The position numbers and the translations under genes were made by a program. From Branchiostoma floridae (Eukaryota > Chordata > Leptocardii > Amphioxiformes > Branchiostomatidae), in contig NC_049995.1 of the NCBI RefSeq assembly GCF_000003815.2, positions 6,556,342-6,620,341 on the forward strand: a stretch of 64,000 bases of DNA. Reading direction: 5' to 3'. Of the stretch, positions 1-64,000 are shown piece by piece (positions within the stretch are counted from its first letter, which is position 1; each line of letters starts with the position of its first letter). The notes under the pieces are model-generated. The model did not search any database and had not been told where the DNA came from. It saw only the letters and a list, made by a program, of their open reading frames with translations.

Positions 1-70
1 GACCGGAAAGGCAAGAAAACACCATTTGAAACCAAGAAAGGAGAATTATGCCCATAAAACACTGTCATAC

Positions 71-248
71 GTAAAAATCGTAGCCTTGACGTTTTCGTTC
101 CGGTTCGACGGTTGGGAGGTGCGTCCCTGCAGTTCAAATCGGTAGGGGGCGCTGCTGCGACTGCGCAGAAGGACGTACTCGCCGAACCCGTTGAAAGTGA
201 ACTCAATGCCGTCAGCGCTGGCTAAATGAGGGTCTCCAAATCCAGTGC
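71..248 (-). CDS. VWD domain, first exon (GDPH motif), partial
   Basis: The exon reads TGFGDPHLASADGIEFTFNG and onward, the classic start of a von Willebrand factor type D domain, with GDPH near its beginning. The proposed acceptor is a CAG next to 248, leaving 2 nt that complete a codon with the preceding AMOP exon (giving RCNG-TGFGDPH). A donor of the form GTATGA ends it at about 71 in phase 2. The rest of the VWD domain is outside the window. In MUC4 and related mucins GDPH is a self-cleavage site between D and P; whether that holds here is inference. The acceptor and family call are strong, the donor less so. Confidence 0.8.
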
Positions 249-1133
249 CTGGGTGCAATGATTAATATATCGAGTTTGTACATAGGGCAAAATAGAAGTA
301 TACAGGGTATGTAATGTACATATGTGTCTGATGTAATTTTAGTGTGTTTACTTTTGTAATCTTTCTGTCATGTCCGTTATGTGTGTGTTGATGTATTTAA
401 ACTTTAAAAATTTTTTAAAAGGATAGGTACTAGAATGGACATCATATATGATTCTGAATCCTGTAGACGATAGAAAGTAATTGGCCAGACTATTATGGAA
501 TGTTTTGGAAATGGAAATTGGAAAGAAAATACAATGTGACGGTTCTCATGTTTGAGATGGTTTTGAATTACTATTACACCAAAATCATTGACATCACAAA
601 CATGATCATGAATTGAATGCAGTCGTAAATGTAAAGCACACAGAGAAATGTTGTCGTTACGAGTACGGGCACTACGAACTAAAACATAATTTACAGCAAA
701 ATACATAGCTCAAAATGTAGAGATCTACACTTCGTGTCATCAGGCTGTTACATGACAAATTTTCTCGCTTTGATCATGATGCTATTCCATAATTCTTACC
801 TTGAATGACCATACTGTATGAACTACTGGTTGATCTGATCCGTCTACTGACATACATGTCCAAGTAGGCAGAAGAAGCTGATTGCATGGTGCACCACTGG
901 TAAGGTAAGTACTCTCTGGTGTAGTAAAGACTGCTGGTATCCGACAGGGGTGTCTGAAATGCAGGAATACATTTATGAAGGTTATCAAAAAGTAAAGTAT
1001 TTCAAGGCAATTCAGTCTCTACAACTGGACACAAAGCGGACATTAACTTCCGGACGTTTTGAGTTACATCCATCACTATTCGTCTGGGTAACAGGAATGA
1101 ACTGGCAGAATAATTCAGTACATATTACCTTAC
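249..1133. other. Intron between AMOP and VWD exons
   Basis: About 0.9 kb, AT-rich, with no reading frame I can support. A stretch at 782-957 has a plausible acceptor and donor on the minus strand, but its phase (2 in, 0 out) fits neither neighbour, so I treat it as intronic. Confidence 0.55.
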
Positions 1134-1271
1134 CATTGCACCTATCTAAAAAACATGAGTGTCTTTGAATACAACAATGACATGTTCTGGACTCCACATG
1201 GAAAAGGACACAGAAGTTGCCCCGACATAGATAAGACAGACGATCAAAAGGGACCTCCAAGTCGTCAACAG
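1134..1271 (-). CDS. AMOP domain, cysteine-rich C-terminal exon
   Basis: Reads VDDLEVPFDRLSYLCRGNFC and then a short stretch with five more cysteines. The spacing of cysteines after an acidic segment resembles the end of AMOP domains (C..s..C..f...R..C). The acceptor is CAG at 1272-1274 and the donor GTAAGG follows 1134. It begins with 2 nt and ends with 1 nt, which fits both the upstream AMOP exon (ending phase 1 at 2697) and the VWD exon at 248. Not every AMOP landmark is present: the usual CCY segment is not in this exon. The AMOP call rests partly on its position between NIDO and VWD. Confidence 0.55.
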
Positions 1272-1284
1272 CTGTATCTATATT

Positions 1285-1390
1285 TGTATCTATATAGCCG
1301 GTATAACCGCCCTTCGTCGTAACACGAGCGTTCTTTAAAATTACCAAGAGAAGATGCCCTTACTGTGCTTGGTTATAACATATTCCATTC
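1285..1390. repeat. Dispersed repeat, copy 1 (related to 19031-19215)
   Basis: Shares the blocks GCCGGTATAACC and GCGTTCTTTAAAA plus GAGAAGATGC with the longer copy in the intron at 19031-19215. The spacer between blocks is missing here. It looks like a short non-autonomous transposon; the family is not recognised. Confidence 0.5.
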
Positions 1391-1658
1391 TACGATAGCT
1401 GGAAGGACGTGTCCAAGTCCAAGTCCAAGTCTAAGTCTTGTATTTTTCTAGTTTGAATATCTTATGTACCAAAGACGTGCTATATTACCCTCTCATAACG
1501 CCGAAGGAACCCTGCACCGCTATTCTCGCGGTTTCCCCCGAGAAGAGCTCCGGAGGACATCTCATAGCAGCAGTCCATGTTCCCTCCTGCAATGGTGGAG
1601 ACAGGCGTTTACTTGAGATTTACCACGTTTTGGAAGGATTGACATAACAGGTTGACAC

Positions 1659-1729
1659 ATTACCTTCTCAAGTTGTAAACCGACCCCACAGACATGTGAT
1701 TGACGGATCCCCTCGCTGCATACATGATA
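1659..1729 (-). CDS. Possible small middle AMOP exon (doubtful)
   Basis: A reading of the form YHCIMYAARGSVNHMSVGSV lies between a CAG acceptor and a GTAATG donor. It has some likeness to the mid-part of AMOP domains (C..Y...G..). Its phases do not match the flanking exons (it would leave 2 nt where 1 is wanted), so it may be chance or a decayed exon. Recorded because a normal AMOP domain needs sequence here. Confidence 0.2.
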
Positions 1730-1920
1730 CAATGATAACTGCATGACAAGTTTAAATAAATGTTACAAGCCGCTAGGTGGACACAAATTTTATTATTTCG
1801 ATGCCTCACAAAGTCCTAGGTAGGCGTTCTTCCATCTTGGTGGATCAAGAACTACCCATGTACCAAATATCAGGTCAATCTGGATCCACTAGAAGTTCTC
1901 GTCGCCTCCGTTATCGTGTT

Positions 1921-2003
1921 CACAGACACACACACAGACACGCAAACACACACACGCACACACACACGCACGCACACACACACACACAAACAAACAAACA
2001 AAC
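1921..2003. repeat. (CA)n-rich microsatellite
   Basis: Imperfect CA/CGCA tract followed by a short (CAAA)n run. It sits inside an AMOP-region intron. Open frames through it (HTHTHT) are meaningless. Confidence 0.95.
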
Positions 2004-2125
2004 ATATGCACACCTAAGAAACACCATCATAAGTTTTGCTACATTATAAGTGTTATTAAATCTATGTATGCATTATCACAGAAGAAAAATTCCAAAAAAG
2101 GGACAGCATGAAGATTCGTTGGGGA

Positions 2126-2192
2126 TGCGAACCCAGAACCTCTAGATTCGAAATCAACAACCCAAACGGCAATGCCGCGATACACTGCTTTG
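2126..2192 (-). repeat. tRNA-like relic (SINE-type box B) beside a LINE tail
   Basis: On the minus strand the segment contains GGGTTCGCATCC, one mismatch from the box B / T-arm consensus GGTTCRANTCC, preceded by a stretch resembling an anticodon arm. There is no good acceptor stem or box A, so it is not called a functional tRNA. It is probably a decayed tRNA-derived element. Confidence 0.4.
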
Positions 2193-2640
2193 AACTTTGA
2201 ACTTTATTAAAATCACCACTTTGCAGGTGATTTAGCCTGAATTGTGTTGGTGCTTACAAGCTTCGTTGTTAAACATTGTCTCAAAAGTTAATCCAATTTT
2301 AAAAGCATACTTTACACTGACTGATAATTTTGCTTAAAATCACAAATTACAGACGTTTACTATACAATATTTGTAACGATGAGTTCGGTACACGTCATAC
2401 GGATGTGATAGTGCGTTAATTGTCACTCAACAGAGCAACGGCCCTGGGGATAAAGGATTGGGAATGTCTGTTGGACCGGCTCATTGGCAGCTTAAAACGA
2501 GGAGCCCGTCGTAGCTGGTACTGACACTCTGTAGCCTGCTGCAGAAACTCCTGGCAAGGATGAGTGGCGTCAGCCACCACCCTTCTCAGTTCACGTGCAG
2601 TCGCATCCCGCCTCCGGGACTCCAGGGTTGGTAACTGATC
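2193..2640 (-). mobile_element. LINE 3' end (C-terminus of reverse-transcriptase polyprotein plus tail)
   Basis: Minus-strand codons from about 2610 to a stop at 2416-2418 read TRELRRVVADATHPCQEFLQ, then RRAPRFKLPMSRSNRHSQSF and FIPRAV. The basic RRAPRFK segment followed by S-F-I-P is typical of the extreme C-terminus of CR1/L2-like non-LTR retrotransposons. About 220 bases of 3' tail follow, ending in short TTCAAAG repeats. Only the last ~65 residues are present, a strongly 5'-truncated insertion. It lies directly after the AMOP exon donor at 2697, inside the intron. Confidence 0.6.
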
Positions 2641-2696
2641 GTAGGTTATACCAATATACTGCTACATTACTGACACGTGAGAATTTAGTTACAGAC

Positions 2697-2850
2697 CTGA
2701 TGAAGAGCTGAAAAGCCTGGTAAAGCAGATGGCGTTGCTGTAGTCGCTGGGAGTGGTCGTGTATGTGCCGTACTCCTGGAGAGCGTGCGCCATGGTGGGG
2801 GGACACCGTCCGATGAGTGACGAGCCCCACGTCATGGGATCCTCCTCTTC
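2697..2850 (-). CDS. AMOP domain, N-terminal exon
   Basis: Reads EEEDPMTWGSSLIGRCPPTM, then AHALQEYGTYTTTPSDYSNA and ICFTRLFSSS. The W-x-x-S-L ... C-P ... A-L pattern matches the first half of AMOP domains as found after NIDO in MUC4 and SUSD2-type proteins. The acceptor is CCCAG in phase 0, joining the NIDO exon that ends at 3416. The donor GTCTGT leaves 1 nt, and an alternative GTAACT lies 5 nt further on. The exon is 154 nt long. The expected CCY segment must come from a later exon and was not firmly located. Confidence 0.65.
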
Positions 2851-3415
2851 CTGGGAATGAAAAATTGCTTGGATTAGACTGTTAATGAGTACATCAACTC
2901 AGCGTAACTAAACGTAATTCAGCTGAATCAACTTTATATATCTGCATAACGTGACGTCACGACAGTGGATTGTTCATTCCTTGACAAAGACTGATGCTGT
3001 TCAGTCGAAAATGTATGTGTTGGATATTACAGTTAAACTAATTCAATATAGACTTCTACCAACACAAATCAACTTTCAAGCTATGAAACAAGTTTAACAT
3101 TGTTGGGGTAACTGTGGGTAAGACAGAATAGTTCTCACATATTTCGGCATATAGGTTGGTGCCGATATTAATTTCTATAGCCCTTGGGCCACACTGTTGT
3201 ACAAATGATACATCTGTGGGCTAGTCCAATGGCAGTGATGTCTGTCAAGTTCTGAATTGCAAAATTGTGACGCATATTTGAGCTCGCGACCGTCCTAAGT
3301 CAAAGTGATCATTAGGTAATGTGTGGGTAATTGCAGAGTCACTTCAGCACTTGAATTTTGATAAATGAAGCTATAAATAAAATGAAACAAAAGAAATAAA
3401 ATAAAACTGTCTTAC

Positions 3416-3763
3416 CTCAAACCAAGATAGACAGGCAAGTCTTGGGTTCACCCATGTGTCACTGTTGGTTTCTACTCGGTACGCCAAAAGCCCCTTAGGG
3501 AGCAGATCACTGATCCTAAAAGCGTTCGGCCGACCGGTCATCCTGGACCACTGTCCGGAGTTCGGGTCCTCCACGCTCCACTCGGTGCGGATGCCGAACG
3601 AGTTTGTGGTCCGGATGATGAAGCCGATCCGCGCAGGGAAGGAGTAGACCTGCACCTCGTTGGTGCTGAAGACAGGAGTCCACTTCATCCGTCCTCTGGG
3701 GTATTTGTACAACACATAGGTGTGGACGTAGTCAGAGGCGATCACCAACTGGACGGTGTTTAC
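3416..3763 (-). CDS. NIDO region exon 4
   Basis: The exon has 116 codons in phase 0 at both ends, with acceptor TTACAG and donor GTAAGA. It starts VNTVQLVIASDYVHTYVLYK; this N-T-[VF]-Q-x-V-[IL]-A-[ST]-D ... Y-x-[LV] signature is characteristic of nidogen-like (NIDO) domains. The second half (RIGFIIRTTNSFGIRTEWSV and on) is the extracellular linker to AMOP, with one cysteine near the end (RLACLSWFE). NIDO domains act in extracellular adhesion; no catalytic function is expected. Confidence 0.8.
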
Positions 3764-3805
3764 CTGTAAATCAAAGATATAAGGTCAGTTTCGCTGTCGT
3801 TTCTT

Positions 3806-4016
3806 CCCTAGGTGCCAGACAAGATCGGGTAACTAGCGAGTTTTGTTCTGGGACGCAAGGCAGTCAGCCCGCCGATCTCACATTAGCGCTCCAGAGAGTT
3901 TAAGCCCGAAGGAGTTATCAAACTTCCCGGGGCGCTAATAGGAGATCGGCTGGCCTGACTACCTTGGGCCACCGAATAAACTGCCCTAGCTGACGATCCC
4001 GGCTGGTTCCCTAGGG
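3806..4016. repeat. Fold-back (palindromic) element, about 211 bp
   Basis: The two halves are imperfect inverted copies. Left CCCTAGG, AAGGCAGTCAG, CCGATCTCACATTAGCGC; right arm reverse complement CCCTAGGG, AAGGTAGTCAG, CCGATCTCCTATTAGCGC. This is the shape of a hairpin MITE. It lies in the intron between NIDO exons 3 and 4. Confidence 0.75.
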
Positions 4017-4426
4017 TATGTTGTTTCGTGAAGACAAAACTGACACAGTACATGTACACCATCTAGTTTTATATCAGTCTTTAAGTTGTGTGATATTGTT
4101 TTACCGTACGGTATAGCAACGTATCCTCCCTATCTTTGTGGTACATCAGAATGCAAAATATTAAAGTAAAACACATATATAATATACATAATATATGCAT
4201 TATTGAATTATTACGAAAGCAGATACACATCTGTCAAAGAGTTCGCAAAGGATATTAGAGCTAAAACGGCAGCTTAAAGAAAAAAGAACGATGAAAAGCT
4301 CGTCAAAGCTTTCACTGACACGACCAAACAAAACAAAACAATAGGCAGGTCAAGAATCAAGATGGCGGACAGAGCAGAGGAATGACCGCATCGAAATGTA
4401 ACCATGAGATTGAGTTTGATCCTGAC

Positions 4427-4588
4427 CTCTTGGGTAGCTGCTATCCATGGCGGTACCATGCTGTCATACGTCACCACTAACACGAGTCTGGCGCGGAATG
4501 AGAAGGACGGAGAGAACTGCTGGATGACGAGTCTGTTGACGATTGTCATGACGACGTGGGACTGCACCGTGTACATCTGGTACCACAC
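4427..4588 (-). CDS. NIDO region exon 3
   Basis: The exon has 54 codons, phase 0 on both sides, starting VWYQMYTVQSHVVMTIVNRL. Acceptor CCCCAG. The donor is a weak GTCAGG after 4427, chosen because it joins in frame to VNTVQLVIASD of the next exon, reproducing the NIDO order (hydrophobic strand, V-T-Y/W segment, N-T-V-Q-L-V). It contains RLVLVVTYDSMVPPW. No cysteine. Confidence 0.72.
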
Positions 4589-4797
4589 CTGGGGATCACA
4601 CGTGGCAGATATCATCTTTTAGTTCGTTGTTGCCATGTGTTGTTGCCAATGCTAAGAATCATTAAGATAAGCAATAGTGTATGCGTTATATCGTACTATG
4701 TAAGTTAGTAATGAAATTTCAGCAAAAATGTTCTGCTCCGTATGTACAACAAAATAAAACAAGGTCAAGGCAAAGTATGATATATGACATGATGTAG

Positions 4798-4890
4798 GGG
4801 TACCACACCTAGGAATCAAACGTGGTAGATATCATCATAATGGTTGCCGTGTAAATGTTTAGAATGGTTAAATATGCGAGTTACATACAT
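4798..4890 (-). pseudogene. Decayed duplicate of the 5' edge of NIDO exon 3
   Basis: The segment repeats TACCACACCT, then TCAAACGTGGTAGATATCATC, against TACCACACCT, TCACACGTGGCAGATATCATC at 4581-4617, and similarity runs on into the intron. Only the acceptor edge of the exon is duplicated, so it cannot be used as an exon. Confidence 0.6.
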
Positions 4891-4934
4891 TATGATTATA
4901 GAAGTTGATTAGGTTGATCACGGTATCAGCAAAA

Positions 4935-5060
4935 GGAAGCTGCAGTACCAAGGTCGCCCAACGGGGGGCTTAATATCGACGTAACCACATTTACCGACCC
5001 ACCTGAAACCAACCCATCGGAATGCATTCAGCGGTTCTTGAGATCATTTGGACTCAAACC
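4935..5060. repeat. Dispersed repeat fragment (GCTGCAGTACCAAGGT family)
   Basis: Starts with GCTGCAGTACCAAGGTC, also present at 9233-9249, and continues with similarly arranged ACC-rich and CATTCAG-GGTTCTTGAGAT blocks. It resembles a common short interspersed repeat of marine deuterostome genomes; the family name is not known to me. Confidence 0.45.
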
Positions 5061-5289
5061 AGTACATCCAAAACAATACTAGTAGTACTTCCATCTCCAT
5101 GCAATTAATCAAAAGAATGAATATATATATTATGCAATTGTGACATTGACAATTGTCAATTGCCAATCAGTTGGGGCTCAAATTCCCTGTGAACGTCTTC
5201 AAAATACAAAAAAAAAGTTATAACGTTTTCTCTTTTATTTAGCCATGGTGACTGATTGAAACCATATGGTCTGCAAGTATTTTATTCAC

Positions 5290-5466
5290 CTTTGGCGCGT
5301 GACCAAGGAGTAGATTGTAGAAACGATTGTTGGTCCAGAAGGGTGCAAACACAGCGATGTTGTCTACGTTCACGTAGCGAAGGGCAGAGGAAAGCGACAG
5401 GGGATTGCGGAACGTCGGGACAATGATCCTCCTGTCAGTCATGATGACGAGACCGTTTTCTATAAT
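5290..5466 (-). CDS. NIDO region exon 2
   Basis: The exon has 59 codons, phase 0 both ends, beginning IIENGLVIMTDRRIIVPTFR. Its NVDNIAVFAPFWTNNRFYNL segment matches the core NIDO motif (..N..[RA]VAPFW.D.). Acceptor TTACAG at the 5' edge; donor GTGAAT after 5290. An open frame continues into the intron for 17 more codons but has no alternative support. Confidence 0.8.
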
Positions 5467-5732
5467 CTGTAAGGAAGATATTGTAGAAGAATAAGTTAAA
5501 ATGGATTAGTGACTGTATGAACAATATATTGAATAGAAGATCTGACGTGTATGTTCAAGCGCAAGATTGGGAAAAGAAGTGTCCACATCGTTACAAAACT
5601 GACCACCAATACACTGATGAAAAATGACAGACCAGTCGTTGAAACGTCTGCAGAAGAATAAAAGAGGCCTTTGTGACGAGGGAGACGATTTTACAAAACG
5701 TGGTGAAACTATCTTCGGACGTATGTACTCAC

Positions 5733-5902
5733 GTAGAGGTAATGGAAAAGTTTCCCAGCCATGAGAGGAACCCCGTACTCCACGTAGATGGGAGGAGACA
5801 CGGTCTCGGTGACGATGAGCGGCGGGAACTGCCACACGTAGTGCAGTCTGATGAACAGCTGGAAGTCCCCGGCAACGGCACCGTATGGGAGAAGGTCGAT
5901 GG
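5733..5902 (-). CDS. NIDO region exon 1
   Basis: Begins with 2 nt that complete Ala after the EGF exon, then IDLLPYGAVAGDFQLFIRLH. L-x-P-Y-G ... G-D at the front is the usual start of a NIDO domain. Acceptor CTTTTAG, donor GTGAGT in phase 0. This exon marks the change from phase-1 to phase-0 junctions, which agrees with one ancestral EGF-to-NIDO module boundary. Confidence 0.8.
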
Positions 5903-7479
5903 CTAAAAGCGAGAAACAAATCTTTATAAACTGGCCTTCTGAGCAATTTAGTAATTGATATACATAATGATTTCTTGCGAAAGGTACACAGGATGGCATC
6001 TACTGATACATAATTACAGTTCTGGGAGGCTAGTCTACTTGATACAAGGGTGCATAGTATGGGATTCCAGCACTCAATTCCATTCTGGTGGATTAGTACA
6101 AAATGCTGTACTATTCGATAGATTAGTACAAAATGCTTTATTAATCTACCTTAAAATTATTCTATAATTTGGTATTGTAGTTACTGTATTTATGTATTTC
6201 TGGTGTTCCTCGTCAGAGGACACATTTTAAAAACCGCCATACCGATAAACTTAACAATTCCATAGATCTGTCACATGTCCTGAAACCATTTCTTTTACGT
6301 CAGAACAAGACAGCTTCACGGATATTCCATGCAAGTACAACTCTGAATGTTTGGATGCATTTGTCACATTGCTTTTTGCATTTGAATGGTACATCATACA
6401 TGTCAATAGCGGGCAATTAGAATTAAGATTAGATTAGATTTCTTAGAACTGGTAACATGGCACAGTGTACATTTTTGTTACAAGCATCATTGAACTATAG
6501 AGCCGCATAAACTCATGCATTGCTTTGGCTGCTACCACCCATTGCGTAACATCAGCCACCTTTACGGCCACCCTGCTTTTGCTACATGCGATAACACCGG
6601 CTTCATCCTTTGTCCAGCGGCACCATCCGAGCACACCATAACAGCGTTTGATCTCACTAAGAGCAGTTTGAGCACTTTTGCGACCAGAAAGAAAACTAAG
6701 GGAGCTCAGTTAGGCCAACGTCCACTAGACGGCGACCGCGCTGCACTCTCACTGCGACCTGAATAGAATATGTGTATCCTTCGCTTCACACTGGTTATAT
6801 CATACAAAATGTAAAAGTGTGACCAAAAAGACAACAAAACACACAAAGTGTGAAAAGATTTGTTTCCTTTTTATACAATTCGTTGAGCGATCTGTCAAAT
6901 TTGTAGGTCGCAGAGAGAGCGCTGAGAGCGCCGTCCTAGTGGAAAGGTGGTATAAGCTGGCGATGAACAAGACAAAGTGGAGAGAGTTGAAGAACGACTA
7001 ATTGTAGCTTCAGAGTGCCCGGCTAAGACCATCGCAGCAGCAGAACACAGTGGACTACTAAAAGCAGCTCACAACTTACTTCCTGACGTTTACAATGTTG
7101 ATAACAATTCGACGAATGAGGGCCAAGGCAGCAGTTCCACAGAACACGCAAAATATTGATATAAGTAATAAGAACAAACGGAGATAAATTCGTTATTATA
7201 AGGTCTTGTCTTTTCTAAAGACAAATAGCATAGATGTCGACTCAAAAACACTTTCTAATCATCAATATGGAATATAGGAAAAATCTCGTTCAAGTAGCAG
7301 TTATCCATTCTTAGAAAGACACTCCTTCGTTTATCTTAAACGCTGTAAGTTTATCTCAAACCCTTTACCCCAAACTCTCAGAATTCTCTTTACTCATTCA
7401 AATTCCGACATACGTCATTGATAAGCGAGGGCATCATCATTGCTTTCCCCTTGTAAAGATATAGATATGAAAGATGTAC
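5903..7479. other. Intron between EGF3 and NIDO, 1.6 kb
   Basis: No supportable exon. At 6970-7070 a block related to 11259-11330 (AGTGGAGAGAGTTGAAGAA) marks a dispersed repeat; the rest is AT-rich unique sequence. Confidence 0.6.
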
Positions 7480-7626
7480 CTTTGCACTGCCCAGTAAAGG
7501 CGGTACCTTCGTCGGCAATGCTAACGAAACCTTCCACACATTCACAGGTGTAACTTCCTATGCTGTTGGTGCAGTGGGCGTTTTCGTCACATCTAGACAG
7601 TGCAGGGTCCAAACACTCGTTGATGT
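7480..7626 (-). CDS. EGF-like domain 3 (calcium-binding type)
   Basis: The exon codes for DINECLDPALSRCDENAHCT, then NSIGSYTCECVEGFVS and a tail ending GQCK. Six cysteines in EGF spacing, the calcium-binding start D-I-N-E-C, and the hydroxylation consensus C-x-N-x4-Y-x-C-x-C. Acceptor TTTTAG and donor GTACAT, phase 1 at both ends. The C5-C6 loop is longer than usual. Role: extracellular spacer or calcium-stiffened module between the TSR and NIDO. Confidence 0.9.
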
Positions 7627-8159
7627 CTAAAATAAATACAAACTGGTCATTATGGGGAAGACCAATGTATGATTGCAACAGGACAATACACGTGTGACGA
7701 ACCCTTTCAACATTACATTGAAAGACCATCTTAAAACGTAAATAGAACAACTGAGTGAGGCCTCAAACAGACATTTTTATAACGTATTATGTAGCTGGAT
7801 ACCTACAGTCCATCAACCCACGTATAAGGACCTCCCAGTTGCAACAGAAGTTTAAACTGTCGTGCTTTCCCTTCAAGAGCAATGGTTCAGAAACTATGTA
7901 CCCAGTGCAATATTTGCCATAAAGCAAACCTTACCAGACATTTACCGCTTTTGGTACATCCTACTTTTCATGCAGTGTATTGTTATAACAAAACTATAGT
8001 CATTTTCAATAAGCCCCATGGGCATGAAATTTGCTGTTTTCCAGTGACCTAAAAGAACCAAATACACTGGGTGAGCGAAGCGGATCGTTTACCAATTTTA
8101 TTCAAAAGGACTTGGGCCCATGGTTATAAGAGAAATGTCCTTATCACAATATGACCCAC
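7627..8159. other. Intron between EGF2 and EGF3
   Basis: About 530 bases of unique AT-rich sequence; nothing else recognised. Confidence 0.7.
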
Positions 8160-8285
8160 CTATACAGACAACTCCGTCTCCAGTGAATCCCTTGGGACAT
8201 TTGCAGGTGAAACCACCAGGAGTGTTGGTACAGATCCCTACCTCAGGGTCACAGTTCGACAGTCCGGTCGTACACTCATCAACGT
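8160..8285 (-). CDS. EGF-like domain 2 (calcium-binding type)
   Basis: A single 126-nt exon encodes one compact EGF domain: [20 protein letters not shown], then [18 protein letters not shown] and VVCIG. It has six cysteines, D-V-D-E-C calcium-binding start, and C-x-N-x4-F-x-C-x-C. Acceptor TTTCAG; donor GTGGGT; phase 1-1. Domain and exon borders coincide, as in most duplicated or shuffled EGF modules. Confidence 0.93.
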
Positions 8286-8860
8286 CTGAAACAAGACAAT
8301 ATAACTTTGCAATATACACGCATAGGTATATGAGATCTCTACAGATATCGACGGGCCTTGAGAGACATAAAGAAAGCGGTACTAAATATATTGCCCGATA
8401 AAAACGCATAAAACACGCCAAAAATAGCCGTTCTGTAGGGTACATATCTGCAACTGTTTTAACCTTTAAGCATTCTAGCATGAAAGATGATATCAGCACT
8501 GATCTTATCCGTCAACTCAAACATGGCTCACTAGTACTACGAGTAATGCAGAAGTGGAAGTAAATCTGAGCTATTAGAAATACATACATTTATCTTGAAG
8601 ATCAATGTCCGCACCTTAATTAAAATCTTCTCAGAACTATACTGATTATAACAGCAGTGTGCGTAGGAAATTCACGGTTTAGAATTATCATTGAAGAGAG
8701 GAAAAAACTTTCACAACTTATCATTCCGTTGTAGCACTGTGGGCTTTGAACCGCTTCAATACCGGGAAGGACCCCTACTCAATTGCGATCGTTTTGTGCT
8801 TGAGGTGTGGCTCTACGATCTACGTACCCCTGTAGGAAGGCCTGGTGGAGGATAACTTAC
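8286..8860. other. Intron between EGF1 and EGF2
   Basis: About 575 bases with no recognised element. Confidence 0.7.
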
Positions 8861-9010
8861 CCATACATCGCAGAAAGTTGCCCAGGTTATCCGTGATCCG
8901 GTTGTAACCGTTCTGGCAGTAACAGACGTAGTCCCGCTGTCTCATAGTACACACACCGCCGTGAAACTCCACTCCGCACCGATCCTCGACTTGGTCACAC
9001 CAGTCCACAA
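8861..9010 (-). CDS. EGF-like domain 1
   Basis: Reads VDWCDQVEDRCGVEFHGGVC, then TMRQRDYVCYCQNGYNRITD and a tail ending RCM. Six cysteines with the C-x-C pair and aromatic spacing of an EGF domain, but it lacks the D-x-[ND]-E calcium motif, so it is probably a non-calcium EGF. Acceptor TTTACAG, donor GTAAGT, phase 1-1. It joins the TSR exon through TTT (Phe). Confidence 0.85.
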
Positions 9011-9228
9011 CTGTAAACGGTACAAGCAACAAGCCACGCCGACTTGATTTATGAATGACATTCTCTGGAGATCCCAAAACTAATGCGCGCGGGCGACCAA
9101 AAAAAAATAATAAAATAAAATAAAATAAAACGTGCTGCTAAACCACAGGACTAAACATCCAGGCTTTTCCAGGCTAGGTTTGTCTAATTTTTACCTGCAG
9201 TAAGACTGTAAGAGATTTTAAGAAATCG

Positions 9229-9410
9229 TTCTGCTGCAGTACCAAGGTCACACACCAGGGGCCCAAAATCGACCTTGACCTTCCCAACACCTACCCACAT
9301 ACCAAATATCACAACAAACCATCCAGGTTCTAATGTTATGCTGACCACAAATATCCAGAAACCCAAACAAACAGACACACACAGGGACAGACACATGAAA
9401 TCATTTTTCG
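9229..9410. repeat. Dispersed repeat (GCTGCAGTACCAAGGT family), fuller copy
   Basis: Shares its first 17 bases with 4950-4966. It continues GGGCCCAAAATCGACCTTGA, CTAATGTTATGCTGACCACA and ends in a CAAACAGACACACA-type tail. This organisation is that of a short interspersed element with a simple-sequence tail. Confidence 0.5.
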
Positions 9411-9416
9411 TGGAGG

Positions 9417-9900
9417 TAATAAATAGCTTACAGCCAACTGGGCAGTCCTGACCAACACAGACTTTGAACTCAGTGGCGCCACCCTCGCAATATCGTAACA
9501 AGTCGCTAGGGGCCCGGGGCCCAAAACATAACCTACTTGGCGAGAGTAACAAATAACTTACAGCCAACTGGGCAGTCCTGACCAACACAGACTTTGAACG
9601 CGGTGGCATCCCCCTCGCAGTACCGTAACAAGTCGCTAGGGGGCCCAAAACATAACCTACTTGGCGACAGTAACAAATAACTTACAGCCAACTGGGCAGT
9701 CCTGACCAACACAGACTTTGAACGCGGTAGCGTCCCCCTCGCAGTACCGTAACAAGTCGCTAGGGGACCCAAAACATAACCTACTTGGCGACAGTAACAA
9801 ATAACTTACAGCCAACTGGGCAGTCCTGACCAACACAGACTTTAAACGCGGTGGCTTCCCACTCTCAATACCGCTAAGTCGCTAGGGGGCCCAAAGTCTA
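9417..9900 (-). pseudogene. Array of four truncated TSR-exon copies
   Basis: Four copies of the 3' half of the TSR exon (ending GQDCPVG then a GTAAG-type donor) lie 123-128 bases apart, with donor cores near 9429, 9557, 9681 and 9804. Each keeps RYCEGDATAFKVCVGQDC or close to it. They lack the WSNWTEC front half. The only upstream AG (in CCCCTAG) would give the wrong phase, so they look non-functional. They are spaced with copies of GGGCCCCCTAGCGACTTG. Confidence 0.75.
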
Positions 9901-10012
9901 ATCGTTTCCAGGTCTCATCAAGTAAATCCAATCAAGCATTCTCGAGTTATGCTGATAATACATAAAGACATACAACCGCTACCGAAGGCATAACTTTCTT
10001 GGCAAAACTTAC

Positions 10013-10195
10013 AGCCAACTGGGCAGTCCTGACCAACACAGACTTTGAACGCGGTGGCGTCCCCCTGGCAGTAGCGGCCGCCGTTCTGTGGAGCCGGGCT
10101 GTCACAGGTTCTACTGCGGACCTGCACGCTCACACCACACGTGGCCGTGCACTCTGTCCAGTTACTCCACGGCCCGAACATCCCATCTATGGGTC
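10013..10195 (-). CDS. Thrombospondin type 1 repeat (TSR)
   Basis: The 61-codon exon reads PIDGMFGPWSNWTECTATCG, then VSVQVRSRTCDSPAPQNGGR and YCQGDATAFKVCVGQDCPVG. The W-x-x-W-x-x-C core (a C-mannosylation signature), C-x-x-T-C-G (an O-fucose site consensus) and six cysteines identify a full TSR. Acceptor CTGCAG and donor GTAAGT, phase 1-1. TSRs bind glycosaminoglycans or matrix in many secreted proteins; partner unknown here. It sits between the A/B rod and the EGF domains. Confidence 0.95.
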
Positions 10196-10868
10196 CTGCA
10201 GGACATCAACGACAACAATGTCTCGGAAACATTCTTTATTTATTTTTATCTATTCGTTCACCTTTAGGGTCGTCCCTTCAGTTGATGTAACTGATTTCCA
10301 AGGGAGCCTAGTACAAAATAAATCATAACAAATCAAGAAAATCATTATTTACACAGGATTGAATTTACACAGGATTGAATCATAAGTTCATAATTATACA
10401 ACATAAAGTAGTGATCATCTTTGTATGAATAAATCATACAAATAAGTACATGGTACAAGTAACTATTACAACAATATTCACGTTTTGTTCACTCATTCTC
10501 ACTCGTGCAAATAGTTTCTTCATAATATAAACTCAAGCAAAACCAGTCTCATTATTATCACAAAATCACACATCGTGCTATTTCCGCAAGTTTCACTAAG
10601 AACAACGATCTATAAATTTACGACTTGGAATTCATAAATTTATAGATCGTTTGGTCAAATAGAGGAAGCACATTGGCACTGATAATTCGAGGTGTACAAA
10701 AATCCTAATATATCATGAAGCTTATCATGAGAACAGCAAAATCAAACTTATGTTTAAGGGCATTGCCCCGAAAAAAAATATTATTTGACTTCCTGTTGAT
10801 AGTTTAGCCAATCTTTGACAATGATTTACCTCAATTTACACAAAACCAGACAAAATGCAGAAACTCAC
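10196..10868. other. Intron between B1 and TSR, with perfect hairpin
   Basis: AT-rich. A perfect 16-bp inverted repeat (ACGATCTATAAATTTA) with a 14-base loop lies at 10605-10650. No exon seen. Confidence 0.7.
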
Positions 10869-11171
10869 CAGCTATTATGAAGGACATCAGAATAACCCTT
10901 TCCACACGTGTTATAGAGACAGAAATCTCGACACGTGTCTCGCTGCTAACGTCAGTAGACCATGAAAAGGCTGGTAAAAGTCGCTGTAGGTAGAACCTCT
11001 CGTTCAGCTCGATTCGTCTCGGCACAGGAGCCGAAACATCAACCAAGCTGCTGAAGTCTGTTGTGGTCACCATGGTGGTGTAGTGCGCTTGTAGGTTTGT
11101 GAGATGACGTTCAAAGTAGATCAGCATAGTTTCATCTGTTGTGCTGAGTGAAAGTTGCGATGGAAATACAC
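10869..11171 (-). CDS. Module B1 (last, most diverged B exon)
   Basis: 303 nt rather than 312. Reads VFPSQLSLSTTDETMLIYFE and keeps SLVDVSAPVPRRIELNERFY. It has lost the consensus middle (SWSVQANPQVEF becomes SWSTDVSSETRVEI). Donor GTGAGT leaves G, joining the TSR exon as Gly-Pro-Ile-Asp. Its divergence fits the oldest, edge position of a tandem array. Confidence 0.8.
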
Positions 11172-11398
11172 CTGAAAGAATGAGAAATGTTACATCTATG
11201 TTGCAAACTGCAAATTCTACAAGCTTTTGAGATGGATACAGTATGCATGCACATTTTACATAAGTGGAGAGAGTTGAAGAAAGACTGATTGCAGCTGCTG
11301 AGTGTCTAAGACAACTGCGGCAGTAGAACATAGTAACCAACTGCTACAGCATGCAAAGTGAACAAAAAGCTTTGCAAATAAGATGCTTTAATACGCAC

Positions 11399-11674
11399 CT
11401 ATTAGACCCTGGGTTATGTCGAGATTTTCAAGCTGCGTCAGCAAAAAGCCTGTATGTGTGACCCCTGGACCTTCCTGGTACACCAACACCCAGCGTTCAG
11501 ACTTCAATCTCACATTGGCTGTTGCTATAAGATTGACCAGTGGCACTCCGTCTTGGCTCTGAAGCTCTGTTAGCGACAAGTGAAAATCTTCGAGCTGGAG
11601 TTCTTCGGACAGTGGAGCGTCCAAGTTCAATTCCCAGACCGTTACGTCAGCACTCATAGCCGTGTAATCGAACA
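11399..11674 (-). CDS. Module A1
   Basis: Reads FDYTAMSADVTVWELNLDAP, ends DITQGLIG. 276 nt, acceptor CAG at 11675-11677, donor GTGCGT. Confidence 0.82.
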
Positions 11675-11857
11675 CTGAAAAAAAGAGAACAACAACTGAG
11701 TGTATCATACTTGTCTGTCATCTTTCGTTTGCAAGGCATATGAATAGCCTACACTGGCCACAAAGAATACACATAATGGATTAGAATAGTTGTCAGACAA
11801 TTCTACCATAATTAAACCTTAATTTACCTTCTTCAAAAGACTATGTGTTATACCCAC

Positions 11858-12169
11858 CTTCGACACTAGGTTGAGTAAAACTGACCAGAATGACTCTGTC
11901 AGTTGTACTTGGAGATACACTGATGCTAAACTCGACCTGGGGGTTGGCCTGCACAGACCATGATAATGTCGCTGGGAGTCGTTGTAAGTAGAAACGTTCG
12001 TTTAGCTCAATCCGACTTGGCACAGGAGCAGAGACATCCACCAGGCTGTTAAAGTCCGTTGTAGACATCATGCTGGTGTAGTCCGTTTGAAGAGAGGCCA
12101 GATGACGGCTGAAGTAGAGTTGGAAGGTCGCGCGTATGACGCTGACCTGAAGATCCCCAGCCAAGGCCC
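11858..12169 (-). CDS. Module B2
   Basis: Begins ALAGDLQVSVIRATFQLYFS. 312 nt; donor GTGGGT. A NAGNAG acceptor (CAGCAG) could shift the start by one codon. Indistinguishable in the parts I compared from B3 at 12811-13122. Confidence 0.82.
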
Positions 12170-12335
12170 CTGCTGTGAAAACGTAAGATTGAGTAAGCTA
12201 CAGTTCCTTTATCTGAGAACAAAGAGCTGATAAGGCTTCGACCCAGGAATATAGATTGGCTCAATTTTAATCAATGAACCATACCTAAAATTTGTAACTA
12301 AGATTATATCCAATAATAACACAAAAAGTACACAC

Positions 12336-12452
12336 CTGTCAGACCCTGGGTTATATCCAGATCCTCCAGCTCCGTCAGAATAAGCGCTGTATGTGTGGCG
12401 CCCGGACCTTCCTGGTACACCAACACCCAGCGCTCGGCCTTCAACCTCACAT
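12336..12452 (-). CDS. Module A2, broken by assembly gap
   Basis: Only the 3' 117 nt (VRLKAERWVLVYQEGPGATH onward) are sequenced; the 5' part falls in the N run 12453-12696. The remaining part is identical in the stretches I checked to the same part of A3. Confidence 0.75.
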
Positions 12453-12696
12453 NNNNNNNNNNNNNNNNNNNNNNNNNNNNNNNNNNNNNNNNNNNNNNNN
12501 NNNNNNNNNNNNNNNNNNNNNNNNNNNNNNNNNNNNNNNNNNNNNNNNNNNNNNNNNNNNNNNNNNNNNNNNNNNNNNNNNNNNNNNNNNNNNNNNNNNN
12601 NNNNNNNNNNNNNNNNNNNNNNNNNNNNNNNNNNNNNNNNNNNNNNNNNNNNNNNNNNNNNNNNNNNNNNNNNNNNNNNNNNNNNNNNNNNNNNNN
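12453..12696. other. Assembly gap (244 N)
   Basis: Unknown bases. The sequence on its two sides (11751-12452 and 12704-13405) appears to be the same ~700 bp twice. Confidence 1.
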
Positions 12697-12810
12697 CTCT
12701 ATTTCACTGGCCACAAAGAATACACATAATGGATTAGAATAGTTGTCAGACAATTCTACCATAATTAAACCTTAATTTACCTTCTTCAAAAGACTATGTG
12801 TTATACCCAC

Positions 12811-13122
12811 CTTCGACACTAGGTTGAGTAAAACTGACCAGAATGACTCTGTCAGTTGTACTTGGAGATACACTGATGCTAAACTCGACCTGGGGGTTGG
12901 CCTGCACAGACCATGATAATGTCGCTGGGAGTCGTTGTAAGTAGAAACGTTCGTTTAGCTCAATCCGACTTGGCACAGGAGCAGAGACATCCACCAGGCT
13001 GTTAAAGTCCGTTGTAGACATCATGCTGGTGTAGTCCGTTTGAAGAGAGGCCAGATGACGGCTGAAGTAGAGTTGGAAGGTCGCGCGTATGACGCTGACC
13101 TGAAGATCCCCAGCCAAGGCCC
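12811..13122 (-). CDS. Module B3
   Basis: Same protein as B2 and B4 (ALAGDLQVSVIRATFQLYFS and on), 312 nt, donor GTGGGT. Confidence 0.82.
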
Positions 13123-13288
13123 CTGCTGTGAAAACGTAAGATTGAGTAAGCTACAGTTCCTTTATCTGAGAACAAAGAGCTGATAAGGCTTCGACCCAGG
13201 AATATAGATTGGCTCAATTTTAATCAATGAACCATACCTAAAATTTGTAACTAAGATTATATCCAATAATAACACAAAAAGTACACAC

Positions 13289-13564
13289 CTGTCAGACCCT
13301 GGGTTATATCCAGATCCTCCAGCTCCGTCAGAATAAGCGCTGTATGTGTGGCGCCCGGACCTTCCTGGTACACCAACACCCAGCGCTCGGCCTTCAACCT
13401 CACATTGGCTGTTGCTATAAGATTGGCCAGTGGCACTCCGTCTTGGCTCTGAAGCTCTGTTAGCGACAGGTCAAAATCTTCGAGATGGAGTTCTTCGGAC
13501 AGTGGTGCGTCCAAGTTCAATTCCCAGACCGTTACGTCAGCACTCATAGCCGTGTAATCGAACA
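13289..13564 (-). CDS. Module A3
   Basis: FDYTAMSADVTVWELNLDAP with HLEDFDLSLTELQSQDGVPL; 276 nt; donor GTGTGT. Confidence 0.84.
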
Positions 13565-13747
13565 CTGAAAAAAAGAGAACAACAACTGAGTGTATCATAC
13601 TTGTCTGTCATCCTTCATTTTCAAGGCATATGAATAGCCTACACTGGCCACAAAGAATACACATAATGGTTTAGAATAGTTGTCAGACAATTCTACCCTA
13701 ATTGAAAATTAATTTACCTTCTTCAAAAGACTATGTGTTATACCCAC

Positions 13748-14059
13748 CTTCGACACTCGGTTGAGTAAAACTGACCAGAATGACTCTGTCAGTTGTACTT
13801 GGGGATACACTGATGCTAAACTCGACCTGGGGGTTGGCCTGCACAGACCATGATAATGTCGCTGGGAGTCGTTGTAAGTAGAAGCGTTCGTTTAGCTCAA
13901 TCCGACTTGGCACAGGAGCAGAGACATCCACCAGGCTGTTAAAGTCCGTTGTAGACATCATGCTGGTGTAGTCCGTTTGAAGAGAGGCCAGATGACGGCT
14001 GAAGTAGAGTTGGAAGGTCGCGCGTATGACGCTGACCTGAAGATCCCCAGCCAAGGCCC
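13748..14059 (-). CDS. Module B4
   Basis: 312 nt, protein identical to B2 and B3 in the window, with scattered silent or intronic differences (for example GGGGATACACTG against GGAGATACACTG). Confidence 0.84.
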
Positions 14060-14225
14060 CTGCTGTGAAAACGTAAGATTGAGTAAGCTACAGTTCCTTT
14101 ATCTGAGAACAAAGAGCTGATAAGGCTTCGACCCAGGAATATAGATTGGCTCAATTTTAATCAATGAACCATACCTAAAATTTGTAACTAAGATTATATC
14201 CAATAATAACACAAAAAGTACACAC

Positions 14226-14501
14226 CTGTCAGACCCTGGGTTATATCCAGATCCTCCAGCTCCGTCAGAATAAGCGCTGTATGTGTGGCGCCCGGACCTT
14301 CCTGGTACACCAACACCCAGCGCTCGGCCTTCAACCTCACATTGGCTGTTGCTATAAGATTGGCCAGTGGCACTCCGTCTTGGCTCTGAAGCTCTGTTAG
14401 CGACAGGTCAAAATCTTCGAGATGGAGTTCTTCGGACAGTGGTGCGTCCAAGTTCAATTCCCAGACCGTTACGTCAGCACTCATAGCCGTGTAATCGAAC
14501 A
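14226..14501 (-). CDS. Module A4
   Basis: 276 nt; protein identical to A3; introns on both sides also nearly identical to those around A3. Confidence 0.84.
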
Positions 14502-14684
14502 CTGAAAAAAAGAGAACAACAACTGAGTGTATCATACTTGTCTGTCATCCTTCATTTTCAAGGCATATGAATAGCCTACACTGGCCACAAAGAATACACA
14601 TAATGGTTTAGAATAGTTGTCAGACAATTCTACCCTAATTGAACCTTAATTTACCTTCTTCAAAAGACTATGTGTTATACCCAC

Positions 14685-14996
14685 CTTCGACACTCGGTTG
14701 AGTAAAACTGACCAGAATGACTCTGTCAGTTGTGCTTGGGGATACACTGATGCTAAACTCGACCTGGGGGTTGGCCTGCACAGACCATGATAATGTCGCT
14801 GGGAGTCGTTGTAAGTAGAAGCGTTCGTTTAGCTCAATCCGACTTGGCACAGGAGCAGAGACATCCACCAGGCTGGTAAAGTCCGTTGTAGACATCATGC
14901 TGGTGTAGGCCGTTTGAAGAGAGGCCAGATGACGGCTGAAGTAGAGTTGGAAAGTCGCACGTATGACGCTGACCTGAACACCCGTAGGTAAGTCCC
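14685..14996 (-). CDS. Module B5
   Basis: 312 nt; begins DLPTGVQVSVIRATFQLYFS, has AYTSMMSTTDFTSL. The intron upstream of it differs from those of B2-B4, marking the edge of the recently homogenised block. Confidence 0.84.
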
Positions 14997-15274
14997 CTGC
15001 TGTAAAAAGAATAAGTTAACACAGTTTTATATCTCCAAGTACATGACAAACAAAAAAAGGCAAAATATTGAAAAAGTGTATCGTTAGATTATCAAAACTA
15101 AATAATGTGGCATACTTTGAAATCAAATTACAATTACACTTCATTGTTACTTTCGTTTTTGGCAACAAACTTTGGATCAGTCTCTACACCAAAGTATAAG
15201 ATTTCATACATTGCATTAGGAAATAAAATTGTAAATTAGAGTTAAGATGAGAATAAAACACAGAAACTACACAC

Positions 15275-15550
15275 CTGTCAGACCCTCGGTTATGTCTAGG
15301 CTCCCCAACTCCGTCAGAATAAGCGATGTATGTGTGGCGCCCGGACCTTCCTGGTACACCAACACCCAGCGCTCCGCCTTCAACGTCATACTGGCTGTTC
15401 TTGCAAGATTGGCCAGTGGCACTCCGTCTTGGCTCTGCAGCTCTGTTAGTGACACCTGGAACTGTTCCAGCTGGAGTTCTTCGGACAGACCAGCATCCAA
15501 GTTTGATTCCCAGGACGTTACGTCAGCATCCATAGCCGCATAATCAAACA
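15275..15550 (-). CDS. Module A5
   Basis: 276 nt; FDYAAMDADVTSWESNLDAG, ends LGSLDITEGLTG. An older variant with QLEQFQVSLTELQSQDG. Confidence 0.84.
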
Positions 15551-15695
15551 CTGGAAGAAGAGAAGAACAACTAAGTCAATCATCCTTCATTTACATGGCA
15601 TATAAATAGCATAAACTGGTCAAAGAAAAAAAATATGTATAATGGCTGAGAATAGTTGTCATACAATGCTAAGAGAGACTATATGTTACACTCAC

Positions 15696-16010
15696 CTTCG
15701 ACAGTCGGTTGAGTAAAGCTGACCAGAATGACTCTGTCACTTGTGCTTGGAGATACACTGATGCTAAACTCGACCTGGGGGTTGGCCTGCACAGACCATG
15801 ATAATGTCGCTGGGAGTCGTTGTAAGTAGAAGCGTTCGTTTAGCTCAATCCGACTGGGCACAGGAGCAGAGACATCCACCAGGCTGGTAAAGTCCGTTGT
15901 AGACATCATGCTGGTGTAGTCCGTTTGAAGAGAGGCCAGATGACGGCTGAAGTAGAGTTGGAAGGTCGCACGTATGACGCTGACCTGAACATTTACAGCC
16001 AACGCCCCAG
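15696..16010 (-). CDS. Module B6
   Basis: 315 nt: a CAGCTG replaces CAGCAG at the acceptor, so the exon starts one codon earlier than in its sisters. Reads GALAVNVQVSVIRATFQLYF. Confidence 0.82.
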
Positions 16011-16171
16011 CTGTGAAAACATAACATTGAGTAAGCTACAGTTTGTTTATCTGAGAACAAATAGCTGATAAGACTTTGACCCAGGAATATAAATTGTCTT
16101 AATTTTGATCAATGAATCATACCAAAAATTTTAGCTAAGGTTATATTCAATTAAACACAAAAACTACACAC

Positions 16172-16447
16172 CTGTGAGACCCTGGGTTATATCCAGATCC
16201 TCCAGCTCCGTCAGAATAAGCGCTGTATGTGTGACGCCCGGACCTTCCTGGTACACCAACACCCAGCGCTCCGCCTTCAACCTCACATTGGCTGTTCTTA
16301 CAAGATTGACCAGTGGCACTCCGTCTTGGCTCTGCATCTCTGCTAGCGACACCTGGAATTGTTCCATCTGAAGTTCTTCGGAAAGTGCAGCATCCAAGTT
16401 CAATTCCCAGGCCGTTACGTCAGTTCGTATAGCCGCATAATCAAATA
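16172..16447 (-). CDS. Module A6
   Basis: 276 nt; FDYAAIRTDVTAWELNLDAA with QMEQFQVSLAEMQSQDGVPL; donor GTGTGT. Confidence 0.84.
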
Positions 16448-16605
16448 CTGAAAGAAGAGAAGAACAGCTCAGTGTATCATTCTTCAATTAAATGGCAAAT
16501 AGAAAGGCTACATTGGCAACAGACAAATATACATAATGGCTGAGAATAGTTGTAAATACAATTCTAAAAAACCTTAGATTAACCTTCTTTGTAAGACACA
16601 CCCAC

Positions 16606-16917
16606 CTTCGACACTCGGCTGAGTAAAGCTGACAAGAATGACCCTGTCAGTTGTACTTGGAGATAAACTGATGCTAAACTCGACCTGGGGGTTGGCCTGC
16701 ACAGACCATGATAATGTCGCTGGGAGTCGTTGTAAGTAGAAGCGTTCGTTTAGCTCAATCCGACTTGGCACAGGAGCAGAGACATCCACCAGGCTGTTAA
16801 AGTCCGTTGTAGACATCATGCTGGTGTAGTCCGTTTGAAGAGAGGCCAGATGACGGCTGAAGTAGAGTTGGAAGGTCGCACGTATGACGCTGACCTGAAC
16901 AGTTACAGCCAAGGCCC
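16606..16917 (-). CDS. Module B7
   Basis: 312 nt; ALAVTVQVSVIRATFQLYFS; donor GTGGGT. Confidence 0.84.
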
Positions 16918-17083
16918 CTGCTGTGAAAACGTAAGATTGAGTAAGCTACAGTTCCTTTATCTGAGAACAAAAAGATGATAAGGCTTCGACCCAGGAATAT
17001 AAATTGGCTTAATTTTAATCAATGAACCATACCTAACATTTTTAGCTAAGATTATATCCAATAATGATATAAAAAGTACACAC

Positions 17084-17359
17084 CTGTCAGACCCTGGGTT
17101 ATATCCAGATCCTTCAACTCCGTCAGAATCAGCGCTGTATGTGTGACGCCCGGACCTTCCTGGTACACCAACACCCAGCGCTCCGCCTTCAACCTCATAC
17201 TGGCTGTTCTTGCAAGATTGGTCAGTGGCACTCCGTCTTGGCTCTGCAGCTCTGTTAGTGACACCTGGAACTGTTCCAGCTGGAGTTCTTCGGACAGTGC
17301 AGCATCCAAGTTCGATTCCCATGCCGTTACGTCAGCATGCATAGCTGTATAATCAAAAA
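17084..17359 (-). CDS. Module A7
   Basis: 276 nt; FDYTAMHADVTAWESNLDAA; ends LKDLDITQGLTG. Confidence 0.84.
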
Positions 17360-17513
17360 CTGAAAAAAAAAGAGAAAAACAGCTGAGTGTATCATCCTTG
17401 GCAGATGAGTAGCCTACACTGTCCACAGAAAAAAAATGGCGAAGAACAGTTGTCACACAATTCTAAAAGAACCTTAGATTTAACTTCTTTGAAAGACTAT
17501 GTGTCACACTCAC

Positions 17514-17825
17514 CTTCGACACTCGGTTGAGTAAAACTGACCAGAATGACTCTATCAGTTGTACTTGGGGATACACTGATGCTAAACTCGACCTGGGGGT
17601 TGGCCTGCACAGACCATGATAATGTCGCTGGGAGTCGTTGTAAGTAGAAGCGTTCGTTTAGCTCAATCCGACTTGGCACAGGAGCAGAGACATCCACCAG
17701 GCTGGCAAAGTCCGTTGTAGACATCATGCTGGTGTAGTCCGTTTGAAGAGAGGCCAGATGACGGCTGAAGTAGAGTTGGAAGGTCGCGCGGATGACGCTG
17801 ACTTGGACATTTGTAGGCAATGCCC
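17514..17825 (-). CDS. Module B8
   Basis: 312 nt; ALPTNVQVSVIRATFQLYFS; donor GTGAGT, acceptor CTGCAG. Confidence 0.84.
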
Positions 17826-18075
17826 CTGCAGTACCAAACAGCATAATGAATAAGTTAAGGTTCAAACATATGTCTGATTACAAAGCATAATAGGAAAAAA
17901 GTCACAATGATGAAACGGCAATTGAACGTAATCATACTAAACTATTTCGATAAAAGATGTAAGATTATACTATTTTAGGGCAACAATGTTGAATCGATTT
18001 CTACCCAGCAATATAAATTCGACATTATTGCACTACAAACACATAAGATATTTCCAGTATAGCACATAACATATA

Positions 18076-18175
18076 NNNNNNNNNNNNNNNNNNNNNNNNN
18101 NNNNNNNNNNNNNNNNNNNNNNNNNNNNNNNNNNNNNNNNNNNNNNNNNNNNNNNNNNNNNNNNNNNNNNNNNNN
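18076..18175. other. Assembly gap (exactly 100 N)
   Basis: Round size suggests a placeholder gap of unknown true length. It removes the 3' end of module A8; the bases next to it (TTCGT after GAGGATCTG) already differ from all sister modules and may be poor contig-end sequence. Confidence 1.
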
Positions 18176-18434
18176 ACGAACAGATCCTCCAGCTCCGTCA
18201 GAATAAGCGCTGTATGTGTGACGCCCGGACCTTCCTGGTACACCAACACCCAGCGCTCCGCCTTCAACCTCACATTGGCTGTTGCTATAAGATTGGCCAG
18301 TGGCACTCCGTCTTGGCTCTGCAGCTCTGTTAGCGACACCTGAAATTGCTCGAGCTGGAGTTCTTCTGACAGTGCAGCATCCAATTTCGATTCCCAGGCC
18401 GTTACGTCAGCACGCATAGCCGTGTAATCGAAAA
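18176..18434 (-). CDS. Module A8, 3' end lost in gap
   Basis: FDYTAMRADVTAWESKLDAA through ALILTELEDL, then the gap. About 17 nt of exon are missing if it had the usual length. Confidence 0.78.
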
Positions 18435-18622
18435 CTGAAAAGGTGCAGCAACAAAACTACATGTAAGTCTCAGATCCTTCTTGTAGTGCTTGACGAATAT
18501 AAAATATTCCTCTAAGTAACTCTATTCTTCAGGACCAGAGGAAAACATACGTAGAAGAAAAGGCTATCATACAAATGAAAAAAAATTATCTTCTCTAATT
18601 TAATACTGTGTGTTACACCCAC

Positions 18623-18934
18623 CTTCGACACTCGGTTGAGTAAAGCTGACCAGAATGACTCTGTCAGTTGAACTTGGGGATACACTGATGCTAAACTCGA
18701 CCTGGGGGTTGGCCTGCACAGACCATGATAATGTCGCTGGGAGTCGCTGTAAGTAGAAGCGTTCGTTTAGCTCAATTCGACTGGGCACAGGAGCAGAGAC
18801 ATCCACCAGGCTGTTAAAGTCCGTTGTAGACATCATGCTGGTGTAGTCCGTTTGAAGAGAGGCCAGATGACGGCTGAAGTAGAGTTCGTAGGCATTGCGT
18901 ATGGCACTGACCACAACTTTTGCAGGCAAGACCC
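18623..18934 (-). CDS. Module B9 (first B)
   Basis: 312 nt; starts VLPAKVVVSAIRNAYELYFS, with a diverged front but consensus back half. Donor GTGGGT. Confidence 0.84.
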
Positions 18935-19532
18935 CTGTAGTAACGAAGAACATGCTTACTGAAGTTCAGTTTTCTTATCATCTGAAGCAAGATTTAACAA
19001 TTATTGTAGAAAAAACACTTTCTGTAGTTTTATCTAGTATATGGCCGGTATAACCACCCTTCGGTGTAACACACCAGCTTGGCAGGCACGGGGCGCGGCA
19101 GTAGCTGGTTATACATGTATTAGACTGAATGACCCGTCACACCTTACCTCTGCACATCTATTTTCAAGCGTTCTTTAAAAACTATACAGAGAAGATGCTC
19201 CTACTATCCTTGGTGATACATTCAATAAAACAACTTCTTAATGACATGCGGTGAAGATGATGATGATGATGATTCTTAATCAATGAGTTCCAGTTTTTTC
19301 ATCATCTGAAGCATTGATGACTAAGGCGATATTTAGGAGATACGTAAAGGTTAGCAGTTGTCATAGGAAAAACACATTCAATAAGATTTCGCAATAACAC
19401 ATTTTGATTTCTAGTTTACAATTCCTTGCTAGGCATATGCCTAGATAAGATTTTGTCATTGCAAAATTACATTGACCCTATCATTCTCCGAACAGTCGGG
19501 CATACTGAGAATGAGACTCTCTTTTTACATAC
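18935..19532. other. Intron A9-B9 with dispersed repeat
   Basis: At 19031-19215 it carries the fuller copy of the repeat also seen at 1285-1390 (GGCCGGTATAACC ... GCGTTCTTTAAAA ... GAGAAGATGC). A short (GAT)n run is at 19257-19272. No exon seen. Confidence 0.6.
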
Positions 19533-19808
19533 CAGTCAGACCCTGGGCTACGTCTAGGTTTTCCAACTCTGGCAGTAAAAGTGCTGTATGTGTGACGCCC
19601 GGCCCTTCATTGTACACCAACACCCAGCGCTCCGAAGTCAACTCCACGTTGGCTGTCCCTTCCAAATTGACCAATAGGGCTCCATCTTGGCTCTGAAGCT
19701 CTGTTAATGACACCTGGAACTCGTCTAGCTGAAGTTCCTCAGAAAGTGCAGCATCCACGTTTGAGACCCATGTGGTTATTTCCTCTTGCATGACATAGTA
19801 GTCAAACA
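19533..19808 (-). CDS. Module A9 (first A, joins mucin exon)
   Basis: 276 nt; FDYYVMQEEITTWVSNVDAA, QLDEFQVSLTELQSQDGALL, ends LDVAQGLTG. The most diverged A. Acceptor CAACAG; donor GTATGT. Joins the mucin exon donor at 20277 in phase 1. Confidence 0.84.
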
Positions 19809-20276
19809 CTGTTGAACGGCCGGTATGATTAATTGATTTGCCTGATAGCATGGCAACTCTGCATACAAACGTTTGAACAATACATGACTTTGACAAAGAG
19901 CCTTTTCTTATGCATTTTAGTTGGTTAGAATGTATGATGTTAGTTGCCAAGATTTTTGATTTCTTAGTTCAATTTTTCATGGACCCTGTTCGTGGCTTTT
20001 CATTTTCTACAAAGTGTTTCATTCGATATTATAAGACCAATTGTACTTCGAAAGTAATAATGAATACATCCATACTGAACCCAGCTTGGCAGTTTTGCAA
20101 GAGTATTATACTTTCAAAGATCTATGGACAATATCATATGTCCTTCTTTAATTGTTACCCATTTACTACTAAAAAATTACAATGGTTTGTTTTTCATTCC
20201 CTACCCCTTGTTAACGTATGGCAGCCTAGGTTTTTATACATTTCATTAGTAATCGGTAAGCATGTACATTACTTAC
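19809..20276. other. Intron between mucin exon G and A9
   Basis: About 470 bases, AT-rich, nothing recognised. Its GTAAGT start at 20276 is a full-consensus donor. Confidence 0.75.
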
Positions 20277-23200
20277 AAAGTCCCTGTGGTCCCTCAGACG
20301 AGTACATTGTTGTGGGGGCGGTGGATGGTAGGGTTGTCTTTGGTTTTGTCGATACCATAGGTTTTGTTGTATGACCAGCAGTTGTAAATGGTGCTGTTCC
20401 TGTAGTTGCTATTGTAGAGGTTCTTGTTGTAAAATCAGTACTTTTGGCAGTAGCTTCGGTTGTGAACTGACTAGACGTGTGCCCAACTGTTGTTGTAAAA
20501 GGTGCTGTTGCTGTAGGGTCTATTGTAGAAGGCATCGTTGTAAAAGCAGTACTTTTGGCTGTGGGTTCAGTTGTGACATGACTAGACGTATGTCCAACTG
20601 TTGTTGTAAAAGGTGCTGTTCCTGTAGGGTCTATTGTAGAAGGCATCGTTGTGAAAGCAGTACTTTTGGCTGTGGGTTCAGTTGTGAACTGACCGGACGT
20701 CTGTCCAAATGTTGTTGTAAAAGGTGTTGTTTCAATAGATGCTATTGTAGAGGCCCTTGTTGTAAAAGCGGTACTTTTGGCTGTGGGTTCAGTTGTGACA
20801 TGACTAGACGTATGTCCAACTGTTGTTGTAAAAGGTGCTGTTGCTGTAGGGTCTATGGTAGAAGGCATCGTTGTGAAAGCAGTACTTTTGGCTGTGGGTG
20901 CAGTTGTGACATGACTAGACGTATGTCCAACTGTTGTTGTAAAAGGTGCTGTTGCTGTAGGGTCTATGGTAGAAGGCATCGTTGTAAAAGCAGTACTTTT
21001 GGCAGTAGCTTCGGTTGTGAACTGACTAGACATGTGCCCAACTGTTGTTGTAAAAGGTGCTGTTGCTGTAGGGTCTATGGTAGAAGGCATCGTTGTAAAA
21101 GCAGTACTTTTGGCAGTAGCTTCGGTTGTGAACTGACTAGACGTGTGCCCAGCTGTTGTTGTAAAAGGTGCTGTTGCTGTAGGGTCTATGGTAGAAGGCA
21201 TCGTTGTGAAAGCAGTACTTTTGGCTGTGGTTTCAGTTGTGAACTGGCCGGACGTCTGTCCAAATGTTGTTGTAAAAGGTGCTGATACTGTAGGGTCTAT
21301 GGTAGAAGGCATCGTTGTGAAGCAGTCCTTTTGGGTGTGTTTCAGTTGTGAACTGGCCGGACGTCTGTCCAAATGTTTTGTAAAAGGTGTTGTTTCAATA
21401 GATGCTATGGTAGAAGGCATCGTTGTAAAAGCAGTACTTTTGGCAGTAGCTTCGGTTGTGAACTGACTAGACGTGTGCCCAACTGTTGTTGTAAAAGGTG
21501 CTGTTACTGTAGGGTCTATGGTAGAAGGCATCGTTGTGAAAGCAGTACTTTTGGCTGTGGCTTCAGTTGTGATCTGGCTAGACGTGTGCTTGCCTGTTGT
21601 TGTAAAACTAGCGGTGGGGACTGTCGTTTCTGCCTGTGTTGTTGACGTAAATGGCATTGTTGCAGTGGATGCTATGGAGGAGGCACTTGTTGTAAAACCA
21701 TCTGCAGTCGTTTCTGGCTGTGTTGTTTCAGTAGTGAACTGACCAGATGTTTTGACTCTTGTTGTAGTAAACGGCTTTGTTTCAGTAGACGTGATGGTAG
21801 AAGCTCTTGTAGTAGGACCAACAGTTGTGCGTAATGTTTCTAGTACTGTTTGAAAAGTTGTCCGAGGACCAGTTGTTTCTCTTTTTGTTGTAAATGGCAA
21901 TGTTGCAGTAGATGATGTTGTAGAGGCCTCTGTTGTAGGACTAGTGGTCGGTACAGTCGTCTCTGGTGCTGTTGTTACGGTAGAGAACTGGTCTGTTGTT
22001 ACTTTACTTGTTGCTTCAGATGTAATGCTTGTTGTAGAAGCTATGGTTGATGCCCTAGTTGTGTGATCAGCGGTTTTGGCTGTTGTGTCAGTTGTAAACA
22101 TGCCAGATGTCAGGTCACTTGTTGTGGATGCTATTGTTGTGGTGGATGCTTTAGAAGAAGCCTTAGTGGTGGTAAAACTAGCGGTGGTGGCTGTCGTTTC
22201 TGGCTGTGTTGTTTCAGTTGTGAATTGGCCGGACGTTTCTGCACTTGTTGCCGTAAATGGCGTTGTTGCAGTGGATGCTTTGGAAGAAGCTCCAACGGTG
22301 GTAAAACTAGCGGTGGTGGTTGAAGTTTCTGATTGCATTGTTTCAGTTGTGAACTGGCCGGATGTTTTTGCACGTGTCGTAAATGGCGTTGTTGCAGTGG
22401 ATGCTATGGAGGACGCACGTGTCGTAGAGTCATCTGTGGTCGTTTCTGGCTGTGTTGTTTCTGTTGTTACCTGACCAGATGTTTTTGCACGTGCTGTTGT
22501 AAACGGCAATGTTTCAGTAGACGTGGTGGTAGAAGCTCTTGTAGTAGGACCAACAGTTGTGCGTAATGTTTCTAGTACTGTTTGAAAAGTTGTCCGAGGA
22601 CCAGTTGTTTCTCTTTTTGTTGTATATGGCAATGTTGCAGTAGATGCTGTTGTAGAGACTCCTATTGTATGACTAGTGGTCGGTACAGTCGTCTCTGGTG
22701 CTGTTGTTACGGTAGAGAATTGGTCTGTTGTTAGTTTACTTGTTGCTTGAGATGTAATGCTTGTTGTAGAAGCTATGGTTGATGCCCTAGTTGTGCGATC
22801 AGCGGTTTTGGCTGTTGTGTCAGTTGTAAACATGCCAGATGTCAGGTCACTTGTTGTGGATGCTATTGTTGTGGTGGATGCTTCAGAAGAAGCCTTAGTG
22901 GTGGTAAAACTAACGGTGGTAGCTGTCGTTTCTGGCTGTGTTGTTTCAGTTGTGAATTGGCCGGACGTTTCTGCACTTGTTGCCGTAAATGGCGTTGTTG
23001 CAGTGGATGCTTTGGAAGAAGCTCCAACGGTGGTAAAACTAGCGGTGGTGGTTGAAGTTTCTGATTGCATTGTTTCAGTTGTGAACTGGCCGGATGTTTT
23101 TGCACGTGTCGTAAATGGCGTTGTTGCAGTGGATGCTATGGAAGACGCACGTGTCGTAGAGTCATCTGTGGTCGTTTCTGGCTGTGTTGTTTCTGTTGTT

Positions 23201-24068
23201 ACCTGACCAGATGTTTTTGCACGTGCTGTTGTAAACGGCAATGTTTCAGTAGACGAGATAGTAGAATCTCTTGTAGTAGAACCAGCAGTTGTGCCCAATG
23301 TTTCTAGAACTGTTTTATATGTTGTTCTTGGACCAGTTGTTGCTGGCGCTGTTGTTACAGTAGATGCTACTGTGGAGACCCCTGTTGTAGGACTAGTTGT
23401 TTGTATAGTCGACTCTTCTGCTGTTGGTGAAGATGAGAACTGACCTGTTGTAATTCTACTTGTTGTTTGAGACGGCAAAGTTGTTGTGGGAACTATTGTT
23501 GAGGACTTTGTTGTACGGCCAGCAGTTGTGATTGTAGATTCGGTGGTTACCAGATCGGACGTTTTCACATTTGTTGTAACTGGTGTTGTCGCAGTAGATG
23601 CTATTGAAGAAGCCCTTGTTGTAGGGCCAACGGTTGTGAATGTCGTTTCTAGTTCCGTTGTTACCGGTACCGTTGTGGCCTGGCCAGTTGTTTCTTTACT
23701 GGTTGTCAGGGGGAGTGTTTCAGTAGATTGTACTGTAGATGTCCTTGTTGTAGATCCAGGGGTTGTTTCTAAAGTCTCCAGTAATGTTTTATGAGATGTC
23801 ATTTCATTTGTTGATGTGAATAGCATTGTTGGGGTAGAAGCCTTCGTTAAAGGCCCAGTAGCTGTTAAAGTTGTTGCTGGTTCTACTGTTGCAGTTGTGA
23901 ACTTGGCAGTTGTTATGTCACGTGTTGAGCCCATCGTTGTTGGAAATACCATCGTTGGCATTCGCGCTGTAGAACTTGCAGTTGTGAATGCCGTTCCCAC
24001 ACCTGTGGTTACATCTGTGGTCTGCTCACTTGTCGTCGTTTTTCTGCTCTCCGTTGTTGTGTCAGGCC
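20277..24068 (-). CDS. Gene 1 mucin exon G (Thr/Ser-rich, about 1264 codons)
   Basis: Acceptor TTTGCAG, then GPDTTTESRKTTTSEQTTDV; ends SSEGPQGL before donor GTAAGT, phase 1-1. Composition is dominated by Thr, Ser, Ala and Pro, as expected of a heavily O-glycosylated mucin stalk; Cys and Trp are almost absent. Two layers of repeat are seen: a ~730-bp higher-order block (about 22060-23320) and, at the 3' end, ten or so copies of a 37-residue unit (AKSTAFTTMPSTIDPTATAP and [15 protein letters not shown]). A run of out-of-frame residues (KHLDRRPASSQLKHTQKDC) at about 21316-21376 marks compensated single-base deletions. The 37-residue array is absent from the sister exon of gene 2. Confidence 0.88.
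20461..21600 (-). repeat. 111-bp (37-residue) tandem array
   Basis: Unit starts near AGACGT on the + strand at 20473, 20584 and about 20695 (ggacgt), i.e. exactly 111 bp apart, and continues to about 21600. In-frame Thr/Ser/Pro repeat; units are 90% alike or better by eye. Confidence 0.85.
22060..23330 (-). repeat. Higher-order repeat, 730-bp period, two copies
   Basis: GGCTGTTGTGTCAGTTGTAA occurs at 22078 and 22808. The following several hundred bases match with few changes. Confidence 0.8.
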
Positions 24069-24445
24069 CTGCAAAACAAACCAGAACGCTTGATACCAAC
24101 ACTATGTACTCAGGATAGGGCTCGATAAACACTTAACAACAGACACTCCTGACTGGATCTGTACACTGTTATTCTGTATAGCATTCACACTTGTAATCAT
24201 TAAAAATTATACAGATGTTGAGAAAAAATATATATATATATGTATACATAATTGATATTGTAATTACTTTGTTTCTATCTTGTTAACACTTATCTAAAGT
24301 AATGCATTGACTGTAGTTCTCTCTATACTGACAAATAAATCAAATCAGAATCAGCGACTAGTAAGTATACAACATAAATATGAGACTGCACAGCGTGGAA
24401 ACTGTTACAATGTCGGTTAATCCGTTATACTATCCGTTTCTTTAC
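24069..24445. other. Short intron between mucin exons F and G
   Basis: About 380 bases, with a short (TA)n at 24230-24242 that is much expanded in the gene 2 copy (38069-38108). Ends TTGTTTTGCAG. Confidence 0.75.
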
Positions 24446-27400
24446 TTGTAGAGATTTCCGTAGTTTCAGCCTCGGTGGAGCTCATTCCTGTCTGTTGTTC
24501 TGTTGTGGGAAGCAGGGTGGTCAGCCCTCCCGTAGATGCTTCAGTTGTCGATGCCTCTGCTGTCATCTGAACTGTACTCAGTACAGCAGTGGTGCCCGGA
24601 ACTTCCGAAGATGTCATGGCAATAGTCGACTCCTCTAGTGTTTCTGTACTCGACGCCGGCATGCTGGTCTTGCTGTGTGTGGTTCTTTCGGCAGTTGACA
24701 ACAGTGGTGTAGTTTTTACTTTCGTAGTCGTTGTAGCAGTCGCGGATCCAGTGGTGACTATGTCAGTTGTACTAACTTGTTCTTCAGTTGAGGCGCTTAT
24801 TGTAGCTATAGCCTCAGTCGGCACTATGTCCGTTGTTCTACCCGGATCTTCAGTTGACGCTCCTATTGTGGCTACAGACTCAGTGGCGGTCATTTTCGTT
24901 GTAACATCAGATTGTTCGGTTGTAGAGATACCAGTAGACAAAGCCTCAGCGGTAGTAATGTCCGTTGAAATCCCCGGCTCTTCAGTTGTAGATCTCGCAG
25001 AAGTAAAAGCCTCGGTGCTGATCATATCAGTTGTAAGATCTGGCTCTTCTGTTGTATAGCTTGCTGTAGTTATAAACTCCGTAGTGGTGATGCCAATTGT
25101 ACCATCTGGTTTTTCAGTTGAAGCACCTATTGTAGATATAGCCTCAGTTGGCACTATGTCCGTTGTTCTAGCTGGTTCTTCGGTTGAAGGTCTTATTGTA
25201 GCTACAGACTCAGTGGTGATAATATCCGTTGTAACACCAGGCTTTGCACTTGTAGAACGTGCTGATGTTACAGAATCAGACGTGGTCATGGTCGTTGTAC
25301 TATCTGGTCCTTCGGTCGAAACTCTTGTTGTAGCTACAGCCTCAGTTGTAGAACTTGCTGAGGTTACAGACTCAGACGTGGTCACGATCGTTGTACTATC
25401 TGGTCCTTCGGTTAAAACTCTTGTTGTAGCCACATCCTCAGTTGTACCATCTGGTTCCTCAGTTGAAACTCTTATTGTAGCTTTAGCCTCAGTTGGCACT
25501 ATGTCCGTTGTTGTAGCTGGTCCTTCAGTTGAAGGTCTCATTGTGGATACAGACTCAGTGGTGATTATGTTCGTTGTAACTGTGGCCATGGTGGTTGGTA
25601 CAGTGGTTTTATCTGGCGTTGTACTTAAAGCGGTGGACGCATCCTCGGTAGTGAAAAGCCGTGTAGTAGGCATAGTGGTTGGTACAGTAGTGTCATCTCG
25701 CGTTGTAGTAGCAGCGGTGGACGCAGCCTCTGTAGAGGATGACTGTGTTGTTGTTACAGCGGTTGGTATAGTGGTGTCATCTTGCGTTGTAGTCGCAGCA
25801 GTTGACGCATGTACGGTAGAGAAAGGGTGTGTTGTTGTTACAGCGGTCGGTAGGGTGGTGTCATCCCGCGTTGAAGGTGTAACTGTGGACCCATTTTCCG
25901 TAGACAAATGCGTAACATGTGTAGTAGCAGCAGTAGTTGGTACAGTACTATCATCTCGCGTTGTAGTCGCAGCGGTGGATGCATCTTCGGTCGAGAAGAG
26001 CTGTGTGGTTACCACGGTGGTTGGTACAGTCGTATCATCCTGCGTTGTAGTTGCAGAGGTTGAAGCAGCTACGGTAGACCAAGCCTGTGTAGTTTCCACA
26101 GTGGCCGGTAAAGTAGTATCATCTTGCGTTGTAGTTGCAGCAGTTGAATCAGCTACGTTAGAGGAACTGTGTGTTGTTGTTGTTGCAGCGGTCGGTAGGG
26201 TGGTGTCATCTTGCGTTGTAGTTACAGCGGTGGACGGATCTTCAGTAGAGAAAAGTTGTGTAGTTACCACAGTGGTTACTTTAGTGGTGTCATCTCGCGT
26301 TGTAGTCGCAGATGTGGACACAACTTCGGTGGATAGAGGCTGTGTAGTTTCCACAGTGGTTGGTACAGTAGTATCATGTTGCGTTGTAGTTGCAGCTACG
26401 GTAGATAAAGGGTGTGTTGTTGTTGCTACAGCGGTCGGTAGAGTGGTGTCATCTTGCATTGTGCTTACAAGGGTGGACGCATCTTCAGTAGAGAAAAGTT
26501 GTGTGGTTGCAACATTGGTTGATGTCGCGTCATCTTTGGTGGACAGGGGCTTTGTAGTTACCATAGTGGTTTGTACAGTAGTATCATCTTGCGTTGTAGT
26601 TGCAGATGTGGACACAGCTTCGGTGAATAGAGGCTGTGTAGTTTTCACAGTGGTTGGTACGGTAGTGTCATCTTGCGTTGTAGTTGCAGCGGTCGACGCA
26701 GCTTCGGAAGACAAAGGCTGTGTAGTGGCCATAGTGGTTGGTACGGTAGTGTCATCTTGCGTTGTATGCGTAGTTGTAGCGGTCGACACAGCTACGGTAG
26801 AGAAAGGGTGTGTTGTTACAGCGGTCGGTAGAGTAGTGTCATCTTGCGTTGTATTTGCAGCGGTGGACGCATCTTCGGTAGAGAAAAGTTGCGTGGTTAC
26901 AACATTGGTTGATGTCGCGTAATCTTTGGTAGACAGAGGCTTTGTAGTTACCACAGTGGTTTGTACAGTAGGATCATCTTGCGTTGTAGTTACAGCGGTG
27001 GACGCAGCTTCAGTAGAGGATGGCTGTGTTGTTGTTAGAAAGGTAGGTAGAGTCGTGTCATCTTGCGTCGTGGTTGCAGCTGTGGACGCATCGTCGGTAG
27101 GCTGTGTAGTGGTCACAGTGGTTTGTACAGTGGTATCACCTTGCGTTGTAGTTACAGCGGTAGACGCATCTTCTGTAGAGAAAAGCTGTGTAGTTGCCCC
27201 AGCGGTTGGTACAGCGTCATCTTCGGTAGACAGCATCTGTGTGGTTACCACAGTGGTTGTAGGAGTTGAAGTAGCAATGGTGGACCTAGCTTCAGTAGAA
27301 AATGGCTGTGCTGTTGTCGCAGCGGTCGGTAGAGTAGTATCATCTCGCATTGTAGTTGCAGCGGTGGACACAGCTTCGGTAGAGAAAAGCTGTGCAGTTG

Positions 27401-28039
27401 TCGTTGTGTAAAGCTCCGCTTTAGTGGTCTGAGACTGTGTTGTAGTTGATTGTTTCACTGTAGTCTGCTGTTGTGTCGTTGGTACCGTCGATATCCCAGC
27501 TGTGGCTTCTTTCGTCACTGCTGTTGTAGCAGTTGTAACTTCATTTGTGGTCTGAAATTCTTCTACTGTCGGAGTAATGGTCAACGCTTCCGTTGTTCCT
27601 TGCTCTACTGTTGGAATGACTGACGCTGCTTTATTTGTAGTCTCTTGCTCCACTGTTGGATTGACTGACACAAACGCTGTTGTTATCTGATTGCTGATGA
27701 TGACGTCAGTTGTAGCCGCTTGTACTCCAATGGACTTGTTCCTGATCACTTTTTCAGTTTTTGTTAAGTTTTGATTTGTGCCAGTGGCAAGGCTTCTAAC
27801 ATGTCGGCTTGAACCGTTTTTCGTTGAATTAATTTTGCTTTTTACTGATCGTTCTTTGACTTTGAGTCGGATTAACTCGGGATGTGTGCTGTTTTTTAAC
27901 CGTTTGTGCTGTATCATGTAGTCCTCATCGTGTTCCGATGGCACTGGAGTTGTTGGTGAGAAGTCTTGTAGGAGGCGTTCTAACGTGACGGCAGGTGACC
28001 TCAGTGACCTGGATGGGTCATGCGAAATCTTGAAATGGT
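24446..28039 (-). CDS. Gene 1 mucin exon F (about 1198 codons)
   Basis: Acceptor CTTTTTCAG, then HFKISHDPSRSLRSPAVTLE; joins the signal-peptide exon through GAC (Asp). The first ~90 residues are non-repetitive and basic (KERSVKSKINST, SRHVRSLATG), with a minimal R-x-x-R processing motif; then Thr/Ser-rich repeats, many of a ~28-residue unit (FSTEDASTAATTTQDDTTVP). I place the donor at 24446 (GTAAAG); an equally in-phase GTATAA lies after 24431. If neither is used the frame ends at TAA 24417-24419. The last ~800 bp are almost identical to those of gene 2 exon D. Confidence 0.85.
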
Positions 28040-29374
28040 CTGAAAAAGAGAATGAATTATCAGTTATTTACAGTTCATCAAATCACAATGAAAACCCGAA
28101 TAGGTAACCATTATATTTTCGTTTTTTTTTCTAGTTGCGAAGGATGAAAATGCAAATTGTATAGCAGTGGTATACATAATTACATACTTAACAAAGAAGG
28201 CAAATGAGATTTATCAATTAAAAGGAAACTGACATTTTTCTACATCTACGTCTACTTAAGCTATTTGATGGGTTTGCCTTCTTTTCCGAATGCAGATGAA
28301 TTGTCCAAAATTCTCATAGATAAAGGGACGACCTAAGCAAGAAGGTTTGTTTCATCGTTAATGTGTGAGAAGCTTGGAAAAATTTTGCTGATTTCACTTA
28401 AAAGTTTTCTTCTTTCGGATTGTATTGTGAACATTAATAAATGGACTGTTGTTCATCTGGGGTGCCTACAACAATCATGAAATGTAAACCTAACAGAAAA
28501 AATCTGTGCATTCAATCCTAGTGTATATTTGAAGCGTAGTAATCTTGTAGTTCCAAAGCATATATTAACGAGACAAAACATACAGGCCAAGGACCATATC
28601 ATTATTTCAGAAGAACTAACAGTCTCGAGTGCTCACCCTTATATTAGATTGATCTTATGGGTAGGACTAACAGTTTTTCAGTCTACATTGTATGATGGAA
28701 ATGTTTGTCTCAAAATCCCGGCCGACATGGATTACATTGATATGACCGTCTCAAGTTATCAGCCTATAATGGATAAAACGGTCTATAGTGATCAAATGGA
28801 CAGGAATGTCTTAGTTACTTAAAGAGGTATTCCACTGTAGAAGGGAATGTTATTTTTTAATAGATAATGTATTAATGAATATATAATCAGCCGACCTTTG
28901 GTGGAATTCCACTTGTTGTGAATTACACTAAATCCATGCTGACCCTTCGCATGCATTCTCTATGCTTGTAAACAGTTCCTTTATGGTTAATATTTTCGGC
29001 ATAAATGAAGGGCGCTAAGCACACCAAGAAGGTCAATTGTTTACAAGATATCAAAGAACACATAACAAGATGTGTTTTCCTTATCGCCCCTGAAAGTAGT
29101 TTTGTAACCAAATTAAGTCTGTCGTTGTATTTAGCAATAGACTGAGATTGATTACTTTAATTAAAGGGTACTTGGGGAGTTTTGTAGAAGACTGAATGCT
29201 TTTTGTTGCGAGTGGGGCTAAGGAGTGTCGCAACTTATTCAACTTATTCAAACCAAAACAAGGACTGCACTGATACTAATCCAATGGACGGAACTGGCTC
29301 AAGACTTCAATCAATGTGATTCAATGCACTACATACTGCAGAAGCCATGCTCTGTTGTAAACTTTCGTTGAATA

Positions 29375-29538
29375 GCCAAAAAGTGGTTATTTAAGCAAAT
29401 GGATATTATTTTGGAAACGGTCAGACGTTTAGACACCGTCCTAATTGTCTCCCGTCAGTGACAGCCCAGTGTGTTTAATCTAACACGTCTGACCGTTTCC
29501 AAAATCATATCCTGTTGCTTGAGTAACTGCTTTTTGGC
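29375..29538. repeat. Fold-back element in gene 1 intron 1
   Basis: About 54-bp imperfect arms; the inner arms GGATATTATTTTGGAAACGG and CCGTTTCCAAAATCATATCC differ at one base. Same element at 44857-45006 in gene 2. Confidence 0.8.
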
Positions 29539-30256
29539 GTCGACTGTACCCTGGATATCTAACATTCATCGACGTTCGTTAAATAGGCTTAATAGCATTC
29601 TTCCTAATTATTTTGATAAGCCAAAGCTGTTAGCTGCATTTTTCTGTCACATTCTGACCGTCCGGAAGATCCATGTACCGTCTACAATCATTGTCTACTA
29701 GTAATCTAACCCAGTTCCTGTGCCATACCCCAGCCAGTCTGACCTCTCTACGTGTGAACTGTCACATCGTATCTTGCCTAGAGCGAGTTGGTGTGGTGGT
29801 TCTTCTTAAAGAAAATGGGGCCGACGTTTGGGTGTTGCCTTGACATATATCTCTAAACTTTGCTGTTCCAGTTCCTGCTTCCTTCTTACCTTTGTGACTC
29901 ATTGCAGGCCTTTCTTTAAACAAATCAGCAGGTTTCGAAGCAAAGACGGACAACAAAAATCTAGAGGGACACCTGAGGTTTTGAATGTTTACAATTCGTC
30001 GATAAGAATGGTGTAATTTGCCGCTCCACTCATCCGACTAATTCAGGAAGGAATTTTCAATCAAAGTTACTTCAAACCACACACAGTACAGAAACATCTC
30101 GCATAGGTAAAACTCACAGGTATATTTCTAAGTCTTTGAAAACGAATGACGTTTGAATCTTTCACGTTCACAAATCTTTACTTGTCTAATTTGTGTCAGT
30201 ATGTATGATGTAGTCTTACGTTGCTACCTGACACATACCAGGTACTATTGACATGT

Positions 30257-30679
30257 GGACATAGGAGATACATGCAATACGCTACACACGACGAAAGTGC
30301 TGTGTTCTCAGCCTATATTAGTCAGAACTGTTCCAATATCTGAACCTATATTGACCCAATACGGACAGGAATGTGTCAAGTTCTTAACCCTCAAAAAGTA
30401 ATCCAATTCACAGTGTATGGACATAGGAGATACATACAATACACTACACACGAAGAAAGGGCTGTGTTCTCAGCCTATATTGGTCAGAACTGTCGCAACA
30501 TCCGAACCTATATTGACCTAATATGGACAGGAATGTCTCAAGTTCTTATACCCCTACAAAAAAATCCAATGGACAGTATATGGACATCGAAAATACATAC
30601 CATATGTTACACACAATAAAAGTATCAAGTTCTCAGCCTCTATATTGGGCAGAACTGTCCCAAGATCTGAACATGATGC

Positions 30680-30776
<97 letters not shown>

Positions 30777-31010
30777 ATATATGTATAACCAAATATGGAC
30801 AGAAATATCTTAACTTCTTATCCCCTACAAAATAATACAATTGACAGTATATGGACATAAGAGATGCATGCCATATTCTACACACAATAAAATGAATTAA
30901 ATAACGTCTCGGCCTACGTCGACCACAAAAAGGCCCAACATCTGAACCTATATCAACCCTATATAGACAGGACGTCCCAACTTCTTAACCCCTACAAATT
31001 GATCAAAACA
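30257..31010. repeat. 162-bp tandem repeat with embedded (TA)n, gene 1 copy
   Basis: GGACAT(A/C)GGAGATACAT starts units at 30257, 30419 and 30581, with a fourth at 30852 after a (TA)n run at 30683-30773. Units include GGACAGGAATGTGTCAAGTT and CTCAGCCTATATT. Confidence 0.85.
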
Positions 31011-31744
31011 ATATACCTATCAAAAAGATTTATGAAACCAATATCAATACAATGTACAGTATGATCTCAAGTTATTGTTTATTCTGTCTCAGGCACACTT
31101 CTAGTTATAACTATACCCATATGGACGGTGGAGGGGAAGCCACATTGAAAAGCTTGTAAATGTAAGTTCACACAATACGATAACTCACCCGATTTGGTAT
31201 TACATTTTAGGACGAACAGAAAGCCACTATCCTCTTAAAATCACAAAACCTACAAATTGTAGAAAAAGTGAGACTGGCCTTACGTCCAAAAAAGAAGTCA
31301 AACACAACATATATAGATATAGTCAACACTAGTATTCGAGTAGTCTCTTTGTGTAATGATATTTATCACAATCCATTGTTACATGCATATCCCCTATCTT
31401 TTTTGTACCATGTACTTGCAATGGGCCTACGGGCATGAACTTGCAAATAAACTTTCATATTAAAAGTCGAAGGATACATCTGTTTAACTACATTCTAAGT
31501 CAACACAGCCATAGTTTGTTCCTTGTTGTGTAAAACAAGTCATACCCGCGGGCTTGTTTGTCTGTGTTTATTTTACTCTTATACCTGCCTACCTGCCTAA
31601 GCTCTTCTACAACATAGGTGAAACATTTGATACGGTAACAAAACATGTCTATCTGTATCGTGTACTATATTAGCAATGCGGAGAAAATTATTGCCTAAAA
31701 GAGCTTGGTAACTCTACGAATGAAAAAAAAACGGAAGAACGTAC

Positions 31745-31838
31745 CTGCATTTCCTCTCGCTTCCTTCGTTGAACACCATTGAACTGAGGAAAGTTGCAGG
31801 ATGGAAATCCAAAACGCGCATACAGTACGTCTGTACAT
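31745..31838 (-). CDS. Gene 1 exon 1: signal peptide
   Basis: ATG at 31838-31836; MYRRTVCAFWISILQLSSVQ then WCSTKEARGNA, 31 codons plus 1 nt before donor GTACGT. A basic start (YRR), hydrophobic core (VCAFWISILQL) and polar end make a good secretory signal. The 1-nt overhang joins exon F exactly in phase. The same exon is conserved 16.3 kb upstream in gene 2 with a matching donor. A longer overlapping frame (MFSCIVIAHSHTD...) is also open in both copies, but it would reach the donor in phase 2 and cannot join exon F. Confidence 0.75.
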
Positions 31839-33733
31839 TTTCCAAATGGTCGTCGGCGCGTCGTGCGACAGCTACGGATGTACACGGTGAGGAAAAATAA
31901 AGGACCAACGCCCAGACTTCGTCATACTGTGTCAGACTATGTAGTAAAGGGTCAGTATGGGAATGAGCAATCACAATACATGAGAACATAGAGATAGCCC
32001 AAGGCGACTTGCAGACTGCTACTGCCTTGGTGCTTACGTAAAAGTCTCTATTGTTCTAGGTTGGCACACTTTACGGGCCTTTCACAACTACTGTTTAATT
32101 GGTCCCCGGATACATTCCATGGCGACGGGACACCTTTTCTAGAATGTGATAACTTACGTTTCTCTTTTCCTTGCTTTTTTGTTTCTTTTGTATGCAAAGT
32201 TGAATCCATAGAACTTTTAGAAGATGTGCAGGGTAAATAGAGATGGTCAACGTTGACGATTAAGTGAAAGTTTTAGCTTTTTTTAATGAATCTAGACAAA
32301 AGAAAGCAACTATGATGACCTAATCGATGACCTTTTGTAAGATATATGAGACCATTTCCCTTTCGCAATATCTCTATTTTAAAGTGTGAAATTCTTTAGA
32401 CAAAATAACGCCGCTGTGCTATGGACATTTGCTATGGCCACTTGTACCCCGCCTACCTCCGTCAAAACTAAGAAAGGCAAAATTTAAACACAAAAATGCA
32501 AAATATTTTTACTGAAAAAAAGCAACATATTTTACGGACATGCAGTCACTCTTTCATTGATTGAACAGCAAATTGCCATCCTCTCATTGTTTGAACTCCT
32601 AAGGGATATGGACAGTCAGGATCAGTCTATTACGTGATGTTTGCGCAAGTAATCTTAAATCGAACAGTTCGTATATGGTCGGGTTCACACCCAAGTCGAC
32701 TCAAACTCGCTGAGACAGAACTCGAAGGTCGACTTTCGACTCCGAAAACGCGTGGGGACCGGGCCTATGTACTTACAACAAACACCTGTTTCCCAGTTAC
32801 GCATAGCCTTAGGTTAAGTGGATACTGACAGTTTGAAAGCATAATGAATAACAGAAACCGGTTCGACAATTTCGCCCAAGGTATTGGAGTGTCAAACAGT
32901 CATTTGTCAAAACTGGTTCCGTAGACGTTAAAGCAGCTGTAACTAGGATTTCATCCGTGTCATTTGGTTAAAGATGTCTGGACTTTGTTGAAGACGCAAT
33001 GTGGTGTCAATTTACACGTCAAAACTTAATTATTTTTGGTTAGGGTTAACTATCTTACATAGTTTGGTTAGGGTAAACTATCTTACATAGTTTGAAACAA
33101 TCATTTGTCAAAACTGGTTCCGGAAACGTTAAACCAAGCTGTATTTACGATTTCATCCGTGTCATTTCGTTATAAAGATATCTGCACTTTGTTGAAGACG
33201 CAATTTATTAATGCGGTGTCAATTTACACTCCAAAACGTAATTATTTTTGGTTAGGGTTGGGGTATCTTACATAGTTTGAAACAATCATTTGTCAAAACT
33301 GGTTCCGGAGACGTTAAACCAAGCTGTATTTACGATCTCATCCGTGTCATTTCGTTATACAGATATCTGGACTCTGTTGAAGACGCAATGTGTTTTCAAT
33401 TTACACTTCAAAACGCAGATTTAAAGCTAAGTCAGAGTTCTTCATGATTTTGGTTAGGGTTGGGGTATCGATCTTACATAGTTAACTAGTTAGCAAGAAA
33501 CATTCTGGCCAGATGTTCTGCTACACATACATTTTAAAATAGACTAACACGTGGCTTTTTTGTTTTGACCTCTGACCCTTCCTGCTCTGATTTCCAGTTA
33601 TTTCAAGTTATGTAAACAGAAAGATAGATACACAGGAGGACCGATTCACATATACATACGTATATATACTATTATTTTATATCAACATGATTAAAAAGGC
33701 GCATACAATGCCATTTTAACAATAATGACCATA
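31839..33733. promoter_or_regulatory. Intergenic region upstream of gene 1 (promoter candidate)
   Basis: About 1.9 kb between the poly(A) signal of gene 2 and the ATG of gene 1. The ~700 bases next to the ATG are strongly conserved with the region upstream of gene 2 (48156-48720). A CCAAT-type motif (GGACCAATTAA on the minus strand) lies about 265 bases upstream of the ATG; no clear TATA box. Contains three 186-200 bp tandem units at about 32880-33480. Confidence 0.45.
32880..33480. repeat. 186-200 bp tandem repeat upstream of gene 1, three units
   Basis: Units marked by CATTTGTCAAAACTGGTTCC at 32902, 33102 and 33288; each includes TTTTGGTTAGGGTT. The gene 2 copy has two units (49175, 49359). 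Confidence 0.85.
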
Positions 33734-33739
33734 TTTATT
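33734..33739 (-). terminator. Poly(A) signal AATAAA, 3' end of gene 2 (candidate)
   Basis: AATAAATATGGTCATTAT on the minus strand, conserved with 49742-49747 in gene 3 and followed by a T/G-rich stretch in both. Conservation in otherwise drifting DNA supports use. Confidence 0.5.
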
Positions 33740-33878
33740 GCATATCCATTCAAAGAAGGGCTAAATACAGTACCTCATGTAAAACAACAAAGAAACACAT
33801 ATATTGGTACTTCATATAAATTTTCAGTTTATATGCTGTTAGTTTCTTAAAACTTACGAAGAACTTGTGCACGTTAAA

Positions 33879-33889
33879 TCATTGAATGC
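33879..33889 (-). CDS. Possible terminal exon of gene 2 (three-residue tail)
   Basis: A TTGTAG acceptor followed by GCATTCAATGA would add Gly-Ile-Gln and a stop, in phase with the donor at 34085, upstream of the conserved AATAAA. Very short and weak; the real exon could be elsewhere. Confidence 0.15.
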
Positions 33890-34084
33890 CTACAACATTT
33901 GTCATGAACGAAATTGTTTCTTCTTCAAAAATTGACATCAAAGTTAAGTCATCATTAAGTGAAAAAAATTGAAAGATTAAGTGGGACATTAATGTATGAA
34001 GACATCATGTAGTAGACAAAATGTTGGACACAACATTTACAGATACAGGAGGAACACCTTGATACATAATGAAATCGAACTTAC

Positions 34085-37000
34085 CATCTGTCGCCTCAGA
34101 GGTGAGTTCTGTAGTTACCGTGGACGCCTCCGATATTGGACTAGTTGTCGAGGGGAGTGTTGCAGTAGATCCATTTGTTGTCGTAAAAGGTATTGTTGCA
34201 GCGGATGATACGGAGGACGTACTTGTTGTAGTACTATCGGTGGTGACTGTGGTTCTTGGCTGGGCTGTTTTAGTTGTTACCTGATCAGTTGTTTCTGCAC
34301 TTATTGTTGCAGTGGATGCTTTGGGGGACGCTTTTGTCGTAGGCACATCTCTTGTCGTTTCTAACTGTGTTGTTTCTGTTGTTACCTGACCAGATGTTGT
34401 GGCACGTGTTGTAGTAAACGGCATTGTTTCAGTAGACGTGATGGTAGAAGCTCTTGTAGTAGAACCAGCAGTTGTGCGTAATGTTTCTAGTACTGTTTTA
34501 TGAGTTGTCTGCGGCCCAGTTGTTTCTCTTTTTGTTGTAAATGGCAATGTAGCAGTAGATGATGTTGTAGAGGCCTCTGTTGAGGAACTAGTGGTCGGTA
34601 CAGTCGTCTCTGGTGCTGTTGTTACGGTAGAGAACTGGTCTGTTGTTAGTTTACTTGTTGCTTGAGATGTTTTGCTTGTTGTAGAAGCTATGGTTGATGC
34701 CCTAGTTGTGTGATCAGCGGTTTTGGCTGTTGTGTCAGTTGTAAACATGCCAGATGTCAGGTCACTTGTTGTGGATGCTATTGTTGTGGTGGATGCTTTG
34801 GAAGAAGGCCTAGCGGTGGTAAAACTAGCCGTGGTGACTGTCGTTTCTGGCTGCGTTGTTTCAGTTGTGAATTGGCCGGACGTTTCTGCACTTGTTGCCG
34901 TAAATGGCGTTGTTGCAGTGGATGCTTTGGAAGACGCTCCAACGGTGGTAAAACTAGCGGTGGTGGTTGAAGTTTCTGATTGCGTTGTTTCAGTTGTGAA
35001 CTGGCCGGATGTTTTTGCACGTGTCGTAAATGGCGTTGTTGCAGTGGATGCTATGGAGGACGCACGTGTCGTGGAGTCATCTGTGGTCATTTCTGGCTGT
35101 GTTGTTTCTGTTGTTATCTGACCAGATGTTTTTGCACTTGTTGTAGTAAACGGCAATGTTGCAGTAGATGTGACGGTAGAAGCTCTTGTGGTAGAACCGT
35201 CAGTTGTGCGTAATGTTTCTAGTACTGTTTTAAAAGTTGTCTGAGGACCAGTTGTTTCCCTTTTTGTTGTAAATGGCATTGTTGCAGTAGATGTTACTGT
35301 AAACTCAGTAGAGGCCTCTGTTGTTGGACTAGTAGTTTCTAATGTCGTCTCTGATGCTGTTGTTACAGTAGAGAACTGATCTGTCGTAACTTTACTTGTT
35401 GCTTGAGATGTTTTACTTGTTGTAGAAGCTATGGTTGATGCCCTAGTTGTGTGATCAGCGGTTTTGGCTGTTGTGTCAGTTGTAAACATGCCAGAAGTCA
35501 TGTCACTAGTTGTGGATGCTATTGTTGCAGTGGATGCCCCGGAAGAAGCCCTAGCGGTGGTAAAACTAGCGGTGGTGGCTGTTGTTTCTGGCTGCGTTGT
35601 TTCAGTTGTGAATTGGCCGGACGTTTCTGCACTTGTTGCCGTAAATGGCGTTGTTGCAGTGGATGCTTTGGAAGAAGCTCCAACGGTGGTAAAGCTAGCG
35701 GTGGTGGTTGAAGTTTCTGATTGCGTTGTTTCAGTTGTGAACTGGTCGGATGTTTTTGCACTTGTCGTAAATGGTGTTGTTGCAGTGGATGCTATGGAGG
35801 ACGCACGTGTCGTAGAGTTATCTGTGGTCGTTTCTGGCTGTGTTGTTTCTGTTGTTACCTGACCAGATGTTTTTGCACTTGTTGTAGTAAACGGCAATGT
35901 TGCGGTAGACGTGATGGTAGAAGCTCTTGTAGTAGGACCAACAGTTGTGCGTAATGTTTCTAGTACTGTTTGAAAAGTTGTCCGAGGACCAGTTGTTTCT
36001 CTTTTTGTTGTAAATGGCAATGTTGCAGTAGATGTTGTTGTAGAGACTCCTATTGTAGGACTAGTGGTTGGTACAGTCGTCTCTGGAACTGTTGTTACAG
36101 TAGAGAACTGGTTTGTTGTTACTTTACTTGTTCTTTGAGATGTTATACTTGCTGTAGAAGCCATAGTGGAAGCCCTAGTTGTACGACCAGCAGTTTTTAC
36201 TGTTGTTTCAGTTGTAAACTGGTCAGATGTAGTGTCAGTTGTTGTAGATGGTATTGTTGCAGTGGATTCTATGGAAGACCCCCTTGTTGTAGAACTAGTG
36301 GTGTGGACTGTCGTTTCTGGCCTAGTTGTTTCAGTTGTTACTTGGCCGGATGTTTCTGCACTTGTGGTCGTCGTAAATGGCGTTGACGGTGCTGCCGTTG
36401 TTACTGTGGATGCTATGGAGGACACACTTGATGAAGACATATCTGTGGTGGTTTCTGGCTGTGTTGTTTCAGTTGTGAACTGACCAGATGTTTTTGCACT
36501 CGTTGTGGTCAATTGCATTGTCACAGTAGATGACATGGTAGAAGCTCTTGTAGTAGAACCGTCCGTTGTGCGTAATGTTTCTAGTACTGTTTTAAAAGTT
36601 GTCTGAGGACCAGTTGTTTCCCTTTTTGTTGTAAACGGCATTGTTGCAGAAGATTCTATTGTAGATATTCCTGTTGTAGGACTAGTGGTTGGTACAGTCG
36701 TCTCTGGTGCTGTTGTTACTGTAGAGAACTGGCCTGTTGTTACTTTACTTGTTGCTTGAGATGTTCTACTTGTTGTAGAAGCTATGGTTGTCCTACCAGC
36801 AGTTTTGGCCATTGTTACAGTTGTCATCTGGTCAGATGTCGTGTCACTTGTTGTGGATGGTGTTGTTGTAGTAAATTCTAAGGATGACGCCCTTGTTGTA
36901 GAACTAGTGGTAGGGACTGTCGTTTCTGGCTGGGTTGTTAGAGTTGAGAACTGGCCGGACGTTTTTGTACTAGTTGTAGTAAACGGCGTTGTTACCGTGG

Positions 37001-37927
37001 ATGCTATGGAAGATTCACTTGTTGTATAATCATCTGTCGTAGTTTCCGGTTGTGTTGTTTCAGTTGTTACCTGACTAGATGTCTTGGCACTTGTTGTAGT
37101 AAAGGGCATTGTTGCAGTAGACGAGATAGTAGAATCTCTTGTAGTAGAACCAGCAGTTGTGCCCAATGTTTCTAGCACTGTTTTATAAGTTGTTGGAGGA
37201 CCAGTTGTTACTTGCCTTGTTGTTACAGTAGATGCTACTGTGGAGACCCCTGTTGTAGGACTAGTTGTTTGTAAAGCCAACCCCTCTGTTGTTGTTGCAG
37301 TTGAGAAATGATCTGTTGTAATTCTACTTGTTGTTTCAGTTGTTGTGGGAACTATTGTTGACGACTTTGTTGTTCGGCCAGCAGTAGTGGTTGTCAATTT
37401 AGTGGTTACCAGTTCAGACGTTTTCACATTTGTTGTAACTGGTGTTGTCGCAGTAGATGCTATTGAAGAAGCCTTTGTTGTAGGGCCAACGGTTGTGAAT
37501 GTCGTTTCTAGTTCCGTTGTTACCGGTACCGTTGTGGCCTGGCCAGTTGTTTCTTTACTGGTTGTCAAGGGGAGTGTTTCAGTAGATTGTACTGTAGATG
37601 TCCTTGTTGTAGGTCCAGGGGTTGTTTCTAAAGTCTCCAGTAATGTTTTATGAGATGTCATTTCATTTGTTGATGTGAATAGCATTGTTGAGGTAGAAGC
37701 CTTCGTTAAAGGGCCAGTAGTTGTTAAAGTTGTTGCTGGTTCTTCTGTTGCAGTTGTGAACTTGGCAGTTGTTATGTCACGTGTTGAGCCCATCGTTGTT
37801 GGAAATACCATCGTTGGCAATCGCGCTGTAGAACTTGCAGTTGTGAATGCCGTTCCCACACCTGTGGTTACATCTGTGGTCTGCTCACTTGTCGTCGTTT
37901 TTCTGCTCTCCGTTGTTGTGACAGGCC
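34085..37927 (-). CDS. Gene 2 mucin exon E (about 1281 codons)
   Basis: Starts GPVTTTESRKTTTSEQTTDV after TTTGCAG, as exon G of gene 1 does; the first ~800 bp of the two are nearly identical. It ends TTELTSEATDG before GTAAGT, like exon C of gene 3 ([11 protein letters not shown]). Thr/Ser-rich throughout, with ~741-bp higher-order repeats at 34725 and 35466. Phase 1-1. The 5' part is gene 1-like and the last ~400 bp gene 3-like, so this exon looks like a recombinant of the two neighbours. Role: O-glycosylated stalk. Confidence 0.85.
34440..35960 (-). repeat. Higher-order repeat in exon E, 741-bp period
   Basis: GGCTGTTGTGTCAGTTGTAA at 34725 and 35466; flanking several hundred bases match with scattered changes. 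Less similar units follow to about 36900. Confidence 0.8.
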
Positions 37928-38064
37928 CTGCAAAACAAACCAGAACGCTTGATACCAACGCTATGTACTCAGGATATGGCTCGATAAACACTTGACTACA
38001 AACAGTCATGACTTGATATGTATACTGTATTGCATTCACAGCAGCAATTATTCAAAACTATGCA

Positions 38065-38113
<49 letters not shown>

Positions 38114-38328
38114 ATACTGTATCCAAGAATATATGTATCCTTGCAATAAAGCTTGTATCCTATAAACACTTATGTAAAGTAAAGCATTGACTGTAGTTCT
38201 CTCTATGCTGACAAATAAATCAAATCAGAATCAGCGACTAGTAAGTATACAACATGAATGTGTAAATACTGCACAGCGTTAAAACTGTTACAATTGCGGT
38301 TAATCCGTTATACTATCCGTTTCTTTAC
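37928..38328. other. Short intron between exons D and E, with (TA)n
   Basis: Matches 24069-24445; has a (TA)n run at 38069-38108 not expanded in gene 1. Confidence 0.75.
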
Positions 38329-41300
38329 TTGTAGAGATTTCCGTAGTTTCATCCTCGGTGGAGCTCATTCCTGTCTGTTGGTCTATTGTGGGAAGCAGGG
38401 TGGTCAGCCCTCCCGTAGATGCTTCAGTTGTCGATGCCTCTGCTGTCATCTGAACTGTACTTAGTACATCAGTGGTGCCCGGAACTTCCGAAGATGTCAT
38501 GGCAATAGTCGACTCCTCTAGTGTTTCTGTACTCGACGCCGGTATGCTGGTCTTGCTGTGTGTGGTTCTTTCGGCAGTTGACAACAGTGGTGTAGTTTTT
38601 ACTTTCGTAGTCGTTGTAGCAGTCGCGGATCCAGTGGTGACTATGTCAGTTGTACTAACTTGTTCTTCAGTTGAGGCGCTTATTGTAACTATAGCCTCAG
38701 TCGGCACTATGTCCGTTGTTCTACCCGGATCTTCAGTTGACGCTCCTATTGTGGCTACAGACTCAGTGGCGGTCATTTTCGTTGTAACATCAGATTGTTC
38801 GGTTGTAGAGATACCAGTAGACAAAGCCTCAGCGGTAGTAATGTCCGTTGAAATCCCCGGCTCTTCAGTTGTAGATCTCGCAGAAGTAAAAGCCTCGGTG
38901 CTGATCATATCAGTTGTAAGATCTGGCTCTTCTGTTGTATAGCTTGCTGTAGTTATAAACTCCGTAGTGGTGATGCCAATTGTACCATCTGGTTTTTCAG
39001 TTGAAGCACCTATTGTAGATATAGCCTCAGTTGGCACTATGTCCGTTGTTCTAGCTGGTTCTTCGGTGAAGGGTCTTATGGTAGCTACAGACTCAGTGGT
39101 GATAATATCCGTTGTAACACCAGGCTTTGCAGTTGTAGAACGTTCTGATGTTACAGAATCCGTTGTAATACCTGTCCTTGAAGTTGTAGAACTTGCTGAC
39201 GTCACAGCCTCAGAGGTTGTCATGTCCGTTGTAATATCTGGCTCTGCAGTTGTAGAACTTGCCGACGTTACAGACTCAGTGGTGGTCATAATCGTTGTAC
39301 TATCACTTCCTTCGGTTGAAACTCTTGTTGTAGCCACAGCCTGAGTGGTGATTGTGTCCATTGTACTGGCTGGTGCTTCAGTTGAAGCTCCTATTGTAGC
39401 TACAGGATGAGTGATGATCATGTCCGTTGTACTATCTGGCTTTGTTGTTGTAGAACTTCCTGAGGTTACCGCCCCAGTGGTTGTCATGTCTGTTGTAATA
39501 TCTGGCTCTGCGGTTGTAGAACTTGCTGAAGAAACGGACACAGTGGTTGTCATTTCCGTTGTAAAATCAGGTTCTGCGGTTGTAGAACTTGCTGAGGTTA
39601 CAGATTCAGATGTGGTCATGATCGTTGTACTTTCACGTCCTTCGGTTAAAACTCTTGTTGTAGCTACAGCCTCAGTTGTACTATCTGGTTCCTCAGTTGA
39701 ACCTCTTATTGTCACCACAGCCTCAGTTGTTTCTATACCCATGGTACTATCCGGTTCTTCAGTTGAAGCTCCTGCGGTTGTAGAACTTGCCGACGTTGCA
39801 GACTCAGTGGTGGTCATGATAGTTGTACTATCTGGCCCTTCGGTTAAAACTCTTGTTGTAGCCACATCCTCAGTTGTACCATCTGGTTCCTCAGTTGAAA
39901 CTCTTATTGTAGCTATAGCCTGGGTGGTGATTGTGTCCCTTGTACTGGCTGGCTTTGCAGGTGTAGAACTTCCTGAGGTTACCGCCCCAGTGGTTGCCAT
40001 GTCTGTTGTAATATCTGGCTCTGCGGTTGTAGAACTTGCCGACGTTGCAGACTCAGTGGTGGTCATGATCGTTGTACTATCTGGCCCTTCGGTTGAAACT
40101 CTTGTTGTAGCTACAGCCTCAGTTGTACTATCTGGTTCCTCAGTTGAAACTCTTATTGTCGCCACAGCCTCAGTTGTTATTTTACCCATGGTACTATCTG
40201 GTTCTTCAGTTGAAGCGCTTATTGTAGATACAGACTGAGTGAGGATCGTTTCCGTTGTAATACCTGACTTTGCAGTTGTAGAAGTTGTTGACGTTACCGC
40301 CCCAGTGGTTGCCATGTCTGTTGTAATATCTGGTTCTGCAGTTGTAGAACTTGCCGATGTAACAGCCTTGACTGTGGTCATATCCGTTGATACATCGGGT
40401 TCTGTAGTTGTAGAGATAGCTGAAGTCTCAGTATCAATTGTGGTAAAGTCCGTTGTAACCTCTGATTCCTCAGTTGTAGAGCTCGCAGTATTTAAAGCCT
40501 CAGTGGTGGCAATGTCTGTTGAAACCACTGACTCTTCTGTTGTAAAGCCTGATGTCGTTACAACCTTAGTGGTACGTCCACTCGTTGCAACCGTTGATAC
40601 TGGTGTCGAGGATAGCGTTGTCGCCTTTTCTTCTGTAGTTGGGAAAATTGACACCACCCTGTCTGTAGTCTCCTGCTCAACCAATGCAGTTGTTGTATCC
40701 TGTGTCGATGCTGCAATCCTTGTAGTTTCTTTGCCTGTCGTTATTACAGTAGATGTCAACGGTACAGTGGTCTCATCCTGTATCGTTGTAACATCGGTAG
40801 ACGTCGCTTCGGTGGTTGGAAGTTTTGTTGTTACTGCAATAGTTGACATCTTTATTGTGGTGCCATCCTTTGTGTCCGCTGTGCTGTGTTCTTCAGTTGA
40901 CGGAAAAAATGACACCATCCCAGCTGTGGTCTCCTGTTCAACTGGTAGAGTAGACATACCCTGTTCTGGTGTTGAATGAATGGAAACCGGTACGGTAGTT
41001 TGGTACTGTGTAGTTGGAGATTTTGCATATGTAGTCGCTTCAGCAGTTGATGCCATCGTGGTGATTGGAAGTTCTGTTGTTGTTTCAATAGTTGATACGT
41101 GTAACGTTGTGTCCAGAGGAGTTGTTATTTGACTTGTTGGTGTCGGGGACCTTGCTGCAGTAGCTCCTGTCGTAGAATCAACAGTTGTGAACTGCTTGGT
41201 TGTCATTTTACTTTCTGTCGTTGACGAAGGTCTTGTTGAGGCTATTGGGGATTTTGTGGAATAATCCTGTGTGGTTGTTGCTGAAAAGGTAGAGGCATCA

Positions 41301-43434
41301 GCCTGTGTTGATGCTATCACAGTTGATATCTTTATTGTACTTTCGTCCTGTCCCACAGTGCTGGCTGTTGACTTTTCCAGTGTGGTCGTAGTTGCTTCGT
41401 CGGTTGATAAAGTGGTATCATCTTGCGTTGTAGTTGCAGCGGTGGACGCTTCTTCGGTAGAGAAAATCTGTGTAGTTGCCACAGTGGTTGGCATAGGGGT
41501 ATCATCTCGCGTTGTAGTTGCAGATTCAGCAGAGGAAGGCTGTGTTGTAACAACGGTTGATACAGTAGTATCATATTGCGCTGTAGTTACAGTGGTGGAC
41601 GCGGCTTCAGTAGACAGAAGCTGTGTAGTCACCACCTTGGTTGGTACAGAAGTATCATCTCGCGTTGTAGTTGCAGCAGTTGAATCAGCTACGGTAGAGA
41701 AACTGTGTGTTGTTGTTACAGCAGTCGGTAGAGTGGTGTCATCTTGCATTGTGGTTACAGCGGTGGACGCATCTTTGGTAGAGAAAATCTGTGTAGATGC
41801 CACACTGGTTGGTACAGTAGTATCATCTCGCGTTGTAGTTGCAGATGTGGACGCATCCTCGGTAGACAAAGGCTGTGTAGTTTCCACAGTGGTCGGTGCA
41901 GAAGTATCATCTTGCGTTGTAGTTGCAGCAGTTGAATCAGCTATGGTAGAGGAACTGTGTGTTGTTGTTGTTGCAGCGGTCGGTAGGGTGGTGTCATCTT
42001 GCGTTGTAGTTACAGCGGTGGACGCATCTTCAGTAGAGAAAAGTTGTGTAGTTACCACAGTGGTTGCTTTAGTGGTGTCATCTCGCGTTGTAGTTGCAGA
42101 TGTGGACACGGCTTCGGTGGATAGAGGCCGTGTAGTTTCCACAGTGGTTGGTACAGTAGTATCATGTTGCGTTGTAGTTGCAGCTACGGTGGATAAAGGG
42201 TGTGTTGTTGTTGCTACAGCGGTCGGTAGAGTGGTGTCATCTTGCATTGTGGTTACAAAGGTGGACGCATCTTCGGTAGAGAAAAGTTGTGTGGTTGCAA
42301 CATTGGTTGATGTCGCGTCATATTTGGTAGACAGAGGCTTTGTAGTTACCATAGTGGTTTGTACAGTAGTGTCATCTTGCGTTGTAGTCACAGCGGTGGA
42401 CGCAGCTTCAGTAGAGGACGGCTGTATTGTTGTTACAACGGTTGGTAGAGTTGTACCATCTTGCGTTGTACTTGCGGTGGTGGACGCATCTTCGGTAGAG
42501 GGAGGTTTTGTTGCTATTATAAGGGTTGACACAGTGGTATCCGGCGTTGTAGTTACAGCAATGGACGTATCTTCGGTGGAGAAAAGCTGTGTAGTTGCCA
42601 CAGCGGTTGGTACAGCGGCAAATTCGGTAGACAGATGCTGTGTGCTTACCACAGTGGTTGGTATAGTGCTATCAGTTGTAGTTGTCGTTGCAGCGGTGGA
42701 CCTAGCTTCAGTATAGGATGGCTTTGTTGTTGTTGCAGCGGTCGGTACAGTAGTTGCAGCCGTGGACACATCTTCAGTGGAGGAAGGCCGTGCATTTGTC
42801 GTTGTGTAAAGCACCGCTGTAATAGTCTGAGACTGTGTTGTGGTTGATTGTTTCGCTGTAGTCTGCTGTTGTGTCGTTGGTACCGTCGAAGCTGTGGCTT
42901 CTTTCGTCACTGCTGTTATAGCAGTTGTAATTTCGTTTGTGGTCTGAAATTCTTCTACTGTTGGAGTAATGGTCAACGCTTCCGTTGTCCCTCGTTCTAC
43001 TGTTGGAATGACTGACGCTGCTCCAGTCGTAGTCTCTTTTTGCTCCACTGTTGGATTGACTGACAGAATCGATGTTGTATTCTGATTGCTGATGATGACG
43101 TCAGTTGTAGCCTCTTGCATCCGAAGGGACCTTTTCCTTGTAGCTTTCTCAGTCTTTGTAGAGTTTTGATTTGTGCCAGTGGCAAGGCTTCTAACATGTC
43201 GGCTTGAACCTTTTTTCGTTGAATTAATTATGCTTTTTACTGAACGTTCTTTGACTTTGAGTCGGATTAACTCAGGTTGTGTGCTGTTTCTTAACCGTTT
43301 GTGCTGTATTATGTAGTCCTCATTGTGTTCCGGTGGAACTGGAGTTGTCGATGAGAAGTCTTGTAGGAGACGTTCTAATGTAACGGCAGGTGACCTCAGT
43401 GACCTGGATGGGTCATTTGAAATCTTGAAATGGT
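38329..43434 (-). CDS. Gene 2 mucin exon D (about 1702 codons)
   Basis: Acceptor CTTTTTCAG, then HFKISNDPSRSLRSPAVTLE; open from 43434 down, with no stop until 38300. Conserved basic, non-repetitive N-terminal segment (KERSVKSIINSTKKGSSRHV, then TRKRSLRMQEA), then Thr/Ser-rich sequence. The ~28-residue units of exon F occupy about 41400-42800. A central stretch at about 40400-41400, less repetitive and richer in Ile, Lys and Glu, has no counterpart in exon F, making D about 1.5 kb longer. Donor GTAAAG after 38329 (alternative GTATAA 15 bases on). Joins exon E in phase 1. Confidence 0.85.
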
Positions 43435-43638
43435 CTGAAAAAGAGAATGAATTATCAGTTATTTACAGTTCATCAAATCACAATGAAAACCCGAATAGGT
43501 AACACCATTATATTTTCGTTTTTTTTCTAGTTGCGAAGGATGAAAATGCTTAGTAATAACTCCATTGCAACTTCATGCCCGAAGGCCAATTGTATAGCAG
43601 TGGTATACATAATTATATACTTAACAAAGAAGGCAAAT

Positions 43639-44488
43639 CCAAATCCAATCCAAAAATTACTACAAGAGCCACAAAGTGAACAGACCAGTCTTATTCAGCA
43701 TAATACAACAATTTTGACAGAGCTGAAATCGGGCGAACCTCGGGCGAACCTTGGGCAAACCTCGAGCGAAGGCCGGCAAAGGCCGTCCGAGTTTCAGACT
43801 GGAAGCCTTCAGACATGAAGAATATATGATCTCACACATCAAAACCAGCAAAAAAGATGATGGGAAGTACTGCCTTGGTGTCCAATTGCCTTACATTATA
43901 AGAGGCACGCAGCTTTCTTAGAAAAGTTCGTACAGTAGTCTTTATTTATCTTATATGTCGAAACAAACTGTTTACTGAAAATGAAAGTCTAAAACAAAGG
44001 CACGTGTTCAAATTGATTAGGTGACAGTTAAAACTCTGCCGGAGCCCTCCCAAGCTCCCAGCGACACCAGCACAACGTTCGCCCAAAGCACGCCAAACTA
44101 GTTTAAAGTCGGACGGAATATCGTCCGGTTATTGCAGGAAGCCCGAACGAGTCTGGCGCGAGGCCGAAGAGTTCGCGCAAACTCCGACCGAAAAAAAAGA
44201 GAGTAAAAAACCGTCGGGTTGCCGCCCGAGTATCGGCCAAGTCTTGGCCATTGCTCGGACAAGCTCCGGTCGAGCTACAGGCAATCCATTGACGGGCTCT
44301 CCGAGCTCAACACTCACCGCCGAGGCCTGGCTGAAATTAAGCGCAGCTGCAAGTGCCCCGCAAACGCCGGCCGAGCTGCTAAAAATTGGCAGAGGCCCGC
44401 ATAATCGCCAAAACGCCGGTCATACTCCGGCCGAAAATGTCCATTTGGTGCTCGTCAACAACTCGGCCGAGCTAAATTCTTGATTTGT
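43639..44488. mobile_element. Copy-specific GC-rich insert, unknown type
   Basis: Bordered by sequence shared with gene 1 intron 1 (…AACAAAGAAGGCAAAT and TAAGCACACCA…). Interior is rich in degenerate CGGCCGAGCT / CGGGCGAACC motifs, unlike anything around it. No protein frame of interest. Probably a transposon or a satellite-like insert; family unknown. Confidence 0.4.
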
Positions 44489-44856
44489 AAAAGGGGCTTA
44501 AGCACACCAGGAAGGCCGATTGTTTACAAGATATCAAAGAACACATAACAAGATGTATTTTCTTAGCGCCCCTGAAAGTAGTTTTGTAACCAAATTAAGT
44601 CAGTCGTTGTCAGACACTTTGTATTTAGCTGAGATTGATTACTTTAATTAGAGGGTACTTGGGGAGTTTTGTAGAAGACTGAATGCTTTTTGTTGCGAGT
44701 GGGGCTAAGGAGTGTCGCAACTTATTCAAACCAAAACAAAGACTGTACTAATACTAATCCGATGAACAGAACTGGCTCAAGACCTCAATGGATGTAATTT
44801 AATTAATGCACTACATACTGCAGAAGCCATGCTCTGTCGTTAACTTTCGTTAAATA

Positions 44857-45006
44857 GCCAAAAAGTAGTTATTTAAGCAAATGGATATTATTTTGGAAAC
44901 GGTCAGACGTTTAGACACCGCCCTAGTGACAGCCCAGTGTGATTAATTTGACACGTCTGACCGTTTCCAAAACCATATCCTGTTGCTTGAGTAACTGCTT
45001 TTTGGC
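44857..45006. repeat. Fold-back element in gene 2 intron 1
   Basis: Orthologous duplicate of 29375-29538, loop about 14 bases shorter. Confidence 0.8.
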
Positions 45007-45712
45007 GTCGATTATAACCTGGACGTTTTATATTCATCTTAGTTCGTTAAATAGGCTTAATAGCATTCTTCCTAATTATTTTGATAAGTCAAAGCTGTTA
45101 GCTGTATGTTTCTGCCACATTCTGACCGTCCGGAAGATCCATGTACCATCTACAATCATTGTCTAATCTAACCCAGTTCCTGTGCCATACCCCATCCAGT
45201 CTGACCGCTCTACGTGTGAACTGTCACATCGTATCTTGCCTAGAGCGAGTTGGTGTGGTGGTTCTTGTTAAAGAAAATGGGGCCGACGTTTGGGTGTTGC
45301 CTTGACATATATCTCTAAACTTTGCTGTTCCAGTTCCTGCTTACTTCTTACCTTTGTGACTCATTGCAGGCTTATAAAGGCCCTTTCTTTAAACAAATCA
45401 GCAATTTTCGAAGCAAAGAAGGACAACAAAAATCTAGAGGGACACCTGAGGTTTTGAATGTTTACAATTCGTCGATTAGAATGGTGTAATTTGCCGCTCC
45501 ACTCATCCGACTAATTCAGGAAGGAATTTCTAATCAAAGTTACTACAAACCATACACAGTACAGAAACTTCCCGCATAGGTAAAACCCACATTCATATAT
45601 TTCTAACTTTTCAAATAAGAATGACATTTGGATCTTTCACGTTCACAATTTTTTACTAATTTGTGTCAGTCTTACGTTACCACCTGTAGCACACCAATTA
45701 CTATTGACATGT

Positions 45713-46306
45713 GGACATAGGAGATACATGCAATACGCTACACACGAACGAAGAAAGGGCTGTCTTCTCAGCCTATATTAGTCAGAACTGTCCCAAAATC
45801 TCAACCTATATTGACCCAATACGGACAGGAATGTGTCAAGTTCTTAACTCTCAAGACGTAAGCTAATGCACAGTGCTTGGACATGGGAGATACATACAAT
45901 ACGCTACACACGTACGAAGAAAGGGCTGTGTTCTCAGCCTATATTAGTCAGAACTGTCCCAAAATCTGAACCTATATTGACCCAATACGGACTGGAATGT
46001 GTCAAGTTCTTAACCCTCAAAAAGTAATCCAATGCACAGCGCTTGGACATGGGAGATACATGCAATACACTACACACGACGAAAGGGCTGTGTTATCAGC
46101 CTATATTGGTGAGAACTGTCCTAAAATCTGAACCTATATTGACCCAATACGGACAGGAATGTCTCAAGGTCTTATACCCCTACAAAGTACATGGACAGTA
46201 TATGGACATCGAAGATACATGCCATATGTTACACACAATGAAAGGACAGTATCAAGTTCTCAGCCTCTATATTGGGCAGAACTGTCCCAAGATCTGAACA
46301 TGCAGG

Positions 46307-46394
<88 letters not shown>

Positions 46395-46640
46395 ACATAT
46401 GGGCAGAAATATCTTCTTATCCCCTACAAAATAATACAATTGACAGTTTATGGACATAGGAGATGCATGACATATTCTACACACAATAAAATGAATGTGC
46501 TAACATCTCGGCCTACGTCGACCAGAAATTGTCCCAACATTCAAACCTATATTGACCTGATATATACAGGAAGTGCAAACTTCGTAACCCCTACAAATTG
46601 ATCAAAACAATATACCTATCAAAAAGATTTATGAAACCAA
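45713..46640. repeat. 160-166 bp tandem repeat with (TA)n, gene 2 copy
   Basis: Units begin at 45713, 45879, 46045, 46204 and, after a (TA)n run at 46310-46391, 46452: five units against four in gene 1. Confidence 0.85.
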
Positions 46641-46740
46641 TATCAATTCAATGTATAGTATGATCTCAAGTTCTTGTTTATTCCGTCTCAGGCACACTTC
46701 TAGTTATAACTATACCCATATGGACGGTGGGGGAAAGCCA

Positions 46741-46864
46741 TATGTCACACACATTAGCATAAACCGTTAAGGTTTTTTTCCCTCCTCCTGCACCTGTTTT
46801 ATATTTTATTCTCTTCTGTATCTATTATCATTTAGTATGTGCAAACTGAATAAACAAACAAACA
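46741..46864 (+). mobile_element. Small insert with (AAAC)n tail, gene 2 only
   Basis: Absent from the matching place in gene 1 (31130-31150). Ends ACTGAATAAACAAACAAAC, the look of a short retroposon tail. Confidence 0.4.
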
Positions 46865-47150
46865 TTGCAAAGCTTGTAAATGTAAGTTCACACAATACGA
46901 TAACTCACCTGATTTGGTATTACATTTTAGGACGAACAGAGAGCCACTATCCTCTTAAAATCACAAAACCCACAAATTGTAGAAAGTGGGACCCTTTGTC
47001 TTCCTCTGCTTCCAAAATAGAAGTCAAGCCCAACCTATCTAGATATCGTCAACACTAGTATTCGAGTAGTCTCTTGGCATAATGATATTTATCACAATCC
47101 ATAGTTGTATGCATATCCCCTAACTTTTTTCTACCATGTACTTTCAATTA

Positions 47151-47728
47151 CGAGGGGCATTCAATAAGTAATGTCCCTGACCCATTTCCCATAGCAGGAG
47201 ATTAATGAAACTTAGCACAGTTATTAGTCTTTCTCTTCATAGGAACCACCCAGAGTTTTGCATTTCTCCCATCATTTGATGTAGGTCTGGACACCGTTCT
47301 TGTAGGACATCCCATGTTGGTCCTCCGACAGATGCCTCATCAATGGCAGAAGAGGGACGACCAGGCCTGGGAGCTGTTTCCACAGACTTCCGGCCTTGTT
47401 TGAATTCAGGATGCCAGCGTTTTACAAGGTCATATGATGGGGCATCATCACCATAACTTTTTTTCATTTCATCAAAAGTCCCCTTTGGTATGCGTCCTTT
47501 CAAATACAAAAACCGGATCACTGCGCGACACTCAACTTGCTCCATTTCACACCTGGTCCATTTCACACCTGACTCAGTTCAAACAACAGTAAATCAGTAG
47601 CCACAATTAGTTCAGAGCTGTTTTTTGCAACATAACCCATAGAGATATGACTCATTACACATGCAAAATTTCATCTAGATCAGACAACTGAAAGTGGGTC
47701 AGGGGCATTACTTATTGAATGCCCCTCG
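47151..47728 (-). mobile_element. Mariner-like non-autonomous element, 578 bp
   Basis: Terminal inverted repeats CGAGGGGCATTCAATAAGTA / TACTTATTGAATGCCCCTCG extend ~34 bp with one mismatch and are flanked by TA on both sides, the Tc1/mariner target duplication. The interior codes only the first part of a transposase. The matching position in gene 1 (31419-31430) has no element, so the insertion is younger than the gene duplication or was lost from one copy. Confidence 0.85.
47237..47545 (-). pseudogene. Truncated mariner transposase (HTH part)
   Basis: MEQVECRAVIRFLYLKGRIP, then GTFDEMKKSYGDDAPSYDLV and KRWHPEFKQGRKSVETAPRP match the paired helix-turn-helix DNA-binding region of Mos1/SETMAR-type mariner transposases (R-x-x-I-x-F, W-x-x-x-F-x-x-G-R-x-S, R-P-G-R-P). 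It then jumps to a short C-terminal tail; the D,D catalytic domain is missing, so it cannot be an active transposase. Confidence 0.8.
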
Positions 47729-48058
47729 TAGCCTACGGGCATGAACTTGCAAATAAACTTTCATATTAAAAGTCGAAGGATACATCTGTTTGACTACATT
47801 CTAAGTCAACACGGCCATAGTTTGTTCCTTGTTGTGTAAAACAAGTCATACCCGCGGGCTTGTTTGTCTGTGTTTATTTTACTCTTATACCTGCCTACCT
47901 GCCTAAGCTCTTCTACAACGTAAGTGAAACATTTAATACGGTAACAAAACATGTCTATCTGTATCTTGTACTCTGTTTAATAGCTATGCGGAGAAAATGG
48001 TTGTCTAAGCTTAACAACGAGGTAAATTTACGCATGAAAATGAATGGAGAGAACATAC

Positions 48059-48155
48059 CTGTATTTCCTCCTCTCACTTCCTTCGTTGAACACCATTGTA
48101 GAAAGGAAAGTTGCAGGATGAAAATCCAAAACGCGCATACAGTACGTCTGTACAT
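48059..48155 (-). CDS. Gene 2 exon 1: signal peptide
   Basis: ATG at 48155-48153; MYRRTVCAFWIFILQLSFLQ then WCSTKEVRGGNT, 32 codons plus 1 nt before donor GTATGT. Hydrophobic core VCAFWIFILQLSFL. One codon longer than in gene 1, with a frame-keeping change near the donor, which argues that this frame is under selection. Joins exon D through GAC (Asp). Confidence 0.78.
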
Positions 48156-49741
48156 TTTCCAAATGGTCGTCGGCGCGTCGTGCGACAGCTACGGATGTGC
48201 ACGGTGAGGAAAAATAAAGGACCAACGCCCAGACTTCGTCATACTGTGTCAGACTATGTAGAAAAGGGTCAGTATGGGAATGAGCAATCACAATACATGA
48301 GAACATAACGAGATAGCCCAAGGCGACTTGCAGACTGCTACTGCCTTGGTGCTTACGTAAAAGTCTCTATTGTTCTAGGTTGGCACACTTTACGGGCCTT
48401 TCACGACTTCTGTTTAATTGGTCCCCGGATACATTCCATGGCGACGGGACACCTTTTCTAGAATGTGATAACTTACGTTTCTCTTTTCCTTGCTTTTTTG
48501 TTTCTTTTGCATGCAAAGTTGAATCCATAGAACTTTTAGAAGATGTGCAGGGTAAATAGAGATGGTCAACGTTGACGATTAAGTGAAAGTTTTAGCTTTC
48601 TTTAAATGAATCAAGACAAAAGATAACAATGATGATGACCTAATCAATGACCTTTTGTAAGATATATGAGACCATTTCCTTTTCACAATGTCTCTATTTT
48701 AAAGTTTGAAATTCTTTGGCTAATTTAGATGGTAAAACAGGATCAGTATTTTACGTGATGTAGTTTGAATTAGTTTGCATACATAATTTTAGATGGAAAC
48801 ACTATGTTGACTGTTCGCACCACCACCACAGGCCACACTAGGGTTACAGGGTAAGACCTCTGAGTTTGTGCCTAGACGTCATGCCCCAGGGGGGGGGGGG
48901 GGGTGTCTAGTAATATGAAGATGTCGATGTAAAACAGGTCGTATATGGTCAGGTTCACATCTGCGTTTTCGGATTTGACCCAAAGTCGTTGAGTCAACTC
49001 AACTTCCGACTCCGAAAACGCGTGCGTAACCGGGCCTATGTACTTACAACAAACACCTGTTTTCCAGTTACGCATAGCCTTAGGTTAAGTGGATTCTGAC
49101 AGTTAGTTTGAAAGCATAATGAATAACAGAAACCGGTTCGACAATTACGCACAGGGTATTGGAGTGTCAAACAGTCATTTATCAAAACTGGCTCCGGAGA
49201 CGTTAAACCAAGCTGTATTTACGATCTCATCCGTGTCGTTTCGTTATAAAGATATCTGGACTTTGTTGAAGACGCAATGTGGTGTCAATTTACAATTCAA
49301 AACTTAATCATTTTCAGTTAGGGTTGGGGTATTTTACATGTACATAGTTTGAAACAATCAATTGTCAAAACTGGTTCCGGAGACGTTAAACCAACCTGTA
49401 TTTACGATCTCATCGATCCGTGTCATTTCGTTATAAAGATATCTTCACTTTGTGAAGACGCCATGGGGCGTCGATTACACTCAAAACGCAGATTAAAGCT
49501 AAGGCAGTGTTTTTCATGATTTTCGGTTAGGGTTTTGGGTATCTTACACAGTTAGCCAGTTTAATAGTAAGAAATATTCTGGCCAGGTGTTCTGCTACAC
49601 ATGCATACACAGGTAGATAGATAAACATATACATAACGTTACATACATACATGCATATATACATACATACATATACAATCATTTTATATCAACATAACTG
49701 GCAAGGCGCATACAACGACATTTTAAACGATAATGACCATA
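48156..49741. promoter_or_regulatory. Intergenic region upstream of gene 2 (promoter candidate)
   Basis: Conserved next to the ATG with the region upstream of gene 1. Contains a 13-14 base poly(G) tract at 48890-48903 and two units of the 184-bp repeat (49175, 49359). Confidence 0.45.
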
Positions 49742-49747
49742 TTTATT
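49742..49747 (-). terminator. Poly(A) signal AATAAA, 3' end of gene 3 (candidate)
   Basis: Minus-strand GCAATAAATATGGTCATTAT, about 70 bases after the stop at 49818; conserved at 33734-33739. Confidence 0.5.
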
Positions 49748-49817
49748 GCATATTCATTCCCAGAAGGGCTAAATACAGTATAAACAGATAACACATGTAC
49801 TGGTACTGAATATACAT

Positions 49818-50128
49818 TCACAGTTTACATGCTTCGACTAGTAGTTTCTTAAAATAGTTTTCAATAAACTCACTGACAGGTATTTGAATATGGCATAGCA
49901 TGGAAGCATTCCGTCTTTTGCTAAATCTCTGGCGTATATATAGGTCACAGACAAGAGATTTGCTTATATCACTGTATGATACATATACCAATGTCCAAGA
50001 CAATATGAAAAATATTAGTGTCACATGTAGAGCATTATCTTTGATATGGAGGAGTCCGGTTGTGTCTACCTGCCTTATTGTGTGTTGGGTGGTCACTCTG
50101 TATGCTTTCGGACATTGTAATGGAGTAA
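49818..50128 (-). CDS. Possible terminal exon of gene 3 with hydrophobic segment
   Basis: An AG acceptor at 50129-50130 preceded by TTTCTATCTCTATGCCTTTC opens a 102-codon frame in the correct phase (2 nt then VTPLQCPKAYRVTTQHTIRQ), ending at a stop 70 bases before the AATAAA. It contains VTLIFFILSWTLVYVS, long enough for one membrane span, followed by a basic tail (RQRFSKRR). If real, gene 3 makes a membrane-anchored mucin. The gene 2 copy has lost most of this sequence, so it is not supported by conservation. Confidence 0.3.
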
Positions 50129-50523
50129 CTTCATAGTTCACAGAAAGGCATAGAGATAGAAACATCCCACATATGTAGGACAGACAAAGAGGAGGTTTCT
50201 GAAGACAAATTTAGAGTGTATACGTCAGGAATAACATTTTGAAGTTCACGTTTTGACTTTTACGTATCCGTATATATGTACCTACTTGTTGACAAACGTA
50301 ATGCTAAATGCTTGTGCCAAACAATAGCACATGCACTTATGGCTCCTTATCATATGAATCTTTACCCATTGCATTTAAATGTATAGCCCAGGAAAGGTAT
50401 AGCCCATCATAAAGTAAAAGATAAAGTACAACATGTATGAAGACATTAAGTGGTAGACAAGTGTTGGACACAACATCTACAAATACTTGTGAGCACTTTG
50501 ATAAAAAGTGAAAATCAACTTAC

Positions 50524-53500
50524 CATCTGTCGCCTCAGAGGTGACTTCTGTAGTAGCCTCAGATGTTTCACTGGTTGTCGCCGGGAGAGTTGCAGTAGAT
50601 GATACTGTAGAAGCCCTTGTTGTAGGCCCAGAGGTTGTTGTAGGCCCAGCGGTTGTTGTAGACTCAGCGGTTGTTGTAGACCCAGCTGTTGTTGTAATCC
50701 CAGCTGTTGTTGTAGACCCAGCGGTTGTTGTAGGCCCAGCGGTTGTTGTAGACCCAGTGGTTATTGTAGGTCCAGTGGTTGTTGAAGGCCCAGCGGTTGT
50801 TGTAGGCCCAGCGGTTGTTGTAGGCTGAGTGGTTGCTGTAGGCCCAGCATGTGTTGTTGGCCCAGTGGTTGTTGTAGGCCCAGCAGGTGTTGTTGGCCCA
50901 GTGGTTGTTGTAGGCCCAGCTGTTGTTGCAGACCCAGCGGTTGTTGTAGGCCCAGCTGTTGTTGCAGACCCAGCGGTTGTTGTAGGTTCAGCGGTTGTTG
51001 TAGGCCCAGCGGTTGATGTAGGCCCAGCTGTTGTTGTAGGCTGAGTGGTTGCCGTAGGCCCAGCAGGTGTTGTTGGCCCAGTGGTTGTTGTAAGCCCAGT
51101 GGTTGTTGTAAGCCTAGCGGTTGTTGTAGGCCCAGCTGTTGTTGTAGGCTTAGTGGTTGTTGTTGGCCCAGCTGTTGTTGTTGGCCCAGCGGTTGTTGTA
51201 GGCCCATCGGGTGTTGTAGGCCCATCGGGTGTTGTAGGCTCAGCTGTTGTTGTAGGATCAGTGGTTGTTGTAGGCCCATTGGTTGTTGTATGTCCAGCGG
51301 TTGTTGTAGGCCCAGTGGTTGTCGCCGGGAATGTTGCAGTAGTTGGTACTGTAGAAGCCCTCGTTGTAGGCCCAAAGGTTGTTGTAGACCCAGCGGTCGT
51401 TGTAGGCTCAGCGGTTGTTATAGGCTCAGCGGTTGTTGTTGGCTCAGCTGTTGTTGTTGGCTCAGCTGTTGTGGCCAATGTTTCCAGTACCGTTCTATGG
51501 GTTGTAATCTGGGTTGTCGTTGATATTCTGCCGGTTGTTGTAAATGGCATTGTTACAGTTGGTGTTACTGTAGAAGTCATTCGTGAAGTAGCAGTTTCGG
51601 CTGTTGTACTTGGTTCAGTGGTAAACGTTGTAAATTCTCCAGTTGTTATTTCACTTGTTGCTGCAGAGAACACAACAGGACTAACAGTTGGATAGGTCGT
51701 CGTCGTTTGTTCGGTTTCAGTGGAGAGCTGGCCTGTAGTCAAGTCATTTGTTGTCGTAAAAGGTATTGTTGCAGCGGATGATACGGAGGACGTACTTGTT
51801 GTAGTACTATCGGTAGTGACTGTGGTTCTTGGCTGGGCTGTTTTAGTTGTTACCTGACCAGTTGTTTCTGCACTTATTGTTGCAGTGGATGCTTTGGGGG
51901 ACGCTTTTGTCGTAGACACATCTCTTGTCGTTTCTGGCTTTGTTGTTTCTGTTGTTACCTGACCAGATATTGTAGCACGTGTTGTTGTAAATGGCATTGT
52001 TTCAGTAGACGTGATGGTAGAAGCTCTTGTAGTAGGACCAACAGTTGTGCGTAATGTTTCTAGAACTGTTGTATGGGTTGTCTTTGGGCCAGTTGTTATT
52101 TTCCTTGTTGTTGTAGATGGTATTCTTGCTGTGGACGCTATTGTAGAGGTCCTTGTTGTAAAGCCAGTGGTTGGTACAGTCGTCCCTGGTTCTGTTGTTA
52201 CAGTAGAGAGATGGCCTGTTGTAATTCTAGTTGATATGTGTGGTAGTATTCTTGTTGTAGAAGCCACAGTGGAGGGCCTTGTTGTGTGACCAGTGGTTTT
52301 GATTGTTGTTTCAGTTGTAAATTGATCAGATGTCATTTTATCCGTTGTAGATGGCAGTGTTGCAGTGGATGCTATGGATGAAGCCATTGAGGTAGAACTA
52401 ACAGTGCTGGCTGTCGTTTCTGCTTGCGTTGTTTCAGTTGTGAACTGGCTGGATGTCATTTCACTTGTCATGGATAACATAGTTGAGGTAGACGCTATAG
52501 ATGAAGACCTTGTTGTTATACTAGTAGTGGTGGCTGTAGTTTCTGGTTGTGTTATTTCAGTTGTAAACTGACCGGACGTTTTTGCACTCGATGTTGTGAC
52601 TGGAATTGTCTCAGTACGTAACATGGTAGAAGTCTTTGTTGTAGGTCCAGGGGTTGTACCCAATGTTTCTAGTACGGTTTTATGAGTTGTCCGCGGACCA
52701 GTTGTTGGTTTCCTTGTTGTTTCAGTGGATGCTATTGTAGAGGTCCTTGTTGTAAGACTAGCAGTTGGTACAGTCGTTGCTGGTTTAGCTGTAACAGTTG
52801 AGAACTGGCCCATTGTAGCTTTACTTGTTGTTTCAGATGTTTTTCCTGAAGTAGCTGCTATTGTTGAGGTTGTTGTACGACTATCGGTTTTGACAGTTGT
52901 TTCAGTTGTTAACTTATCACTTGTCTTGGATGGCAGAGTTGAAGTGGACGCTGTAGAAGAAGCCATTGTTGTTAATGGTATTGATGAAGTAGATGTATAA
53001 ACTCCTGTTGTTGGACTAGTCGTTGGTACAGTCGTCTCTAGTGCTGTTGTAACAGTTGAGAACTGGTCTGTTTTAACTCTACTTGTTGCTGGAGATGTTA
53101 TTCTTCTTGTGGAAGCAATGGTTGATGCCCTAGTTGTACGACCGGTGGTTTTGACCGTTGTCTCACTTGTAATCTCGCCAGATGTCATGTCACTTGTCAT
53201 GGGTGTCATAGTTGAGGTAGACGCTATAGAAGAAACCCTTGTTGTTGGCTTAGCAGTGGTGCCTGTAGTTTCTGGTTGTGTTGTTTCAGTTGTGACCTGG
53301 CCGGACGTTTTTGCACTCGATGTCGTGACTGGAATTGTTTCAGTAGGTAACATGGTAGAGGTTTTTGTTGTAGTAATGCCGGTAGTTGTGTCTGATGTTT
53401 CTAGCACGGTTCTGTAAGTTGTATGCGGACCAGTTGTTTCTATTTTTGTTGTAAATGGCATTGTTGAAGTAGTACTAGTGGTTGGTACAGTAGTGTTTGG

Positions 53501-56500
53501 TGCTGTTGGTACAGTAGAGAACTGGTCTGTTGTAACTCTACTTGTTGCTGGAGATGTTATTCTTCTTGTGGAAGCAATGGTTGATGCCCTAGTTGTACGA
53601 CCGGTGGTTTTGACCGTTGTCTCAGTTGTAATCTGGCCAGATGTCATGTCACTTGTCATGGGTGTCATAGTTGAGGTAGACGCTATGGAAGAAACCCTTG
53701 TTGTTGGCTTAGCAGTGGTGCCTGTAGTTTCTGGTTGTGTTGTTTCAGTTGTGACCTGGCCGGACGTTTTTGCACTCGATGTTGTGACTGGAATTGTCTC
53801 AGTACGTAACATGGTAGAAGTCTTTGTTGTAGGTCCAGGGGTTGTACCTAATGTTTCTAATACGGTTTTATGAGTTGTCCGCGGACCAGTTGTTGGTTTC
53901 CTTGTTGTTTCAGTGGATGCTATTGTAGAAGTCCTTGTTGTAAGACTAGCAGTTGGTACAGTCATTGCTGGTTTTGCTGTAACAGTTGAGAACTGGCCCG
54001 TTGTAGTTGTTTCAGATGGTGGTCCTGAAGTAGATGATATTGTTGAGGCCGTTGTACTACCAGCAGTTTTGACTGTTGTTTCAGTTGTAAACTGATCAGA
54101 TGTCATTTCACTTGTCGTTGATGGCAGAGTTGAGGTGAACAATATAGACGAAGTTCCTGTTGTAAATGGTATTGTTGCAGTAGATGCTATTGAAGAGGTC
54201 CTTGTTGTGGGACTAGTGGTTGGTACAGCCGTCTCTGGTGCTGTTGTCACAGTAGAGAACTGGTCTGTTGTAACGTCACTTGTTGCTGGGGATGATATGC
54301 TTGTTGTTGAAGCTATGTTTGATGCCCTAGTTGTGTGACCAGCGGTTTTGACCGTTGTCTCAGTTGTAATCTGGTCAGATGTCATGTCACTTGTCATGGG
54401 TGTCATAGTTGAGGTAGACGCTATAGAAGAAGCCCCTGTTGTTGGCTTAGCAGTTATTGTTGTAGTTTCTGGCTTTGTTGTTTCAGTTGTGACCTGACCG
54501 GACGTTTTTGCACTTGATGCTGTGAATGGAATTGTTTCAGTAGGTAACATGGTAGATGTTTTTGTTGTAGTAATACCGATAGTCGTGTCTAATGTTTCCA
54601 TGACGGTTTTATAAGTTGTACGTGGACCAGTTGTTTCCCTAGCTGTTGTAGATGGCATTGTTGTCGTAGGACTAGTGGTTAGTACAGTCGTCTCTAGTTT
54701 TGTTGTTACAGTTGAGTGCTGGTCTGTTGTAAACCCACTTGTAACTTGGGATGGTGTTGATGTAGAAGCTATGGTTGATACCCTAGTTGCACGACCAGTT
54801 GTTTTGGACGTTGTTGCAATTGTAGACAGCTCAGACGTTTGTACACTTGTTGTAAAAGGTGGTATTGTAGTAGAGGATATGGTAGAAGCTCGTGTTGTAC
54901 GGCCAGCGGTGGTGAATGTCGTTTCTGGTTTCGTTGTTACAGTTGTGACCTGGATAGTCGTTCCTTCGTTGGTGGTCTCGGGGAGTGTTGCAGTAGATGG
55001 TACTGATGCCATGGTCTCTGAAGTTGACATCTTAGAGGTGTGTTCTGTAGTTGCCGTTGAAGCCTTGGAGGTGGGTTCAGTAGTGGCGGTTGAAACATCA
55101 GAGGTGAGTTCAGTAGTGGCGGTTGAAGACTCAGAGGTGCGTTCTGTAGAGGCGGTTGAAGCCTCAGAGGTGGGTTCCGTAGTGGCCACTGACATCTCTT
55201 GGGTGGATTCCGTAGTGGCTAGAGCTGTCACAACAGTTGTAGCTATAGTTGTTGCTCGCTCAGTTTTTGTTGAAGTCGAAGTGGAAATGCCCACTGTGGA
55301 TGGTTGAGTTGGTCTTGCAGTGCTGACTCCTGTTGCAGATTTTGTTGCAAACTTTGTTGGCACTTTGGTTGTGATATCGGTTAGGGACACTGCCTCAGAC
55401 GAAGGTGACGTTTTGATCCCTGTTGTAGTAGAGTCGGTACTTGACATTGACAGTGTAGGTTTTGTTGTCATCTCTGTTGTAAGGTCTCCCTCGGAAGTGG
55501 TTGTTAAAAAGTTTGTTGTAACTGCATTCCCCAGGGTAGAGGATGTAGGTTTTGTTGTTGCCCTACGTCCTGTCGAGGTTAAAGTCTGCGCAGTCATTTG
55601 CGATGAAGTCAGCTGTTTCGTACTCGCTGACGTTTCTGGCAACGCAGTAGTATGCTCTTCTGTTGTCGTTTTCAACAACGTCGTACTGCGACGTGCCCTT
55701 GTGGTAGCTGTTGTTTGAGGTTGTGAGGTTCTTATCTCTGTTGTTGACAGTTTCGTTGTTGCATCTGTCATAAGTACTGTGTTAAGCGTTGTTAATGCTT
55801 CTGTTTTAGTCATCCTTTCACCTTCCGATGTCATTGGGGGTTTGGTGGTTGTAGGTTGCATTCCAGTCGTTTGTGTTGTTATATCCGTTGACGTTGTAAC
55901 CTGCGATGTTACAGTAGTAGAAATGTCTATGGTCGTAGATCTAGTATACCTTCCTGATGTAAATGCCTCAGTGCTTAACTGTGTTGCTGCTTGCGGCGTT
56001 GATTCTTCCGGCGTTGAAACTGTAGGTGTTTGAGTCAATACGTCCAGAGTAGTTAATGCGGTTGAACTATCCTTAGTTGAAGGATAGGTGCTAACGATTG
56101 TTGACGTGTCTTTTGATGTTGAACCCTGGTCAGTCATCTGCACCGTCGCCATTGAAGATGTTGTTCTACCAATTGAAGTTTGTTGCGTCGTAGCCGTCGG
56201 TTGAAGGATTGTTTTAACTGTCGTTAAAGGTGTCGACGTGGTTAGTTCTTCTGTTGATGCTGCCTCTTCGGTAGTAATTATCATAGTTGAAAGCGGTTCC
56301 GTCACTGACAATGTACTGGTAGACGATTCGACAGGTACTGTAGAACGACCTGTGAATTCTGTAGTGTTCATTGGCGCCTCAGAGGTGGTTTCTATAGTTG
56401 TCGTCGCCACTTGAGAAGTTGGTTCTCTAATGGTCGTTGGGGGCTCAGAAATGGGTTCTGTACCACCTCTTGTTGCCACAGTGGTATATTCTACAGTCGT

Positions 56501-59500
56501 CGTTGACGCTTCAGAAGTGGGTTTTATAGTAGACTGTGGCACCACAGAGACAACTTCTGTAGTTGCAGCTGAGTGGTCAGAAAACGGTTTTGTCAATGTA
56601 ATTGTTGAGGCCCCAGAGGTTCGTTCTATGGCGGTTGTTGAGGCCTCAGAGGTGGTCATTATAGCAGTTGTTGTTGCGTCAGTGGTAGGTTCTAGAGTGG
56701 TTGTTGAAGCCTCAGTTGTGGGTTTTATAGAGGTAGTTGACACCAAAAGGGTGGACTCTTTGGTGAAAGTTGACGTCTCAGAGGTAGGTTGTATAGTGGA
56801 TATTACCACACCAGGGGTGGGTTCTTCTGTAGTTGTTGAGGCCCCAAAGGTGGGTTCTATAGTGGTTGTTGAGGTCTCAGTGGTGGGATTTATTGTCGTC
56901 GTTGACGCCAAGGTAGAGGTAGTGGTGGACTCTGTGGTAAATGTTGACGTCTCAGATGTGGGTTTTAAAGTGACCATTGACGTGGTGGGATCTATAGTGG
57001 TTGGTATTGCCCCAGAGGTGGATTCTTTCGTGGTTGTTGAGGCCTCAGAGATTACATCTATAGTGGTTGTTGATGACTCAGATGTGAATTTTATAGTTGT
57101 TGCTGTTGATGCCCCAGAGGTGGGTTCTGTAGTGATCGGTGACTCCTCGGAGGTAGGTTCTATAGTGGAAATTAATTCCTCAGGGGTAGGTTCTACAGTG
57201 GTTGTTGATGCCTCAGAGGTGGGTTCTATAGTGGACACTAACACCTTAGGGGTGGGCTCTACTGTGGTTGTTGACGACTCAGAGGTGGGTTCTGTAGAGG
57301 CCATGGACGCTTCAGAGGTGGCTTCTATAGAGGTCGTTGACCTCATATGGGCGGACTCTGTGGTAAACGTTGACGTCTCAGATGTGGGTTTTAAAGTGCC
57401 CATTGACGCGGTGTGGTCTATAGTGGTCGTTGACGCCTTAGAGGTGTGTTCTATAGTGGTCGTTGACGCCATAAAGGTGTGTTCTATAGTGGTTGTTGAG
57501 GCCTCAGAGGTAGGTTCTATAATAGTTGTTGATACCCCAGAGGTGGGTTCTTCAGTGGTTGTTGACGCCAAAGTGGTGGAATCTGTGGTGAATGTTGACG
57601 TGTCAGAGGTCACTTCTATAGTAGCCATTGACGTCTCAGAGTCAGGGGTGTTTATTGTAGCGGTTGTTGATGCCTCAGAGGTAGGTTCTATGGTAGACAT
57701 TAAAACCCCAGGAGTGTGCTCTATAGTGGTTGTTAATATATTAGACGTGGACCCTATATTGGTTGTTGAGGCCCCAGAGGCAGGTTGTATAGTGGTTGTT
57801 GAGGCCTCAGAAGTGGGTCCTGTAGTGGCCATGGACGTTTCAGAGGTGGCTTCTATAGAGGTCGTTGACTCCTCGGAGGTTGGTTCTATAGTGGACACTA
57901 ACATCCCAGAGGAGGGTTCTATAGTGGTTGTTGAGGCCCCAGAGCTCGAGGTGGGTTCCATAGTGATCGTTGACTCCTCGGAGGTAGCTTCTATAGTGGA
58001 CATTGATGCCTCAGGGGTGGGTTCTACAGTGGTTGTAGAGGCTCCAGAGGAGGGTTCCATAGTGGTTGGTGAGGCCCCAGAAGTTTGCTCTATAGCGGTT
58101 GTTGATGCTTCAAAGGTGGATTCTACAGTGGTTGTTGACGACTCAGAGGTAGGTTGTACAGTGGATATTAATGCCCCAAGGGTGGGTTCTATAGTGGTTG
58201 TTGAGGCCTCAGAAGTGGGTTCTGTAGTGGTTGTTGATGCCAAAGGGGTAGACACTGTGGTGAACGTTGACGTCTCAGAGGTAGGTTGCATAGTGGACAT
58301 TACCACATCGGGGGTGGGTTCTGCTGTAGTTGTTGAGGCCTCAGAGGTCGGTTCTATAGTGGTTGTTGACGCCTCAGTGGTGCGTTCTATGGTGGTTGTT
58401 GAAGCCCCAGTGGTGAAAGTTGACGTCTCAGAGGTAGGTTGTATAGTGGACATTAACATCTCAGGGGTGGATTCTACTGTGGTTGTTGATGCTTCAGAGG
58501 TGGGTTGTATAGTGGTTGTTGATGCTTCAGAGGTGGGTTTTGTAGTGGTTGTTGAGGCCCCCGGGGTGGGTTCTACAGTTGTTGGTGAAGTTTGCTCTAA
58601 AGCGGTTGTTGATGCTTCAGAGGTGGGTTGTATAGTGGTTATTGAGGCTCCAGAGGTGCGTTCTACAGTGGTTTTTGACACCAAAGGGTTGGACTCTGTG
58701 ATGAAAGTTGACGTCTCTGAGGTGGGTTCTATAGTGGAAATTAACGCCACAGGGGTGGGTTCTTTAGTGGTTGTTGAGGCCAAAGGGGTCGACTCTTTGG
58801 TGAAAGTTGACGTCTGAAAGGTGGGTTCTACAGTGGTTGTTGACGTCTCAGATATGGTTTCTACAGCGGTTGTTGCCGACTCGGAGGTGGTTTCTACAGT
58901 GGTTGTTGACGACTCAGAGGTAGGTTGTAAAGTGGACACTAACGCCTCATGGGTGGGATCTATAGTGGTTGTTGGTGACTCAGAGGTGGGTTTTGTAGTG
59001 GTCATGGACGGCTGAGAGGTTGACATCGTTGGTTCTGCTGATGTAAGTTGGGTTGTCCTAGACAGGGCAGTTGATCCTGATGTCACTAGTATTTGGCCCG
59101 TGGTTACCTCGGTTGTCATGTCAACTGTTGATAGCGATTCTGTTACTACTGATGATGCTCTCGTCGAAAGCACAGTGGGTGCTATGGATGTCGTTGTTGT
59201 TTCCATCGTTGTTTCTAATGTCGCTTCATCTGTTGATGTTGGTGCCTCGCTAGTCATTATTATAGTTGACAATGGGTCTGTCGCTATAGACAAGGGCTCT
59301 GTAGTTTGCATTGCTTTTTCTGTCGAAGTTGACATTGTTGTTTCCATTGAAGCAGGCTGGGTCGTTGTTTTACCTGATATTGACGTTGCCGCTTCGGTAG
59401 TAATCATCATAGTTGAAAGCGTTTCTGTCACTACTGATAAAGTTCTAGTGGACAACTCAGTAGGTGTTGTAGATATCTCTTCGGAGGCAGTTTTCATTGT

Positions 59501-60640
59501 TGTATGACGAGTTCCTGTTGTTGCCCTAATTGTTGTGTCCAATGTCGTTCCATCTTCTGTTGATGGTGTCTCCTCACTAGTCATTATTATCGTTGACAAT
59601 GGGTCTGTCACTACAAACTGTGTAGAGAGGTTTTCTGTTGTTTGCATTGATTTTTCTGTCGAGGCTGAGATCGTAGGTACTGTAGACCTTTCTAGCTCTG
59701 TCGACGTTAAGGCAGTTGTTTTTATAGTTTTATAACTAGTTCCTGTTGTTGTTCTACCCGTTGTGTCCAACGTCGTTCCATCTTCTGTTGATGGTGTCTC
59801 CTCACTAGTCATTATTATCGTTGACAATGGGTCTGTCACTACAAACTGTGTAGAGAGGTTTTCTGTTGTTTGCATTGATTTTTCTGTCGAGGCTGAGATC
59901 GTAGGTTCTGTAGACCTTTCTAGCTCTGTCGACGATAGGGCAGTTGTTTTTATAGTTTTAAAGCTAGTTCCTGTTGTTGTTCTTGTTGTGTCCAATGTAG
60001 TTTCACCTTCTGTTGACGTTGCCGGGTCACTGGTCATTATTATCGTTGACAATGGGTCTGTCGCTACAAACTGTGTAGAGAAGTGTTCTGTTGTTTGCAT
60101 TGATTCTGTCGAGGCTGAGATCGTAGGTACTGTAGACCTCTCTAGCTCTGTCGACGTTAAGGCAGTTGTCTTCATCGTTGTAGAACTAGTTGTTGTTGTT
60201 GCTCCAACTCTTGTTTCTAAGGTCGTTTTACCACCTTCTGTTGACGTTGTCGCCTCACTAGTCATTATTATCGTTGACAATGGGTCTGTTGCTACAAACT
60301 GTGTAGAGAAGTGTTCTGTAGTTTGCATTGCTTTTTCTGTCGAAACTGAGATCGTAGGTACTGTAGACCTCTCTAGCTCTGTCGACGTTAAGGCAGTTGT
60401 TTTCATCGTAGTATAACTAGTTGCTGTTGTTGCTCCAACTGTTGTTTCTAAGGTCGTTTCATCTTCTGTGGACGTTGCCTCCTCGCTAGTCATTATTATT
60501 GTTGACAATGGCTCTGTCGTTATAGACACGTCTTCTGTAGTTTGCATTGCCATGTCTGTTGTGGTTATTGTTGTACTTTTGGTTGTTGTAGGTTTGGTTG
60601 TTGTTATTGTCGTTGAAGGGATCTTAGATTTCAAAGTAGT
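50524..60640 (-). CDS. Gene 3 giant mucin exon (about 3370 codons)
   Basis: Open for 10.1 kb; ends [11 protein letters not shown] before donor GTAAGT, phase 1. Composition is Thr, Ser, Pro, Glu, Ala. From the 5' end: five ~76-residue repeats ([18 protein letters not shown], about 59500-60500); an 11-residue repeat [11 protein letters not shown] (about 55030-58960); a section of exon E/G type ([15 protein letters not shown], 51700-54950); and an array of six-residue TTTAGP (50620-51480). The frame stops at the edge of the gap at 60655, so either an intron or poor sequence lies there. Role: very long O-glycosylated stalk. Confidence 0.85.
50620..51480 (-). repeat. 18-bp minisatellite coding TTTAGP
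   Basis: On the + strand GTTGTTGTAGGCCCAGCG repeats with small variants over ~860 bp, always in frame. A classic hexapeptide mucin repeat. Confidence 0.9.
55030..58960 (-). repeat. 33-bp (11-residue) array, [11 protein letters not shown]
   Basis: Over 100 degenerate units; the + strand shows GAGGTGGGTTCTATAGTGGT over and over. It resumes at about 61230-61990 beyond the gap. Confidence 0.88.
59530..60500 (-). repeat. 228-bp (76-residue) tandem repeat
   Basis: CAATGGGTCTGTC marks units at 59597, 59825, 60050 and 60278. Units differ by small in-frame indels. Confidence 0.88.
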
Positions 60641-60654
60641 TCACTTCGGTGAGT

Positions 60655-61046
60655 NNNNNNNNNNNNNNNNNNNNNNNNNNNNNNNNNNNNNNNNNNNNNN
60701 NNNNNNNNNNNNNNNNNNNNNNNNNNNNNNNNNNNNNNNNNNNNNNNNNNNNNNNNNNNNNNNNNNNNNNNNNNNNNNNNNNNNNNNNNNNNNNNNNNNN
60801 NNNNNNNNNNNNNNNNNNNNNNNNNNNNNNNNNNNNNNNNNNNNNNNNNNNNNNNNNNNNNNNNNNNNNNNNNNNNNNNNNNNNNNNNNNNNNNNNNNNN
60901 NNNNNNNNNNNNNNNNNNNNNNNNNNNNNNNNNNNNNNNNNNNNNNNNNNNNNNNNNNNNNNNNNNNNNNNNNNNNNNNNNNNNNNNNNNNNNNNNNNNN
61001 NNNNNNNNNNNNNNNNNNNNNNNNNNNNNNNNNNNNNNNNNNNNNN
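60655..61046. other. Assembly gap (392 N)
   Basis: Falls in gene 3. By analogy with genes 1 and 2, the short intron that splits the two mucin exons could be here. Confidence 1.
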
Positions 61047-62282
61047 GATTCCGGCGTTGTTGGCACTTTTGTTGCCGTGGGCGCCTCGCTTGTCATCATC
61101 ATAGTTGTCAATTGTTCCGTCACTACTGATAATGCTTCTGTAGTCTGCTTTGCTTTTTCTGTTGAGATTCTTGTTTCGGTCGTTGCAGGATGGGCTGTAG
61201 TTTTCGTCGTTGAAGGGGCCGTTGATTTCGGTAAAGAGGTGGTTGTTGAGTCCTCAGAGGTAGGTTCTATAGTAACTGTGGTTGTGGATAGCCCAGAGGT
61301 GAGTTGTATAGTGGTTGTTGAAGCCTTGGAGGTAGGTTCTATGGTGGTTGTTGAGGTCTCAGAGGTGGGTTGTATAGTGGTTGTTGGCACCTCAGCAGAG
61401 GTGGGTTCTACAGTGGTTGTTAGATCCTTAGAGGTATGTTCTATAGTGGTTGTTGGCGCCTCAGAGCTAGGTTGTATAGTGATTGTAGGTGCCTCAGATG
61501 TGGGTTCTATAATGGTTGCTCGGGTCGCAGAGGTGGGTTCTATAGTGGTTTCTGAGGCCTCAGAGGTAGGCTGTATAGCGGTTGTTGAAGTCACAGAAGT
61601 AGGTTGTACAGTGGTTGTTGGTGCCTCAGAGGTGGGTTCTAAATTGGTTGTTGAGACCTCAGAGGAGGCTTTTATAGTGACCATTGGCGTCTCAGTTAAT
61701 TCAGATGTAGTTTCAACTTTTGTCAGCTTTGTAGTCGTTGGCGCCTTATAGGTTGTTGTTTTTATAGTGCTTATTAGGTCCTCAGAGGTGGATTCTATAG
61801 TGGTTGTTGAGGCCTCGGAGGTGGGTTCTATAGTGGTCGTTGACACTTCATTGGTGGGTTTAAAATTGGTTGTTGACGACTCAGAGGTGGGTTCTATTAT
61901 AACTGTGGTTGTTGGCGCATCAGAGGTGGTTCCTATAGTGGTTGTTGGCGCGTCAGGAGTGGGTTCTATAGTGACCATTGGCTCAGTTAGCTCAGATGTC
62001 GTTTCAGCTTTTGTCAACTTTGTTGTCATATCTATTGTTGACTCTGGTTCAGTTACCAATGACAATGTTGTCGTAGACACCGCTGTAGGTAGGTCTCTTG
62101 TTGATGAAAGCGATGCTGTGTTAGTTATGTCTGTTGTGACATTTGGCATGGTCGTTGTGAGTCTTACCAATGAAGTAGTTGGTTGTGTTGTCTTCCTCCT
62201 GGTCGTTGGCGACTCATAGGTTGTTTCAACAGCGAATGTTGATGCCTCAGAGGTGGATTCTATAGTGGTAGTTAATGCCTCA
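61047..62282 (-). CDS. Gene 3 mucin coding segment between gaps
   Basis: Open throughout in one frame on the minus strand. Continues the [11 protein letters not shown] repeats plus less regular sequence (TTRRKTTQPTTSLVRLTTTM). Bounded by gaps on both sides, so its exon ends are unknown. Confidence 0.8.
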
Positions 62283-63042
62283 NNNNNNNNNNNNNNNNNN
62301 NNNNNNNNNNNNNNNNNNNNNNNNNNNNNNNNNNNNNNNNNNNNNNNNNNNNNNNNNNNNNNNNNNNNNNNNNNNNNNNNNNNNNNNNNNNNNNNNNNNN
62401 NNNNNNNNNNNNNNNNNNNNNNNNNNNNNNNNNNNNNNNNNNNNNNNNNNNNNNNNNNNNNNNNNNNNNNNNNNNNNNNNNNNNNNNNNNNNNNNNNNNN
62501 NNNNNNNNNNNNNNNNNNNNNNNNNNNNNNNNNNNNNNNNNNNNNNNNNNNNNNNNNNNNNNNNNNNNNNNNNNNNNNNNNNNNNNNNNNNNNNNNNNNN
62601 NNNNNNNNNNNNNNNNNNNNNNNNNNNNNNNNNNNNNNNNNNNNNNNNNNNNNNNNNNNNNNNNNNNNNNNNNNNNNNNNNNNNNNNNNNNNNNNNNNNN
62701 NNNNNNNNNNNNNNNNNNNNNNNNNNNNNNNNNNNNNNNNNNNNNNNNNNNNNNNNNNNNNNNNNNNNNNNNNNNNNNNNNNNNNNNNNNNNNNNNNNNN
62801 NNNNNNNNNNNNNNNNNNNNNNNNNNNNNNNNNNNNNNNNNNNNNNNNNNNNNNNNNNNNNNNNNNNNNNNNNNNNNNNNNNNNNNNNNNNNNNNNNNNN
62901 NNNNNNNNNNNNNNNNNNNNNNNNNNNNNNNNNNNNNNNNNNNNNNNNNNNNNNNNNNNNNNNNNNNNNNNNNNNNNNNNNNNNNNNNNNNNNNNNNNNN
63001 NNNNNNNNNNNNNNNNNNNNNNNNNNNNNNNNNNNNNNNNNN
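62283..63042. other. Assembly gap (760 N)
   Basis: Lies within the repeat-rich mucin part of gene 3; the reading frames on the two sides are each open, but their relation is unknown. Confidence 1.
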
Positions 63043-63890
63043 AATGTATGTAGTCAACGGAGCTGTTGTTTCTTCAGTCGAACCCAATGTTTTCTCTGAA
63101 GAAACAAAGATAGTCTTGTCATCATCGGTTGTGAAAGGCTCTGTTTGTATATTTACTGTTGTTTCAGATGTTTCTGAGTCAACTGTCGTTTCCAGACCAT
63201 CACCAGTGTATGTAGTCAGCGGAGTTGTTGTTTCTAAAGATTCTTTAGTCGGATTCAATGTTCTCTCTGAAGTAACAACGATAGTCCGGGTATCAGCGGT
63301 TGTTGAAGGCTCGGGAGTCATCTCTACCGTTGCAGAAGGTGCTGTGGTCTGTGATGGCGTCTGTTCTATATAGTGCGGTGTGCCTCCATCATGTTCTGTT
63401 GTCGGAAAAATCGTCACCCCTGTTGTGCTATCTCGTGATACCCGAGACACATCATCGATCGTAATTTGAGTATCTGTAACGCCATCTATCCCAGTGCCAC
63501 TCGGCTGTTCCGAAGAATAAACAAGAGTTTGAGTTGCTCCAGTTGTAATATCTGGTGATATCCGTCTTGCATCTAGCAGGGGCAAACCATCAATGGTCGT
63601 TTGAGTATCTGTAACGCCGTCAGTCCCCCAAGTCCAACTTGATTGCTCCGTAGAATATACAAGATCTTGAGTTACTCCAGCAACTTTTACTTCTGAATCA
63701 GTTGAGGTGGGCGTTGCTACAAATGAAAGGACACTCTTACGTTGTATACGACGTTGCGTTGCTTCTTTTGTTGATAGGTCTGTTCTTGTAACAGACAGAT
63801 TTCCTATTATTGTTTCCCATGTAGGAGCAGGCGATGTCACTGTAACCCGTGTGGATGACTGTGATGTAGGTTCCACACCTCCAGAGGGAT
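63043..63890 (-). CDS. Gene 3 exon 2, N-terminal part of the mucin
   Basis: A TTTGCTAG acceptor, then DPSGGVEPTSQSSTRVTVTS; the 2-nt start means phase 1, as for exons D and F. A basic, non-repetitive stretch (KEATQRRIQRKSVLSFVATP) comes early, comparable in place to the basic region of D and F and also holding an R-x-x-R. Then a ~50-residue duplication (GVTDTQTTIDG ... GVTDTQITIDD) and Ser/Thr-rich sequence into the gap. Intron sequence upstream (63921-64000) matches gene 1 intron 1 at 28190-28270, supporting orthologous position. The signal-peptide exon should lie beyond 64000. Confidence 0.75.
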
Positions 63891-64000
63891 CTAGCAAATA
63901 ACAATATTAATACCTTCATTGCAAGAAGGAAAATGAGATTTACAGATAAATCAAAAGGCAAATAACTATTCTGAATCCAAGTCTACTTAAACTTTTTATG

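Follow-up and report, generated by a model that had tools for sequence, protein, structure and literature searches.

Exon array and gene context

On the minus strand of the window analysed here, a 64,000-nt stretch of Branchiostoma floridae DNA, motif and profile searches located nine A exons alternating strictly with nine B exons between 10869 and 19808 (Table 1). One A+B unit comprises approximately 196 residues. The limits of the array coincide with splice sites (start of A1 at 19808 and end of B9 at 10869), and a profile search of the rest of the window found nothing better than E 0.97. The two-exon organization reported in a preliminary description of this DNA, which gives no strand, was borne out by the motif, profile and splice scans. 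The lengths claimed there, 92 codons for A and 104 for B, hold for seven of the nine A exons (276 bp) and seven of the nine B exons (readable as 312 bp). The exceptions are A2 and A8, both interrupted by N gaps into which the A2 donor and the A8 acceptor fall, together with B4 (315 bp) and B9 (303 bp). Five of the seven 312-bp B exons have a CAGCAG acceptor, which would also allow 315 bp. All readable acceptors and donors of the array were in phase 1 in the splice scan. Additionally, no cysteine was found in the translations of the array exons.

Table 1. Positions of the A and B exons and of neighbouring modules in the window
Feature	Position	Strand	Description and evidence
PTS-rich (mucin) open frame	20269..24132	-	1287 residues, upstream of A1; ORF list
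Exon A1	19533..19808	-	92 codons, phase 1-1; splice scan, profile
Exon B1	18623..18934	-	104 codons; splice scan, profile
Exon A2	18159..18434	-	3' end in N gap 18076-18175, inferred from usual length; motif, splice scan
Exon B2	17514..17825	-	splice scan, profile
Exon A3	17084..17359	-	splice scan, profile
Exon B3	16606..16917	-	alternative acceptor 16920; splice scan, profile
Exon A4	16172..16447	-	splice scan, profile
Exon B4	15696..16010	-	105 codons; splice scan, profile
Exon A5	15275..15550	-	splice scan, profile
Exon B5	14685..14996	-	alternative acceptor 14999; splice scan, profile
Exon A6	14226..14501	-	splice scan, profile
Exon B6	13748..14059	-	alternative acceptor 14062; splice scan, profile
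Exon A7	13289..13564	-	same as A6 in coding comparison; splice scan
Exon B7	12811..13122	-	alternative acceptor 13125; splice scan, profile
Exon A8	12336..12611	-	160 bases at the 5' end within N gap 12453-12696; start set by usual length
Exon B8	11858..12169	-	alternative acceptor 12172; same as B7 in coding comparison
Exon A9	11399..11674	-	splice scan, profile
Exon B9	10869..11171	-	101 codons, divergent terminal B; splice scan, coding comparison, profile
Thrombospondin type 1 domain (TSR) frame	9921..10205	-	Pfam TSP_1, E 3.6e-14; next recognised module after B9
Three EGF-like frames	7418..9137	-	8823-9137 (below cut-off), 8101-8511, 7418-7762
NIDO segment	3374..3784	-	Pfam NIDO, E 1.1e-7, above cut-off
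VWD segment with GDPH motif	49..261	-	Pfam VWD, E 5.1e-4, 20.8 bits vs cut-off 22.9; near window edge

Although nine copies of each exon were found, as previously counted, probably only eight are real. The 701 bp at 11752-12452 are identical to those at 12705-13405; the N gap 12453-12696 bounds the first stretch, and the second begins 8 bases past the gap. Because 701 identical bases adjoin an assembly gap, copy 8 is probably copy 7 repeated by failed contig merging, an unmerged overlap, and we regard an artefact as likely. A very recent genuine duplication beside the gap is the alternative. The artefact would leave the array itself untouched, since most other copies differ and a second array exists.

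The array copies are under purifying selection. A1 is the A copy that diverges most from the rest of the array; compared with seven others, A8 excluded, it gave dN/dS values of 0.19 to 0.37 at dS 0.59-1.12. For B9, compared over the first 98 codons with the eight remaining B copies, dN/dS was 0.24 to 0.31 at dS 1.36-1.71. Closer copy pairs with a value reached up to 0.73, and none exceeded 1. These values support the A and B exons as coding. A6 and A7, as well as B6 and B7, showed zero amino-acid differences, and long stretches of the array, introns included, are nearly identical (98.3% over 1367 bp).

The PTS frame has a likely phase 1 donor after base 20277, as read by eye. A role as a rod between mucin stalk and TSR, proposed earlier, agrees with the position of the array between the PTS and TSR frames and is a plausible candidate. 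The window strand resembles MUC4, a PTS-NIDO-AMOP-VWD-EGF membrane mucin, in its upstream PTS frames, NIDO, EGF and a candidate VWD segment with GDPH. It differs in the lack of an AMOP match, the TSR ahead of the EGFs and a VWD match below the cut-off; any transmembrane helix of this gene would lie beyond the window start. To our knowledge, the A-B array is not part of MUC4. An AMOP domain suspected by eye near 2.4-2.9 kb gained no support from profile searches, in which none of the seven genome matches to AMOP (E up to 0.01) lay in the window. FN3, Ig and cadherin repeats form tandem spacer arrays of mosaic proteins. Like them, A-B is built of symmetric exons that recur in series among extracellular modules of other kinds; unlike them, it has no match to their Pfam profiles, and its first half was modelled as helical with moderate confidence.

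Searches for a known family or fold

The absence of an assignment to SEA, FN3, Ig, CUB or any other family, noted earlier from the letters of the DNA, held up in Pfam and PDB sequence searches, which returned chance-level matches only. Specifically, the Pfam matches of A and B members at E up to 10 were limited to GntR (E 0.089, one of 14 members) and P2 phage GpR (E 0.0097, one of 12 members; the B9 frame also matched the latter, E 0.036). Both were dismissed as chance, the first being a bacterial and the second a phage family. FN3, Ig and CUB gave no Pfam match in A or B at E up to 10, or in five relatives at E up to 5. Against PDB, the only matches, SLC26A6 (E 0.024 across the A-B junction) and a bacterial regulator (E 0.54), were rejected as chance, and the other profiles gave zero matches. 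A and B are not copies of each other, as hhalign aligned 6 columns with a probability of 0.4%.

SEA is an extracellular module of mucins with a ferredoxin-like beta-alpha sandwich fold, and its autoproteolysis motif is of the GSVVV type, though not universal. At E up to 1, its profile (PF01390) matched 91 places across the genome (15 marked above the curated cut-off) but none at A or B loci, and it gave no match in A or B at E up to 10. Moreover, the cleavage motif was absent from all 56 segments (27 A and 29 B). A-B also differs from the SEA of membrane mucins in being coded by two exons. The module was absent from the titles and abstract openings searched in the literature. Given that it matched no domain or solved structure searched and recurs at four other places in the genome, A-B may be a protein domain still to be named.

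AlphaFold modelled A alone with three helices (pLDDT about 72-78 in residues 1-40) and with pLDDT under 50 in residues 50-92. B alone gave a poor model of helices then strands, with a mean pLDDT of 50. These models of single exons fit halves that complete each other; they may also reflect low depth only, because the alignments behind them were shallow (9 and 14 sequences).

Relatives elsewhere in the genome

The A-B module is not peculiar to the window gene. A genome search found A and B at four more loci of the same genome, including a second array and eight diverged A-B pairs on contigs 4, 12 and 13. These counts, from one genome with gaps, are lower bounds. Each of the 27 A exons found genome-wide was followed by B, and the two of 29 B exons without a preceding A both come after N gaps. 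With one contig 4 relative, the A query and the B query gave an identical set of loci, and its B query found no B outside A loci in the genome. All eight diverged A exons are in phase 1 at both ends, and the B donor site is ambiguous in four of the eight relatives (both L013 copies, L014 and L019).

The earlier term 'cysteine-free' applies to both arrays, the A and B exons of which lack cysteine, but not to the wider family, as B carries a pair of cysteines in six of the eight diverged relatives. The B exons of array and relatives shared only 19-24% identity; one contig 4 match had E 0.0066, and another search gave E 0.005 to 0.54. The kinship of array and relative B rests largely on its placement after A. 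In profile searches, no B locus was confirmed in prokaryotic genome contigs (B only) and no A or B locus in viral contigs.

The second array lies ahead of downstream modules unlike those of the window gene. On the strand of this array, and on that of the contig 13 pairs, there are Sushi, C-type lectin, VWA, EGF or WxxW modules. A lectin fragment, below its Pfam cut-off, lies near the contig 12 pairs, and no family was recognised beside the contig 4 pairs in the single frame scanned.

One domain or two, and possible roles

A is always followed by B, and queries with either half of the contig 4 relative give the same loci; the two are thus probably halves of one unit. We put at about even chances that together they encode a single extracellular domain of approximately 196 residues, one exon for each half, outside the searched libraries and arrayed in a giant mucin-like gene. 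Over all loci, A distances correlate with the distances of the following B (r 0.92), which chiefly reflects how arrays and relatives separate. Inside the arrays, A distances gave r 0.43 with both the downstream and the upstream B (same 17 A copies), indicating no preference between A-B and B-A as the duplication unit.

Phase 1 at exon ends is the rule for exchangeable extracellular modules, and each array A and B is a symmetric phase 1-1 exon, so either could move alone. Two separate small domains travelling together by chance would also agree with the dissimilarity of the A and B profiles and with the partly confident helical part predicted for A alone. This seems unlikely to us given the constant A-B order and the lack of B outside A loci in this genome, and neither exon alone yielded a confident whole model. 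A stronger contender, though still short of an even chance, is that A-B belongs to a known fold family, SEA-like or some other alpha/beta extracellular fold, but has diverged too far for sequence profiles to see it. Many extracellular domains diverge past profile reach, and the modelled helices of A and the helices then strands of the poor B model would suit such a fold. Against it stand the Pfam results, restricted at E up to 10 to single-member bacterial and phage family matches, and the SEA matches and cleavage motif, which are missing from A and B; a shared fold would still be compatible with all of these.

In the reading as one domain, the two would fold together, and tandem duplication would have produced the array of probably eight copies. 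The array would act as a folded stalk or spacer between the PTS mucin region and the TSR-EGF-NIDO-VWD modules, setting the distance from the mucin brush to the protein base, and its copy number might shift by unequal exchange via the alike introns. A multivalent binding surface for microbe or glycan recognition, rather than a spacer, appears doubtful. Several of the modules found alongside the second array or the contig 13 pairs are binding modules, a lectin fragment below its cut-off lies by the contig 12 pairs, and interior A copies differ more from one another than interior B copies do; yet the copies keep conserved cores, and pairwise dN/dS never rises above 0.73.

More tentatively, A-B could be an undescribed composite domain with its own fold, exon-shuffled through large mosaic surface proteins of this animal and arrayed twice, once as a mucin stalk and once at the end of an ectodomain farthest from a Cys-loop ion channel, with Sushi, C-type lectin, LDLa, Kringle and Sushi modules in between. 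An extracellular domain that belongs to no family deserves a name, and naming A-B would allow further genes to be recognised. With its several module sets, constant two-exon build and two arrays, it offers a way into the construction of this animal's surface and mucus proteins. Should the link between the second array and a possible ion-channel gene prove real, it would be an unusual coupling of surface contact to channel opening.

Exon structure and copy number of the window array

In motif and profile scans of the minus strand, A and B exons alternate without exception, nine of each, and the array limits exactly match the end points in the preliminary description (Table). The A exon is 276 bp long in seven of the nine copies, the other two being cut by gaps, and the B exon is readable as 312 bp in seven of the nine, with 315 bp in B4 and 303 bp in B9 (copies numbered in gene order). 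In a splice scan of the array, all readable acceptors and donors were in phase 1; the A2 donor and the A8 acceptor fall in gaps. No cysteine was found in the translated window-array exons. Pairwise dN/dS was 0.19–0.37 between the divergent A1 and seven other A exons (A8 omitted), and 0.24–0.31 between the divergent B9 and eight other B exons (98 codons of B9). Closer A or B pairs yielding a value reached up to 0.73, and none exceeded 1. The A and B exons of the window are constrained coding exons, and the nine-module array first described was confirmed in its exons, lengths, alternation and lack of cysteine.

A 701-base stretch occurs twice in identical form, one copy stopping at an N gap and the other starting 8 bases past it, which is what overlapping contig ends left unmerged look like. 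Because these identical bases flank the gap, copy 8 is probably copy 7 seen twice; nine A and nine B are present in the assembly, but only eight pairs are likely real. Another match, with 98.3% identity across 1367 bp, sits entirely within gap-free sequence and was read as a genuine recent duplication event. The VWD exon at the window start recurs at 98.4% identity beside an N gap ~2.6 kb before the window, perhaps through the same kind of assembly duplication.

Coordinates and module order of the features (L021, L030 and L032 are other pieces of the same genome)
Feature	Location	Strand	Module order
Window array	19808–10869	−	nine AB pairs
Second array			BAB, gap, then B and nine AB pairs
Relatives	contig 4		ABABAB
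Relatives	contig 12		ABABAB
Relatives	contig 13		ABAB
Modules after second array	L021 9385 to L030 ~6000 (contig 17, ~6.524–6.531 Mb)	+	
701-base repeat	11752–12452 and 12705–13405		
N gap	12453–12696		
1367-bp match	12705–14071 and 13642–15008		
Gap-free sequence	12697–18075		
VWD exon repeat	1–578 and L032 8768–9345		
PTS blocks	20300–28150 and 34000–43550		
Transposase-like frame	47240–47578		
Repeat shared with L032	47149–47730		

A family recurring within the genome

The genome search covered the 513 Mb assembly (431 contigs), and its place counts are lower bounds. An array A query matched at least 27 places. The window holds nine of these, and a second, oppositely oriented array ~43 kb off on the contig of the window holds ten; the other eight are diverged relatives spread over contigs 4, 12 and 13. 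An array B query matched at least 21 places in the two arrays, plus one weak match on contig 4. Queries with the contig 4 relative matched at least 26 A and at least 29 B places at the same loci, and none beyond those of the array queries. Profile placement located a B after each diverged A; B follows A in 27 of 27 cases, and both B segments without a preceding A come after N gaps. Identity between arrays and relatives was 33–42% for A and only 19–24% for B, so position carries part of the link between array and relative B segments. A pair of cysteines is present in the B of six relatives out of eight and missing from the other two; the array B segments are also without it, the cysteines seen there falling past the exon end. 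This distribution suggests that a B disulfide was lost as a pair. Freedom from cysteine is thus a trait of the exons of both arrays, not of the family.

Pfam searches with A, B and A+B returned no match at E up to 10, and NCBIfam had none for the nine B copies. With diverged relatives included, 14 A sequences matched the bacterial family GntR (0.089) and 12 B sequences the phage family GpR (0.0097), through a single member each, and both were rejected as chance matches. PDB sequence searches gave chance-level matches or none. The SEA profile, used as a positive control, found 91 genome places with E of 1 or less, and 15 of these are flagged as passing the curated threshold; none of the 91 lies at an A or B locus. 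A/B is a family with no name in the libraries covered (Pfam, NCBIfam and PDB), occurring repeatedly in a single genome alongside varying neighbours. The original interpretation is partly upheld: the lack of a family name stands, whereas the nine copies are probably eight and the absence of cysteine does not extend to the family as a whole.

Proposed domain and its mucin-like setting

A and B together are read as a single extracellular domain of ~196 residues. AlphaFold predicted three helices for A alone (14 sequences), with pLDDT of ~72–78 over residues 1–40 and below 50 over residues 50–92, while B alone (nine closely alike sequences) had a mean pLDDT of 50. These weak single-exon models are compatible either with halves that need each other or with too little alignment depth. 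A and B distances correlated across all loci (r 0.92), a value driven mainly by the difference between arrays and relatives; inside the arrays, A fits the preceding and the following B equally well. N-glycosylation motifs occur in 1 of 27 A and 2 of 29 B segments, none of them in the arrays. In the mucin-like gene, the array would serve as a folded stalk separating the base from an O-glycosylated brush.

A PTS-rich open frame of 1287 residues precedes A1, with more large PTS frames further upstream. Two PTS blocks are largely mutual copies, roughly 83–90% identical over long matches. On the downstream side of B9 come first a thrombospondin type 1 domain, next EGF-like domains and a NIDO segment, and last a VWD segment that carries a GDPH motif and scores under the curated cut-off. 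Order, strand and phase suggest that the window exons form one transcript. NIDO, AMOP and vWD, together with a GDPH site, are reported as marks of MUC4 (PMC5354666, PMC8660890). The module series of the window gene is MUC4-like, although the window yielded no AMOP match, the VWD match is below cut-off, and a transmembrane end would fall outside the window.

Other module settings

Each terminal exon of the window array, A as well as B, is nearest to its terminal counterpart in the second array; the array therefore appears to have been duplicated whole and attached to different modules on its downstream side. The second array is followed on the same strand by Sushi, C-type lectin, LDLa, an unassigned piece, Kringle, Sushi and Cys-loop ligand-gated channel frames, with candidate phase-1 borders. 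The channel frames matched the LBD (E 9.5e-7) and membrane region (E 1.9e-8). As read from sequence, these modules and frames may represent a mosaic channel or two neighbouring genes; according to Banyai and Patthy (PMC4967905), odd lancelet domain combinations are probably gene prediction errors. On contig 13 (pieces L015, L016 and L028), a single strand carries EGF repeats, the first A–B pair, a Mucin2_WxxW exon series, the second pair, and Sushi and VWA, one of the two Sushi matches being over cut-off. Within the window, one open frame matches the HTH domain of Mos1-type transposases, and the repeat around it recurs in L032 at 96%.
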